Origin: Cladosporium sp. IMV 00045
Taxonomy: Eukaryota; Ascomycota; Dothideomycetes; Cladosporiales; Cladosporiaceae
Reading direction: 5' to 3'
DNA length: 64,000 nucleotides
NCBI GenBank assembly: GCA_001931905.2
Contig: MSJI02000052.1
Location: 1 to 64,000, forward strand
Shown: one piece after another, positions 1 to 64,000 of the stretch
Position numbering within the stretch: position 1 is the stretch's first letter
How the letters are laid out: the number at the start of each line of letters is the position of its first letter
The notes under the pieces: model-generated
Database searches by the model: none
Told to the model about the DNA's origin: nothing
What the model saw: the letters and a program-made list of their open reading frames with translations, nothing else
Translations under genes and position numbers: made by a program

Positions 1-15
1 GGCACGTACATCCGA

Positions 16-1806
16 ATGGCGTTCTTCATCACTCTCATTCCTCAGATCTGGCTGGCCTTGTTTTTCTTCCAAGCGCTGGTAGGCGACTTGTTTCAAGTTT
101 GCGGCCCGGTGAAGCAGATGCAGAGGAACTCTAGATTCTACTCTGGCCAGGCACCGAAACGACTTCGCCGAGATGCTGGACCTCTCCCACACGTGACCAT
201 ACAGTTGCCGGTGTACAAGGAAGGCCTCCAAGCTGTCATCGAGCCAACTGTACGTTCGTTGAAGGCTTCAATATCCACATATGAGATGCAAGGTGGAACA
301 GCGAACATCTTCGTCAACGATGACGGCATGCAGCTGATTCCTGCTGAGGATGCCCAACTTCGTCGAGATTTCTACGATGAGCACAACATCGGTTGGGTGT
401 CTCGACCAAAGCACAATGAAAAGCCGACAGATGGAAGCAAGCCTTTTGTCCGTCGTGGCAAATTCAAGAAGGCTTCCAACATGAACTACGCCATGTGGGC
501 CAGTGTCCGCGTCGAAGAGAAGCTTGCGAGTATCGACCGAGCTGAGGCTTGGGGCCAGGAGGAAGAAGCAGTCGCGTACGAGAAGGCGTTGTCTGAAATC
601 CTCGACGAGGAGGAAGGTCAGATGCAAGCCGATGGCGACATTCGCATGGGGGACTACATTCTTATCATCGACTCTGACACTCGCGTACCGACTGACTGCT
701 TTCTTGATGCTGTCTCTGAAATGGAGCAGTGCCCTCAAGTTGCCATCCTCCAATTTGCGTCTGGCGTTATGAACGTTACCGACTCCTACTTTGAAAAAGG
801 CATCACCTTCTTCACTCACATGATCTACACGCAGATTCGCTATGCAGTCGCGGGCGGAGACACTTCACCTTTTGTGGGACACAACGCAGTACTTCGTTGG
901 GCTGCAGTGCAAGAGATCGCGTATGAATGCGACCACGACACTCGAGAGAAGTATTGGTCAGAGAGCACCGTGTCGGAAGACTTTGATATGGCTCTTCGTC
1001 TCCAGGCAGAAGGTTACATTGTTCGTCTCGGAGCATACTTCGGTGATGGCTTCAAAGAAGGAGTGTCATTGACAGTGTACGACGAGCTTGCTCGCTGGGA
1101 GAAGTATGCCTACGGTTGCAGTGAGCTCATCTTCCACCCATTCAAGGACTGGCCTACCCGAGGGCCTTTCACCAAGCTATTTCTGAGATTTCTTGGCTCC
1201 GGCATATCATTTCCGTCCAAGATCACCATCATGGCTTACATCGGCACCTACTACGCGCTCGGCTCTTCATGGATCTTCACTGTGATGAACTATTTCATCA
1301 TCGGCTGGTTCAATGGCTTCCTCGATCATTACTACCTCGACAGTTTCAAGATTTACATCGCCATCATTGTCGTCTTCTACTTGTGCGGTAACTTTGCCTT
1401 GGCCATGCTCCGCTACCGCAATAACGAGAAAGGATTCCGCGCCGCCTTCGTGGAGAACATCAGCTGGATCCCGCTCTTCACAATCTTCCTCGGTGGTGTC
1501 TCATTGCACATTTCGCAAGCGTTGCTGTCTCATCTCTTCTCCATCAACGCCACATGGGGCGCAACACGCAAAGAGGCAGAGGACACGACTTTCTTCGCCG
1601 AGATTCCAAGGATTCTGAAGAACTTCAGGGGCACTTTGATATTCTGCTGTGGTTGCGTCGCCACAATGGTTGTATGTGCACACGTTTTGCCTGCACTTTG
1701 GCAGATCAACGAGTTTATTGCGATCTTCCCGGTGGGCATGCTTGTCGCTGGTCATTTCTTGCTACCGTTCATTTTGAACCCGGGCTTGATGAAACTTACC
1801 TGGTAA
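16..1806 (+). CDS. GT2-family membrane glycosyltransferase (fungal hyphal-growth type), possibly 5' partial
   Basis: Predicted membrane-bound family 2 glycosyltransferase. It resembles the conserved fungal GT2 needed for hyphal growth on solid surfaces in Zymoseptoria tritici and Fusarium; the polymer made is not established. Seen: a hydrophobic segment at residues 1-22, the GT-A strand QLPVYKE (63-69), the metal-binding D219-S220-D221, a SEDFD motif with the likely catalytic D322, and ARWEKYAYG with R360-W361 in the QxxRW position. Several membrane segments follow from about residue 395 to the end. No intron is visible in 596 codons. The frame is open to the left edge of the window (five codons before this ATG), so the true start may lie outside and an N-terminal part may be missing. 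The family call rests on motif order and topology; a cellulose-synthase-like GT2 of another clade is the main alternative. Confidence 0.85.
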   Translation: MAFFITLIPQIWLALFFFQALVGDLFQVCGPVKQMQRNSRFYSGQAPKRLRRDAGPLPHVTIQLPVYKEGLQAVIEPTVRSLKASISTYEMQGGTANIFVNDDGMQLIPAEDAQLRRDFYDEHNIGWVSRPKHNEKPTDGSKPFVRRGKFKKASNMNYAMWASVRVEEKLASIDRAEAWGQEEEAVAYEKALSEILDEEEGQMQADGDIRMGDYILIIDSDTRVPTDCFLDAVSEMEQCPQVAILQFASGVMNVTDSYFEKGITFFTHMIYTQIRYAVAGGDTSPFVGHNAVLRWAAVQEIAYECDHDTREKYWSESTVSEDFDMALRLQAEGYIVRLGAYFGDGFKEGVSLTVYDELARWEKYAYGCSELIFHPFKDWPTRGPFTKLFLRFLGSGISFPSKITIMAYIGTYYALGSSWIFTVMNYFIIGWFNGFLDHYYLDSFKIYIAIIVVFYLCGNFALAMLRYRNNEKGFRAAFVENISWIPLFTIFLGGVSLHISQALLSHLFSINATWGATRKEAEDTTFFAEIPRILKNFRGTLIFCCGCVATMVVCAHVLPALWQINEFIAIFPVGMLVAGHFLLPFILNPGLMKLTW

Positions 1807-2016
1807 TTGTGCAATGCTTGGATTGCTTGGATGTTGCGAGTCTCTTCAGCTCGCTTAAGATATTCCAGACCAATTTTTTTTGTTTGATTGTTTTTAGCTT
1901 TTGCACAGTACTAAACAGTTGAAATGATTGTTCCTAATCCAAGATCATCTCGACCTTGAGAGTCGTTGTAGCAACCAAGCCGTGACGACCAAGCAAGATC
2001 CAAAGCATTCGCTAGA

Positions 2017-2830
2017 TTAAGCAGGTATTCCCTGGCTGAGCTGCTCTGACAAAGTCGCGTTCGGTGTAGTCCATTTCGCGATGTCCTTGTTAACCTCACC
2101 AAGAAGGTCGCTAACAAGACGACCAAACACGACACTTCCCCAGTCGTTCAAGTGCGTGCGGTCACCCTCCTCATAGTTGTACCTGTAGCTCGCTTCCAGG
2201 CCGATGGTGTTGCAATACCACCTGCTGGCCTCATTGAGGTCGACCCAGAGTGTGTCAAGAGATTCGGCGACTGCAATTGTGGTGTTCCGCTCGTTGGCCA
2301 GATTCTCGATGATGCGCGGAGGAGTGCCGGTAAATTGACGTCTGGTCAATGGTGTGAGCAAAATCGGTGTTGCCTTTGCTGAACGGACTTCTTTCACGAA
2401 GTTCCCAAGGTTGGTTGCGTAGTCGGAAAGGCTGATGTTCTTGTCGGGTTTCTGGTCGTTGTGGCCAAACTGCAATGGTTCGGTTAGAAGCATAGCTCGA
2501 TCGTACTACATTTGTGAGGTTTACCTGAATTGTCACAAACACCTTGTGGGAGTCTTTGTGGCTCTTCACCTCATCCAAGACGGCTGCCCAATCTCCACCC
2601 TCTCGAAAAGATACTGTTGTTGCACCGCTATGACCGAGGTTTTTGCCAGCTGCGGGCTCACGTAGGGTTGTCTCCAAGAAGCCATCACCCCATCCACCGT
2701 CTACTGCTGTAGTCGAGTCTCCTGCTAAGACCATGTAGACTGGTCTGTTACGCGGACGGGAAGGCGAGGCGGTCGCAGGCGATATGGCCGTTGCCGCCAG
2801 AATGGTTGTGAGGCCAAAGGGAAACTTCAT
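2017..2830 (-). CDS. Secreted GDSL/SGNH esterase, rhamnogalacturonan acetylesterase-like
   Basis: Predicted secreted carbohydrate esterase of the SGNH fold, which would remove acetyl groups from pectin-type polysaccharides outside the cell. Coding is join(2017..2469, 2525..2830) on the minus strand, giving 252 aa; the 55 bp intron (2470-2524) has GTAAAC/CAG ends and restores the frame as Gln-Phe. Seen: a signal peptide (about residues 1-21), GDST with the nucleophile S39, the GHND block with G104 and N106, and the C-terminal D205-R-T-H208 pair. These are the four SGNH blocks in order, and the length fits rhamnogalacturonan acetylesterases. The start was chosen because this ATG begins the signal peptide; an upstream in-frame ATG would add 25 polar residues in front of it. 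The gene is divergent from the F-box-like gene to its right. Confidence 0.82.
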
Positions 2831-3566
2831 GACCAATGATGTCGATGAGAATACCGATCGAGAAAAATTGTTCCTACCTCTTGTCGAGAAGACCCAGCGT
2901 ACCATTACTTATGAGTTCTATTTAGCACCGTCTCCAATAGTACTTTCATTGAGCACAGGTTTGGCCAAGATAATCCGCCAATCATGGTTATACAGCAATA
3001 TTGTAAAAGATCGTCATGTCTCCATCTCGGCGTATTTACGTCCGCCTCCGCTTCTCATTTCTTCCGTAAGGGTTCGGTCTTGCGGAGGGCACTCCAAAAT
3101 TAATTGACCAGACAGCCATTTCCCTGAAATACCGAGGCTATTGGTCCTGCAAGCAAAAAGGATATGGTAGATCAAATTGGCAAAAACATACAACAGGCGG
3201 GATTCCCAGATGGTCACCCACTCTAGTACTAGTCGCCCGGTTCAGTGCTTATGTATGGCAGAGCGGACGGGATGCCCAGTTTTCACTGACCTATGGTCGT
3301 ATGTACGGCTCCAAACAGTATGGAAACTTATATCCCTTGTCCAAATGGAGAAACACATTCAAAGGGAGCCGCCTCTACGACCTGCTTCCGCTAAGCTTAC
3401 GACTGGCTATGCAATTGATATGATGACTGGGACAGAAGTGCAATAGTGAGTTCCAGCGTTCAGAAATTGATCTTATCACGGGAGTTCTCTATGGTTTAGC
3501 CCAAAGTACTAACCTCTATTCCAAACTCGACATCTTCACACCCAACAGCTGCATAAGCATCCAACA
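2831..3566. other. Intergenic, divergent promoters
   Basis: Region between the divergently transcribed esterase and F-box-like genes. It should hold both promoters. Only short unsupported reading frames are present; I see no RNA gene or repeat. Confidence 0.6.
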
Positions 3567-4553
3567 ATGCGCATGGGCAGCCTCATGGATTGGATGACTG
3601 GACGTGACGACTCAGCGAAGCCACCTCGCCGCACAAGACGAACAGGCTTCCTCTGGGAGCGTGAGGATATCATAGATCCGCCACTTCGCTCTCTCCCGCC
3701 AACACGCCCGCGCCGCTTGACTAACACGTCGCAATCACATGCCCAACTACAGTCTGGACTTATCGCCCGCTTACCACCAGAGATCCGTATTTTAATATGG
3801 GAGCATGTTATCGGACCCGAAGATGCTAAAGACGTATTGCATATCGAGGTCGGCGATGGGATTCTTCGGCAGAACCGATGCTACCAGCGGGACAGCACTG
3901 CATTGGGATTCCAGCACGACTGCTGGTCGGCTATGTGGAGGGGGAAATACCGTGTAGGAGGCGGGAAGGGCATATATGAGCCAGCCGGACACTACTATGC
4001 ATTTCTTCCACTACTCTTTACGTGCAAGCTCATGTAAGATAAGGTAATCACACTCCAGGACATGAGCAACTGGCTGACTCGTGCAAGCTATATCGAGAGC
4101 GTAGGTCTGCTATACAGCAACAACACCTTTGACTTCCGCCGGTCCGCTACTGTTATCCGCTTGCCGCACGTCATGCTCCCACATCGCTTCCAGCAATTGA
4201 ACCGTGTGCAATTCAGCACAGCTTTCTCCTGCTACGTATCGAGGCGACAACTACATGTACCGCAAGGCCTTCCGGCGGACTTTTGGGAGCTCCCAGACGA
4301 CCGCCGTTTGTGGGAAGAGGCCTGCCAGGTGCTTGCCTCCTTCAATCACCTAGGATATCTGCGAATCACGATCGAGATGATGTGTCGGCTCGAACAACAC
4401 AAGCATCCCGTTGATGCTTCGCTCTTACTCGAGTTCTTGCTACCGTTAAAAGCTGTGAGCGCAAAGAGTTTCGCAGTCGAGATTCCCGAAGGCATTAGCT
4501 CTGTGCGTGAAAGGCTTGGAGAAGTGCCATTTCGAATCATTGAGCGGCTTTAA
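3567..4553 (+). CDS. F-box-like / DUF7730-type fungal protein
   Basis: A 310-residue protein of a type very common in filamentous ascomycetes, with an N-terminal F-box-like helix followed by a conserved fungal body. Coding is join(3567..4033, 4088..4553). The 54 bp intron has GTAAGA at its 5' end and a GCTGAC branch point about ten bases from its 3' AG, and splicing restores TCKLIYIESVGLLYSNNTF, which matches the usual pattern of this family. Without splicing the frame stops after CKLM. Seen: a basic, proline-rich start (residues 1-55), then LIARLPPEIRILIWEHVIG (about 66-84), the F-box-like segment. Substrate and partners are unknown; many such proteins are lineage-expanded and variable. It converges with the large membrane-protein gene to its right. 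Confidence 0.7.
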
Positions 4554-4840
4554 TTAGGACTTGCTCCCGGTGATCTTTTGGGCGAGTGTTCGACATGCAG
4601 TAGGTGGCTTACATATGAATATGATAGCAATTCACTAGTGAATAAGGATTGGCCATGTCATAACGCTTACTTCTTCTTCGGGTTTGCCAAACAGTGTCAA
4701 TCATTATTTGAGAGCAACATCCTTCCACGTCGCACACCGGAACCCGTACCATATAATCTCGATTGCCGTGTTAACCATCTACATCTTGGCCCCATACCGC
4801 ATGCCTTTAAAACTCGATCTTGTCCGTCCGGTCAAAAGTG

Positions 4841-6997
4841 CTATTTCTGAGCGTCTCGGTTCGCGCGATACCTCCAGACTGTATGAATCACAAGGACAAG
4901 AACTCCAAGAATCGCTACCGTACAGTCGAGAGGAGTGAGGCCCGGAGTGGCTGTCACCGAAGCCCAGAATTGCACAATGCTTGCGTAGTTCAAGACCACA
5001 AGAAACCAGATATCGATTTCCCACACACTCGAATCTGACGATGGCGGCATTTGCGTGGTCATGTAGATTAGTCGGCAGACTCCTAGAAAGAGCAGTAGAC
5101 TTGTGAAGCGATAGGGCTGTTCGAAGTCAGAGGAAAGGTATCGGTCGTACTGTGTAAAGTAGGCCAGCTTTGCTGGTTGCTGATCAAAAAAGTAGGCAAA
5201 GAACATATATGGCACCAATATCAGGATATTCACTGTTAGGCCTGGACGTTCGGGCGATGGTATCATGCTTGGGATGAGAGTCGCCAAGACAGTCATGACG
5301 ATACCGTAGAGCCACGAATCCATCTTTGCAAGGCGTAGGTACGAGAGCAAAGCTTCATCAAAGCTCACATCTTCTGGAATTGGCGTGTGGAGCTGAGTCT
5401 CGATGTGGATACATTTGGCGAAGAGAATGTACGTCCCAAAGATTGACGCAACGATGCTCATGAATGCACGTGGTCGCGTCGCCGATGTTTTCGTATCGAC
5501 CCAAGCGACTAGAGTCGAAGCCATCGCTACCGTTATTGAGATCCATTTGTCCAGCGGGAAGAACACCTGGAGGAAGTCGAAAAGATAGGGCGACTGCAGA
5601 TTTTGCTCGACATGCAGATCTCCATGTGGTGGAGGCACTCCAAAGTGACCTAATCGTTTAGAGAGGTCCTGACGAAGTTTGAGTACCCCTTGGCATTCAT
5701 TTGCAAGTTCGTTCAAGCCTCTTCCCTTCGGATATGTGAGCGCATATTTTATGACAAAGCATAGGACACGACCAACCTCTGCGGCGATGCACGCTTGGTA
5801 CCTGACGAGGCTCAAAGTCTTGTGACCATCTACCCAGGAGAAGATTGCCCATGCGCCAAAGAAAATCGTGATTATGATGCTGCTAATCGCGATGGTGGTA
5901 CTGAAACAGTTATCAGAACGAGGCGTGCGCGACTTCGAGCTCGGGATATTGAGTGGTGCCAGGTCTTCTCCGGTTTTGCTCAAACCCCCAACGACGTCGA
6001 CAGCGGGAGGTTCCTCGTTTTCAAAGGTACGTTCATCGTAAGGTTTCATGGGCTCCTCGATCTCATCTATTGAATCACACGACACGCGTGGCTGCGAATG
6101 CGGTGTGACCCCATTTCTTTCAGGGGCAGGTTCTTCAGGGATATGACTGACAAAAGCCGGTTCATATTCGTAACTCTGGCATTGATGGGGAATAGAAGGC
6201 TTGGGCGGAATTGCAGCCGAGATAGGAGGCGTTAGAACCGTATTGGGTGTTCTTTGAGTCGAATCAGCAGGAGGTAGCGTTGCAGACAAGTCAGACGCGG
6301 TAGGAGGCATCGCGGCTGGCACTCGTATAGGCCTGCCATTGGTTCCCGTATCTGGAGAATCACCAGACATAGTAGATGAAATTGTGTTGTCATCATTCTC
6401 CGCGTTGTTAGACTCCATAAACGTTGTAGACGGAATCGTAGCTGACGTGTTGGGAGCCTTGCTTTCGAGTTCCATGTCTGAGGACTGAGCAGGCGTGATC
6501 GAGACGTTGGTGTTATTCTCCGCGTTCTGCAACTCAACAGGCATTGTAGACGGAGTCTCGGCTGACGTGTTCGGAACCCCGTTTCCAGTTTCCATGTCTG
6601 GAGACTGAACAGGTATGGTCGGACTCGCGGCTGGCGTGTTCGGCTTGTCGACTACCGCATCCGAAGGCCGTTGTGATGCTTCATCAGAGCTAGAGGGACC
6701 TGCTAGGTCACGATCGGTATGGGTTGGACGTTGGTCTTTGGCAGGCGAGGCAGGAGATGCATCACCATTTTCCGTACTTGGCGCCTCCTTTGAAGTTGAG
6801 CCACCGATATTGTCTGGACTCTTTTCGATGACAGCGGATGCTGGAATATCTTGCTGCCTGGGGGTTGAGCAAGGAATAGGCAATGGACTACCAGAAGACT
6901 GTACCCTTGCCGTATCGCTTGTGTGTTGTGGAGGAAGACATTCGTGCCCAACGCTCTTCTCGTTAGTCTCGTCGTGCGATGCATTCTGGTCATTCAT
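4841..6997 (-). CDS. Large multi-pass membrane protein with disordered repeat-bearing N-terminus
   Basis: Unknown function. The 718-residue frame has no visible intron. Residues 1-360 are rich in Ser, Thr, Pro, Asn and Glu and look disordered. They contain an imperfect repeat of about 40 residues: one unit runs from near 129 (QSPDMETGN..PNTSAETPST..NAEN), a second from near 169 (QSSDMELES..PNTSATIPST..NAEN), and a partial third begins near 211. Hydrophobic segments start at residue 364 (CFSTTIAISSIIITIFFGAW) and continue to the C-terminus, giving about eight or nine predicted membrane passes. The start is the first ATG of the frame. No catalytic motif was recognised, so this is annotated only as a membrane protein, possibly a receptor or scaffold. 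It converges with the F-box-like gene. Confidence 0.75.
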   Translation of the reverse strand: MNDQNASHDETNEKSVGHECLPPQHTSDTARVQSSGSPLPIPCSTPRQQDIPASAVIEKSPDNIGGSTSKEAPSTENGDASPASPAKDQRPTHTDRDLAGPSSSDEASQRPSDAVVDKPNTPAASPTIPVQSPDMETGNGVPNTSAETPSTMPVELQNAENNTNVSITPAQSSDMELESKAPNTSATIPSTTFMESNNAENDDNTISSTMSGDSPDTGTNGRPIRVPAAMPPTASDLSATLPPADSTQRTPNTVLTPPISAAIPPKPSIPHQCQSYEYEPAFVSHIPEEPAPERNGVTPHSQPRVSCDSIDEIEEPMKPYDERTFENEEPPAVDVVGGLSKTGEDLAPLNIPSSKSRTPRSDNCFSTTIAISSIIITIFFGAWAIFSWVDGHKTLSLVRYQACIAAEVGRVLCFVIKYALTYPKGRGLNELANECQGVLKLRQDLSKRLGHFGVPPPHGDLHVEQNLQSPYLFDFLQVFFPLDKWISITVAMASTLVAWVDTKTSATRPRAFMSIVASIFGTYILFAKCIHIETQLHTPIPEDVSFDEALLSYLRLAKMDSWLYGIVMTVLATLIPSMIPSPERPGLTVNILILVPYMFFAYFFDQQPAKLAYFTQYDRYLSSDFEQPYRFTSLLLFLGVCRLIYMTTQMPPSSDSSVWEIDIWFLVVLNYASIVQFWASVTATPGLTPLDCTVAILGVLVLVIHTVWRYRANRDAQK

Positions 6998-8406
6998 GGT
7001 TCGTCGAAAAGTAGAGTAAACACTTAGCGGAGGTCGTTGAAGTTGGCATTGACGTTGGCGAACATTCGAAAGACCATGTGAGGGTGGAAAACTCTTGATT
7101 TCAAGTTCGTATTATAGGCCTAGGCACAAGGCTGTGCGCGATCAGGTGAGATCGCCCTTTATGGCATAGCATGTGTGCGTCAGCAAGGGCAGAGCTGGTG
7201 GGCTTTTATCTCCTAATTCAGCTCATGAAGTTGTGGAACCACACAGCCTTGTGTCCTGGTCATGATCCACGTCCATGCTCAGAGCTACTAGCAATGGCCT
7301 CGTGGAAGTGCCATCATTGGCAACGATCACACTACTCCCTGCAGCGGTTCCGTTCTGAGTAGAAATAGTCTTGACTGGTTCTGCAAGGTGTCAGCTCTGG
7401 CTGGTAGATACTCTTCCCGGACTCAAGGGGAAATGCACTCGTGCACTCGTTTGCCGACGTAGCCGCTACTTGGGCGGAGGCATCATATAGGCTGGTGGGT
7501 ATTCGCGAAGTGCCAGCCTTCTCTGACGTGCTTGTGAGCTGTTCACAAATAGCTGCTGCTGCATATGCAAGCCGCCACAGCACACTTCCTCTGCACGAGC
7601 TGATATCTACATGCAGCCTTCCATAGACCAAGCTCCATACACGTCTGCGGCTAGCTCGCAATTTATTGCTGGTATAGGGCAACAGGAAGCCATGGCTCGA
7701 TGAATTTTGCTTCTGAACACTTCGTTTGTTGAGTAGCTACTGCGGCATCTTGATGTAGCCTCTTTTCCCCTCTTACACGCTTCGAGGCTGTGATGTGCAT
7801 AGATACATGTATGTCAGCTCGATCTGAACATGAAGGCCAAGCCGTGGGCTGTTATGTGGCTTCATGCTGCAGATGTTCTCTCGTACCTCAGCTGAAGTCG
7901 CCTATGATAGACTTCGGTACCTCGGTAGCTGGTGCTACAAAAGCATGCCTGAGGTTTGCCCATAACATGCAAGTGCGTGCAACCATCAGGACCTTCGAAC
8001 GCTGCGATTGCAGCTGAAAAATCACTGGTTAGGCGTGTCGCAAGGTCAGTCAGAATCTCGATTGTACTCCCTGAATCCCACAGCCCAGGTCGGTATGTGA
8101 ACGATACCTCATCTTAAGCGCAAAGAACCCAGGAGCCAGAATAATGCGAGGGCAAGGGGCCAGGCTCTGATAATTGGAAGAGATAAGCTGGCCGAAAGCT
8201 GTCGATGGCTATGTCTGGCGCACTTTCTGGCACTCACAACCATAATACCTTATTGTAAGGCTGCAATATTGCATGTTTTTGGTGACATAAAACTGCATGT
8301 CTACACGCCAATACTGATCTCAAAGCAGCTGTGATTCCGATGGCCGACAAAATCATCATTTTTGACTCGCAGGTACCGAAAATGACAGTCGTATGCTTGT
8401 TCCTCA
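6998..8406. other. Intergenic, no gene recognised
   Basis: About 1.4 kb with only short reading frames of up to 116 codons on both strands and none with protein-like features. The part just right of 6997 should hold the promoter of the membrane-protein gene. No repeat or RNA gene seen. Confidence 0.55.
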
Positions 8407-8838
8407 TTAGCATGGTAAACTCTTGCTTGCCGATAGATGCCCAAGCGTCTCGACCAGCGAATCAACATCGCACCTCTGCGTCTCCGCTCGAGACTCCCTT
8501 CCAGCCCGTCTGAGCTCATCCTCCGACCTCTCTACATCCCAGTCCCACAACATCCGCACGATCAAAACGCCTTGCTCTGCTGGTGCTTCATTGTCTATGA
8601 CAACAAACAAATCTGGATGTCTTCTTGTGACTATCCTGTCACAGCTTTCAAGTTGCGCCTGGCCTTTGACAAAATTGCCATAGCTCACAGGAAAGCACTC
8701 CAGCACTCCGTCATACGACATCCGCCCCGAAACAGCCGTGAAGCATTCCTCCCCACAACCAAATGATTCACCACGTGGGTCGGGAATGGCGTGCTGCACT
8801 TCACTCATGGGCCTCGCAGTGCTGTACATCTTGAATCG
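8407..8838 (-). pseudogene. Coding-like block directly downstream of an in-frame TGA
   Basis: On the minus strand the 140 codons from the ATG at 8829 down to 8407 lie in the same frame as, and only three codons beyond, the TGA (8839-8841) that ends the upstream gene. The block reads like real protein, with an even mix of hydrophobic and charged residues, for example HPDLFVVIDNEAP and GVLIVRMLWDWDVERSEDEL. It may be the C-terminal half of one gene split by a nonsense change, by an intron I cannot place with a good donor, or by a base error. It could also be an independent small gene. No family is recognised. Confidence 0.35.
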
Positions 8839-9597
8839 TCAGGCTCCCTCGCGCATAGGACCGCCTTGGTTGTCGGCGTGATTGTCTTCGCTGCTGATAC
8901 GTCGGTTCTCGTCCGTATGCTGGAAGTCTTCGCGCACTGTGTCGAAAGATTCGTCGTTGTCCGATACGCTCGTCAAGCTTAGTCCAAGGTCCTTCGGTGG
9001 CAGGCAGCAGCGTGTGACTTTCCATTTGCCGCGATCGCGGTCGAGGTGGACCTTTAGCGTATCAGTGTAGCAACTCGCATGTGTTCTTCAGGGAGGTTTA
9101 CTCACGGCAATCACACCTTTCTCCCGCCACTCAGAACTCGTAATAACCACAAACCCAAACTCACAAGCAAAATGTTTCTGGCCCGTCAACTCGCCAGCGA
9201 TCCTCTTGGAAACAATGTCAATATGGAACTTAAGCAATTCTTGAAGCGTCTTGAGCTCGTGGCCATTCGTCTCAGCAGGCCAGCACCAGCCGAGCTCTTC
9301 GAATTCGTCTTCTTCTGGCTGGAAACCGCCGTGTTCTCGTACGGCTGTCGGGAATAGCTCCCAGACGTCATCTTCGTTGCACTCTGGTGCGATGTTGTAT
9401 AGTAGCCATTTATCTTCGTAGCTATCTGGCACGTTGATGTGTGAGCGGTCTAGGATAGAGGTCGCGTTTTCTGGTAGCCGTAATGCGGGCATGGCTGATT
9501 TTGTCTTAAATTTTGGGAGGGGTAAGAATTGTTCAGTTGGTTCGCTGGGTAGTGAATTCGTTTCTAGTCGTGCTAGCTTCTCAATATACAGAAGCAT
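8839..9597 (-). CDS. Hypothetical protein, probably the N-terminal part of a longer gene
   Basis: Not recognised. Coding is join(8839..9051, 9106..9597) on the minus strand, giving 234 aa. The 54 bp intron (9052-9105) has GTGAGT and a CTGATAC branch-like site and ends AAAG; splicing joins GVIA to VHLDRDRGKWKV in frame. The first exon is acidic (NVPDSYEDKWLLYNIAPE, EEDEFEELGW). The last 40 residues are hydrophilic and disordered-looking before the TGA. Because an open coding-like block continues in the same frame after this TGA, the gene may be truncated by a nonsense change or mis-modelled here. The ATG at 9597 is the first in frame; MPALRLPE about 35 codons later is an alternative start. Confidence 0.5.
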
Positions 9598-10169
9598 GAG
9601 CTATGCTTCCACTGTCGAAGGATGGAGGATCCGCTCACGCTAGGAGTTAGTAGACGCCGTTGTGGCGAGTCAGTAGCCGGAATCTTCGCGACTTGCATAT
9701 TCCACTTCTTCTCATTGATTGCCCGGTGGATTTGATATGTGTACCTATCAGCCCTGATTGACAAACGCGAAAGAAGCAAAATGACATCTGTGGAAGGTGA
9801 AGGTGAAGGTGTTTCATTGCTTGGCTGGATTTCGAAACCGTGCTGAATGTTGGAAAGGCTGTCCTTTACCTTTCTCCCGACTTTTACCTTGACTAAGCAG
9901 CCGCTCCAATGGCTCTGCCATCAGGGACAACGAACGCTCCATGTATATGCCCGCAAGCGCGTCAACAGCCGAGTAGTGGCATCGTAAGGGCTTGCCGCGT
10001 CCGGATAGCCCCTTCGCAGCTTGAGACGGCAGCATTGTTGACTCTGTCCACCTTCTGACTGAAAGTGCATCGAGTCACTTCCCATGCCTCGAAGCGAGGC
10101 GTATCGAGTCGGTGTGCTAGCTTGTTTGATCGCCAGCTGCTGGCCGACGAGCAAGCCTAAATTCCGCGC
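9598..10169. other. Intergenic, contains a short GAAGGT repeat
   Basis: Between two minus-strand genes. A short tandem GAAGGT run (three units) lies near 9794-9812. No gene-like frame is supported. Confidence 0.5.
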
Positions 10170-10742
10170 TCATCGGTACTGCATCTTCTGACCACCCCTC
10201 TTCTCCATCTTTGCTTGCCTCTTGCTTTGTCCACCAGCTCCACTTGCAGCACCCTCGCTTTCACCTCCACCCATACCAGCCAGTCCCTTCTTCGCACCCG
10301 TGAAAGTCGTGAAAGCCAACCATCCCGAGTACAGCGGCACAACAATGTACGCATACCACGCCTTGTTGCCGAGCAATGCCGCAAGGCCGACGCAGAACCA
10401 AGTCCAGTAGGTGATGTCCCACATCCATTCCGTCAAACCCTTGGCCTCGAGATCCTCGCCTGCACGCTTCAAGTCGCCATTGTCAAAGGTGGGGCGACCG
10501 ATGCGCTCGAACCAGAACTCGATCAGGAGAGCGGGGAGCGTGAGGGAGAACCAGACGCTGAGGTTGCGGGAAGAGAGCAGGACGTGGATCAAGAGGAAGA
10601 CTGCGTTCACGCCTAGAGATATCAGGTGCATGCGGTTGAGGATGGCAGTGTTGCGGGCGGCCAGGGTTTTGAGGGCTTTCTAGAGATGCGAATCAGTGAT
10701 TGTATTGGGAATATTTCGTCTTAACCAACTTACTTGGGCCAT
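10170..10742 (-). CDS. SND2: Snd2/TMEM208 homolog, SRP-independent ER targeting membrane protein
   Basis: Predicted endoplasmic reticulum membrane protein of the TMEM208/Snd2 family, a component of the SRP-independent targeting route. Coding is join(10170..10679, 10734..10742) on the minus strand, 172 aa. The first exon is only nine bases (Met-Ala-Gln), followed by a 54 bp intron with a perfect GTAAGT donor; splicing gives MAQKALKTLAARNTAILNR, the characteristic start of fungal members. Seen: hydrophobic segments around LISLGVNAVFLLIHVLL and VWFSLTLPALLIEFWF, the conserved ITYWTWFCVGLAALLG segment, a last membrane stretch, then a basic Gly/Gln/Lys tail ending QKMQYR. The length is normal for the family. 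It is divergent from the Cdc27-like fragment. Confidence 0.88.
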
Positions 10743-11143
10743 GCTGGCGGATGATCTGCCCGAGTATGGGGAGGTTGTCGGGTTATTATATATGCAAGAT
10801 GACCGACTACCTATGCATGTCTTTAGGGTCTGAGATGTGACGATGCTATCCTTGGCAAGGCAATCGTCTCGATCAGCCACAGCTTTGGTCCCCCGCAAAA
10901 ACAGACAGGGCGCACGGCCCATCAACACTTGCCGCCTCGCAGCATAACACAAGCTGCGCAACACAGCAACGACTGCGACGTGACGGCGTCAGCATCTGCT
11001 ATACCCAAACATTGCGCTGTACGCCACATATCGACACAGAAAATTACACAGAATATACGACAATTCAGTCTGTCGAATCGCGACCGCTTACGAGATGAGA
11101 TGAGGACCTGCATCTGCGAATCCTCGACCAAAACAAAGCTTCA
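10743..11143. other. Intergenic between Snd2 and the Cdc27-like fragment
   Basis: About 400 bp that should hold the Snd2 promoter. It is too short to encode the missing N-terminal half of the Cdc27-like protein. In the Cdc27-like frame the nearest upstream stop is TGA at 11096-11098, and no in-frame ATG follows it. Confidence 0.55.
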
Positions 11144-12043
11144 TTGCAACACCTCGCTCTTGCCGCCTTGCTTGTGATACACCACCTTTCAGCAGCCAAT
11201 GTATTGTGGCATTTGAAGAAAGAAGCTCCTCTAGCATTCCTCTGCCACACACTCCGTGAGCAAGACTTCAACGCACCCGAGACTTGGTGCGCCATAGGCA
11301 ACTCATTCTCCCTGGCACGAGAACACGACCAAGCAATCGCCGCATTTAAACGCGCGACCCAACTCGACAACTCCTTCGCTTACGCCTGGACCCTGATGGG
11401 ACACGAGTACATCGCCAACGAGGAATTCGACGCCGCGCTCGCCTGCTTCCGCAAATCCGTCAGCGTCGACAGACGCAGCTACAACGGCTGGTACGGCCTC
11501 GGCCGCTCCCTTGAACGCATGGGCAAGCTCGAAGACGCCGAACGCCACTACCGCATCGCAGCGCAGATCAACCCGTCAAACGCAACTCTCATGGTCTGCA
11601 TCGGCGTCATATACGAGAAGTTACGCAAGAAACCAAACGCGCTCAACTGCTACACACGAGCGCTGCAGCTGGCGCCTCAGAGCGCTTTGGCGAGGTTCAA
11701 GAAGGCCCGCGTCCTCATGCACATGCGGGAGTTTGACACCGCCTTGCAGGAGCTGCTGGTATTGCGGGATCTCGCTCCCGACGAAGCGAATGTTTGGTTC
11801 CTTCTGGGCAAGTGTTGGAAAGGACTGGGTGAGAAGGGTGAGGCGCTTCGTGCATTTACCACCGCGCTCAATTTGGACGTCAAGGTATGTTCCTTTCTCT
11901 GCTGTTCACGTAGGCAGCTTTTTGTTTTCACCGCTGGAATTCGGGTTACTGACTTCGTTCTCTTCTCACAGGCCTCACCTTTCATCAAAGAAGCCATGGA
12001 GTCTCTGGACGACGAGGAAGACATGGACAGCGAAGACGATTGA
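11144..12043 (+). CDS. Cdc27/BimA (APC3)-like TPR protein, C-terminal half only
   Basis: Matches the C-terminal TPR superhelix of Cdc27/APC3 (A. nidulans BimA), the anaphase-promoting complex subunit that binds activators. Homology starts at LWHLKKEAPLAFL (near 11204) and runs through successive TPR units (APETWCAIGNSFSLAREHDQA, YNGWYGLG, ALARFKKARVLM, LAPDEANVWFLLGK) to an acidic tail ending DMDSEDD. An 87 bp intron (11885-11971, GTATGT..CACAG) joins LDVK to ASPFIKEAMES as in BimA; it has no in-frame stop, so retention would not truncate the protein. The family is normally about 700-800 residues. Here the N-terminal half is absent and no in-frame ATG precedes the homology, so the start given is not supported. 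It may be a partial gene copy or pseudogene, or use an unseen 5' exon. Confidence 0.6.
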   Translation: MQHLALAALLVIHHLSAANVLWHLKKEAPLAFLCHTLREQDFNAPETWCAIGNSFSLAREHDQAIAAFKRATQLDNSFAYAWTLMGHEYIANEEFDAALACFRKSVSVDRRSYNGWYGLGRSLERMGKLEDAERHYRIAAQINPSNATLMVCIGVIYEKLRKKPNALNCYTRALQLAPQSALARFKKARVLMHMREFDTALQELLVLRDLAPDEANVWFLLGKCWKGLGEKGEALRAFTTALNLDVKVCSFLCCSRRQLFVFTAGIRVTDFVLFSQASPFIKEAMESLDDEEDMDSEDD

Positions 12044-15000
12044 GTCCCGTGATCACAGAGCGAAGAAATAATGCGTTAATGTCAATCAAAATAAGCATAT
12101 TCGTAACGCGGTAAGCGTGCATTGTCAAGAAAGAAGTTGGCCCCCACCTTCATTCCCAGAACCCTGGTCCCAGAGGGGATCACACTGCTACGGTAGAACG
12201 ACTCGACTGCGACCAGCCACCCGCCTCCTTTATAGGCTCGTCATCAAGGCTGCGGGAATTACTCGCCCGCTCAGCGTCCACCCCAGGCACGGCTCGCAGG
12301 GTTTGTTCATCCCGTCTATTCTTTCCACCAGCCGGGCTTTACGAACACACACGGCTCCCCACGGCATGCATGTCTAGCTACATCACCTACATCTCATGAC
12401 GAGAAGGTTTCTGGATCGGCATGGCATGAAATTTTGGCATTTTGGAGTGCGTATGGAGGGGTTGGGAGGGATTGCATGCATTGTTTTTTTTTTCTTTGAG
12501 CTTGAGTGCTAGGTAGCGGGAGTTTCGGGGCATATTTGGTTTTGGGGATGAATTGTATTGTGCTTTTTGCTTTCTTCATCATCACGTGCTCGACCCTCTG
12601 TGTCCTGTGTGGTTTCGTCAGACTTGGTGCTGGGTTCGTTTTTGTGGTGTATGACGCTGGTGAAGATGGTGGTGACGGTGTTGGTGGCTTCAACCTCGTT
12701 CCTGGGCGTACTTGGCTGCTCTCTTGGCCTGCAGTGTGCCTTGCAGATGCTGCTTGATTATTGCTTAGTTATGAGGGCCAAGGTGATGATGGTGGTGGGT
12801 AGAGGATTATTTCGCGATGTATTGATACTTGGGTGTACTTGTTCGTACCTGCATCTTGGTGTCGGTGATGAGATATGTTGACTCGTGCTGTCGCGGCTTG
12901 TACGGTGAGGCGGTGCGATCGTGATGCACTGATGTAGAGGTCTACTTGATTGTGCTTACGTCTTAGTGTGGCCCTTGGGACTCGTTGACTCGTGTTGTTG
13001 CGGCGCGTAGGTTGAGGCGGTGCAGTTAGGGATTGATATGTTTGGCAAAGTCCTGTGCGTGGAATGCTTGGAATGCTTGTTTGCAATTAGAAGTTTCATT
13101 TTTATCTACCGTTCGTAACGTTCAACTAGCCATTCCGCCGACTGTGCCTGAGTTGCATTGAATTTAGCTTGCAAGCAAAAGCAAAGGGGACTATGAAACT
13201 GCCTCGCTGAGAACAGAATCGTGCAGCAGATTCCAATCTCCACATTCGAACAGATTGCTAGGTAAACCATCATGATATGGGAATGATAAAAAGGATACCT
13301 ACCATTTAATACTGGGCCATTGTCGGGAATCGAAGCAGTGCAAGACTTGGCGTCGCTCTGCAGAGGAAATCTAGCTGGAGTGACGGAGTCAAGCGTTCCT
13401 CCTCGACTCACCCACACCAGCGAAACCACCAAGCAAACGCTCTCGAGCGACCTTCATACGCTGCCTTTGCCACACACAGGCCCATGTAAATGCGTGCGAT
13501 ACCTCTGACTTTCGGTCAATGGATGAGGTCTTGCTTCCAGGCGTGTACCCGGCTGATCGCGGCAAGCAAATGCTGTGTATGCGGTGTGTAGAGTCGCTGG
13601 GAACAGGTCATGAGGCCGACTTGTATGTACCATGCAAGGATCATGCCGCCTGGGAAAAATCACTAAGACATGACGAGCTCGTACTTATCCCGACTATGGT
13701 GACCTTGTGGCGAGGTGTGTTGTTGATGGAGGTGAGCAGCTCGACGCCGCATCACGCCGTCGGCGTCGATAAACCGTGATTTCCACGTGAAAAACAGCCA
13801 GATGAAGGTGCTGGAGAATCCAGATGCGACTCAAAAGAGCCGTGGCTGCTTACGAGCAGATGTTGTCGTTAGTGCAAGAGACGTGGTGAAGTTATGCTTC
13901 CACATTAAGCTTTGGCGACCCAGCCGGCTGGGAGCCTAGGCGTGGGGAATTTGAGATTCGCGTGGATAAGCGCAGTCCATGCGTCGCTCCAGATCCCCGA
14001 GAGCATCCAATGCCCTAACCACTGCAGCCATTTTCAATGATCGACCCAGAGCCGCCATGCCTGAAAGGACTATTGCGCAACTGTTGCTAGCATCTGACTG
14101 CACCCACGGCACGATCTGATCTATGATTCACTGCTATATCGGGCAGCCCGTCGATCAAGCTTCTGCGAAGCGAATCCGACCCTAGCCCCAGGCTTGATTT
14201 GAACATATACCTCTCACGACTTCGAGGGACCTGCCGACTCATGTCTTGCTATGTATCTTCGTGGCTGCTTCTACACGACCTAGGCGCCTCGACCCCAGGC
14301 AGCCGACTCACTCGCCACCTATGCTGGATAGTAGTGGCTGGAGGACACCAGTTTTCGTCAGGACATGGCTTGAACTACTGTTCTGGTGGCACATCCGCTT
14401 CGCGAGGCACCCATACTGAATCTCGACCACGTGGTAGTCTTACTGCCCAGGATCTGTACCTTGGCGAGGTCCTCTTGTTCTTGGCATCACCTTGTTCTGG
14501 GACGACCAGACTTAGCAAGCAAGCCAAGCTTTACCAACAAGATTCCCAAGATATCACACGTTGGCAGACCGCATGCCATGCTTTGCAGCTTGTCCTGCCT
14601 CATGGGGAATTTTGGCGTCCTTACCACATGCATATCCCCGACCCAAGCGTCGAGACCTGATGCTTGACAGGTGGTCCCTCGTCGCCTGATTCGCTCTCGG
14701 CTATTCAATACTGTCCCTGAGCTCTCTAGAAGGCCATACAGTCAATGCAGCCAAGAAATCTTCAAGCCCAGAGCCGCACTTTTGACATGCTGCCATTCCA
14801 GGCGCCAAACTCTCTTCGTGGACTTGTGTTCTACTGCTATGATTGTTCGCCAACTGTACAGACAACAGTGGCTGGCCAAGTCGACATCAACATCCCACAA
14901 TATCTTGGCCTGGGCTGGTCTGGAAGAGCAGCCACATCGACGAAGCATGCCATGCAATGCTTGGATTGCTTGAGTCCAGCCAAGAGACCAGCATTATAAG

Positions 15001-15101
15001 TATACAGATGTTTCTTCTATCTGTCCAAACTCGCTCATTCCAACTCAACCATCAAAGTCACATTCGTTTCACAACACTCGCTTGAACACGCACGCATTAG
15101 C
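12044..15101. other. Gene-poor 3 kb region
   Basis: No supported gene. It has scattered short frames on both strands, a T-rich run near 12483-12495 and one diverged 45 bp direct repeat (listed separately). A stretch near 13990-14035 looks faintly tRNA-like on the minus strand but lacks a T-arm. The last few hundred bases should hold the multicopper oxidase promoter. Confidence 0.5.
12877..13028. repeat. Diverged direct repeat, 45 bp units 107 bp apart
   Basis: 12877-12921 and 12984-13028 share GTTGACTCGTG..GTxGCGGC..GTGAGGCGGTG-type sequence in the same orientation with several mismatches, mostly transitions. It may be a remnant of an old local duplication. Confidence 0.5.
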
Positions 15102-17155
15102 ATGCCTTCGATCACTTCAACACTTGGCGCGCTCGCCACGGTGGCGATCCAGCTCGCCGCCGCTAAGGACTGGGACAGCCCAGCCTACAACTATCTTTAC
15201 CAATTCCCTCTACCGATCCCTCCGGAGAAGAAGCCTCTCACGTGAGAAGATTCCAACAGTCATCGATGTCAATCATCTCTCACTAACACGCTTCAAGGAC
15301 GTTCACCTTTCCCAACGGTCCCCCAATCGATTACTATGAGATCGACATCAAGCCATTTGAGCAGCAGGTCTACCCTAATCTGGGCAAGACTAGGCTCGTT
15401 GGTTATGATGGAATTGCGCCAGGTCCTACGTTCAAGATGACGAAGGGCAGAGAGGCGGTAGTTCGGTTCATCAACCACGCAGATCGTGCCAACTCTGTCC
15501 ATCTTCACGGCTCTTATTGTAAGCAATGCCCTCATTCCCTTCAGTTTACTCGAGTAACTAACATGTTTCGACAGCGAGGGCACCCTTCGACGGATGGGCC
15601 GAGGACACCACCGAGCCCAACTCCTACAAGGACTACTATTATCCCAATGGACAGAACGCCCGTACGCTCTGGTACCACGACCATGCCATCGATCACACCG
15701 CCGAAAACGCATATATGGGCCAAGCTGGCTTCTATATCTTGCACGATGACGATGAGCTTAAGACTCCAGGTCTGCCCCAGGGAGACTACGATATCCCACT
15801 CGGTCTTACATCGAAGAGGTATAACCCGGATGGTTCTCTGTGGAGTCCCGAGGCAAACCACGAGACCACCAACCTCTTCGGCGACGTTATCCACGTCAAC
15901 GGTCAACCTTGGCCATATTTAAAGGTGGAACCCCGCAAATATAGATTCCGCTTCCTGGACGCCTCTATCAGCAGGTCTTTCCAACTCTACTTTGAGCAGC
16001 AGTCTAAAGAGGGTACGCGCATTAACTTCAAGGTCGTTGGATCCGATGCTGGTCTTCTCTTGAACCCGGTTGATACCACTCAACTTGACATCTCCATGGC
16101 CGAACGCTGGGAGGTGGTTGTTGACTTCTCCCCGTACAAGAACAGCAACGTCACCCTCCGCAGCAACAAGAACGTGGCAGACAATACTCCCTACCTGAAC
16201 ACCGACAAAGTTATGCGCTTCGTCGTCGGAGATTCTGCGCCCAACCAGGACAACAACGGCGATCTTCCCGCCAAGCTCCGCGATGTCCCATTCCCGCCTG
16301 CCCACGCTACAGTCGAGCACCAGTTTGAGTTCCAGCGCACCGGAGGTGAATGGAAGGTCAACGGCGTCTCCTGGGCCGATGGTCCCGAAAAGCGCATTCT
16401 GGCCAAGCCCCAACGCGGTGCTGTCGAGAACTGGTCTCTGAAGAACGGCGCAGGAGGCTGGACACACCCGGTCCACATTCATTTGATCGACTTCCAAATC
16501 GTCTCTCGCACTGGCGGCAGCCGTGGGGGTGTCCAGCCTTACGAGAAGGTCGCTTTGAAGGACGTTGTGTGGCTCAACACCAACGAGCAGGTCATTGTGA
16601 TTGCCCGCTATGCTCCGTGGGATGGTTTTTACATGGTAAGTCTGCTCCTGGCCCTCATGAGATCCTATAGTCAAAGCTAACAATATCTAGTTCCACTGCC
16701 ACAATCTCATCCACGAAGACCACGAAATGATGGCCGCCTTCAACGTCACAGCCCTCACCGACCTCGGATACGACGAGAAGACCAGCTTCATCGACCCCAT
16801 GGAGTCGCGCTACCGCTCCAAGGCCTTCGCCCAGTCCGACCTCGATAACCGCACCGGCGACTTCTCGAACGCCGAAATTCAGAAGAAGATGGCCTTCTTC
16901 AACGGCCTCGACGCCTACCGCAATGTTAAGCAGGTTGAGGACAATCTCGTCCAGTATTGGTCCACGCACTCGAGCGGCGCCGCTCCCGCCGCGGCCACTG
17001 GTAATGGCGGCAAGGCTAGCTCTAGCACTCTTGCCACTAAGGCTTCCACCACTGCTGCTGCTGCCGCGGGCGCCAGCACCTCGTCCATCGAGGACAACAA
17101 GTCTAAGGCTGCTTCTACCTCTGCTGCCGCTGCTACGGTTACCACCACTGCTTAA
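15102..17155 (+). CDS. Secreted multicopper oxidase, bilirubin oxidase-like
   Basis: Predicted extracellular multicopper oxidase that oxidises phenolic or tetrapyrrole-like substrates and reduces oxygen to water. Coding is join(15102..15241, 15298..15518, 15575..16635, 16691..17155), 628 aa; the three introns are 55-56 bp with good GTGAGA/GTAAGC/GTAAGT donors and CTAAC-type branch points. All copper ligands are present: H115-L-H117, H155-D-H157, H418-P-V-H421-I-H423, and HCHNLIHEDHEMM with C477, H482 and axial M487. The Cys-His-Met spacing matches Myrothecium bilirubin oxidase (C457, H462, M467). A signal peptide covers about residues 1-21. The last 65 residues are a low-complexity Ala/Ser/Thr tail that may be O-glycosylated or wall-attached. 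A CotA-like or asco-laccase role is the main alternative. Confidence 0.88.
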
Positions 17156-17673
17156 GTGGTCGGCTTTCTATCATTTATTGAATGATTCCTATTGGCGGAG
17201 TTTCGGAATATGGATGGGGGTTTCTCTACTAAGCAGGGCGTCTGGGGCAAACAAGGAGTGAATGGGTTCAAGAATGGTAAATTCTAGGTTGCATGGTTGG
17301 TGTTTTGGTTATTTGTTTCTTGTTCGATCAGCTTTTCTTGTTAGAATGATTTCATGAAATTACGATTTGATGCTCAGTATCGACTGCACATTTCACATAT
17401 TCACTTACCAGTGACTTGATCTCCCGATGGCTGTCCTGCTTTGGAGGGTCTCAACTGAGCATATCGCGCACCGGCATTTTCTCGTTGCTTAGGCATTTTG
17501 GTGAGCTAGCTGTACACTTGAAATGGGCTGCGATCTGTCTGCAGAGATATTGAAAAACAAGTGCAGCGAAGTTCTCATATAAGAAAACGTAGGGTATCTA
17601 TCAAAACATCCTTGAACCGCCTCCCAAACCACAGTACCTCAAAACAACAGTAAGCTCATCTCTCCAAATACTT
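17156..17673. other. Intergenic, convergent 3' regions
   Basis: Lies between the ends of two convergent genes and should hold both terminators. No other feature seen. Confidence 0.55.
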
Positions 17674-18984
17674 TCAAATCCCCAGCATAGCCCGCAAAAC
17701 CACATATCCACCCAAAACGCCAAAGATCGTGCCCGCAAGAATCGCCTCGCCCTCCCAAGTCAGCGCGAGATACGATGCGATTCCGACCAGAACCTCGTAC
17801 CGTCTCGCAGCGTCTCTTCTCTCCCTCCAGTCCTTTCGCACCCTGAAAGGCGCTTTCGCTTCATCTGCGCCTGTATCTTTTCGCAATGTGATCCTCACTG
17901 ATAACGTGACCGGTCTGTGATCGCTGGTCGGCTGCACGGGCAACGCGTCATAGCTCTCTACTTCCGGCTTCGAAGATGAGAGGAACAACACCCGATCGCA
18001 CCAAGACGGCACTCTATGCTTAGCCCAGGGCCAGGTGTCCTTGCCCTCATCGCTGCCGGTTGCTGTCGAGGGAAGTGGTTTGTTGTGCTTCGCGGCGCGA
18101 CGGGCTGCGGAGGAGTATTTGTAGGTTGGCGGGAAGTTTATGGGCGCTTCGCCCAGGTGGTGGAGGGTCTTGCCGTTGCGCTGTTCGCGGCTGAGTTGGT
18201 CGTTGGACCAGAGGTCGCGCCAGGAGGGATGGTCTGGTGAGCTGGTTGGGTGGGGCCAGAGGGTGTGGTCGTTGGGGTGGGGGGAAATGTCTGAGGTGCG
18301 GTAGTTGAGGTCGCCGGCGAAGAAGATGTGGGAGGGTGGGGAGAAGAGCGTGCTTTCTCTTGGGTTGGTGTCGTTGGCGCCGTCCGTTTCTGAGCCCAGG
18401 AGGGGTTGGGAGGCTTCGCTGGTTTGCGGTGAGGTTGCGTCGTCTCGTGTGAAAATCAGGCTTTGGCAGATATCTTTCCAGTCTGCGTTGCGTCTTTCCC
18501 ATTCTTCTTCCATAGGAGCCAAATGTGCGGATACGAATGTGACTGGCACGGCGTCGTTCTCATCGTCTCCCTCAAAGCCTATTCTTGCGCCAACAGCGCC
18601 CTTGTTCCCCATTTCGAAGACGCCCACTCCGACTCCAGCCGTCTCAATCCATCGTATCCTTTCTCTCACGTCCGAGCGAGCAAAGATCATCAATCCGGTC
18701 AAACCGGCATGTCGCGTGAGTAGAGGAGTATAGTCGGCGTTTGACTCGAAGTGCTGTGCGACGGCATTGTGGACTATGGTTTTGAAGCTGGCGAAGTACG
18801 GCGCCAGGAATGATCCCCCCAGAAACGCGTAGCTTATGGGTGCTATCTCTTGCAAGCAGAGAACGATAAGGTCTGGAGGGATGCTTGAAGTTGTTGTTGA
18901 GAAGAGGTCGGCGGCTAGATGCGTGCTAGGGAACGTCCGCGCGCAATTGAACGTCGTGATGTGGGCTGTGAGGCTGTTCGACAT
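17674..18984 (-). CDS. Inositol polyphosphate 5-phosphatase with C-terminal membrane segment
   Basis: Predicted Mg-dependent inositol polyphosphate or phosphoinositide 5-phosphatase of the endonuclease/exonuclease/phosphatase fold. Seen in order in a single uninterrupted 436-residue frame: TFNC (11-14), LQEI (44-47), GNKGAVG (126-132), SAHLAP (152-157), AGDLNYR (223-229), PTYKY (286-290), RVPSWCDR (324-331) and SDHRPV (354-359). These are the signature 5-phosphatase blocks, all intact. Residues 180-215 form a Ser/Thr/Asp-rich insertion. A hydrophobic segment at about 412-433 suggests tail anchoring to an internal membrane. It lacks the Sac1 domain of synaptojanin-type enzymes, so it fits the short stand-alone class. 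The first ATG of the frame is used as start. Confidence 0.88.
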   Translation of the reverse strand: MSNSLTAHITTFNCARTFPSTHLAADLFSTTTSSIPPDLIVLCLQEIAPISYAFLGGSFLAPYFASFKTIVHNAVAQHFESNADYTPLLTRHAGLTGLMIFARSDVRERIRWIETAGVGVGVFEMGNKGAVGARIGFEGDDENDAVPVTFVSAHLAPMEEEWERRNADWKDICQSLIFTRDDATSPQTSEASQPLLGSETDGANDTNPRESTLFSPPSHIFFAGDLNYRTSDISPHPNDHTLWPHPTSSPDHPSWRDLWSNDQLSREQRNGKTLHHLGEAPINFPPTYKYSSAARRAAKHNKPLPSTATGSDEGKDTWPWAKHRVPSWCDRVLFLSSSKPEVESYDALPVQPTSDHRPVTLSVRITLRKDTGADEAKAPFRVRKDWRERRDAARRYEVLVGIASYLALTWEGEAILAGTIFGVLGGYVVLRAMLGI

Positions 18985-19724
18985 TGCTGAGGTTTAGTGA
19001 ATGTACATGTATTGAAACAGAATGATATGAGGGATGTTGGAGGAAATGATCAATCGAACATGCGGTTTTGGAGACGAATTTGGCGACGTCATTGCACGTT
19101 TGCACAGCCACAACAGTGTCTCGCCTTTATCCATGTACATCTTCTCAATGCGAACGTGAAGACGTGCACATGGGATCTGCAGGTACGACGACGGATACCA
19201 TGCTTGTTAGACATTGATCACGTCAGTTGAACAAGCTAGGGATTTCGATGACAGGTCTTGGTCAGAGGCGGTTGGATGCATGTCATCGAATCTTTCCCTG
19301 CCTAGGACGCCTCTATGCTGACGACCCGAGGCCAGCAGACATCAAGTAATCATTCGATTCAGATCGTTTGCAAAGTATACTTGCTGCATAAGGTAGGGCA
19401 GTGTGAGATGAAGAGTTCAAAGTGACTGACGACCCACTCGATTGATCGTTGTCGAAAAGACGTGATAAGTCTCCATAATGGCGCTTCATGGGCCTCGGAA
19501 CATCGTGCAGATGAGGGGTGAAGCTTGGGTGAGCTATGTTCAATGTTTCCTACAATAACTATTTTCACGGGCAGCAGTTCTTTGTTCTTCGTATACACGG
19601 AAATACATACGCACCTATCGCCTATCTACTGGATCGAATAGTAGTCGGACTACTTTTGTCTAGGAAGCTGCTCAAACCAATCGATAACATCAAGCAACCC
19701 AAGACAATTAAACACTGCTCAACC
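18985..19724. other. Intergenic, divergent promoters
   Basis: About 740 bp between the minus-strand phosphatase and the plus-strand cupin gene. It should hold both promoters. No supported gene, repeat or RNA. Confidence 0.55.
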
Positions 19725-20216
19725 ATGGCATCCAACACAGAAGAAATCCCATCACCGCCCCAAGACGGCTGGAAACACGAAGGCGTACGAGTAATCCCCG
19801 CCGACTCGCTCGACTCCAACACCGCACAAACACCCGGCATGAACCGCGCAGCAGCCATCAACCTGGCACGCACTGGAGCGCAGAAACTCTGGGCCGGCAC
19901 TGTGCACATCCACCCAAACGCGAAAACCGGCGCCCACCATCACGGCCACCTGGAATCCGTCATCTACGTCGTCAAAGGCAAGGCGCGAATGCGCTGGGGC
20001 GAGAAGTTGGAGTTCACCGCTGAAGCTGGTCCGGGAGATTTTATCTTTGTGCCGCCTTACGTGCCGCATCAGGAGATTAATGCGAACGAGGATGAGACGT
20101 TGGAGTGTGTGCTGGTCAGGAGTGATAATGAGGCTATTGCGATTAATTTGCCGGATGTTGATCCTGTTGAGAAGCCGGAGGGGGTTAAGTGGATTGATCC
20201 GACGCATACTCATTGA
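19725..20216 (+). CDS. Small single-domain cupin protein
   Basis: A 163-residue cupin_2 protein. The fold's first motif is HIHPNAKTGAHHHGHLESVIYV, with the metal-binding histidine cluster and Glu near residues 64-76, and the second is PGDFIFVPPYVPHQEIN near 104-122, with the last His ligand. The ends are short and polar (DPTHTH at the C-terminus) and no signal peptide is seen, so it is probably cytosolic. Such proteins may be dioxygenases, isomerases or metal-binding proteins; the substrate cannot be read from the sequence. The ATG at 19725 (context AACCATGGC) was chosen because the frame upstream of it is 5' leader sequence without protein character. No intron. Confidence 0.8.
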   Translation: MASNTEEIPSPPQDGWKHEGVRVIPADSLDSNTAQTPGMNRAAAINLARTGAQKLWAGTVHIHPNAKTGAHHHGHLESVIYVVKGKARMRWGEKLEFTAEAGPGDFIFVPPYVPHQEINANEDETLECVLVRSDNEAIAINLPDVDPVEKPEGVKWIDPTHTH

Positions 20217-20702
20217 TCGGTGTCTTGTAGATATTTCGAAGTAATGGAGAATGCGGATAGCAAAGTTTCTCGATCTCATGGCTCTCTATAATTTACGATC
20301 GGTGCATCCCGCCCTATCAATATCGTCGACCTTTCTGGTCTGCGTGCTGTTCCCACTGTCACAGGTCAAGACCGAATGTAGGAATGTTCGCCCAAGACAG
20401 CGCAGCAATACTGTCTTGTCGCGGAAAGCGGCAGAAGACTCCGTCCACGTAACACGTCACAGTGGCACATGTGCCATGCCACAGAGCGATGAGTTTGCCT
20501 AGGCATAGGCTGGATCGAAAAAGTCGAACGAAGCATGTGAGGGGCCAGAGCATGCGTGGTAATTTTCTAGAAGACTCTGATTTGCGTAGTCGTCTGATAT
20601 CAAACCCTCGTCGATTCGCCGTCGTTTTGACCAACAATTTTGATCGCATTGATCTTGAGAGAAATCCATCAACCATACTTCCCAGACGCATACAACCCAA
20701 CG
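20217..20702. other. Intergenic, no gene recognised
   Basis: 486 bp between two plus-strand genes, with no supported frame. It should contain the cupin terminator and the promoter of the small secreted protein. Confidence 0.5.
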
Positions 20703-21449
20703 ATGCGCCCCTACCCTCTCCTCCTCGCACTTCTCTCCCACCTCATCCCACCAACACCCGCCTTCCCGATCCACTTCCCCCCCTCCTCTTTCACAAACTC
20801 CACACCCATAACCCCAGCCGAAATCGCACTCCTCCGCCTCGCCGACCCTGGCAACGCAATCGCCTGGCCCGAAACCAACGCGCCCTCGATTCTGCTTTGC
20901 AGTGGGGCGGGATTCCGCGGAGATTGTCAACTGCTGGAACACAACGAGCCGCAGACGTGCTTGAATCTCAGGGAAGTGAGAGAGAAATGGTCGGGGTGGG
21001 AGGTGGGGAGTGTGAAGATTGGTGGGAGCGCGGGGTGTGTGTTGTATGTGTAAGTCGAAAAATCCGTCCGATGCTGCGTCTTCCGATTTTTTTGGAGGGT
21101 TCGATCGATGGGAAGTGCTGATTGTTTGTCACTCAACAGTGAACCGGCTTGCACAGGCGCCACGGTTGCTGTTTTGGCGAAAGATACAGTGCCCGATCTT
21201 GCGATTTTGTCGCAATTCGATCATGGCAGTGTCATGAGTCTCTTTTGCGAGCCGTTGCGAGACTTTACGCCGTGGGATGCGGGTGCGAGCGTGCAGAAGC
21301 CTTCGTTGTTGGCTGCATCGCGTGGTCGAAGGAGGCGTTGGATGAGAACAGTGAGGAAGGATGCAAAACCGTCGGTTAATAATGGTGAGAAACATCAAAG
21401 TGGTGTGAAAATGCTTGCAAGTCCCCGGAGTCAAGAGCGGTGGCCGTGA
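20703..21449 (+). CDS. Small secreted cysteine-containing protein, possibly beta/gamma-crystallin-like
   Basis: Predicted secreted protein of 218 aa; function unknown. Coding is join(20703..21049, 21140..21449); the 90 bp intron has a GTAAGT donor and CAACAG acceptor and restores the frame as GCVLYV-EPACTG. A signal peptide covers about residues 1-20 (MRPYPLLLALLSHLIPPTPA). Six or so cysteines alternate with aromatic and glycine residues (LLCSGAGFRGDCQLLE, QTCLNLRE, SVKIGGSAGCVLYV, ACTG, LFCEP), a spacing that recalls beta/gamma-crystallin-like secreted fungal proteins. The C-terminal 60 residues are strongly basic and lack cysteines. The secretion call is firm; the fold is an inference. It could be an effector-type protein. 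Confidence 0.65.
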
Positions 21450-21732
21450 CGAATGGAAGGTCTCCAGCAACGTGAGGTTCGAGGATAGCGGTGATCAGAA
21501 GCTGTTAATTTGATATAATAATACATACACAATCCACAGCACCATCGAAACATATCGGTACTGCCGTCGTTGATTCAGTCTACAGTTCCATCTTGGCGAA
21601 CTCTTACAACGCGCGTCACATGGCCGCCCTGGAAACTCTCCGTAGGCGGTGCTTGACCTGCCGTCCATGGAAAAAAGGCATACCCCGCGGCCTGCGTGTT
21701 GCGTGGTAAGACATGAAAATTGTTCGGTGCAA

Positions 21733-23172
21733 TTACTGCAGCATGGCAGCCACTCCATCCTCGTCCACACCATCTGCACCAAAGATCTCAGCATCAACCG
21801 CCGGAGGCTTGTTGTGAGACATCTTTCTGCGCTTGAGCCTCGGGTCTGCGCTTTCTGATGGGATTTCAGTAGAGGCATGTCGGACCTGCGGCATCTGAAG
21901 GCTACTCAGAATGTCGGCTCCAACGGCTCCATCGGTTTGCGAGGGATGCGACTCCAGTACGGGTGCAGGTTCGTGAGATGGCGGCGGCTCGTTGTGGGAT
22001 GGCGGTTGCTCAGAGATGACTTCGGCGCCTGAAGGGTCGGCTAGCTGTTGCTCGGCCGGGACGTTGTCGCCGATGGCGAACGTGTCCACTTCGTCTTGAA
22101 TGGCATCTGCGGGTGGTGGTGTGAAGGATTCGACCTCTGGTGGAGGTGGTGTGAGGGATTCGGGTTCTGGGGCTGAAGGTTCGCCGCCGTTCGGGTTAGA
22201 AGGAGGCGATCCAGCACCAGCTGCGGGAGATTGATTTGAAGGAGTCGCGGGGTTGGAGAGGCCGCGCATGATGCCGTCTTCGACGCTGCTCTTGCGAGCC
22301 TCGATTTCGGAGTGGCGAGTGGACAGCTCCGATGCGGTTGTTTGGTCCTTGGTAAGGGTGTCGCGATTGCTTTGGAGAAGCTTCTCGAGGCCTGCGATGA
22401 GTTCCGTACGCGCCTTGATGCTGCTTTCCATCGCAGAGTGAGCGCTTGCGAGAGATTTCATCAACGAAGCCAGCTTCGCCGCATGAACTGGCGGGCTTGG
22501 GAGTGCCGTCTCGGGGTCGGTGAGCTTTGCATACTCGGTGTTGGTCGACGCAACGACACCTCTGGCGCTCGTTTCGGCTTTCGTCAATGCAGTCTGAGAT
22601 TTGCTCAAAGCCTCCAACTCAGGTGGTACGGCACCTCCAGAAGCACCACCAAACAGGCTACCACCCAGCTTGCCTCCTCCGCCGCCTCCCCTTTGAGCTC
22701 CTCTGGTTCTGTCGATATCGTCGAGTCGTTTCTCCAGTGCATCTTGGATCTTCACATCAAAGATGGTTCTCTGCCTCCACACCTCGATGACCCTCCTTAT
22801 CTTATTTTGAATCTCAACTGAAGCGTTCTTGTATGCCAGAGCTGTTGCATCGGCGATGAGCGGCTCGAATGCAATAAGGAAGTCGGTCTTGGAGCGTGCG
22901 CGAGACTGCTGCACCACTTCGTTGGCGAGGTATATCAACACCAGGCGTTTAGATGTGCTGCTCTCTTGAAGTCGGTTCAACCAGAGGGCGGCAGTACGGT
23001 CGGCATGGCGTCTAGAATGCAATTAGCATGATTGAACTCGTGGTTGGGCACGTTCTCTACTCAAAACGACATACCTGTGAAACATAATCCATTGGGCCAC
23101 AGTGACAATGCTGTCCTGCGTCTCATTGAGAGCAGCCAATTTGGCCTTGACCGCGTCGTCGGAGTACGCCAT
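21733..23172 (-). CDS. Rtt103/Rhn1-like RNA polymerase II CTD-binding (CID) termination factor
   Basis: Predicted nuclear protein that binds the phosphorylated RNA polymerase II C-terminal domain and acts in transcription termination (S. cerevisiae Rtt103, S. pombe Rhn1). Coding is join(21733..23011, 23075..23172) on the minus strand, 458 aa; the 63 bp intron has a GTATGT donor and TTCTAG acceptor. Seen: an N-terminal CID (about residues 1-135) with LNETQDSIVTVAQWIMFHR, RTAALWLNRLQE, KRLVLIYLANEVVQQSR and VIEVWRQRTIF; a Gly-rich linker (RGGGGGGKLGG); a helical, probably coiled-coil region; and a Pro/Glu/Ser-rich tail ending near a KRRK basic cluster and an acidic C-terminus. Domain order matches the family. 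It is divergent from clathrin light chain, 429 bp away. Confidence 0.87.
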
Positions 23173-23601
23173 GGCGCGTGGAGGATGTTGCTACGGATTG
23201 CTATACACTTTGAAGCTTTATGACAGCTTTGTAGTTGATGAACTAATCCTCGTGAACTCTCAATAGCAGCTTTCAATGCAGTATATCGGGATTATGAGAG
23301 CAATGGCTCATTCACAGACATCTGAAGAAGTCTGGAAGCTCGCGCTGCTTGCTGATGAAAGTGGCTGGAAGCTGCGACCGAGGAGCTGACAGCCTCAGGC
23401 TTGAGTGTCTGCCTTGGCGTCTGGGGATGCGACTAGCAACGTCAACATCAAGGAACACGCATTGGATCATCTTCACAATACCACTTTCGCTGTTACGAAC
23501 CTCCAACATTAATCAAATTCGTCTTTACTCGGTGCTGTAAATTTCCAACAGTCCTCCAAATCCTCGCGAACGACACATCAAGTCTCCGGACAACAGCAAA
23601 C
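23173..23601. other. Intergenic, divergent promoters
   Basis: Shared upstream region of the Rtt103-like and clathrin light chain genes. No supported frame or repeat. Confidence 0.55.
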
Positions 23602-24425
23602 ATGGCCGACCGCTTCCCTTCGTTGGACGAATTCGACAACGGTTCGCTTACCATTCTCCTGAGCGCATGTAGAATCTCATACTGACACTTCATCTAGGCC
23701 AAATCGAAGCCACTGGAGGCAACTCGGTCGAAAACCTTGACGAACCCACCGACTTTCTCGCCCGTGAACGCGCGGCCCTGGGCGAAGACGCTCAGCAATT
23801 CACCACATCTGCCGACAATGCTGCGACTGTCGAGGATGGCGGTGATGACGACGATCTTCTCGGGGGTGGCATGAGTGCTTCTTATGCGCCTGCAAACGGA
23901 GACGCTGCTCAGGACTTTGGTGACGATGTGGGCGACTTCGAGTCCTCATTCCCTGCCGTAGACACCCAGAACGAGGCCGTCGGCGCCGGCGGCACAATCA
24001 CCGGCTCAACCGCACCCTTCCAAGCGCCCGCGGCTAGCACATATCAAGATGAGGACGAGCCAGAAGTGCTCAGGGAGTGGCGCGAGAGGAGGGACATGCA
24101 GATCCAACACCGCGACGAGGTTTCCGCCGAGAAGAAGGCCGAGACCATCAAGGCCGCCCAGCAAAACATTGACGAATTCTACGAGAACTACAACAACAGG
24201 AAGGACAAGGGCATCGCGCAGACTCGCAAGGAGGAGGAGGAGTTCCTCAAGAACAGGGAAGACACAACGAGCGGCGGCACCAGCTGGGAGAGAATCGCGA
24301 AGCTCGTCGACCTCAGCGGCAAGGGTGCCACCGGTGGTGCGAGTGGCACGCAGAAGGCGAAGATGAGGGAGCTTCTCCTCAGCTTGAGGAAAGATGAGAA
24401 GGCTCCCGGTGCCAGCGGCGTGTAA
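23602..24425 (+). CDS. CLC1: Clathrin light chain
   Basis: Clathrin light chain, the regulatory subunit that binds the heavy-chain hub on coated vesicles. Coding is join(23602..23641, 23698..24425), 255 aa. The 56 bp intron has an unusual GTTCGC donor, an ACTGACAC branch point and a CATCTAG acceptor; splicing gives FPSLDEFDNGQIEATGG. Seen: the N-terminal Asp/Glu-rich region with DFLARERAALGEDA, a variable Gly/Ala/Asp region, then the long heavy-chain-binding helix (residues about 140-200) from EPEVLREWRERRDMQI through NIDEFYENYNNRKDKG, and the C-terminal WERIAKLVDLSGKG plus a RELLLSLRKDEKAPG end. Length and domain order are normal for fungi. Confidence 0.93.
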
Positions 24426-25128
24426 AGGGCGGATTGTGATGTGGTGATTTTGTTTTCACGGAGTATTTGGTTCTTGTATGAGAGCGGCAGTTTGGCTTTG
24501 TCTACTCATGATGAACCCCTGAAGCTCACTCAGCGAGCAGCAGCTGGCAGCCTTGCGAACAAACCGATTTGGTGGCTGCGCAAAACAGCCCTTCTATGTT
24601 GAAGACGAGCAGGATAGATGATTGTAAAATAAATTTGACCATTTTCATTGACGCTGTAGCTTCCTGGTCAATGTCCATTGGAACTATTTACATGTATTAT
24701 TTATCCAGACATTTATTACGTGCTTGACATGTGCCACGAGGGCCGAACGGTTGGGTCTCCGGCAGCCGCTATCGGAACGGAACGTTTGAAGCGTCGATTG
24801 CCGAATAATGGAGCGAGCGCGTTTGCTCGCATCATCGTTCTCGAGCTACGTCCATGTTTCCTCTGCCGTCTGTTCTGCCACCGAAACATTTGCCCTCACC
24901 TCCCAGGAAAAACACGCAAACAACCAGCTCACTCCCATATTGATCCATCCAAGCCTTGGGCCAAAACTTCTGCCTGCGTATTCGCATCCTTTTCGCATAG
25001 AAGTCAATTACAAATCAGCCATGATCAATACACAAACGCTACTTCAGGAACGATAGCTGGATCTCTCTGCGTTGGGCGGCGCCACGATTTTGTCGGTATA
25101 GTCGCTTGTGCAGCGCTTGGAGCGCAGG
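24426..25128. other. Intergenic upstream of the ABC transporter
   Basis: About 700 bp with the clathrin light chain 3' region and ABC transporter promoter. One longish open frame crosses this region and overlaps the ABC start in another phase, but it has no protein-like features. Confidence 0.5.
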
Positions 25129-27667
25129 ATGGGCTCGTCACAGAGGCTGGCGACCAAGGCGTGGGATTGTTTGGGCAATGGAGCGCTGTTCTCAGCAAGA
25201 ATACGGGCACCCGTAGGGCCACTTAGAAACGGAGCAGGAGCAGGAGCAGGAGCAGGACCTCTCGACATAGCGAACGTGGCGAGGCAATTATCAATGTCTT
25301 CGCGCATACTATCTTCGAGAACACCGTCATCATTTCGCCCTTGTTGGGGATTACCACAGACAGCGACCTGGACCACGCAGCGTCGGCTGTTGCAGACATC
25401 ACAAACACGGCATGAAGTGCAAGCAGCCAAATCTGCTCAGCAAAATCGGAGCAACGAATCTACTCCACGACAGAAAGATCCTAGCGAACACGACGATGAG
25501 CTGGAAGACGAAGGGTTCGGACGGACGGAGAAGGCGGCACAAGCATCGAGGGTGAACCTCAGTGCGCGCTTGTCTAAGGAAGGAGACAAGAAGGGTAGCA
25601 GCAGGGGCGAGATTTTCAGGCTGCTCAAGATCGCCGCGCCGGAGTGGAAGACGCTCGGGTGGGCGTTCCTGTTCCTCTTGATCAGCAGCGGTGTCACCAT
25701 GAGCGTGCCATTTTCCATCGGAAGAATTCTGGACGTCGCCAGCAAGCCTCCAGAGGAGAACGCGACATTCCTGGGAATGTCCATGAACACTTTCTACATT
25801 GCTTTTGCGGCGGTCTTGGCCACTGGTGCTTGCGCGAACTACGGACGTATTATCATTCTACGTGTCGTTGGCGAGCGCATTGTCACAAAGCTCAGAAGTC
25901 AATTGTTCAGGCGAACTTTCGTGCAGAACGCGGAGTTCTTCGATGCGAACCGTGTTGGTGACTTGATCAGCAGACTGGGAAGCGACACGATCATTGTCGG
26001 CAAGAGCATTACGCAGAATGTCAGCGATGGTCTTCGCTCGCTGGTCTCTGCTGTTGCTGGTTTCTCGATGATGGCTTTCATGTCTGTCAAGCTTACCGGT
26101 ATCCTGGCTGTTGCGGCGCCGCCCGTTGCTGTCGGTGCTTTCTTCTACGGTCGTGCCATCCGGAACCTGTCCAGGCGCATTCAGAAGAACCTCGGAAATC
26201 TGACCAAAATCGCTGAAGAGCGTCTCGGCAATGTTCGAACCAGTCAAGCATTCGTCGGAGAGCTGCAAGAAGTCAATCGCTACAACAGCCAGACGCGCAA
26301 AATCTTCTACCTCGGCCGCAAAGAAGCACTAATTAGTGCAGTCTTTTTCTCGGCTTCTGGTTTTGCTGGTAACATGACGTTCCTTGCGCTGCTTTATGTC
26401 GGCAGTGGAATGGTTCACAGCGGTGCTATTTCCGTTGGGGACTTGACGAGCTTTTTGATGTACACGGCCTACGCGGGCAGCAGTCTGTTCGGTCTCAGCA
26501 GCTTCTACAGTGAGCTGATGAAGGGAGTCGGTGCTGCAACCCGTCTTTTTGAGCTGCAGGATCGTACTGCTACCATCAGCCCGACTAAGGGAGATATGGT
26601 GAAGAGCGCGCGTGGCAACATCGAATTCGACAACGTCAAGTTTGCGTACCCGACTCGCCCAGCCGTGACGATCTTCGAAGGCTTGACTTTCACCATCCCT
26701 CAGGGCAGCAATGTGGCGATCGTTGCGCCCTCCGGAGCTGGAAAGAGTACCGTGGCGAGCTTGCTCTTGAGATTCTACAACCCTGACTCTGGCACCATCA
26801 AGATCAACGGCAAGGACATCACGCAGATGAATGCTAAGCAATTGAGACGAAGAATCGGTTACGTCGGACAGGAGCCCGTGCTCTTCAGCGGCACTATCGC
26901 GCAGAATATCGCTTATGGCAAGCCGCAAGCAACTAGACAGCAAATCTTGTCTGCGGCTCGCCAGGCCAACTGCCAGTTCATCCAGGATTTCGTAAGTTAC
27001 CTCAATCCTTTTGTTCAATGAAGACCACTAACACATACTGCAGCCTGATGGCCTGGACACCTCTGCTGGTGCACGCGGCACACAACTCTCCGGCGGTCAG
27101 AAGCAGCGCATTGCAATCGCCCGCGCCCTACTCAAAGACCCCGACATTCTAATCCTCGACGAAGCCACCTCAGCACTCGACGCCGAGTCCGAAACGCTCG
27201 TTAACCAAGCTCTCGGCCGCCTCCTGAAGGGTAACAACACCACCATCTCCATCGCCCACCGCCTTAGCACCATCCAGCGCAGCGACATCATTGTCTGCAT
27301 CGGCTCCGACGGCCGCGTCGCCCAAGTCGGAAGCTACACCGACCTCTCCGCCGAAAAAGAGGGCGCGTTCGCCAAGCTGATGGAATGGCAAATGACCGGT
27401 CCCAACTCATCTCCTTCGCAATCTTCTTCCTCCGAGCCTAGAGGTGAGGTCAGAGAAGAGGAACACAAGCACGAGCACGAGCTTACCGAAGAAGACCGCA
27501 TGCGCATGCGCATGGAAGAGCACGATCGCGCCAAGCGCCTCGAGAGCAGTGAGGCTGCTGAGCAGGCTGCTGTCGAGGAGGAGGAAGGCGAGGGCGCGGC
27601 TGTGAGGAAGGAGAAGGAGACTAGCGCTGAGGCTGTTCTTGAGAAGAGCAAGGGTTCTGATCGATGA
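25129..27667 (+). CDS. Mitochondrial Mdl1/ABCB10-type ABC half-transporter (copy 1, complete)
   Basis: Predicted mitochondrial inner-membrane half-size ABC exporter of the Mdl1/ABCB10 type (peptide export in yeast). Coding is join(25129..26991, 27044..27667), 828 aa; the 52 bp intron splits QDF from [12 protein letters not shown]. Seen: a basic, Ser/Arg-rich presequence-like start, a short Ala-Gly run coded by a GGAGCA repeat (25231-25257), six membrane helices from about residue 176, Walker A PSGAGKST with K539, the Q-loop [18 protein letters not shown], Walker [13 protein letters not shown], the H-loop SIAHRLST, and a highly charged C-terminal extension ([19 protein letters not shown]). From 25670 onward the gene is repeated in copy 2 with mostly third-position differences. 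Confidence 0.9.
25231..25257 (+). repeat. GGAGCA hexanucleotide microsatellite inside the ABC transporter
   Basis: Four and a half tandem GGAGCA units. In frame they encode an alternating Ala-Gly run in the presequence. This part of the gene is not present in copy 2 because that copy begins after the N gap. Confidence 0.85.
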
Positions 27668-28315
27668 TCCTGACTTACGCTACGCCTTCTGACTTTGCAT
27701 GTCGCGATCGAGCGCTAACTTCACCCGGGCAATTCTTTGTTTCTTCCTTCGCCCGCCACTACTCTACTCATCTCTTTGCATGGTTTCATCTTTTGCTTCT
27801 TCCCTTCGTCATCCAAAATTTGTTTCGAAACGTTTTAGAGCATATGGGGCGTTTGACGAGTGGTCATCACGTCGGATGGGTGGAATTTCATATGGACGAA
27901 AATGTATAATATTTAAAAAGCTTCAAGTTTATCATCTGAATAGAAGGGGATCTTACTCTGTTCATCGATTGCTTGACGCGAACCTAGTAGCGATGGCTAG
28001 GACAAAGAAAGCCACTTAGCGATTCATGGTACAATAAGGAAGTGAAAGGTGTCGGCCTTTGTTCGAAATTTCCTAGATACACTTGATTCTAAATCGAAAC
28101 AAGGATACACTTGATTCTTAAATCGAAACACGACAAAACAAGGTAACTTAGGAGAGTATGCTGGAGAGAGTCAACGTTCAACAACAAACAAAACACAACA
28201 AATCAAAACAAGATCGACAATAGTGTGTAACTCAAAGTCAATCTACCCGCCCCTTCCTATCAGCTACATCAATGAAAATAGAACGTCCTCGAAGCATCAT
28301 GCACAAATTCCACAT
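27668..28315. other. Intergenic, ABC 3' region plus small tandem repeat
   Basis: Convergent 3' regions of the ABC transporter and the first orphan gene. It holds the 28 bp tandem repeat listed next; no gene is supported. Confidence 0.55.
28076..28132. repeat. Two tandem 28-29 bp units, present only in copy 1
   Basis: Units 28076-28103 and 28104-28132 both read GATACACTTGATTCT..AAATCGAAACA and differ by one inserted T and the last bases. The matching part of copy 2 (near 45463-45487) holds a single diverged unit, so this is a copy-specific tandem duplication. Confidence 0.8.
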
Positions 28316-29224
28316 TCAAAGAAACTGAATAGCGGCACCCTCACCATAAACCCACCGAGATTCCTCCTGGCCGTCCACAAAATGGAACGGAGGCCTCGAG
28401 AATATCCCGGGCGGAAGGTTCTCCCGGCCCTCGTCCACCTCCTCACCCTCCTCCTCGGCTGCAAGCTCAGCATCACAAATCCTGCAGTAGACGGGGACAC
28501 GCACGTGCCGATTCCTCCCGAACGCATACTTGATGAGCTCTTCGACGGGAAGCTCACCGTTCTCGTCGCGCTTGATGATCCCGTGCTTCAGGGCATGCTG
28601 GCACTCGTTGAGCTCGACCACCCATCTGATGAACTCCTTGCGCTGGTCAACAGGCATCTTGTCGATTCTGTCCAAGCGGTAGCGGTAGTCTGAGGTCGTC
28701 TCCACGATGATCACCTTATCTTCATCGGGCTCCTCGTACATGGCTTCTTTGGGGGCGTTCGGGTTGTCCATGGGGTACTCCTCGATGGTGTAATCGAATT
28801 CCTCCGTCTGTTGATTGTTAGCCTCCGAGTTAATGTCATACTCCAAGCCGAGCAGGCCTACGGACCAGGAGTCCACCAATTCTTGATGCGCCGTTATCGT
28901 CATCAGACTTAACTCGGCCTTGTGTCGCCACTCCGTGATGCTGCTGCGGGAGTTCCCCTCGATGACTCTCTTTATCTGTTTGGCGGAATCGCCCAACTTG
29001 CGCAAGTCAGCCATCATTTTGGGAATTTGACCTTCCGGACCAATGGTCCACGCACCTTGGATCTCCTCGGGCCATCTTGCACACTCCCTGTCGCGATCTA
29101 AGATGTCGCAGAAGTGGTATTCGAGCCCGAGTTTTTTGTACTCGGTCTCGACTTTGACGATGCGGTGGTTGATGTTGTTGAGCTGCTGTTGACGAGTGAC
29201 AGCACCCGGTCTTTGGGGCTGCAT
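28316..29224 (-). CDS. Lineage-specific orphan protein A (copy 1, intact)
   Basis: Not recognised. A single 302-residue frame with an N-terminal helical, probably coiled-coil region (LNNINHRIVKVETEYKKLGL), a central acidic part (EEPDEDKVIIVE), a conserved block MPVDQRKEFIRWVVELNECQ, a Cys pair in VPVYCRICDAEL, and a C-terminal end GEGAAIQFL. It is related to the next gene (29973-30674): both share the start MQP, an early IxxxExxYKxLGxxYH pattern, the QRxxFxxWxxEL block and the hydrophobic C-terminal end. The start is the ATG at 29222-29224. In copy 2 the first third is removed by a deletion. The two genes look like an old local duplication in a fast-evolving family; no function is inferred. 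Confidence 0.6.
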   Translation of the reverse strand: MQPQRPGAVTRQQQLNNINHRIVKVETEYKKLGLEYHFCDILDRDRECARWPEEIQGAWTIGPEGQIPKMMADLRKLGDSAKQIKRVIEGNSRSSITEWRHKAELSLMTITAHQELVDSWSVGLLGLEYDINSEANNQQTEEFDYTIEEYPMDNPNAPKEAMYEEPDEDKVIIVETTSDYRYRLDRIDKMPVDQRKEFIRWVVELNECQHALKHGIIKRDENGELPVEELIKYAFGRNRHVRVPVYCRICDAELAAEEEGEEVDEGRENLPPGIFSRPPFHFVDGQEESRWVYGEGAAIQFL

Positions 29225-29972
29225 CTTTGCGGATTTGTTTGCTTGACCTTCTTCCTTTTTCTATTTTTCGGTGGTGGTCCGGGAACTTGGTCATTGATGG
29301 GAAACTTATAAGTTATAGACTGTTGGGTTTCTCGTTCACATAAAACCATAATGCCATTGTTGCGGTCGACCCCTCGAGTCATGTTTCAATCATCGTGTGC
29401 GTGAAATCTTCCACGTTTTCACCTCACGACTGGCTCAACATCGAGCTTGCAGGTGAATTTGCTACAATGCTTTTGTCTATAATGCTTGTGTCGTTGTCAA
29501 GCTCTTTGTGCCGAATCTTACCAGTAACATTGGTTGATCGCGCCATGAGCGAGATGTCCGAAGCACCGTGCATCAACGCAAGCATAGTTGACATCGCGGT
29601 ACTGTTGACCATGGCAATAGTATAGGACATTGTAACACTGTCGAGACAAATGCAACTTTCCTGGTCTCATCACCGCTTTATTCGGGCGATGGTCGAAGCA
29701 AAGATGTCTGGATCTTTCACATTTGATGTTGACGATCCATGAAGACACAAGTCTGGCTCCAAGGGATGATCAAGCTATTTCCTTGACGTGGACATTGGTT
29801 ATCCTGAAGTGGGTGTCTTTTTCGCATTCATGAAGTCTGGATTAACTCTACTGCATCTGATGATAAAGTTTCACAAGCTCAACCTTGTCTCAACTTCACA
29901 TGCTCACTCAATCATGTGAGACCACTCCAATCCTCCATCATCCAGTCTTGATCATTTTCTTTGAGCGTATAG
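29225..29972. other. Intergenic between the two related orphan genes
   Basis: About 750 bp. Most of it (to about 29826) is missing from copy 2. It should contain the promoter of orphan A; no supported gene. Confidence 0.5.
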
Positions 29973-30674
29973 CTACAGCAGCTGCACTGCTGCTTGTGGG
30001 CCGAAGATCCGACGCACTTCCATTTGATCCGGGTCCTGTTCCTGGAAGGGCCGCGTACTCGCCAACTTAACTTCGTCATTATCCTCATCCTGTGGAGTGT
30101 GCGGCGGGTCCTCGATGATGAAACGATCATCTTCATCTGAGATAAATTCGTCCACTTCACTTTCAACAAGACGTCCAAGCCGAATGGCCGTCTTCACTTC
30201 CTTCAGCTCCATCGCCCAGGCATAAAAATCGTCGCGTTGCTTGCTACCCGGATCGCCCATCGCGAGAATGCGGTCAAATCCTCTGGACTCCGGCATATCG
30301 ATGGCAGGCCACCGCTCTTGCTGCAGTCGTATGATATGGCTGATCTCATATTTGGCCTGCGTTATCATTGCCCATATTCTAGCAAGGGCATCCCCAATCG
30401 CAGCCAAAAATCTCTGATCGTCCTTTCGGTCACGCCTGTAGCAATGTATCTTGTCGGTGATTTTGTCCATTGCAGTGATGATGTGAGGAAGACGAGGCAT
30501 GTCTGAATTGCCATGGACTCTGACTGTGAAATGTCTTCGCGAGTCTTGTGCAAGCTCACGGGCATCAGAAGACATTTGGTGATACCGAATTCCAAGCCCT
30601 TTGTACTCCCGATCGCATCGTTGGATATCGTCCTCGATAATTTGAAGTCGTTCTTCCGATGCGTTGGGTTGCAT
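29973..30674 (-). CDS. Lineage-specific orphan protein B, related to orphan A (copy 1, intact)
   Basis: Not recognised. A 233-residue frame starting MQPNASEERLQIIEDD, with an N-terminal helical part (RCDREYKGLGIRYH), a conserved middle (GSKQRDDFYAWAMELKEVKTA), an acidic stretch (DEFISDEDDRFIIED) and a C-terminal end FGPQAAVQLL. The pattern matches orphan A next to it. The ATG at 30672-30674 is preferred over one 38 codons upstream because copy 2 shares it and the upstream extension is not conserved. In copy 2 the gene is broken by a TGA at 47000-47002. It is probably soluble; no signal peptide or membrane segment is seen. Confidence 0.6.
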   Translation of the reverse strand: MQPNASEERLQIIEDDIQRCDREYKGLGIRYHQMSSDARELAQDSRRHFTVRVHGNSDMPRLPHIITAMDKITDKIHCYRRDRKDDQRFLAAIGDALARIWAMITQAKYEISHIIRLQQERWPAIDMPESRGFDRILAMGDPGSKQRDDFYAWAMELKEVKTAIRLGRLVESEVDEFISDEDDRFIIEDPPHTPQDEDNDEVKLASTRPFQEQDPDQMEVRRIFGPQAAVQLL

Positions 30675-31312
30675 TATTGCGTTGGTAGTGGTGCAGTAAT
30701 GAAGGACGTGATAGAGAGCGCGGGTATTAATGCTGAGGTATAGCCACTTCTTGTAGCCTTTACGATCGTTCCATGTGGTGTAAATCATTTAGGTGTTTCA
30801 GATGCGTCAAAGAAAGACACCGTTGAGACATCTTTCAGAAGCATTATAAAACATGTGATTGAAGCTCTGATCTTGGCAAATGTGTGAGTGAGGTCTGAGC
30901 AAACGTTTTGCCTGGAATAATATGTTGCAGGAAGAAGAGACATGAGTCTTTTCAATTTGGAAAACGTCTTAATCGAGCTTGTGATGGTATAGACAGAATA
31001 AAATCTCGCCATGATACAACATTATCACACAGCCAAGGGTTGCTAGAGGTCGAACAGTAGGGCTTCGATGATCTAGCTCCTAGAGGAGTCCAAGAGTGAT
31101 TTGGAAGAGTTTTTCGAATTGAGCAAAGCACTATATTGACTTGTACAACTGTCAAGAGGATTCAATCACAGGCTCTGAAAATGAGTACAAGATTCAAAGA
31201 AATTGTTATTTGACTATTTTTACGGCCACGTTAACAATCTGTTTTTCTCACAGGCTATACACTTTCGTTGTGGTGAGTTCTCGCTGCAATCACAAACCAA
31301 GCAGACTGACGC
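30675..31312. other. Intergenic, no gene recognised
   Basis: AT-rich stretch between orphan B and the CGH/CPSC protein, both on the minus strand. No supported frame. Confidence 0.5.
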
Positions 31313-32068
31313 CTAACCTCTAAGCATCCTAAGCACCCGGGTAAACGTGTTCATCGCTTGATCCTTCCAATCTTCCATGCGACCGCAAAAGTCCATCCCC
31401 TTTGGAATGGAGATGACAAGCTCTCTGCTTCTGATGCCGTTGCGATCGACTTCGTTGTCTCTGTCTTTGTTTTCAAACATCAGCTCAACGGCCGACTGAA
31501 GATTGTCCAGTGGCATTATCATGCTACTCAACTCCGCACGAGCCTTGTTGAGGTGAACGAAATCCTTCTTGACGTCTTCGATGGTATACGCGGTGTCCAT
31601 GATCTGTTGAGCATCATAGCAGAGGAGTACAACGTTCGTGGCAGAGAAGAAGAAGGGGTCTTGGGTTCGAGGGGTTTTGGATATCCAGAACTGCTCATGC
31701 GCAGAGGCACACCTGCCATCGTTTGCGAAGTGGGCTTTTTGCGAAAAATCGAGCATGTGGTACTTGACTGCAGTCTCAAGGTACAGGTTCTTGAAGCATT
31801 CATGGTAGTAAAACAGCACGTCGATGTCGTGCTGAGCTCTGGCTCTCCAAATGTCAACCCCCACTGGCTCCTGGCAGCTTGGGCAGTTTGCTTTCGATGT
31901 AATGTGGCGGTCAGTTGGAGCATTGGCGAAATCTTCTTCAGCATTCTCTCTGAGGAACCAGAAGTCTTCAATCGCAGATACGATCAACGCGTCTGACGGT
32001 CGACCGATTGGCGATGGCTTCATCACGAAGTGGCCACATGCCCAGGTGATAAGCGCCATGCCAACCAT
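31313..32068 (-). CDS. Hypothetical CGH..CPSC (zinc-site-like) protein (copy 1)
   Basis: Not recognised. 251 residues as given (start ATG at 32068); the ATG at 32059 (MALITWACGHF) is the start shared with copy 2 and may be the real one. Seen: C11-G-H13 and C62-P-S-C65, spaced like a small zinc site, then a central region with TYR/PHE-rich segments (DVLFYYHECFKNLYLE) and a helical C-terminus. A long open frame also exists on the opposite strand (31358-31996), but copy 2 interrupts that one and keeps this one open across a six-base indel (FENKD here, STAENKD there), which supports the minus strand as coding. Confidence 0.6.
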   Translation of the reverse strand: MVGMALITWACGHFVMKPSPIGRPSDALIVSAIEDFWFLRENAEEDFANAPTDRHITSKANCPSCQEPVGVDIWRARAQHDIDVLFYYHECFKNLYLETAVKYHMLDFSQKAHFANDGRCASAHEQFWISKTPRTQDPFFFSATNVVLLCYDAQQIMDTAYTIEDVKKDFVHLNKARAELSSMIMPLDNLQSAVELMFENKDRDNEVDRNGIRSRELVISIPKGMDFCGRMEDWKDQAMNTFTRVLRMLRG

Positions 32069-32471
32069 GATTTGCTGCGAAGAGTCGATGTTTGGTTTTC
32101 TTGGATGTAGAATGTGTGGGAATCAAGTTTGCTAAATATCAAATCAGCCTTTAGCGATTATATGATAACATGCAGTGTTAGATGATCTTTTGTCTTTGTT
32201 CTCCTTCACCTACAACGCATCGTGAAGGCGTGCACTAGGTGTCAAGCATTCAATGTCTTTATCTCAGACCAATACACAAAGGCTCCTTTGTCTTTTGTGT
32301 TATCAATGTTCACTTGCAACAATCTTGAATACCGTGTCTGTTGTATCAGTATTTCTGGGGCTCCTTCATTTCTGTTTTTTGTCATCTGGAGCTGACTTTC
32401 GATTCAGCGTAGGAGTTCACAATCAAACAAAGCCTGATACAAGTTTCGACGAACGGAGACATCTCAGAAAC
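32069..32471. other. Intergenic, divergent promoters
   Basis: About 400 bp between a minus-strand and a plus-strand gene. The frame upstream of 32472 is open but not conserved as protein in copy 2, so it is treated as leader. Confidence 0.5.
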
Positions 32472-32828
32472 ATGCAGTCTTGTGTTGGGGACAATTCTGA
32501 CGAGCAATCTAGCTGTACGTTCAGCGCGCTCTTACAGGCCGAAGTCCAAGTCGTTGAGGACATGATTGACTGTACGCTCCTAGACATGGCGAACAGTGGA
32601 TACGCCCATCCTGTTTCTAGTTCTGAGGTTGCACGAACGTTGCAAGACATTCGAGAAATGGGCGAGCTCCCTGCTGTGCCTCGGGACGGCCAAGCAAGTT
32701 TGACTATCAAGTGTTCAGTGCCAGTTGTAACCGAAGAAAAAAGGGCCGTCGCTAGACTGACCCGGGCGTGGGATAAATTGGAAGACTTGAGATACGAGTT
32801 TGAGCAAAGTCATGGTAGAATTCAGTAG
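32472..32828 (+). CDS. Small conserved orphan protein (copy 1)
   Basis: Not recognised. 118 residues starting MQSCVGDNSDEQSSC, with an acidic helical middle (EAEVQVVEDMIDCTLLDMA in copy 2 spelling differs slightly) and a charged helical C-terminus (KRAVARLTRAWDKLEDLRYEFEQ). Copy 2 has the same length and start, with mainly conservative changes, which argues that it is coding. No signal peptide or membrane segment. The reading frame extends upstream without an ATG shared by both copies, so the start at 32472 is preferred. Confidence 0.5.
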   Translation: MQSCVGDNSDEQSSCTFSALLQAEVQVVEDMIDCTLLDMANSGYAHPVSSSEVARTLQDIREMGELPAVPRDGQASLTIKCSVPVVTEEKRAVARLTRAWDKLEDLRYEFEQSHGRIQ

Positions 32829-33179
32829 GTACGATGTATTTCGACAAATAGTTGCCATGGACACCCTTCACATGATTCGTCAATAGTAAGAATGTGCGAC
32901 TGAGCGCAGCATTCACATGTGAAGTCAAACTCTTTTGCGACCTAGACTCGAGAGTGAGTGTTCTTCCACCGCATTTCACTACAACATGAGAACCACTACT
33001 CGATGCGCATACAACATTCGAACCCTAATCAGACTGCAAAGCGTTCGCATCGGCATAATCGGTCAAGGTATCACAATCTATAGCAGTAATCGACTGATCG
33101 ATCCATTTCTAACGTCCAGCTCAGCTCTCAATATTCGGCCACCTTCCCAACCTTCCGGCGACTGAAAGACCACAGCAAA
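32829..33179. other. Intergenic, no gene recognised
   Basis: About 350 bp between two plus-strand small genes. It should hold the promoter of the single-pass membrane protein. Nothing else seen. Confidence 0.5.
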
Positions 33180-33521
33180 ATGGTATCGCAGGTCAACGCA
33201 ATCAACGCCATTCCTCGCCACGAAACCGAAGTCATTGCCTCTGAGACAGGGAACGGCCAACCGCTGTTGGGGCTTCTCGTCATTCCGGTCGTTCTTCTGT
33301 GTATCTCTGTTGCAGCTGGTCTGTGGTACTACAAGAAACGCACGAAAAAGCGCCTGGAGAAACAAAAGGCTAACGATGCAGCCGAAAGAGTGAGGTCGCG
33401 ACAGGCATGGCTTTGGTTGGCTGAAGAGAGGATGGTTCAAGAAGACAGAGCAAATGCTCTGGCAATGCTCGAGGGGCGCATACCAGAGAACACAATGACG
33501 GTGAGAGCTTATGGGTATTAG
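33180..33521 (+). CDS. Small single-pass membrane protein (copy 1)
   Basis: Not recognised. 113 residues with one strong membrane segment (about 28-51, LLGLLVIPVVLLCISVAAGL) followed at once by a strongly basic stretch (YYKKRTKKRLEKQK) and a charged helical cytosolic part. By the positive-inside rule the short N-terminus would face outside and the C-terminus the cytosol. Copy 2 has the same protein with a six-residue N-terminal insertion (TKQSIM) before PRHETEV. The tail RIPENTMTVRAYGY is identical in both. The start ATG sits in a CAAAATGG context in both copies. Confidence 0.6.
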   Translation: MVSQVNAINAIPRHETEVIASETGNGQPLLGLLVIPVVLLCISVAAGLWYYKKRTKKRLEKQKANDAAERVRSRQAWLWLAEERMVQEDRANALAMLEGRIPENTMTVRAYGY

Positions 33522-34011
33522 GCATTGTTGGTGGAATCCAGTGAAAATGATTTGGTGCACCAGAGTCGAGTCATGAGCGGACACCAGGTGCTGATGCCCA
33601 TGAGCACTTCCTTGACTGAAAGGTACCAATTGCATATCAAATGAACATTTTCTTGCACCGTTCGTGAAGAACATGTAGTCCGTAGTAATCAATTGAGCAG
33701 CTGTTGGGATTTGCTTCCTGTTACACAATCAGCGCATGCATGCGCGGGTGGCTGCTGTCACACGGTAACACGCAGAAGGCTGTAAACAAATGACGCTCGT
33801 GAATAAACATAGGCCTCACTTTCGTAAGCGGTGAGATTTAGTTTGCTTCACGTGCTTTCTCATTCACCTGTCAGTCAGTAGACGTTCGCAAAACTCACAA
33901 CGCTGAGCGACTGAGCCTGCCTGCCAAATAACAAACAAGCTCCTTCCACTTTGCACGAAACTCGAACAAAACACCTCTACAACATCGAAAGCACTTCTGA
34001 TCGCCAAAATA
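33522..34011. other. Intergenic, no gene recognised
   Basis: 490 bp between two plus-strand genes, well conserved in copy 2 (49992-50478) but without a shared reading frame. It should hold the promoter of the Ser/Thr-rich protein. Confidence 0.5.
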
Positions 34012-34486
34012 ATGGCCGCGACCACTGATATAACCAACAGCCCGGGCGCTGCTACTGGTAATACTCTCGAGCACAATACCGTCACTGTACACCTCAATGA
34101 TACTGACTCGTGCGACAGCAGCGACATCTTCTATGATGGCCTACCCAACTGAAACGTCCATGTGGTTCCCTGTCATCGACGATGAAGGCGACGACGGCCC
34201 TCTGTCTATCTACTCGTCTGGCACTTGCAACGCGACTCGAGCGACCTCTTCATTCTTTGCACCGACTGGCTCTATGGCCTCCGAGTCCTCAATCACCGTC
34301 GCCACCTCCAACACCAGCTTCACCACGCCGCCACTCTCCAGCTCAAGCACCTACACCACCTCTTCGGCCATCGCAGCAACGGCTTCCGGCGCTGCTCATG
34401 GATCCCTCGTTCTGAGCGCAGGGTCAGGTGTTTCTGGCCTTGCGCTTCTGGTCATGTGCTTCTTCGCCCTCGGCCGCCACTTGTAA
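34012..34486 (+). CDS. Ser/Thr-rich protein with C-terminal hydrophobic tail (copy 1)
   Basis: Not recognised. Coding is join(34012..34057, 34119..34486), 137 aa; the 61 bp intron (GTAATA..GACAG) is supported by copy 2, where the equivalent intron has a clear GCTAAC branch point. The body is rich in Ser, Thr and Ala (SSFFAPTG, SSITVATSNTSFTTPPLSSS), likely O-glycosylated or disordered. It has an acidic DDEGDDG patch and a C-terminal hydrophobic segment (about 115-133) ending in GRHL. No N-terminal signal peptide is visible, so a tail-anchored protein is more likely than a GPI-anchored one. Copy 2 keeps the same structure. Confidence 0.55.
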
Positions 34487-34766
34487 CAAGTGGCTAGAAG
34501 CTGGCGGTGAATGAACGCCTCTATATCACAAAGCGTAGGATGGGCAGACACGACAAATAATTCAGGCATACTTTCTTGATGACTTTGGTCCGCCGATTTG
34601 GAAGAAGGGAAATGATCGATGGAGGTCAGGGCGATGTCTAGACAGCCATAGATAGTGATTCTGAACGATTGAAATACCTGCACAGAATCCAAAGTCTCGA
34701 AACGCTACAAGCTTCGTCGTTTAGCTTGAGCTGGTGCCGCCAGTCCTGCTCTTTGGTTGATGTTTG

Positions 34767-35588
34767 CTATAAGCTCAGTAACCTCGCCCTCTTCAGATAC
34801 TCGTAAAGCGACCAAGCAGCCAAAGTCTTGCCATCTCTCGCGCCAATTTGCAGCAAACGTTCATAGTTCATCAAGCGAACAGTGATCTTCTCCTGATGCC
34901 CCCTTTCGCCCGCCAAGCGATCCTTCAAATCGTCAATCTCCGTGCGTTCTTTCTCTTGCTCCCACAAAAAGATCTTGATGAACTCATCGCACGCGCCTGG
35001 GCTGGGATACATTGCATCCTTGACATAGCCCTGCGTGCTGTGGTCTTTCAAAGCCAGAGCAGTCATGTCGATCAAGTCGTTCTTGTTCAGCTTGATGCCC
35101 ACCTCTTCCTTGATCTCTCGCGCAGCTTCTCCGACAACGTCATTGTGGTCATCCAACATTCCAGCAGGAATCTCAAGGAATCGTAGACTTCCTGCGGCCG
35201 GCCGCGGTTGCTCTGTCATCACGACATATCGTTCGTCTGGTGCGTCGAATGGCCGCAGGATCATCAGTACCGTGACACTGCCGCCGCGCAAGAAGACAAC
35301 ACCAGGGAGGGTGTCACCATCTTTGTTTTCGATTTGAGCAAAGATTTTGACGAAGAGCAAGCGCTCTCTTCCACGATCGAAAGAGTCGACTCTGATGTGC
35401 TTGAGATTGTATGGCCCTTCGTTGAATGGATGGTCGTGGTGCTTTTGTTCCTCGATCGAGACTTTCAGGGCAGCTTTCCAGTCGACGAAGGGCCTGAATT
35501 GGAGCAACTCCTCTTCATCAAGTCCAGGAAGATGCTTGATCGTGACTGCAGGGTCCCAATCTGCCAGCTGAGTTGTTGAGTCAGGCAT
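34767..35588 (-). CDS. Nudix hydrolase, ADP-sugar/ADP-ribose pyrophosphatase-like (copy 1)
   Basis: Predicted Nudix hydrolase that would cleave ADP-ribose or ADP-glucose type substrates to AMP and sugar phosphate. The 273-residue frame has no intron. The Nudix box lies at 143-165 (GMLDDHND then VVGEAAREIKEEVGI): G143, R157, E158, E161, E162 and G164 are in place, while the position usually held by Glu after G-x5 is Asn, as in the plant NUDT14-like GMLD-type boxes. EIPAG precedes the box and a PSPGACDEFIKIFLWEQE segment follows, both typical of the ADP-sugar subgroup. It is divergent from the HET gene, 574 bp away, so the two may share control sequences. Copy 2 is intact and nearly identical. 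Confidence 0.85.
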   Translation of the reverse strand: MPDSTTQLADWDPAVTIKHLPGLDEEELLQFRPFVDWKAALKVSIEEQKHHDHPFNEGPYNLKHIRVDSFDRGRERLLFVKIFAQIENKDGDTLPGVVFLRGGSVTVLMILRPFDAPDERYVVMTEQPRPAAGSLRFLEIPAGMLDDHNDVVGEAAREIKEEVGIKLNKNDLIDMTALALKDHSTQGYVKDAMYPSPGACDEFIKIFLWEQEKERTEIDDLKDRLAGERGHQEKITVRLMNYERLLQIGARDGKTLAAWSLYEYLKRARLLSL

Positions 35589-36162
35589 TTGAGTTCGAGG
35601 TTGCGAAGTTGCCTAGGTGTGTAAGTGGTACTTGATGGTATGCGGGACTGCAGTCTTCACTTTGGCAGAGAAAGTATACCCACGAGACCCAGACGAGACG
35701 GCAGGGTTAGGTGCATGATGGGGCGCAGTACTTTAACGAATCGGGCCCGGCCTGCAATTGTCCGGTGTGTTGTTTGAAACGAGGTCAGCCCACACCTATC
35801 AGAAGTCGGCCAAGTCCGGTTTGCCCTGCATAGCACTACAGTCACCCCACGCGGCTTCTTTGCGCCCCATAATCATAAGTGGTACCGATTGGTGATATGC
35901 AAGAGGTACTGCATGATGCGTTGGAGCATCCTATCTGAGCGTCAGCTCTGCATCCGAAACGATAGCAGTCACATCTCCTGTCAGCGGTCGGATCTTTTGA
36001 TTGTCCACACGTGGTCGGCGTGATGTTTGGTGGCCCCAGTACAGTGCAACTATTAATGCCGGATCAAGATCACTATTTCGTTCTTGAAGTGGTGAGCTCA
36101 TTTGATCATGCTCCGACTCGTTTCCATTACTCTCACTTACTTCGGACTCTTTCCTGAATATC
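35589..36162. other. Intergenic, shared upstream region of Nudix and HET genes
   Basis: Head-to-head promoter region of 574 bp. It is well conserved in copy 2 except near the HET end, where the copies diverge (about 36085-36155 versus 52515-52595). No regulatory motif is named with confidence. Confidence 0.55.
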
Positions 36163-38474
36163 ATGATATGTGAAATCTGCTATGGCATGCTGCGAGGCCA
36201 CAAGGGCAGAAGGTGGAGGCGAACATATGAGCTTCACTTCGATCATCAAGCGAGCGGATTTGCGATTCGTGCGTCTGCTGTAGCAGGCTGCTGTTTCTGC
36301 AAAGTTTTGGCGGAGGTCCTGGAGAGCCAGGGTTGCTCGGTAGGTATCTTGTTGCTTTCGCGAAAAGCGCAATGACAAAATATGACTGACCTAGCCTAGG
36401 CACGGGAGATAGATCCACTGGCTACCACCCAAGCCTTTCTTTCTGAAGTGCCTCGTCGCCAAGGTCTCTACCGACTAGATTTTCGCCTTGGAGACTCAAG
36501 CCCATTGGCTACGTTCTTTCTAGAGCAGCTTCGTGAGTAGCTTCCCCAGCGTTGCTCTAACCATGATCCAGCGCTGATTCTATAGATGACGGTCCGGATG
36601 CTCAGGTCTACACACCATCCACGGAAAACACTAGCTCCCAAGAAGTGCTCCAATTGGCACGGTCGTGGATCGCCACTTGTACGGGTCCAGAGCATTCCGG
36701 ATGTCCGAACGAGTCGTTCGAGAGGTGCAATGGAGACTCAACAAGATATTATCCGACGAGACTCATCAAGTTGCCGCCGTACCATTCGAAGCCGTACGAA
36801 GCGGACGATATCAGGAAAATCAAAGTTGAACTGGTCCACACCAATGGTCAGCCGAACCAGCCTCCGCAACCCGACACGATGAATGTAAATGGCACCCTAC
36901 AATCTCCGACTGGTAGCTCAGAGGTGCAGCCGGAGGTTTTCGGTCCATGGCAATATGTCACGTTAAGCCACTGCTGGGGCACATGCCCCTTCCACAAATT
37001 GGAGATTGACAATCTCGAGGACTTCGAGAAAGGTGTGCCTCTCGCCGAGCTGCCGAGGTCTTTTCAAGAAGCAATGGATTTCGCTTCGCGGCTGCGCAAA
37101 GATGTCAGGTACATCTGGATTGATGCCTTATGCATCATCCAAGACAGCGACGAAGACTGGAAGAAGGAGAGTGTCAAGATGTATGACGTCTACCGCAACA
37201 GTTTCTGCAATATCTCGGCAACGCATGCATGTGACAATAGTGAGGGGTTGTATCGGACGAGAAATCCACAGCATCTCTGGGAGGATGAGATCAGACTGAA
37301 TACAGAAGGAATACCAACGCCATTTCCTCAGAAGAGTCGGCTGGGTGCTGAGCCGCTATTACGTCGCTGTGGGATTTTGGATGCGACCTCTTGGGCTCGC
37401 ACAATCGAGGACGCTTCAGTGAATGTTCGTGCTTGGGTTCTTCAAGAAAGGCTGCTGGCGCCCAGGGTTTTACACTTCGGTCGTCATCAGATAGCCTGGG
37501 AGTGCTGTCATCTCGAAGCAACAGAGAGTCTGCCTTACGGCACTTCAGATCTGCAGGTCCAGGGTGGAATCGTTCTGGAAAAGACAAGCCTCAAATCGTC
37601 ACTTCCTCGAGAATACGGACCACGGTCTTTGGTGCCCGATTCCGAACATCTAGCCCGGCAAGCGCACGAGTGCTGGAAGCGTATCATCGAACGTTATTCC
37701 ACTACCAACATCACCAAGGAGAGTGATCGTCTCATCGCTCTGGCAGGTATCGCCCAGATGATATCCAGACAGATTGGCAAAAGGGTCTGGTACGTTGCTG
37801 GGCTGTGGGAGAAATGGCTTGCTAGCCAACTTCTCTGGCGAGTCAATAGCGCATACGCAGACGGCACCTATTCGTTTCCCCAACGCCGTGCCAGAAACTA
37901 CATCGCGCCAACATTCTCCTGGGCTTCAATCCTCGCAAAACAGGGTGTCCGATGTGGGGAGACCGTGAATGAGGACCGCTTGTTATTCTCGGTCAAACAC
38001 ATCAATATACCACCAAAGAAGGAAGAAGACCGTTTCAGCGTGATCGCGGGCGACGAGCCAGCCACCTACGTCGAGCTGAGCGGCCTGCTTGCAGCGATCA
38101 ATCTCGTAAGAGGCAAAGGTTGCAGCACCAACAGGTATCGATGGAATCTGGCCAACGGCGACTACAACCCGAAGAGAGATCTCTCTGGTCTGCATCTTGA
38201 CAGCCCAGAAGATGATGCAGCTTTCTTTGGAGCAGCCCAGCCCGGACTCTACTGCATGCCGGCTTACAGCAATTCCAAGGACTACACCATTTGTCTGATT
38301 TTGCGGATTGTCAATCAAGAGGAGTTGTTGCCTCATTACAAGCGTGTGGGGCTGGCTATGGTGCCAGCATATGAAGCCACGCAACTTGCTCTTGAGAGGG
38401 CCAAGACCGTGGGCCCGTCATCGAGCGACGGAGTGAAGGGAGGGTGGCACAATGTGCATCTTAGGCTGTACTAA
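36163..38474 (+). CDS. HET-domain protein (heterokaryon incompatibility type), copy 1
   Basis: HET-domain (PF06985-type) protein; such proteins trigger programmed cell death in fungal non-self recognition. Coding is join(36163..36339, 36400..36532, 36586..38474), 732 aa; introns are 60 and 53 bp with GTAGGT/GTGAGT donors. Seen: an N-terminal Cys/His segment (MICEIC..GCCFC) common before HET domains; the HET domain from about residue 226 with QYVTLSHCWG, LPRSFQEAMDFASRL, RYIWIDALCIIQDSDEDWKKE and YRNSFCNISATHA; and a long C-terminal region with AWVLQERLLAPRVLHFG and WECC, as usual for the family. It lies upstream of the SIR2-like gene on the same strand. Copy 2 encodes the same length, with a cluster of replacements at 172-267. 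Confidence 0.9.
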
Positions 38475-39007
38475 TTTCTGGCGTCGGATAGCTTGGAGCG
38501 GGCGTGATCTAATGAGAATTCACGGATGCAGGTGTTGTGAATCAGTTGCATGCGTTTGCTGCACAAACGAATAAATAGGCCCTCAGGCTTGCGAGTGTTG
38601 GTGGGAGATTGCGATAACACTCATCGCACGATCGTGTTCCACGACACGTCTCGACCGGTTCAATCATGCCAGCCTCCACAAAACACCTGCGGGCGTGAGC
38701 TGTACCGACGCCATGCATATTAGGCGAAACGTCAGCTGTGTAAAGCGACTTGCAGATGAAAGATTGGCCTGGCCGCTCTGCAGGATAAGCGAAGGCAATC
38801 AGGCGACTGATTGCCTACCAACAGTCTCCGGTGAATGCAGTTTCGTGCGAACCGAACAGAGCTGTCTTCGGTACGACTTTAACGTACCTTGGTCAATAAG
38901 AGCTGAGCAGACCGATCATTCAATGTAACGCAAAGCTCAATCTACCATCACTCTCCCCATAATCCTTTTTGGTATCTGCTTGATCCATAGCAAGAGCATT
39001 CCCAGAA
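38475..39007. other. Intergenic between HET and SIR2-like genes
   Basis: 533 bp with the HET 3' region and SIR2-like promoter. The last 80 bp are almost identical in copy 2. No gene supported. Confidence 0.55.
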
Positions 39008-42000
39008 ATGGAAACCGAGCACCCCAACATCATCTCGCAAGCCTTCGAGACAGGACTCTTGAAGGATGACGACCAGGAGAATCTCGGCTGGGCGTCCATG
39101 AAAGACGAAGTCAATTCAATGTTGGAGAAGTCCGAAAACCAAACAACGTTGTTTCTCGGAGCTGCGGCTTCTTCGTTCAAGCCAACCTGCTTTCCGGCCT
39201 GGGATAAGTTCATAGAGCTCATTTACACCTGCCAAATTCGGCAGGCTGTTTCTGAGCTTGAAGGCGACACGACCGGTTCGTGGTTCACGGTTCATCCTGT
39301 CAGTGAGGGAATTCCGGTGTTTGACTAACTCTTGTCTCAGAATTTGAGGAATCCTTGAAGCAGAGCATTTCTCAAGGCCTTGATTACTCCAACCCGCACA
39401 GAGTACCGAATTACAAAGTCACCGAGACGCTTGCCCGCCGCCTTGGAAAGGACTACTTGCGTCTTCTGGAAGCTTTCAAGTCAAGGCAGGACGGCGATGG
39501 GTGGCTCATCAACCACGTGCACAAGTGGGCTGCCGAATGCTTGATGAGTGGAGGCGCCATGTCCATCGTCACCACGAACTTCGACGACTGTATCGAAAGA
39601 GCCCTGTCAGCTGCGGGCGCGAACTCATACCTGCTCACTGGTGACCATCGTCAAGATGGTCTTGAAATTGAGCGGTTGCTCCAATCGACGGACAAACGTC
39701 TGATACTGATCATCAGCGGCCCGAAAGCATGTCACTTCGCACAGAACATGCTTCCTCGGCTAGGCAAGTCGGTGGGATTCATTTACAAGCTTCATGGGTC
39801 GTGCTACGCACCCGACTCTTGCATCGACACAAGGCTTCAGAGGCAGCAGGGACTTCCCGCGTATTCTGTCGATATTCTCGATTTCCTCCTCGCGAGGAGT
39901 GTCTTCTTCATCGTGGGGTTCAGTGGAGGTGATCTGAACGACAACACAGACTACCTCCGCATGATCCACAATAAGCGCCAGGCGAAGCTTGTCTGGTTGC
40001 AATACAGAGGAGACTTGATCGAGCCTGGTGTAATGAAATTGCTCGACGCGATGAAAGACGAGATGAGTATCGGTCAGGGCACGAGCCGAGCAATTTTGCG
40101 TCGCGTACATGGATCGATCACTGGCCAACGTGTGCGCTGGAATGAGGAGCCTTCCGAGTTCAAACAGCACGTCGTCGAGTGGTGTCGCGGCCTCGGCACT
40201 TCATGGTGCAAGCTCGTCGTGCTTGATTTGTTGGAGCTGTGTGGTCAGAGGGAGGCACAACGGGAGAAACTCCGGAGGCTGGGATTCGTCAAAAGCCATC
40301 GTCAAGATTGGAACGACATTGTTGAGTTGGTGGAGAAGTCGCCGGTTGAAGTTCAGCAGGTGAGTTGGAGAAGACTTGGAATCTTCCAAGTGAAGTCCTA
40401 GCCGTGCTAATTGTCACCAGCTTGCGAAAACAACGGCATGCATGATGACAACTCGTCTGCTTCGTGGCTTCTTGGAAACGCGTCAAAGCAGCGATCGTCC
40501 ATCTAGCTTGACAACGCTCTTCGAAACACAGCGACTCGAAATTCGAGAGCAACACTTCGAAGCTGCAGGCAATTCCAACACTGCCCTTACGCATGCGCAG
40601 GACTGGGTACTCAGCGCCTTGTACGGAGTGTTGCTATACTGTGGTGGCCAGGATCAAGCAGCCAAAGAGATCCTCTCGTATGCTCGTAATGCCGCTTACT
40701 TGGTGGGAGATCTTCAATCGCATCAAATGATAAGCGAATTGATCTCGGGTCTGCCTTTCGCTGCAAAACAGTCGCCGGCCTCCTCTCCGACAAAGGCGCA
40801 GTACAAGCCGGACTCATCCATACTCGCCTTCTTGCCATCACTGGACAATGTCAGCGCCAAGGCGAATCAATATGGTATTCCTCCGGGACTGTTCGCCCGA
40901 GCCATGTTGCACGGGGCGATGCTTTTCGCTGATCGCATAGCGGTCAATTCGAACGTGCTCATTAATTCGGCTGTGTTCATAAACGAAATTCTTTTCGGCG
41001 GTCGCGAAGAGCTGAGTAGCTTCTACCTCGAATTCCTGCAGCCAGTCATCGTCTCGGATAATCCGGATGAAGCGCAGCCAATTCGGGCAATGCACCGCGC
41101 ATCAAATTCTAGACTGGATTACATGTCCGAGAAAATGGCAGCGAGCCACATGGCCCAGATGGACAACTTTTACCTCGCCACCAGAGCGGACAACCGCTTT
41201 CTGTTCAATAAGATGTCTGATTTGGAGAGCAACTATCGCCGGTGGATGCGGCGAGCTGCAACAACCGAGCGCGTTGGGACTCGGGATCATCTCTTAACCC
41301 AGTGGAGGAGCCGTGACATTCATTACGGTAGTGCTTCTGTTGTCATCGAAGCTGATGATGCGCTTGCAGCTGGCATGGTTGACACCGTCTTAGAAGTTGT
41401 CGACCTCTTCACAAAGAATCTGAAAGGTCCGCTCACGAGATCGAAATTGTACAGTGTGGCGGGGCTCTTCGTCAAACTCGCAGACGACGACGAAGCTATT
41501 CGCAAGCAATTGAGGGATGACATCGACCAGGCCTCTGTTGGCACGCTAATTTCCGGTCGCCAGAAAATTCTCGAACGACCATGGCTGTCTGGGCCGATCT
41601 GCCATGAACTCTTCGATGTGCCCTATCGATATAATCCGATGTTTCAGCAACTGATCAGTGGTGAATCATCGACGAGCATCGTGTTTCTCGAGCCTCACGA
41701 GGTGCCTTCCATGCAGTTCATGGCTAAGCTCGCGCGTCAGGATGTAGGATTGAACATGTATGACGGCGCCGTGACCGCGGGTGTGAGTGGGCAGGCATCG
41801 GCGATCCTTCTTGCGCAGGCATCAGAGGAGGACATCACGACATGCCGCAAGGGCCTTGTTCCCCTACGTCAGAGAATCTTGGAGCATACCACGCTGGATG
41901 CCGAGAGCATGGAGATTCTGGTTGAACAATTGGGAGCGTTCAAGCGGGAAGCAGCTGATGCAGAAGACACAGAAATCACCATGCTTGCTGCGTTGGACGA

Positions 42001-42136
42001 GGATGCCGGGCGTATTCTGCTTGAATTCTTAGAGCATTGCACGTTCATCCTTCGCAAGGGAGAGCCGTTGGACCGGATGTACGAACAGCCAGAGCTCACG
42101 TTGCCGGGCGTGCTGAAGCTGGTGCGCGTGCACTGA
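39008..42136 (+). CDS. SIR2-like (STALD/SIR2_2-type) NADase-domain protein, 1000 aa, copy 1
   Basis: Predicted SIR2-like protein of the conflict-system type rather than a classical histone deacetylase. Coding is join(39008..39275, 39341..40359, 40421..42136), 1000 aa; introns are 65 bp (weak GTTCGT donor, GACTAAC branch) and 61 bp. Seen: TLFLGAAASS (47-56) as the nucleotide-binding glycine loop, VTTNFDDCIE with N169 and D171 matching the TxNxD ribose site, YKLHGS with H241 in the catalytic His position, and VGFSGGDLND (281-290). No sirtuin Cys4 zinc module is seen. Residues about 430-1000 form a long, mainly helical region with no recognised domain. The known family includes bacterial anti-phage NADases; NAD cleavage here is inference. 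Copy 2 has the same length and exon sizes. Confidence 0.75.
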
Positions 42137-42459
42137 AATTTGTTTGTGGCATATTTTGCTCCATATGGTGAGCAAGAACGAAGAATGACCACTATTTTCA
42201 CAACTGCTCAATATATCAATACATGTGTTTGAGGCAGCACTAAGCTGATGTCGGAGAAGGCTGATGAGTGAAGTCGAAGTCGAAGTCGAAGTCGAAGTCG
42301 AAGTCGAAGTCGCCGCGGGAGTGCCGTGCCCTTTCCGGCTTGTGGAGCAACTCCAATTTTGAGCGCCTCTCGCCATGCTGCTCACTTCATCTCTCCTTGC
42401 TCCATTACACTTCTTCTATCCCAACCTTTTTCCTTTCTTGTTTCATCACATCCATAATA
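42137..42459. other. Intergenic upstream of mS45 (copy 1), with microsatellite
   Basis: About 320 bp with the SIR2-like 3' region, the GAAGTC repeat and the mS45 promoter. The frame through the repeat joins mS45 but is leader sequence. Confidence 0.6.
42270..42311. repeat. GAAGTC microsatellite, seven units (copy 1)
   Basis: Seven perfect tandem GAAGTC units about 150 bp upstream of the mS45 ATG. Copy 2 has three units at the same place (58738-58755). Confidence 0.95.
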
Positions 42460-43028
42460 ATGCCTCCCCGCATACAGCCTACAAGGCTGCCGCTGCCTTC
42501 ATCATGTCAATGCCTTCGCACCCAATCCTCAATCCTCCCCGAAGGATACCTCTCTTCACGCTCTTTCCACGCTTCTCCTCCCTCGCTTGAGGGCAACCTT
42601 GATGAGAAGAAGACCAGCGACAAGCGCCGGTCGACGAAGTTACGTCGCGACATGAAGGAATGGCTGGCGGGCCCTGGCTTCAGGTTTCGCAGACCGCGTC
42701 CTGATGGCACGAATTATCTCTCTGCGTACAACAAGGCCGGCCAGCTCAAGCGTGCAGGCAGGGCCCGAGTCAGCGCAGAGCTACCCACGCCCGCCGAGGT
42801 GGCGGCCACTGAAGAAAAGGTGCAGAGACAGGAAGTGGCGGAAGGCATTGATGAGGCAGAGCGGACTGAGAGGGCAGAAGCACGTGCCGCTGAACGTGCG
42901 AGGCAGGCCGCCAACGCCAGACGAACGCCCAAGGAAACGGCAGCAGATCTGCGCCCATTTCCCTTGAACCACAATTTTAGGAGTCAGCCGGTCCTCTCGG
43001 AAGAGCTCAGAGACGAGCTCTACGGACA
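42460..43028 (+). CDS. Mitoribosomal protein mS45 (Bot1/Mrps35-type), 3' truncated by N gap (copy 1)
   Basis: First 189 codons of the mitochondrial small-subunit protein whose complete copy is at 58902-60328. It starts MPPRIQPTRLPLPSS with a mitochondrial presequence (SRSFHASPPSLE), followed by DKRRSTKLRRDMKEWLAGPG and a charged helical region, and stops at the gap after ELRDELYG. The sequence differs from the other copy at only a few residues. The remainder of the gene is not visible at this place; it either lies in the gap or never existed here. The open frame that continues through the Ns into the ABC transporter is an artefact of the gap length. Confidence 0.85.
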
Positions 43029-43048
43029 NNNNNNNNNNNNNNNNNNNN
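43029..43048. other. Assembly gap (20 N) at the junction of the two large copies
   Basis: Twenty unresolved bases. The left side ends in mS45 and the right side begins in the ABC transporter, at the exact borders of the duplicated segment. The true gap size is unknown. Confidence 1.
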
Positions 43049-45046
43049 TGTTCCTCTTGATCAGCAGCGGTGTCACCATGAGCGTGCCATTTTCCATCGG
43101 AAGAATTCTGGACGTCGCCAGCAAGCCTCCAGAGGAGAACGCGACATTCCTGGGAATGTCCATGAACACTTTCTACATTGCTTTTGCGGCGGTCTTGGCC
43201 ACTGGTGCTTGCGCGAACTACGGACGTATTATCATTCTGCGTGTCGTTGGCGAGCGCATTGTCACGAAGCTCAGAAGTCAATTGTTCAGGCGAACTTTCG
43301 TGCAGAACGCGGAGTTCTTCGATGCGAACCGCGTTGGCGACTTGATCAGCAGACTTGGAAGCGATACTATCATTGTCGGCAAGAGTATTACGCAGAACGT
43401 CAGCGATGGTCTTCGCTCGCTCGTCTCTGCCGTTGCTGGTTTCTCGATGATGGCTTTCATGTCTGTCAAGCTTACCGGTATCCTCGCTGTTGCGGCGCCG
43501 CCGGTTGCTGTTGGTGCTTTCTTCTACGGTCGTGCCATCCGGAACTTGTCAAGGCGCATTCAGAAGAACCTCGGAAACTTGACAAAAATCGCAGAAGAGC
43601 GTCTCGGCAATGTTCGAACCAGTCAAGCATTCGTCGGAGAGCTGCAAGAAGTCAATCGCTACAACAACCAGACGCGCAAAATCTTTTACCTCGGCCGCAA
43701 AGAAGCACTTATTAGTGCAGTCTTCTTCTCGGCTTCTGGTTTTGCTGGCAACATGACGTTCCTCGCGCTACTTTATGTCGGCAGTGGAATGGTTCACAGC
43801 GGTGCTATTTCCGTTGGTGACTTGACGAGCTTTTTGATGTACACTGCCTACGCTGGCAGCAGTCTGTTCGGTCTCAGCAGCTTCTACAGCGAGCTGATGA
43901 AGGGAGTCGGTGCTGCAACCCGTCTTTTCGAGCTGCAGGATCGCACTGCAACCATCAGCCCAACCAAGGGAGACATGGTCAAGAGCGCGCGTGGCAACAT
44001 CGAATTCGACAACGTCAAGTTTGCGTACCCGACTCGCCCAGCCGTGACGATCTTCGAAGACTTGACTTTCACCATCCCTCAAGGCAGCAATGTGGCGATC
44101 GTTGCGCCCTCTGGAGCTGGAAAGAGTACAGTGGCAAGCTTGCTCTTGAGATTCTACAACCCTGACTCTGGCACCATCAAGATCAACGGCAAGGACATCA
44201 CCCAGATGAACGCTAAGCAATTGAGACGAAGAATCGGATACGTCGGACAGGAGCCTGTGCTCTTCAGTGGCACTATCGCGCAGAACATCGCTTATGGCAA
44301 GCCGCAAGCAACTAGACAGCAGATCTTGTCTGCAGCTCGCCAGGCCAACTGCCAGTTCATTCAGGACTTCGTGAGTTACCTCAATCCCTTTGTTCAATGA
44401 AGACCACTAACACATACTGCAGCCTGATGGCCTGGACACCTCTGCCGGTGCACGCGGTACGCAGCTCTCCGGTGGTCAGAAGCAGCGCATCGCAATCGCA
44501 CGCGCCCTACTCAAAGACCCCGATATTCTAATCCTCGACGAAGCCACCTCAGCACTCGACGCCGAGTCCGAAACCCTCGTTAACCAGGCTCTCGGCCGCT
44601 TGCTGAAAGGTAACAACACCACGATCTCCATCGCCCACCGTCTGAGCACGATCCAGCGCAGCGACATCATCGTCTGCATCGGCTCCGACGGTCGCGTCGC
44701 CCAAGTTGGAAGCTACACCGACCTCTCCGCCGACAAAGAGGGCGCGTTCGCCAAGCTGATGGAATGGCAAATGACCGGTCCAAACTCGTCTCCTGCGCAA
44801 TCTTCCTCCTCGGAGCCCAGAGGTGAGGTCAGAGAAGAGGAACACAAGCACGAGCACGAGCTTACTGAGGAAGATCGCATGCGCATGCGCATGGAAGAGC
44901 ACGATCGCGCCAAGCGCCTCGAGAGCAGTGAGGCTGCTGAGCAAGCTGCTGTCGAGGAGGAGGAAGGCGAGGGCGCGGCTGTGAGGAAGGAAAAGGAGAC
45001 CAGTGCGGAGGCTGTTCTTGAGAAGAGCAAGGGTTCTGATCGATGA
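43049..45046 (+). CDS. Mdl1/ABCB10-type ABC transporter, 5' truncated by N gap (copy 2)
   Basis: Second copy of the mitochondrial ABC transporter, starting at the codon equivalent to residue 181 of copy 1. Coding is join(43049..44370, 44423..45046) from the second base of a codon; the 52 bp intron is at the same place with a GTGAGT donor. Walker A, LSGGQ, Walker B and H-loop are all intact. Amino-acid changes are few (for example SQ to NQ near 43662, EG to ED near 44060, SAEKEG to SADKEG, SPSQ to SPAQ), while third codon positions differ often. Nothing indicates decay other than the missing 5' end, which coincides with the gap. Confidence 0.88.
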
Positions 45047-45683
45047 TCTTGACTTACGCTACGCCTTCTGGCCTTGCGTGTCGCGATAGAGCGCTAGCTT
45101 CACCCGGGCAGTTCTTGTTTCTTCCTTCGCCCGCCACTACTCTACTCATCTCTTTGCATTGTTTCATTTTTCTGCTTTTTCTCTTCATCCATGAACGTTT
45201 TCTTACGAAACGTTTTAGAGCATATAGGGCGTTTGACGAGTGGTCATCACGTCGGATGGGTGGAAATGTTCTTCATACGGACGAAAATGTATAATATTCA
45301 AAAAGTTTCAGATTTATTCGTCTGAGCGGAATGATTTCTTGCTTTGTTTATCGGTTGCTTGACACAGACCTAGTAGCAATAGCTAGGGTAAAGGAATTCA
45401 CTTGGCGGTTCATGGTACGTTTGATACTTGAAAGGGAAGCGGAATTTGTTCGAATGGTTCTGGATACACTTTAATCTAAACAAGACACGACAAAACAAAA
45501 TAACTGAGGACAGTATGCTGCAAGAAAGTCAACCCTCGACAATAAAGAAGACTCAACAAGACAAGATCGGCAATAGTATGCAGCAAAACCTCAATCTCCA
45601 ACCAGACACTGTTCTTGCCCCTTCCTATCAGCTGCATCAATGACAGTAGAACTTCCTCGAAGCATCATGCACACATTCCGCAT
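45047..45683. other. Intergenic (copy 2), ABC 3' region
   Basis: Equivalent of 27668-28315; has a single unit of the sequence that is tandem in copy 1. No gene supported. Confidence 0.5.
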
Positions 45684-46379
45684 TCAAGGAAACTGAATAG
45701 CCGCACCCTCACCATAAACGAACCGAGCTTCCTCCTGGCCGTCCACAAAATGGAACGGAGGCCTCGAGAAGATCCCGAACGGAAGGTTCTCCCTGTCTTC
45801 GTCCACTTCCTCATCCTCCTCCTCGGCTGCAAGTTCGGCATCACAAATCCTGCAGTAGACGGGGACACGCACGCGTCGATTCCTCCCAAACGCATACTTG
45901 ATGAGTTCCTCGACGGGAAACTCACCGTTCTTGTCGCGCTTGATGATCCCGTGCTTCAGGACGTGCTGGCACTCGTTGAGTTCGACCACCCACCTGATGA
46001 ACTCCTTGCGCTGGTCAACAGGCATCTTGCCGATTCTGTCCAAGCGGTAGCGGTAGTCTGAGGTCATCTCCACGATTATCACCTTATCTTCATCAGGCTC
46101 CTCGTCCATGGCCTCTTTCGGCGCGTTAGGGTCGTCCATGGGGTACTCGTGGATGGTGTAATCGAATTCCTCCGTTTCCTGATTGTTAGCCTCCGATTCA
46201 ATATCATACTCCAAGCCGACCAGGCCTATCGACCAGGAGTCCACCATTTTTTGATGCTCCTTGATCCTCATCAGACTGAGCTCGGCCGCATTCACGCGAC
46301 GTCCCATGAAGCTTGGATTAACTCTAGTTACTGTATCTGATGATAAAGTTTCACAAGCCCAACCTTGTCTCAATTTCAC
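45684..46379 (-). pseudogene. Orphan A, 5' truncated by deletion (copy 2)
   Basis: From AELSLMRIKEHQKMVDSW (near 46290) to the end GEGAAIQFP the frame matches orphan A of copy 1 and stays open. Upstream of that point the sequence jumps to what in copy 1 lies about 900 bp further away, with about 12 unmatched bases (CGCGACGTCCCA) at the join. The first third of the protein and its promoter region are therefore missing. The open frame continues by chance into the fused sequence (possible starts at 46379 or 46307). Whether a shortened protein is made is unknown; loss of the N-terminal helical region makes the original function unlikely. Confidence 0.7.
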
Positions 46380-46438
46380 ATGCTCACTCAGTCATGTGAA
46401 ACCACATCAATCCTCCATCGTTTTCTCCGATCATGTAG

Positions 46439-47137
46439 CTAAAGTAGCTGCACTGCTGCCAGCGGGCCAAAGATCCGACGCACTTCCATTTGATCTGGGT
46501 CCTGTCCCTGGAAGGGGTCGCTACCCGTCACTTCCTCTTCTTCATTAGCCTCGTCTTGTAGAGGGTGCGGCTCCTCAATGACAAAGCGATCAGCTTCATC
46601 TGAGACGAACTCGTCCACTTCACTTTCGACAATGCGTCCAAGCCGAATGGCTGTCTTCACTTCCCTCAGCTCCATCGCCCAGGCGTGAAATTTGTCGCGT
46701 TGTTTGCTACCGGGATCGCCCATCGCGATAATGCGATCAAATCCTCTCGACTCCGGCATATCGACGGCAGGGTCCCGCTCTCGCTGCAGTCGTATGATAT
46801 GGGTAATCTCATACTTGGCTTCCGTTATCGTCACCCATATTCGAGCAAGGGCTTGTCCAATCACAGCCAAAAATCTCTGATCGTCCTTTCGGTCACGCCT
46901 GTAGCAATGTATGTTGCTGGTGATTTTGTCCATTGCAGTGATGATTTGAGGGAGACGAGGCATGTCTGAATCGCCATGGACTCTGACTGTGAAATATCTT
47001 CACAAGTCTTGTGCAAGCTCACGGGCATCAGGAGACATTTGGTGATACTGGATTCCAAGCCATTTGTACTCTCGATCGCATCGTTGGATATCGTCCTCGA
47101 TAATCTGAAGTCGGTTCTCTGATGCGTTGGGTCGCAT
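46439..47137 (-). pseudogene. Orphan B, nonsense-interrupted (copy 2)
   Basis: Homolog of the intact copy 1 gene at 29973-30674. It starts at the ATG at 47135-47137 (MRPNASENRLQIIEDD) and stops after 45 codons at a TGA (47000-47002). Copy 1 has Ser-Arg-Arg where this copy has Leu-stop-Arg: TCG CGA became TTG TGA, two C-to-T changes on the coding strand. The downstream frame is otherwise open to 46439. Reinitiation at MPRLPQIITAMDK (46963) is possible and would give 174 residues. Confidence 0.75.
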
Positions 47138-47764
47138 TATTGCGTTGGTGGTGGTGCAGTATTGGAGGATATGCTAGAAAGCGCGGGTATTAATGCTGAG
47201 GTATAGCCACTTTTTGTAGCATTGACGATCGTTCTATGTGTGTGAATCATTTGCGTGTTTCATTTGTGTCAAAGAAAGACATCGTTTATAAAACATGTAA
47301 TCGAAGCTCTGGTCTTGACAAATGTGTGAGTGAGGTCTGAGCAAATGTTTTGCTTGGAATACTATGCTGCAGGAAGAAAAGACATGAGTCTTTCCAATTG
47401 GAAAGCGTCTCAATCGAGCTTGTGATGGCATAGACAGAATAGCATCTCGTCGGTCGACTCATCATGCAACATTGTCACACAGCTAAGGGTTGCTAGAGGT
47501 CGAACAGTAGGGCTTCGATGATATAGCTCCTAGAGGAGTCCAAGACTAATTTGGCATAGTTTTTCGAATCGAGCAAAGGACTACATTGACTTGTACAACT
47601 GTCAAGAGGAATCAATCACAGGGTCTGAAAATGAGTACAAGATTCAAAGAAATTGTTCATTTCGACTATATTCACGGCCAAGTTAACAATCTGTTTCTCT
47701 CACAGGCTATACACTTTCCTTGTGATGAGTTCTCGCTGCAATCAGAAACCAACCAGACTGACGC
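47138..47764. other. Intergenic (copy 2), no gene recognised
   Basis: Equivalent of 30675-31312, with several small indels. No supported frame. Confidence 0.5.
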
Positions 47765-48517
47765 CTAACCTCTAAGCATCCTAAGCATCCGGGTAAACGT
47801 GTTCATCGCTTGATCCTTCCAATCTTCCATGCGACCGCAAAAGTCCATCCCCTTTGGAATGGAGATGACAAGCTCTCTGCTTCTGATGCCGTTGCGATCG
47901 ACTTCATTGTCTCTGTCTTTGTTTTCAGCCGTAGACATCAGCTCAACGGCCGACTGAAGATTGTCCAGTGGCATTTTCATGCTACTCAACTCTGCACGAG
48001 CCTTGTTGAGGTGAACGAAAGCCTTCTTGACGTCTTCGATGGTATACGCAGTGTCCATGATCTGTTGAGCATCATAGCAGAGGAGTACAACGTTCATGGC
48101 AGAGAAGAAGAAGGGGTCTTGGGTTCGAGGGGTTTTGGATATCCAGAACTGCTCATGCGCAGAGGCACACCTGCCATCGTTTGCGAAGTGGGCTTTTTGC
48201 GAGAAATCGAGCATGTGGTACTTGACTGCAGTCTCAAGGTACAGGTCCTTGAAGCATTCATGGTAACAAAACAGCACGTCGATGTCGTGCTGAGCTCTGG
48301 CTCTCCAAAAGTCAACCCCCACTGGCTCCTGGCAGCTTGGACAGTTTGCTTTTGATGTGATGTGGCGGTTGGTCGGAGCATTGGCGAAGTCTTCTTCGGC
48401 ATTCTCTCTGAGAAACCAGAAATCTTTGATCGCAGATACGATCAACGCGTCTGATGATCGACCGATTGGCGATGGTTTCATCACGAAATGGCCACATGCC
48501 CAAGTGATAAGTGCCAT
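47765..48517 (-). CDS. Hypothetical CGH..CPSC protein (copy 2)
   Basis: Copy of the gene at 31313-32068, 250 residues, starting MALITWACGHFVMKPS. The Cys/His positions of the possible zinc site (CGH, CPSC) are conserved. One six-base indel (STA in place of F before ENKD) keeps the frame, and other differences are scattered substitutions. The opposite-strand open frame is shortened here compared with copy 1, which supports this strand as coding. Function unknown. Confidence 0.6.
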   Translation of the reverse strand: MALITWACGHFVMKPSPIGRSSDALIVSAIKDFWFLRENAEEDFANAPTNRHITSKANCPSCQEPVGVDFWRARAQHDIDVLFCYHECFKDLYLETAVKYHMLDFSQKAHFANDGRCASAHEQFWISKTPRTQDPFFFSAMNVVLLCYDAQQIMDTAYTIEDVKKAFVHLNKARAELSSMKMPLDNLQSAVELMSTAENKDRDNEVDRNGIRSRELVISIPKGMDFCGRMEDWKDQAMNTFTRMLRMLRG

Positions 48518-48929
48518 GCCAACCTTTATTTGCTGCGAAGAGTCGATAATTGGTTTTTCTGGATGTAAAATGTGTGAGAATCAAATCTGCTGAATATCCA
48601 GATCAGCCTTTAGGCACTATATGGCAACATGCAGTGTTAGGTGATCTTTTGTCTTTGTTCTCTTTCACCTACAACGCATCATGAAGGCGTGTAATAGGTG
48701 TCAAGCATTCAATGTCTTTGTCTCAGACCAACACATAAAGGCTTCTTTGCCCTTTGTATTATCCCTATTCACTTGCAACAATCTTGAATATTGTGTCTGT
48801 TGCATCAGTATTTCTAGGGCTCCTTCACTTCTGATTCTTGTCATGTGGAGCTGACTTTGGTTCAGCGCAGGAACTCACAACCAAACAGAATCTGATACAA
48901 GTTTCGAAGAAGAGAGAAATTTCAGAAAC
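48518..48929. other. Intergenic (copy 2), divergent promoters
   Basis: Equivalent of 32069-32471. No shared open frame, so no gene is supported. Confidence 0.5.
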
Positions 48930-49286
48930 ATGCAGTCTTGTGTTGTGGATACCTCTGACGAGCAGTCTAGCTGTACGTTCAGCGCGCTCTTAGAAGCCGA
49001 AGTCCGGGTCGTTGAGGACATGATTGACTGTACGCTCCTAGACATGGCGAACAATGGATATGCCCATCCTGTTTCTAGCTCTGAGATTGCACGAACGTTG
49101 CAAGACGTTCGAGAAAGGGGCGAGCTCCCTGCTGTGTCTTCGGACGGCCAAGCGAGTTTGATCATCAAATGTTCAGTTCCAGTTGTAACTGAAGAGAAAA
49201 GGGCCGTCGCTAGACTGACCCAGGCGTGGGATAAATTGGAAGACTTGAGATACGAGTTTGAGCAAAGTCACGGTAGAAATCAGTAG
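48930..49286 (+). CDS. Small conserved orphan protein (copy 2)
   Basis: 118 residues, same start and stop as the copy 1 gene at 32472-32828, with no indel between them. Replacements are scattered (for example GDNSD to VDTSD, EMGEL to ERGEL). Conservation of length supports coding. Function unknown. Confidence 0.5.
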   Translation: MQSCVVDTSDEQSSCTFSALLEAEVRVVEDMIDCTLLDMANNGYAHPVSSSEIARTLQDVRERGELPAVSSDGQASLIIKCSVPVVTEEKRAVARLTQAWDKLEDLRYEFEQSHGRNQ

Positions 49287-49631
49287 GAACGATGAAGTCC
49301 AATAAACTGTTGCTTTGGACACCTTTTACATGATTGATCAACGGTAGAGAGATGCGACTGACCGCAACATTCACATGTAAATCCAAGCGCTTTCGTAACC
49401 TCGACTCGAGAGTGAGTGTTCTTCCATCGCACTTCACTACAACATGAAAACCACTACTCGATGCACATACAACACTCGAACTCTTATAAGACTGCAAGGC
49501 GTTCGCACCGTCAAATTCGGTCAAAGTATTACAATCCATAGCATTCGATTGATCCATATCTGACATCTAGCTCAGCTCTCAGTACTAGGCCTCCTTCCAA
49601 GCTTTCCGACGACTGATCAGACCACAGCAAA
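49287..49631. other. Intergenic (copy 2), no gene recognised
   Basis: Equivalent of 32829-33179. Nothing supported. Confidence 0.5.
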
Positions 49632-49991
49632 ATGGTATCGAACGTCAACGCAATCAACGCCATCACCAAGCAATCGATCATGCCTCGCCACGAAACCGAA
49701 GTCATCGCCTCCGAGACAGGGCATGGCCGACCTCTGTTGGGGCTTCTCGTGATCCCGGTCGTTCTTCTGTGTACCTCTGTTGCAGCTGGTTTGTGGTACT
49801 ACAAGAAGCACTCGAAAAAGCGCCTGGAGAAACAAAAGGCCGATGATGCAGCCGAAAGAGTGAGGTCGCGGCAGGCATGGCTTTGGTTGGCTGAAGAGAG
49901 GATGGTTCAGGAAGACAGAGCAAATGCTCTAGCGATGCTCGAGGGGCGCATACCCGAGAACACGATGACTGTGAGAGCTTATGGGTATTAG
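49632..49991 (+). CDS. Small single-pass membrane protein (copy 2)
   Basis: 119 residues; counterpart of 33180-33521. It has an 18-base in-frame insertion near the start, giving AITKQSIMPRHETEV. The membrane segment (LLGLLVIPVVLLC and following) and the basic KKHSKKRLEKQK stretch are conserved, as is the C-terminal 30 residues. An in-frame length change plus conserved topology argue for a translated protein. Function unknown. Confidence 0.6.
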   Translation: MVSNVNAINAITKQSIMPRHETEVIASETGHGRPLLGLLVIPVVLLCTSVAAGLWYYKKHSKKRLEKQKADDAAERVRSRQAWLWLAEERMVQEDRANALAMLEGRIPENTMTVRAYGY

Positions 49992-50478
49992 GCTTTGTTG
50001 ATGGAATCAGTGGAATTGCTTCGATGCACCAAAGTCGAGTCATGATCGGACACCAGGTGCTGATGCCCATGAGCACTTCCTTGGCTGTAAGGTACCAATT
50101 GCGTATCAAACGAACATTTTCTTGCACCGTTCGTGAGGGACATGTAGTCCGTAGTGATCAATTGAGCAGCTGTTGGGACTTGCTTCTTGTTACACAATCA
50201 GTGCATGCATGTGCGGGTGGCTGCTGTCACACGGTAACACGCAGAAGGCTGTAAACAAATAACGTTCGTGAATAACATAGGCCTCACTTTTGTAACCGGT
50301 GAGATTTAGCTTGCTTCACGTGCTTCTTCATTCACCTGTTATCGGTCGACGTCCGCAAAACTCTCAACGCTGAGCGACTGAGCCTGCCTGCCAAACAACA
50401 AACAAGCTCCTTCCACTTTTCACGAAACTCGAACAAAACGCCTCTAAAACATCGACGGCACTTCTGACCTTCAAAACC
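49992..50478. other. Intergenic (copy 2), no gene recognised
   Basis: Equivalent of 33522-34011 and similar in sequence. Nothing supported. Confidence 0.5.
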
Positions 50479-50957
50479 ATGGCCGCGACTACTGATCCCA
50501 GCAACGACCCAGGTACTGCTGCTGGTAACACTCTCGAGCACAACGCACCGTCACCGTACACCTCGATATGCTAACTTGTGCTACAGCAGCGACATCGTCT
50601 ATGATGGCCTACGCAACCGAAACGTCCATGTGGTTCCCTGTCATCGACGATGATGACGACGACGGCCCTCTGTCTATCTACTCGCCTGGCACTTGCAACG
50701 CGACTCGAGCTGTCTCTTCATTCTTCGCGCCGACTGGCTCTACGGCCTCCGAGTCCTCGATCACCGTCGCCACCTCCAACACCAGCTTCACCACGCCGCC
50801 GCTCTCCAGCTCAAGCACTCACACTACCTCTCCGGCCATCGCAGCAACGGCTTCCAGCGCTGCTCGCGGATCCGTCGTCCTCGGCGCAAGATCAGGCGCT
50901 CCTGGCCTTGCAATCCTGGTCATGTCCATCGTCGCGCTGCTTGGGCGCCACTTGTAA
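50479..50957 (+). CDS. Ser/Thr-rich protein with C-terminal hydrophobic tail (copy 2)
   Basis: Counterpart of 34012-34486. Coding is join(50479..50524, 50587..50957), 138 aa; the 62 bp intron has a GTAACA donor, a TGCTAAC branch point and a CTACAG acceptor. The first exon has the same length (46 bases) but several replacements (DPSNDPGTAA versus DITNSPGAAT). The Ser/Thr-rich body and hydrophobic C-terminal segment (LAILVMSIVALLGRHL) are retained. Function unknown. Confidence 0.55.
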
Positions 50958-51210
50958 CAAGTGGCTAGAACTTGGCGTTGAATACACGCCTCGAGGCTAG
51001 GAAGTGTGTAATGGGCAGACACGACAAGGGATCCAGGCATATTTTCTTGATGTCTTTGGTCAGCCGGTTTGGAAGGAGAATTGTCGATGGAGGTCATGGG
51101 CGACGTGTAGACAGCCATAGATAGCGATTCTGAACGACTGAGCTACCTCCACACGCTTCATCATCTAGCTTCAGCTGGGCGCCGTCAGTCCTGCTCTGTG
51201 ATATATGTTG

Positions 51211-52032
51211 CTATAAGCTCAATAACCTTGCCCTCTTCAGGTACTCATAAAGTGACCAAGCCGCCAAAGTCTTGCCATCTCGCGCGCCAATCTGCAGCAA
51301 ACGTTCGTAGTTCATCAGACGAACAGTTATCTTCTCCTGATGTCCTCTTTCACCCGCCAAGCGATCCTTCAGATCGTCAATCTCCGTGCGTTCTTTCTCT
51401 TGCTCCCACAGGAAAATCTTGATGAACTCATCGCACGCGCCTGGGCTGGGATACATTGCATCCTTGACATAGCCCTGCGTGCTGTGGTCTTTCAGAGCCA
51501 AAGCAGTCATGTCGATCAAGTCGCTCTTGTTCAGCTTGATGCCCACCTCTTCCTTGATTTCTCGCGCAGCTTCTCCGACGACGTCGTTGTGGTCGTCCAG
51601 CATTCCAGCGGGAATCTCCAGGAACCGTAGACTTCCTGCGGCCGGGCGTGGCTGTTCTGTCATCACGACATATCGTTCGTCAGGCGCGTCGAACGGCCGC
51701 AGTATCATGAGAACGGTGACGCTGCCGCCGCGCAAGAAGACAACGCCAGGAAGGGTTTCGCCCTTTTTGTTTTCGATTAGAGCGAAGATCTTGACGAAGA
51801 GCAAACGCTCTCTTCCACGATCGAAAGAGTCGACTCTGATGTGCTTGAGGTTGTATGGCGCTTCGTTGAATGGATGATCGTGGTGTTTTTGCTCTTCGAT
51901 TGAGACTTTCAGGGCCGCTTTCCAGTCGACGAAGGGCCTGAATTGGAGCAACTCCTCTTCGTCAAGTCCAGGAAGATGCTTGATCGTGACTGCAGGGTCC
52001 CAATCTGCCAGCTGAGTTATTGAGTCAGCCAT
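51211..52032 (-). CDS. Nudix hydrolase, ADP-sugar/ADP-ribose pyrophosphatase-like (copy 2)
   Basis: Counterpart of 34767-35588, same 273-residue length and no indel. Replacements are very few (for example PDS to ADS at the start, EGPY to EAPY, AQIENKDGD to ALIENKKGE, NKND to NKSD). The Nudix box is identical, including the Asn in place of the usual Glu. It is divergent from the copy 2 HET gene across 573 bp. Strong protein conservation against many silent changes suggests purifying selection on both copies. Confidence 0.85.
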   Translation of the reverse strand: MADSITQLADWDPAVTIKHLPGLDEEELLQFRPFVDWKAALKVSIEEQKHHDHPFNEAPYNLKHIRVDSFDRGRERLLFVKIFALIENKKGETLPGVVFLRGGSVTVLMILRPFDAPDERYVVMTEQPRPAAGSLRFLEIPAGMLDDHNDVVGEAAREIKEEVGIKLNKSDLIDMTALALKDHSTQGYVKDAMYPSPGACDEFIKIFLWEQEKERTEIDDLKDRLAGERGHQEKITVRLMNYERLLQIGARDGKTLAAWSLYEYLKRARLLSL

Positions 52033-52605
52033 TTGAGTTCGAGGTTGCGAAGTTGCCTAGGTGTGTAAGTGGTACTGGATGGTATGCGGGACTGCAGTTT
52101 TCACTTTGGCAGAGAAAGATACCCACGAGACCCAGACGAGACGGCAGGGTTAGATGCATGATGGGGCGCAGTACTTTAGCGAATCGGGCTCGGCCTGCAA
52201 TCGTCCGGTGTATTGTTTGAAACGAGGTCATCCCACACCTATCAGAAGTCGGCCAAGTCCGGTTTGCCCTGCACAGCACGACAGTCACCCCACGCGGCTT
52301 CTTTTGCGCCCCATCATCATAAGTGATACCGATTGGTGATATGCAGGAGGTACTGCATGATGCGTTGGAGCATCCTATCTGAGCATCAGCTCTGCATCCG
52401 AAACGATAGCAGTCACATCTCCTGTCAGCGGTCGGATCTTTTGATCGTTCACACGTGGTCGGCGTGATGTTTGGTGGCCCCAGTACAGTGCAACTATTAA
52501 TGCCGGATCAAGATCACCATTCGTTCTCGAATCGGCGGTCTCGTTTGACCATGCTTCAATCGACCACCAATTCTCCCACTTATGTTCATTTTTCCTTCGA
52601 CTATC
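52033..52605. other. Intergenic (copy 2), shared upstream region of Nudix and HET genes
   Basis: Equivalent of 35589-36162. It is close to copy 1 except for the last 90 bases before the HET ATG, which are clearly rearranged or diverged. Confidence 0.5.
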
Positions 52606-54919
52606 ATGATATGTGAAATTTGCTATGGCATGCTGCGCGGCCACAAAGGTAGGAGGTGGAGGCGAACATATGAGCTTCATTTTGACCATCAAGCGAGCGG
52701 GATTGCGATTCGTGCGTCAGCCGTAGCAGGCTGCTGTTTCTGCAAAGTTTTGGCGGAGGTGCTGGAGAGCCAAGGTTGCTCGGTAGGCATCTTATTCCTT
52801 TCTCGAAAAGCTTTAATGAAGAAGACATGACTGACACAGCCTAGAGACGGGGGATAGACCCGCTTGCCACCACCCAAGCCTTTCTTTCTGAAGTGCCTCG
52901 TCGCCAAGGTCTCTACCGACTAGATTTCCGCCTTGGAGACTCAAGCCCTTTGGCTACGTTCTTTCTGGAGCAGCTTCGTGAGTAGCTTCACCAGCGTTGC
53001 TCCAACCATGATCCCTTGCTGATTCTACAGATGACGGTCCGGATGCTCGGGTGTACACACCGTCCACGGAGAACACTAGCTCCCAAGAAGTGCTCCAATT
53101 GGCACGGTCGTGGATCGCCACTTGTACTGGTCCAGAGCATTCCGGATGTCCGAATGAGTCGTTCGAGAGGTGCAATGGAGACTCAACAAGATACTACCCA
53201 ACGAGACTCATCAAGTTGCCGCCGTACCACTCGGAGCCGTACGGAGCGGAAAATATCCAGAAAATCGAAATCACATTGGTCCATACCAATGGTCAGCCTA
53301 ACCAGCCTCCCCAATCCGACACGATGAATGCAAATGGCATTCTGCAATCTCCGACCGGTAGCTCAGAAATCCAATTCGAGGCTTTCGGTCCATGGCAATA
53401 TGTCACGTTGAGCCACTGTTGGGGCACATCTCCCTTCCACAAATTGACGATTGACAATCTCGAGGCCTTCAAGAAAGGTGTGCCTCTCACCAAGCTGCCC
53501 AAATCTTTCCAGGAAGCAATCGATTTCGCTTCACGGCTGCGCAAAGATGTCAGGTACATCTGGATCGATGCCTTATGCATCATCCAAGACAGCGACGAAG
53601 ACTGGAAGAAGGAGAGTGTCAAGATGTATGACGTCTACCGCAACAGTTTCTGCAACATCTCGGCGACGCACGCATGTGACAATAGCGAGGGGCTGTACCG
53701 GAAGAGAGATCCGCAGCATCTCTGGGAAGATGAGATCAGATTGAATACAGAAGGGATACCAACATCATTCCCTCAGAGGAGTCGGCTGGGTGCTGAGCCG
53801 CTACTTCGCCGCTGTGGTATCTTGGATGCGACCTCTTGGGCTCGCACAATCGAGGACGCTTCAGTCAATGTTCGTGCTTGGGTTCTTCAAGAAAGACTGC
53901 TGGCGCCCAGGGTTTTAAACTTCGGTCGTCATCAGATAGCCTGGGAGTGCTGTCGCCTCGAAGCAACAGAGAGTCTGCCTTACGGTACTTCAGATCTGCA
54001 GGTCCAGGGTGGAATCGTTCTCGAAAAGACAAGCCTCAAATCGTCACTTCCTCGAGAGTACGGACCACGGTCTTTAGTGCCCGACTCCGAACATCTAGCC
54101 TGGCAAGCCCACGAATGCTGGAAGCGCATCATCGAACGCTATTCCACCACAAGCATCACCAAGGAGAGCGATCGTCTCATTGCTCTGGCAGGTATCGCCC
54201 AGATGATATCCAGACAGATTGGCAACAGAGTCTGGTACGTGGCGGGACTGTGGGAGAAATGGCTTGCTAGCCAGCTTCTCTGGCGGGTCAACAGCGCCTA
54301 CGCGGATGGGACTTATTCGTTTCCACAGCGCCGTACTAGGAACTACATCGCCCCAACATTCTCCTGGGCTTCGATTCTTGCAAAGCAGGGCGTTCGGTGT
54401 GGCGAGACCGTAAGAGAGGACCGCCTGCTTTTCTCGGTCAAACGCATCAACATACCGCAGAAGTCAGAGGAAGACCGTTTCAGCGTGATCGCGAGCGACG
54501 AAGCAGCCACTTACGTCGAGCTGAGCGGGCAGCTTGCAGCAATCAATCTCGTGAGAGGCAAAGGTTGCAGCACCAACAGGTATCGATGGAATTTGGCCAA
54601 CGGCGACTACAATCCGAAGAGAGATCTCTCGGGTCTGCACCTTGACAGCCCGGAAGATGATGCAGCTTTCTTTGGGGCAGCCCAAACCGGACTCTACTGC
54701 ATGCCGGCATACAGCAATTCCAAGGACTACACCATCTGTCTGATCTTGCGGCTCGTCAACCATAAAGAGTCGCCGCCTCGTTACAAGCGTGTGGGGCTGG
54801 CTATGGTGCCAGCGTATGAAGCCACGCAGCTTGCTCTGGAGAGAGCTAAGACCATGGGCCCATCATCGAGTGACGGAGAAAGAGGAGGGTGGCACAATGT
54901 GCATCTCAGGCTGTTCTGA
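52606..54919 (+). CDS. HET-domain protein (copy 2)
   Basis: Coding is join(52606..52782, 52845..52977, 53031..54919), 732 aa, with exon lengths identical to copy 1. The Cys/His N-terminus and all HET blocks (YVTLSHCWG, LPKSFQEAIDFASRL, RYIWIDALCIIQDSDEDW, NSFCNISATHA) are intact. Compared with copy 1, 22 residues differ within 172-267 (linker and start of the HET domain), only one within 104-171, and about 28 over the 465 residues after 267. The uneven pattern is unlike the other genes of the block. It is followed by the SIR2-like gene on the same strand. Confidence 0.9.
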
Positions 54920-55476
54920 GTTCCGGCGTCTCTTAGGCTCCTAGCATGTAGCGAGTGTGATCTAATGAGAAAGCATGTATGCAGGTGCTGTGAATCGGCT
55001 GCTTTTGCTTTTGTTTCATGAAAAAACAAATAGACCATCAAGCTTGAGGGCGTTGGTTGGAGGCTTGGGCGGTTGCGATAACACCATCGCACGACCGTGT
55101 TTCACGACATGTCTCGAGCGGTTCAATCATGCAAGCCTCCACAAAATACCTGCGAGCGTGAGCTTTACCGACGCCATGCATATTAGGCGAAGCGTCAGCT
55201 GTGTAAAGCGACTTGCAGATGAGAGAAAGATTGGCCTGGCCGCTCTGCAGGATAAGCGAAGGTAAGCAGTCGCCTGATTGCCTACAAACAGTCTCCGGTG
55301 AATGCAGCTGCGGGCAAATCGAAACAAAGCTGTCTTCGGTACAGCATTAACGTACCTTGGTCAATAAGAGCTGAACAAACCGATCATTCAATGTAACGCA
55401 AAGCTCAATCTACCATCACTCTCCCCATAATCCTTTTTGGTATCTGCTTGGCACATAGCAAGAGCATTCCTAAAAA
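54920..55476. other. Intergenic (copy 2) between HET and SIR2-like genes
   Basis: Equivalent of 38475-39007, with small indels. No gene supported. Confidence 0.5.
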
Positions 55477-58400
55477 ATGGAAACAGAGCACCCCAATATC
55501 ATCTCGCAAGCCTTCGAGACCGGGCTTTTGAAGGATGACGACCAGGAAAATCTCGGCTGGGCGTCCATGAAGGACGAAGTCAATTCAATTTTGGAGAAGT
55601 CTGAAAACCAAACAACATTGTTTCTCGGAGCTGCGGCTTCTTCTTTTAAGCCAACCTGCTTTCCAGCCTGGGATAAGTTCATAGAACTCATCTACACCTG
55701 TCAGATTGAGCAAGCTGTTTCTGAGCTTGAAGGCGATACGACGGGTCCGTATTTCACGGTTGATCCTGCCAGTGAGGAGGTTCGTGTGATTGACTAACTC
55801 TTGTCTCAGGATTTGAGGAATCTTTGAAGCGGAGCATTTCACAAGGCCTTGACTACTCCAACCCGCACAGAGTGCCGAATTACAAAGTCACCGAGACGCT
55901 TGCCCGCCGTCTCGGAAAGGACTACTTGCGTCTTCTGGAAGCTTTCAAGTCAAGGCAAGACGGCGATGGGTGGCTCATCAACCACGTGCACAAGTGGGCG
56001 GCCGAATGCTTGATGAGTGGAGGCGCCTTGTCCATCGTCACCACAAACTTCGACGACTGTATCGAGAGAGCATTGTCAGCTGCAGGCGCAAACTCGTACC
56101 TGCTCACCGGTGATCATCGCCAAGATGGTCTTGAGATCGAGCGCTTGCTCCAATCGACAAGCAAACGCCTGATACTGATCATCAGCGGCCCGAAAGCATG
56201 CCACTTTGCGCAGAACATGCTTCCTTGTCTAGGCAAGTCGGTGGGATTTCTGTACAAGCTCCATGGGTCATGCTACGCCCCCGATTCTTGCATCGACACA
56301 CGGCTTCAGAGGCAGCAGGGAATTCCCGCGTACTCTGTCGATATTCTCGATTTCCTCCTCGCGAGGAGTGTCTTCTTCGTCGTGGGGTTCAGTGGAGGTG
56401 ATCTGAACGACAACACAGACTACCTTCGCATGATCCACAACAAGCGCCAGGCGAAGCTTGTCTGGTTGCAATACAGAGGGGATTCGATCGAGCCTGGTGT
56501 GAAGAAATTGCTCGACGCCATGAAAGACGACACGAGTGTCGGCCAAGGCGCCAGTCGAGCAATCCTGCGTCGCGTGCATGGATCCATCACTGGCCAACGA
56601 GTGCGCTGGAATGAGGAGCCTTCCGAGTTCAAACAGCACGTCGTCGAGTGGTGTCGCGGCCTTGGGATTTCGTGGTGCAAGCTCGTTGTGCTTGATTTGC
56701 TGGAGCTTTGTGGTCAGAGAGAGGCACAGCGGGAGAAACTCCGGAGGCTGGGATTCGTCAAAAGCCATCGTCAAGATTGGAATGACATTGTTGAGTTGGT
56801 GAAGAAGTCGCCGGTTGAAGTTCAGCAGGTGAGTTGGAGAAGACCTGAAATCTTGAAAATGAAGTCTAAGCCGTGCTAATTACCACTAGCTTGCGAAAGC
56901 GACGGCATGCATGATGACAACTCGTCTGCTTCGTGGCTTCTTGGAAACACTTCAAAGTAGCGATCGTCCATCTAGCTTGACAACGCTCTTCGAAACACAG
57001 CGACTCGAAATTCGAGAGCAACACTTCGAAGCTGCAAGCAATTCCAACACCGCCCTTACGCATGCGCAGGATTGGGCACTCAGCGCCTTGTACGGCGTGT
57101 TGCTGTATTGTGCTGGCCAGGATCAAGCAGCCAAAGAGATCCTCTCGTATGCTCGTAATGCCGCTTACTTGGTGGGAGATCTACAATCGCATCAAATGGT
57201 AAGCGAACTGATCTCGGGTCTGCCTTTCGCCGCAAGACATTCGCCGGCCTCCTCTCCGACAAAGGCGCAGTATAAGCCGGACTCATCCATACTCGCCTTC
57301 TTGCCATCACTGGACAATGTCAGCGCTAAAGCCAACCAATACGGTATCCCTCCAGGACTGTTCGCCCGAGCCATGTTGCACAGGGCGATGCTTTTCGCTG
57401 ATCGCATTGCGGTGAGTTCGAATGTGCTCACCAATTCGGCTGTGTTCGTGAACGAAATCCTTTTCGGCGGCCGCGAAGAGCTTAGTAGTTTCTACCTCGA
57501 ATTCCTTCAGCCAGTCATCGTCTCAGATAATCCGAATGAAGCGCAGCCAATTCGGGCAATGCACCGCGCATCAAATTCCAGACTGGATTACATGTCCGAG
57601 AAAATGGCAGCGAGCCACATGGCCCAGATGGACAACTTTTACCTCGCCACCAGAGCGGACAACCGCTTTCTGTTCAATAAGATGTCTGATTTGGAGAGCA
57701 ACTATCGCCGCTGGATGCGGCGAGCTGCAACAACCGAGCGCGTTGAGACTCGGGATCATCTCTTAACCCAGTGGAGGAGCCGTGACATTCATTACGGCAG
57801 TGCTTCTGTTGTCATCGAGGCTGATGATGCGCTTGCAGCTGGCATGGTTGACACCATCTTAGAAGTTGTCGATCTCTTCACGAAGAACTTGAAAGGTCCG
57901 CTCACGCGATCGAAACTATACAGTGTGGCAGGGCTCTTCGTAAAAGTCGCAGACGACGAAGAAGCCATTCGCAAGAAACTGAGGGATGACATCGACCAGG
58001 CGTCTCTCGACACGCTCATTTCCGGTCGCCAGAAAATTCTCGAGCGACCATGGCTGTCTGGACCGATCTGTCATGAACTCTTCGATGTGCCCTATCGATA
58101 CAATCCGATGTTTCAGCAACTGATCAGTGGAGAATCATCGACGAGCATCGTGTTTCTCGAGCCTCACGAGGTGCCTTCCATGCAGTTCATGGCTAAGCTC
58201 GCGCGCCAGGATGTAGAACTGAACATGTATGACGGCGCCGTCACCGCGGGTGTGAGTGGGCAGGCATCGGCGATCCTTCTTGCGCAGGCATCAGAGGAGG
58301 ACATCACGATATGCCGCAAGGGCCTTGTTCCCTTACGTCAGAGAATTTTGGAGCATACCACGCTGGATGCCGAGAGCATGGAGATTCTGGTTGAACAATT

Positions 58401-58605
58401 GGGAGCGTTCAAGCGGGAGGCAGCTGATGCAGAAGACACAGCAATCACCATGCTTGCTGCGTTTGACGAGGATGCCAGGCGTATTTTGCTTGGATTCTTA
58501 GAGCATTGCACGTTCATCCTTCGCAAGGGAGAGCCGTTGGACCGGATGTACGAACAGCCAGAGCTCACGTTGCCGGGCGTGCTGAAGCTGGTGCGCGTGC
58601 ACTGA
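55477..58605 (+). CDS. SIR2-like (STALD/SIR2_2-type) NADase-domain protein, 1000 aa, copy 2
   Basis: Coding is join(55477..55744, 55810..56828, 56890..58605), 1000 aa, with exon and intron lengths the same as copy 1. The NAD-site residues are conserved: FLGAAASS, VTTNFDD, YKLHGS and GFSGGDLND. The first intron again has a weak donor (GTCCGT), with a GACTAAC branch point and CTCAG acceptor; failure to splice it would end the protein after 106 residues, as in copy 1. The helical C-terminal region is retained without indels. The gene is complete and shows no decay. Confidence 0.75.
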
Positions 58606-58737
58606 AATTTGTTTGTGTCAGGTTGTGCTCTATCTGTTGAACAAGAATGAAGGATGACTAGTTTCACGATTACTCAATATATCGATACATATATTTAGGG
58701 CAGCACTGAGATGATGTCGCAGGAGGCTGATGAGAGT

Positions 58738-58755
58738 GAAGTCGAAGTCGAAGTC
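58738..58755. repeat. GAAGTC microsatellite, three units (copy 2)
   Basis: Three perfect GAAGTC units in the mS45 upstream region; copy 1 has seven at the equivalent place (42270-42311). Confidence 0.95.
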
Positions 58756-58901
58756 GCCGCGGGAGTGCCGTGCCCTTTCCGGCTTGTGGAGCAACTCCAA
58801 TTTTGAGCGCCTCTCGCGTTGCTGCTCACTTCATCTCTCCTTGCTCCATTACACTTCTTCCATCCCAACCTTTTCCTTTCCTTGTTGTCATCACATTCAT
58901 A

Positions 58902-60328
58902 ATGCCTCCCCGCATACAGCCTACAAGGCTGTCGCTGCCTTCATCATGTCAATGCATTCGCACCCAATCCTCAATCCTCACCGAAGCATACCTCTATTCA
59001 CGCTCTTTCCACGCTTCTCCTCCCTCGCTTGAGGGCAACCTTGATGAGAAGAAGACCAGCGACAAGCGCCGGTCGACGAAGTTACGTCGCGACATGAAGG
59101 AATGGTTGGCGGGCCCTGGCTTCAAGTTTCGCAGACCGCGTCCTGACGGCACGAATTATCTCTCTGCTTATGACAGGACCGGCCAGCTCAAGCGTGCAGG
59201 CAGGGCCCGAGTCAACGCAGAGCTACCCACGCCCGCCGAGGTGGCGGCCACTGAAGAAAAGGTGCAGAGACAGGAAGTGGCGGAAGGCATTGATGAGGCA
59301 GAGCGGACTGAGAGGGCAGAAGCACGTGCCGCCGAACGTGCGAGGCAGGCCGCCAACGCCAGACGAACGCCCAAGGAAACGGCAGCAGATCTGCGCCCAT
59401 TTCCCTTGAACCACAATTTTAGGAGTCAGCCGGTCCTCTCGGAAGAGCTCAGAGACGAGCTCTACGGACAGGTAGTCGTCAGAGGCATGGACCTGCAGAG
59501 CGTGAGTGCAGCATACAGCGTGGATATGCGCCGAGTCGCTGCTGTCGTGCGGCTCAAGACCATCGAGAAGGAGTGGATTGAAAGTGTAAGTTTGACCAAC
59601 ACCACCCTCTCCCAACCACCCCACGTGCTGCCATTGTGATGATTTAAAATAAAAATCGATTAGTCTTTAAGACAAACACATGGTTACAAAATTTTGCATG
59701 CGAGCCTCTCTGATCCTGCAGCACAATAAACACGCTATTATTCGGTCACACACATGGAGATCAATGACTGACATTCTTGCAGGGTAAAAAGTTGGCCAAG
59801 CCTTATAACGACGCCGTTCTGGCCATGCTTCCACAGACAAACATGCCTGGGCCCAACCAGCCGGTAAACCGTCACGAAGGTATCAACGACGTCTCTGTCC
59901 ACCCAGCTACACGCAAACAAATTTTTCACCCCACTTCGGAGTCCCGGGTATTCACACGCGAGGATGCTGCCAAAGTCTTCTCTCCCACTCTTCTTCCCGT
60001 CGACCAGCGCATCCCTCATCCCGAGCTCGTACAGTTGGAACGCTGGAACCTCGAAGGTCTTTCGCGTGAGAAGCGCAACGAGAAATTTGTGCAGATGGAC
60101 GATGAAATGCGTGCTACCGCGGAAGAGAAGGAGAAGAGACGGAAGGAGTGGGAGGAGCGTACACAGAGAACCGTACCGGGCCGCCGCTGGGACTTCAAGT
60201 TCCAGGACATCTCTGTCGAGGATGTCGGCAAGGACGGTAGGAGCAGCAAGGGCGTCGGCCTCCGCTACGGCATGCCGCACACAGACCGGAAGAGAGGCGA
60301 ATATAAGATACCCGCCAGTGTTTCGTGA
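58902..60328 (+). CDS. Mitoribosomal small-subunit protein mS45 (Bot1/Mrps35-type), complete
   Basis: Predicted mitochondrial small-ribosomal-subunit protein of the eukaryotic mitochondrial regulator/Bot1 family. Coding is join(58902..59585, 59783..60328), 409 aa; the intron is 197 bp, clearly longer than others in the window, with a GTAAGT donor and TTGCAG acceptor. Seen: a mitochondrial presequence (about 1-40, SRSFHASPPS), KLRRDMKEWLAGPG, a charged Ala/Arg/Glu helix, then MDLQSVSAAYSVDMRRVAAVVRLK, a helix-turn-helix-like segment typical of the family, and a conserved second exon (EGLSREKRNEKFVQMDDE, PGRRWDFKFQDIS). The duplicated segment ends at 59470 within exon 1; sequence to the right is single copy. 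Confidence 0.82.
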
Positions 60329-60835
60329 AGAACACGAAACTGCTGTTATACAATACTTTATGAGGCGCGGATGTGATTGCGGCGTTCGAGCTGCGAAAGA
60401 TACCATTGTTACAATGTATGATTAGAATTACTGTACTGTATCTGTACGTGGACCGTACATTATCATGTCAAGATATCTATACCTATTTCATGATCCTGTT
60501 GATTAATCAACACAATCGCCGTCCTAAATTTACCCACCTCATGCAAGCCCATGCAGATTTGCAGAGGGCGAGGACTTTGGCTTTCTGCAGCACTACCCCA
60601 CCAGAGCTTATTATTGTATGCGATTGAGGGCCAGCGCCAACCCGCACATGACATCCTGACTTTCTTGTGAGTACAACCTGTCCGGTCACTCACAAGGCCA
60701 AATTCGCCCTGGGAGCCGTGATTTGTTCTTCATATCACTTTCTTTCGAAAAGTCTGACCGTCGTCGTCTCCATCAGTCATCTCACAGACCTGCTATGCCC
60801 GGTTTCGCTCACTGAACTGTCCCCAACAACCGATT
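60329..60835. other. Intergenic, no gene recognised
   Basis: 507 bp between two plus-strand genes; should hold the mS45 terminator and acyltransferase promoter. No supported frame or RNA. Confidence 0.5.
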
Positions 60836-61853
60836 ATGGCATTCACCACCGTCCTCGCATGGGTCTTTGGAAGTCCCATTGCAGTCTTCTTCACCACGCA
60901 AATCCTCTACGTCGTCGCCCAAGTCACCAAGAGCCAGCAGATCGACTACTACGCCCGCTGCGTCGCTTCCTTCACCGCCCTCCTCATCTGCGCAACCTAC
61001 GGCACCATCGCCTCGGCATGCTTGAACGTTGTTGGCTACGGTGGCTTGGGACAATGGACAACCGCGCGCAGCTTCAAGTGGACCATGCTGCTCTTCACGG
61101 GCGTTTGGTTTGAGATTGAAGACCCGGACGGCCTGCTGCACGGCGAGACTTGGGACAAGTTGAGGCCTGCTGTCTTGCTCGGCAACCACCAGACGGAGCT
61201 CGATGTCTTGTTCCTGGGACACTTATTCCCCAAGTACACCAGTGTGACGGCCAAGAAGAGTTTGATGTACACGCCCTTCCTGGGGTGGTTCAGTGGGTTG
61301 ACCCAGCGATCTCCATTCCGAGCGGTAACAAATCCTAACATTTTCTTCCCCCACAGTGGCCCTCAGCAAAACCGTCTTCATCGAACGCAAATCCCGCTCC
61401 CAAGCCGTCGCGGCCTTTGACCAAGCCGCCGAGAAAATGCACCGCAACCGGCAATCCGTCTACATCTTCCCCGAAGGCACGCGCAGCTACTACGACCACC
61501 CGGACCTGCTACCCTTCAAGAAGGGCGCTTTCCACCTCGCCGTGCAAGCCCAGGTGCCCATCGTGCCCATCGTGGTCGCGAACTACAGCAACGTCCTGGA
61601 CGTCAAGAGAAAGCTGTTCCGCCCCGGCACCATTCCTGTGAAAGTCGTGGCGCCGATTTCGACAAAGGGCAAGACGAAGGATGATGTCGATGCGCTGGTT
61701 GAGCAGACGAGGAATGTTATGCTGAAGGAGCTTAAGGCTATCACTGGCAAGGCGAGGGAGCAGGGTGTTGCGTTGAAGGAGGGCGAGAAGGTCAATGGTA
61801 CGGCGAAGAGTTCGGGTGTTGATCTTGATATTGCGGGTGGTAAGGAGCTTTGA
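60836..61853 (+). CDS. SLC1: 1-acyl-sn-glycerol-3-phosphate acyltransferase (AGPAT, Slc1-type)
   Basis: Predicted ER enzyme that acylates lysophosphatidic acid to phosphatidic acid in glycerolipid synthesis. Coding is join(60836..61292, 61357..61853), 317 aa; the 64 bp intron (GTGGGT donor, CCTAAC branch, CCACAG acceptor) joins FLGWF to MALSKTVFIERK. Seen: N-terminal membrane segments (about 1-25 and 45-65), the HX4D catalytic block NHQTELD with H118 and D123, the FIERK block, the FPEGTRSYYD phosphate-binding block near 190-199, and VPIVPIVVANY. All four acyltransferase motifs are present, and the length matches yeast Slc1. The C-terminal 60 residues are charged and variable. Confidence 0.92.
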
Positions 61854-62473
61854 GAGCATTGTTGCTTTTGGATCGTTAGATCGCGCGGTGTGAAACATGC
61901 TTAGATGTGTATATGTGTTATTGTTCACGAGGATGATAGATTGATAGCTAGATACCCAGAAATTAGAGCGTCTGCGTATATTTGATCGTTCTTAATGAGT
62001 ATTGAGATTGAGATTTCTACATTTTGTGCAAATAGTGGTGGGTTTTGGTGATGAACGACGAAAAAAATTCATGGCTGCCAGGAAATCGCCTGAATCGTTT
62101 CCTCTTCCGAACCACATGTAGTGTGTTATATTCATGGCTGGGTAAAACAGCACGGTTGTGAGACCCAGAATTCTATTGCTGGAAACGCTGCCAAACCGCA
62201 GCTTTCTCATTGTGCGAACGAAGGCATCAGCAACGCTCGTATTTCCTGCCCGGTAATTTACGTTAGACTCGAATGATGTTCTTCAGACCACTTAGACATT
62301 ATCGTTTACTGTTTCTCATGTTCAACACAGTCATGGCTCATCTCGAGTGCAGGTTACCTAGAAATCCCAACCCTAACCCTAAACCACTGGACCCTGACCA
62401 CATCAGATGGCTATAGAAGATTTCCAACCGAGCACTTGGGCGCATTCACATCACGACAAGAACACTGTACGTC
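61854..62473. other. Intergenic with telomere-like motif
   Basis: 620 bp between two plus-strand genes. It contains the short CCCTAA-type run listed next; no gene supported. Confidence 0.55.
62366..62384. repeat. Short interstitial telomere-like sequence (telobox)
   Basis: Reads CCCAACCCTAACCCTAAAC, about two and a half units of the TTAGGG telomere repeat complement, 90-110 bp upstream of the hydroxylase ATG. Its position suits a promoter telobox or a chance remnant. Confidence 0.6.
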
Positions 62474-63958
62474 ATGGCCAAATCAAAGAACAAGAGAAAG
62501 CAGCCCGATGCTTTGACCGCAGTCGCGCCCAAACGCCAAAAGGCCGGTCAGGAACCGATCACGCCTCCCCCGGACACCCAGGCGAAGACCATAGCCAGCA
62601 TTGGCCTTTGCGACGAAGACATCGAACTCGCAGTCGACACCCTCACAACCCTCGCCGCAAACCCAGCCGTGATCAAGACGAAGGCTTGCAAAGATCTGCG
62701 CACCACCGTGTATGAATTCAGCAAGGCATGCACGACCGGCCTCAATGCGACGTCGGAAGACACCAATCTCACAGCGAAGATCAGTGGAGCTCTGGCCGAT
62801 GGAAAGTATACAGAAGCGAGGATTCTGTTGGCGGAGATGGGAATCCGACGGCAGAAGCCTAAGTTGGGTGCGTTGTGCCGCTGGGTCAGGGACTTGGACG
62901 TTGTGAGTGGATTGGCGGAGCAGTTAGATGAAGATGGAAAGGCGAGGACTACCAGGGAAGAGGATGCTTTGCTGGTGCTGGACGCCGTACTGCGACTCAC
63001 AGGACCTACGGATCATGCGGTCGTGGAAATGGAGAAGTCGGCATCGATGTCACATTCGCTTCCGATCATTCCAAGGGAGACATGGAATCTCAGAGACGAG
63101 GCCCCTCGGAGGAAGGTCTACGACAGCGTTCTGGATCGCACAATCCTCTCCTCGACTCCCGCCAATCTGAATAACACCCTCAGCGTTCTTGAGACAACAC
63201 CAGGACCTCAGCGCAAGCCACCAAACCTCCACGCCGCCATCTTATACACATCACAAGATGACGCCATCCCCCTCTCAACAACCCCACCAAACACAACCTT
63301 CCACACCCACCCAGTCGTCCCCAACCTCCACCTCATCAAAGACGTCCTCTCCCCCGCCGAATGCGAAGCAATCATCGCCGCCGGCGAGACTGTAGGCTTC
63401 AAACCTGACGCGCCTATCACGGAAGAAGGCGAAGAATCCAGCATCCTCGCGCACAATTTCTACTGGATCGTCGACCCAGCTTTCAACGCAAAACTCTGGT
63501 CCCGCGTCTCACCCTTCGTCCCAAAGAAAGTCGCCGGCAAGAAAGTCCGCGGCCTCAACAGGAGGTTCAGAGTCTACCGCTACGTCCCTGGCGCCGAATA
63601 CCGCGCACACATCGATGGTGCGTGGCCGCCGTCCGGCATCTCATCTGAGGGCAAGTATGTCTACGACTCTTCGCCTGCGACGGGAAAGCAGTCTTCTCTC
63701 TTCACTTTCCTGGTGTACCTGAACGATGAGTTTGAGGCTGGCGAGACGAGTTTCTTCCTCCCCAGCTCAAGAGAGGGGAGTATGAACGCGTACTCTGTTA
63801 AACCCGTGCAAGGCAGCGTTGCTATGTTCCCTCATGGTGAAACGGAGGGTAGTTTGCTTCACGAAGGAACTGGTGTGAAAAAGGAGGGTGTCCCGACTGC
63901 CAAGTATGTCATCAGGACGGACGTTCTTTACGATGTCGAGGCTGGGATTGAGGCTTGA
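62474..63958 (+). CDS. 2-oxoglutarate/Fe(II) dioxygenase, prolyl 4-hydroxylase-like
   Basis: Predicted non-heme iron dioxygenase of the prolyl 4-hydroxylase superfamily; the substrate is unknown. A single 494-residue frame. Residues 1-40 are basic (KSKNKRKQP, PKRQK) and could direct it to the nucleus. Residues 45-220 are helical and of unknown function. The double-stranded beta-helix domain covers about 280-485: HLIKDVLSPAECEAII at its start, FRVYRYVPGAEYRAHIDG with iron ligands H379 and D381, TFLVYLNDEFEAGETSFF, the distal ligand H463 in LLHEGTG, and R481 in KYVIRTDVLY for 2-oxoglutarate. No intron or signal peptide is visible, which argues against a secreted collagen-type enzyme. Confidence 0.85.
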   Translation: MAKSKNKRKQPDALTAVAPKRQKAGQEPITPPPDTQAKTIASIGLCDEDIELAVDTLTTLAANPAVIKTKACKDLRTTVYEFSKACTTGLNATSEDTNLTAKISGALADGKYTEARILLAEMGIRRQKPKLGALCRWVRDLDVVSGLAEQLDEDGKARTTREEDALLVLDAVLRLTGPTDHAVVEMEKSASMSHSLPIIPRETWNLRDEAPRRKVYDSVLDRTILSSTPANLNNTLSVLETTPGPQRKPPNLHAAILYTSQDDAIPLSTTPPNTTFHTHPVVPNLHLIKDVLSPAECEAIIAAGETVGFKPDAPITEEGEESSILAHNFYWIVDPAFNAKLWSRVSPFVPKKVAGKKVRGLNRRFRVYRYVPGAEYRAHIDGAWPPSGISSEGKYVYDSSPATGKQSSLFTFLVYLNDEFEAGETSFFLPSSREGSMNAYSVKPVQGSVAMFPHGETEGSLLHEGTGVKKEGVPTAKYVIRTDVLYDVEAGIEA

Positions 63959-64000
63959 TGGTCTGCCTTTTTAATGATGTCAATGATCTACAGAATGGTA

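What the first reader, a model, noticed from the sequence alone, without database searches (positions are those of the whole stretch)
34767..42136. Candidate NAD-centred fungal immune or allorecognition module: Nudix <-> HET -> SIR2-like
Within about 7.4 kb lie a Nudix hydrolase of the ADP-sugar/ADP-ribose subgroup, a HET-domain cell-death protein and a SIR2-like protein with NAD-site residues but no visible sirtuin zinc module. Established: HET domains act in fungal incompatibility; SIR2-like domains of this type act as NAD-depleting effectors in bacterial anti-phage systems; Nudix enzymes can remove ADP-ribose. Inference: the three may act together, with HET and SIR2 as sensor or effector and Nudix clearing or modulating the ADP-ribose product. 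All three are intact in both copies, while neighbouring orphan genes decay.
Basis: partly seen in the sequence, partly recalled or inferred. Interest (0 to 1): 0.82.

Follow-up and report, generated by a model that had tools for sequence, protein, structure and literature searches.

The report
Conserved fungal HET–Nudix locus with SIR2
In a mould genome, a cell-death gene and an enzyme gene of the ADP-ribose-cleaving kind sit back to back, lie together in many other fungi too, and here have an immune-type NAD-cleaving protein gene as a third neighbour, which suggests an undescribed NAD-based self-destruct circuit in fungi.

Summary
The three genes are real. Divergent Nudix (34767-35612, -) and HET (36163-38474, +) genes are followed by a 1000-aa SIR2_2 protein gene in three exons (39008-42136, +). 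The "second copy" is not a duplication: it is the homeologous or allelic contig (about 90% identical), placed in line by the scaffolder between two 20-N gaps. Three genomes from three classes carry the pair on consecutive locus tags. The SIR2-like gene is rare (10 database hits), yet 5 of those 10 share a contig with a listed HET or Nudix relative. So HET–Nudix is a conserved two-gene locus with SIR2 as an optional third. The closest precedent is Podospora het-B, a HET gene beside an adenine-nucleotide-sensor gene. Best mechanism: HET is a TIR-like cell-death or signal enzyme, Nudix restrains it by cleaving an ADP-ribose-type product, and SIR2 is an extra NAD-consuming effector. The linkage is shown. 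The biochemistry is inferred, and a guarded-partner role for Nudix remains a serious rival.

The parts
34767..35612 (-). Nudix hydrolase gene, copy A, single exon; likely start codon at about 35588 (MPDST...); Nudix box GMLDDHNDVVGEAAREIKEEVGI
   Evidence: PF00293 E=1.6e-7; only 2 loci in the genome match this protein, copies A and B; profile hits ADP-ribose/ADP-sugar pyrophosphatases in the PDB
35613..36162 (.). intergenic stretch between the divergent Nudix and HET genes (about 0.57 kb from start codon to start codon), possible shared promoter
   Evidence: gene models; promoter role is inference
36163..38474 (+). HET-domain gene, copy A; exons 36163-36339, 36400-36532, 36586-38474; 732 aa; C-terminal part carries PTFSW, like the PSWSW motif of TOL/PIN-C-type HET proteins
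   Evidence: searches (exons; PF06985 E=5e-28), motif described in passages of PMC10890737
39008..42136 (+). SIR2-like (SIR2_2) gene, copy A; exons 39008-39275 (or to 39302), 39341-40359, 40421-42136; 1000 aa; SIR2 domain in the first ~430 residues, the last 571 residues match no Pfam family
42460..43028 (+). 5' part of a Bot1p/mitochondrial-ribosomal-type gene (PF12298), cut by the scaffold gap; the same neighbour is fused to the SIR2-like protein in the Cladosporium fusiforme annotation
   Evidence: P0001 Pfam column
43029..43048 (.). 20-N scaffold gap, the junction between block A and block B
51211..52056 (-). Nudix, copy B (98% identical protein)
53031..54919 (+). HET exon 3, copy B (92% identical protein)
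55477..58605 (+). SIR2-like gene, copy B; exons 55477-55744, 55810-56828, 56890-58605 (96% identical protein)

Best explanation
A conserved fungal cell-death locus. Core: a HET gene and a divergent Nudix gene of the ADP-sugar/ADP-ribose group, inherited together. The HET protein (a distant TIR relative) makes an NAD-derived, ADP-ribose-type product or depletes NAD when triggered and so causes cell death. The Nudix enzyme keeps it in check by hydrolysing that product. In some lineages a SIR2_2 protein is added as a further NAD-consuming effector. Shown: the genes, their motifs, and recurrence of HET+Nudix and of SIR2 with either. Inferred: every enzymatic step, the direction of control, and that SIR2 works in the same pathway.
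Against: No biochemical data. No HET domain has a shown NADase activity in the passages read ('currently unknown'). The HET model gave no significant PDB match and no TIR row (inconclusive). The first Glu of the Nudix box is Asn here. Nudix and HET are each single-gene hits on a bidirectional arrangement that could be kept for shared regulation only. Linkage is not universal: Macrophomina phaseolina, Diplodia seriata and Aulographum hederae have listed Nudix and HET rows on different contig lengths. The Cladosporium fusiforme and F. pedrosoi Nudix and the Lindgomyces HET are not in the listed top 120.
Confidence: 0.4

Rival explanations
1. Guard or trigger pair: the Nudix protein is the monitored or interacting partner of the adjacent HET protein, as PII-like BP is for BH at het-B, and its enzymatic activity is not the point. 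Alteration or a foreign variant of Nudix triggers HET killing.
For: Podospora het-B: adjacent HET and PII-like genes interact, and their clustering is conserved in 28 of 31 taxa having both (passages of PMC10890737). A conserved small partner next to a faster-evolving HET fits: Nudix dN/dS 0.033 against HET 0.116.
Against: No population polymorphism data here. The Nudix catalytic acids are invariant in 26 rows, which a mere tag would not need (though a housekeeping enzyme would).
Confidence: 0.25
2. Neutral or regulatory linkage: an old head-to-head gene pair kept by a shared promoter or by slow local rearrangement. Nudix is housekeeping, and SIR2 is an unrelated neighbour.
For: Distance matrices of the 29 linked pairs plus the window agree (Mantel r 0.66, maximum of 2000 permutations 0.23), but plain vertical descent gives the same. 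In this genome alone adjacency is not surprising (0.47 expected within 5 kb). Mesosynteny is raised as an alternative for the het-B pair too.
Against: Recurrence across at least three classes by locus tags, in a gene family known for high turnover (passages). The rare SIR2-like gene falls on HET or Nudix contigs in 5 of 10 hits, against a control mean of 0.05, including F. pedrosoi of another class.
Confidence: 0.2
3. The duplicated locus is a real tandem duplication under selection for dosage.
For: Two near-complete copies in one scaffold.
Against: Both copy junctions coincide with 20-N gaps; C39 carries the upstream of block B at 98.5% over 267 bp; block A resumes after the second gap. The PF00118 search gave 18 matches, about twice the nine genes that I recall for a haploid fungus.
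Confidence: 0.03

Closest known systems
Podospora anserina het-B locus (Bh HET-lectin + Bp PII-like)
   Same: HET gene tightly paired with a conserved gene for a nucleotide-related small protein; the pair recurs across Pezizomycotina (passages of PMC10890737)
   Different: Partner here is a Nudix hydrolase, not PII-like; the HET C-terminus has a PSFSW-type motif rather than the lectin fold; a SIR2-like gene can be added; no allelic incompatibility is known
Thoeris (bacterial TIR ThsB + SIR2-SLOG ThsA)
   Same: TIR-related protein next to a SIR2_2 protein (analogy; ThsB/ThsA description in passages)
   Different: HET is only a remote TIR relative; no SLOG or Macro domain found by Pfam in the SIR2-like protein; ThsA models match only weakly (E 0.005-0.02); Nudix has no place in Thoeris
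Arabidopsis NUDT7 restraining TIR/EDS1 cell death
   Same: A Nudix enzyme acting as negative regulator of TIR-triggered death (passage)
   Different: Unlinked plant genes, another Nudix subfamily; substrates reported there are 2',3'-cAMP/cGMP
Vertebrate FAM118A/B and bacterial antiphage SIR2_2 proteins
   Same: Same Pfam domain SIR2_2, NAD-site motifs (passages)
   Different: 1000-aa fungal family with its own C-terminal 571 residues; closest PDB sequences only at E 0.014

Membership tests
HET domain (PF06985) | Pfam HET domain above gathering score | tested here: met
   98.7 bits against cut-off 22.5
HET domain as TIR-fold NADase | TIR-like fold | tested here: inconclusive
HET domain as TIR-fold NADase | NAD+ cleavage | not testable with these tools
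   Needs an assay
SIR2_2 (PF13289) | Pfam SIR2_2 above gathering score and NAD-site Asn/His motifs | tested here: met
   38.7 bits against 24.5; VTTNFD, YKLHG, GFSGGD
Canonical sirtuin | two CxxC pairs (zinc module) and PF02146 | tested here: not met
   0 CxxC in the window protein; only SIR2_2 listed at E<=5
Nudix hydrolase (PF00293) | Pfam NUDIX above gathering score | tested here: met
   31.8 bits against 21.1
Nudix hydrolase (PF00293) | Nudix box GX5EX7REUXEEXGU (recalled motif) | tested here: inconclusive
   REIKEEVGI present, first E replaced by N; E166/E170 invariant and E169 nearly invariant in 26 rows
ADP-ribose/ADP-sugar Nudix subgroup | nearest characterised enzymes are ADPR/ADP-sugar pyrophosphatases | tested here: inconclusive
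   Profile: 23 PDB sequences at E<=0.01, mostly ADP-ribose or ADP-sugar pyrophosphatases, best 1.8e-5; single sequence: none at 0.001; NCBIfam hits far below cut-offs
Thoeris | SLOG or Macro sensor fused to SIR2 (ThsA) | tested here: inconclusive
   No Pfam family in the C-terminal 571 aa at E<=5; structure model too poor to search (pLDDT 48)
Thoeris | TIR-domain ThsB | tested here: inconclusive
   Neighbour is HET, only remotely TIR-like by the literature
het-B-type HET plus PII-like pair | adjacent partner is a PII-like protein | tested here: not met
   Adjacent partner is Nudix PF00293, the only Pfam family listed at E<=0.1

The most novel reading that the evidence does not exclude
A fungal NAD-signal immune circuit of Thoeris-like logic: HET (TIR-like) makes an ADP-ribose-type messenger, the SIR2_2 protein is switched on by it and drains NAD, and the Nudix enzyme destroys the messenger as the built-in off-switch. 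The older HET–Nudix core, kept across Pezizomycotina, would be the ancestral messenger/eraser pair.
Probability: 0.15. Interest if true: 0.92.

Novelty: new variant of a known kind. Interest (0 to 1): 0.7.

Why it matters
How HET domains kill is stated to be unknown in a 2024 paper (passage of PMC10890737), although HET is among the most abundant domain families in moulds (passage of PMC10197012). A Nudix partner of the ADP-ribose group, kept beside one HET lineage across classes, points to a substrate class and gives a simple two-gene test. The SIR2_2 member would add a fungal branch to the NAD-depleting immune proteins known from bacteria and vertebrates.

Tried and rejected

Literature limits: searches (open-licence PMC only, no preprint collection) listed no paper describing a HET–Nudix pair. 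The pair search gave 7 papers, of which I read passages of one, PMC12210691; it mentions heterokaryon incompatibility once, in passing. No paper was read whole: passages only of PMC12881547, PMC10197012, PMC12210691, PMC9815663, PMC12700824, PMC9153377, PMC9503650, PMC10890737 and PMC11412873; the others were seen as listings.

Full report
What is there. The window lies at C52:1-64000 of a 49.87-Mb genome in 954 contigs. Between 34.8 and 42.1 kb lie a Nudix gene (-), a HET gene (+) and a SIR2_2 gene (+); domain scores are above Pfam's cut-offs. The gene models were rebuilt from splice signals: HET has three exons from 36163 (732 aa), SIR2-like three exons from 39008 (1000 aa; 1009 aa with the alternative donor). 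Nudix and HET are divergent, with about 0.57 kb between start codons. The SIR2-like domain has the NAD-site motifs and lacks CxxC pairs; its last 571 residues match no Pfam family at E<=5.

The two copies. A BLAST of the window with itself gives 29829-43028 against 46305-59470 (90.0%) and 25670-28919 against 43049-46287 (90.7%), with a run of 20 N at 43029-43048, exactly at the junction. On the longer contig a second 20-N gap at 77004-77023 ends block B, after which block A resumes (59960-64004 against 77024-81093, 91.5%). Contig C39 is 90.4% like A 15976-25936, and its first 267 bases match the start of block B at 98.5%. So block B is the homeologous or allelic contig of A, put in line by the scaffolder. 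The PF00118 search gave 18 matches, about double the nine that I recall for a haploid fungus. Contig C297 repeats A 14902-25816 at 100%. Identity of A and B rises toward the contig end (99.5% in the last 200 bases), so the 3' part of the comparison (SIR2 C-part dS 0.17 against 0.33 for the N-part) may be partly collapsed assembly.

Selection between copies. NG86 dN/dS: Nudix 0.033, HET exon 3 0.116, SIR2-like 0.089: all under constraint, none diversifying between the homeologs.

Recurrence. Searches of the protein collection gave 891 Nudix relatives (120 listed), 2495 HET relatives (120 listed) and 10 SIR2-like relatives. Each row gives the length of its longest contig. 28 of 120 listed Nudix rows share that length with a listed HET row; shifting lengths by 1 to 100 bases either way gives a mean of 0.3 and a maximum of 3. 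Of Nudix rows on contigs of 3.5 kb or more, 28 of 74 are linked; 14 of the 28 are on contigs under 20 kb and 8 under 8 kb. A 29th pair is shown by locus tags, Paraphaeosphaeria sporulosa DPSP01_012683/012684. Consecutive tags also join Geoglossum simile M1840_004156/004155 and Venustampulla echinocandica BP5553_07477/07476. These are Dothideomycetes, Geoglossomycetes and Leotiomycetes. For the large contigs without neighbouring tags, a shared contig does not prove adjacency. Because 120 of 891 and 120 of 2495 rows were seen, the count is a lower bound; the length is that of the longest contig of a 90% cluster, so misses and rare chance matches occur. Species with both rows listed but on different lengths: Macrophomina phaseolina, Diplodia seriata, Aulographum hederae.

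The SIR2-like gene. Of 10 hits, 5 share a contig length with a listed HET or Nudix row (control mean 0.05, maximum 1): C. fusiforme (HET; tags 009472/009473), Lindgomyces ingoldianus (Nudix), Teratosphaeria nubilosa (both), an unnamed 19-kb contig (Nudix), and Fonsecaea pedrosoi (HET; tags 11237/11240). The other 5 show none: an unnamed 3.9-kb contig, F. multimorphosa, Aspergillus caelatus, and two short contigs that look bacterial. F. pedrosoi is in Eurotiomycetes, the others named are Dothideomycetes. The C. fusiforme SIR2-like annotation runs into the same PF12298 gene that follows here, so that case may be plain synteny of near relatives. Motifs are kept in most of the seven fungal rows compared, with exceptions (A. 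caelatus has TTDFD; T. nubilosa lacks the exact GFSxxD string).

In this genome. The Nudix protein matches only its own two loci. 86 HET and 27 NUDIX hits exist; by chance about 0.47 Nudix would fall within 5 kb of a HET, and one locus (in two copies) does. The case therefore rests on other genomes.

Co-descent. For 29 linked pairs plus the window, Nudix and HET distances correlate (Mantel r 0.66; maximum of 2000 permutations 0.23), as expected if they travel together, though shared species descent alone would do. Linked rows occur in both halves of the HET tree (9 of 56 rows and 20 of 66 rows), which fits an old linkage with losses or unlisted partners; the label is not significantly clustered.

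Mechanism. Passages read say that HET is a remote TIR relative with a conserved functional glutamate, that HET is sufficient for cell death and that how it kills is unknown; that TIR domains cleave NAD+ to ADP-ribose derivatives; that Arabidopsis NUDT7 suppresses TIR-triggered death; and that phage Nudix enzymes are proposed to remove ADPr signals. The Nudix profile is nearest to ADP-ribose and ADP-sugar pyrophosphatases in the PDB, though weakly. From this I infer the off-switch reading at 0.4. The guard-pair reading, modelled on het-B, gets 0.25, neutral linkage 0.2, and the rest is left open.

Novelty. HET genes paired with a nucleotide-related partner are known (het-B). A HET–Nudix pair, with or without SIR2, was not found in the searches named under Tried and rejected, so I call it a new variant of a known kind.

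Noticed in passing
L009:961-3369 (G000:C879, about 41.1-43.5 kb): A SIR2_2 frame followed in the same frame by two NPHP3_N/NACHT-type NTPase frames: it looks like a fungal NLR with a SIR2 N-terminus. The text of PMC9815663 on fungal NLR effectors has 0 occurrences of SIR2.
   Followed up: partly
L010 (G000:C656:41220-41684, -): A further SIR2_2 match in broken frames with one in-frame stop; no similarity to the window's SIR2-like protein by tblastn.
   Followed up: partly
G000:C297:28000-38914: Exact repeat of window 14902-25816, a redundant contig.
   Followed up: partly
G000:C731:54755 and 59798: Another Nudix and another HET match lie 5 kb apart; chance is not excluded.
   Followed up: no
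G000:C52:65639-66100 and 82089-82562: Two further HET matches on the same contig, beyond the window.
   Followed up: no
window 42829-43028: Identity of A to B rises to 99.5% next to the gap, as if the two copies had been collapsed at the contig end.
   Followed up: partly
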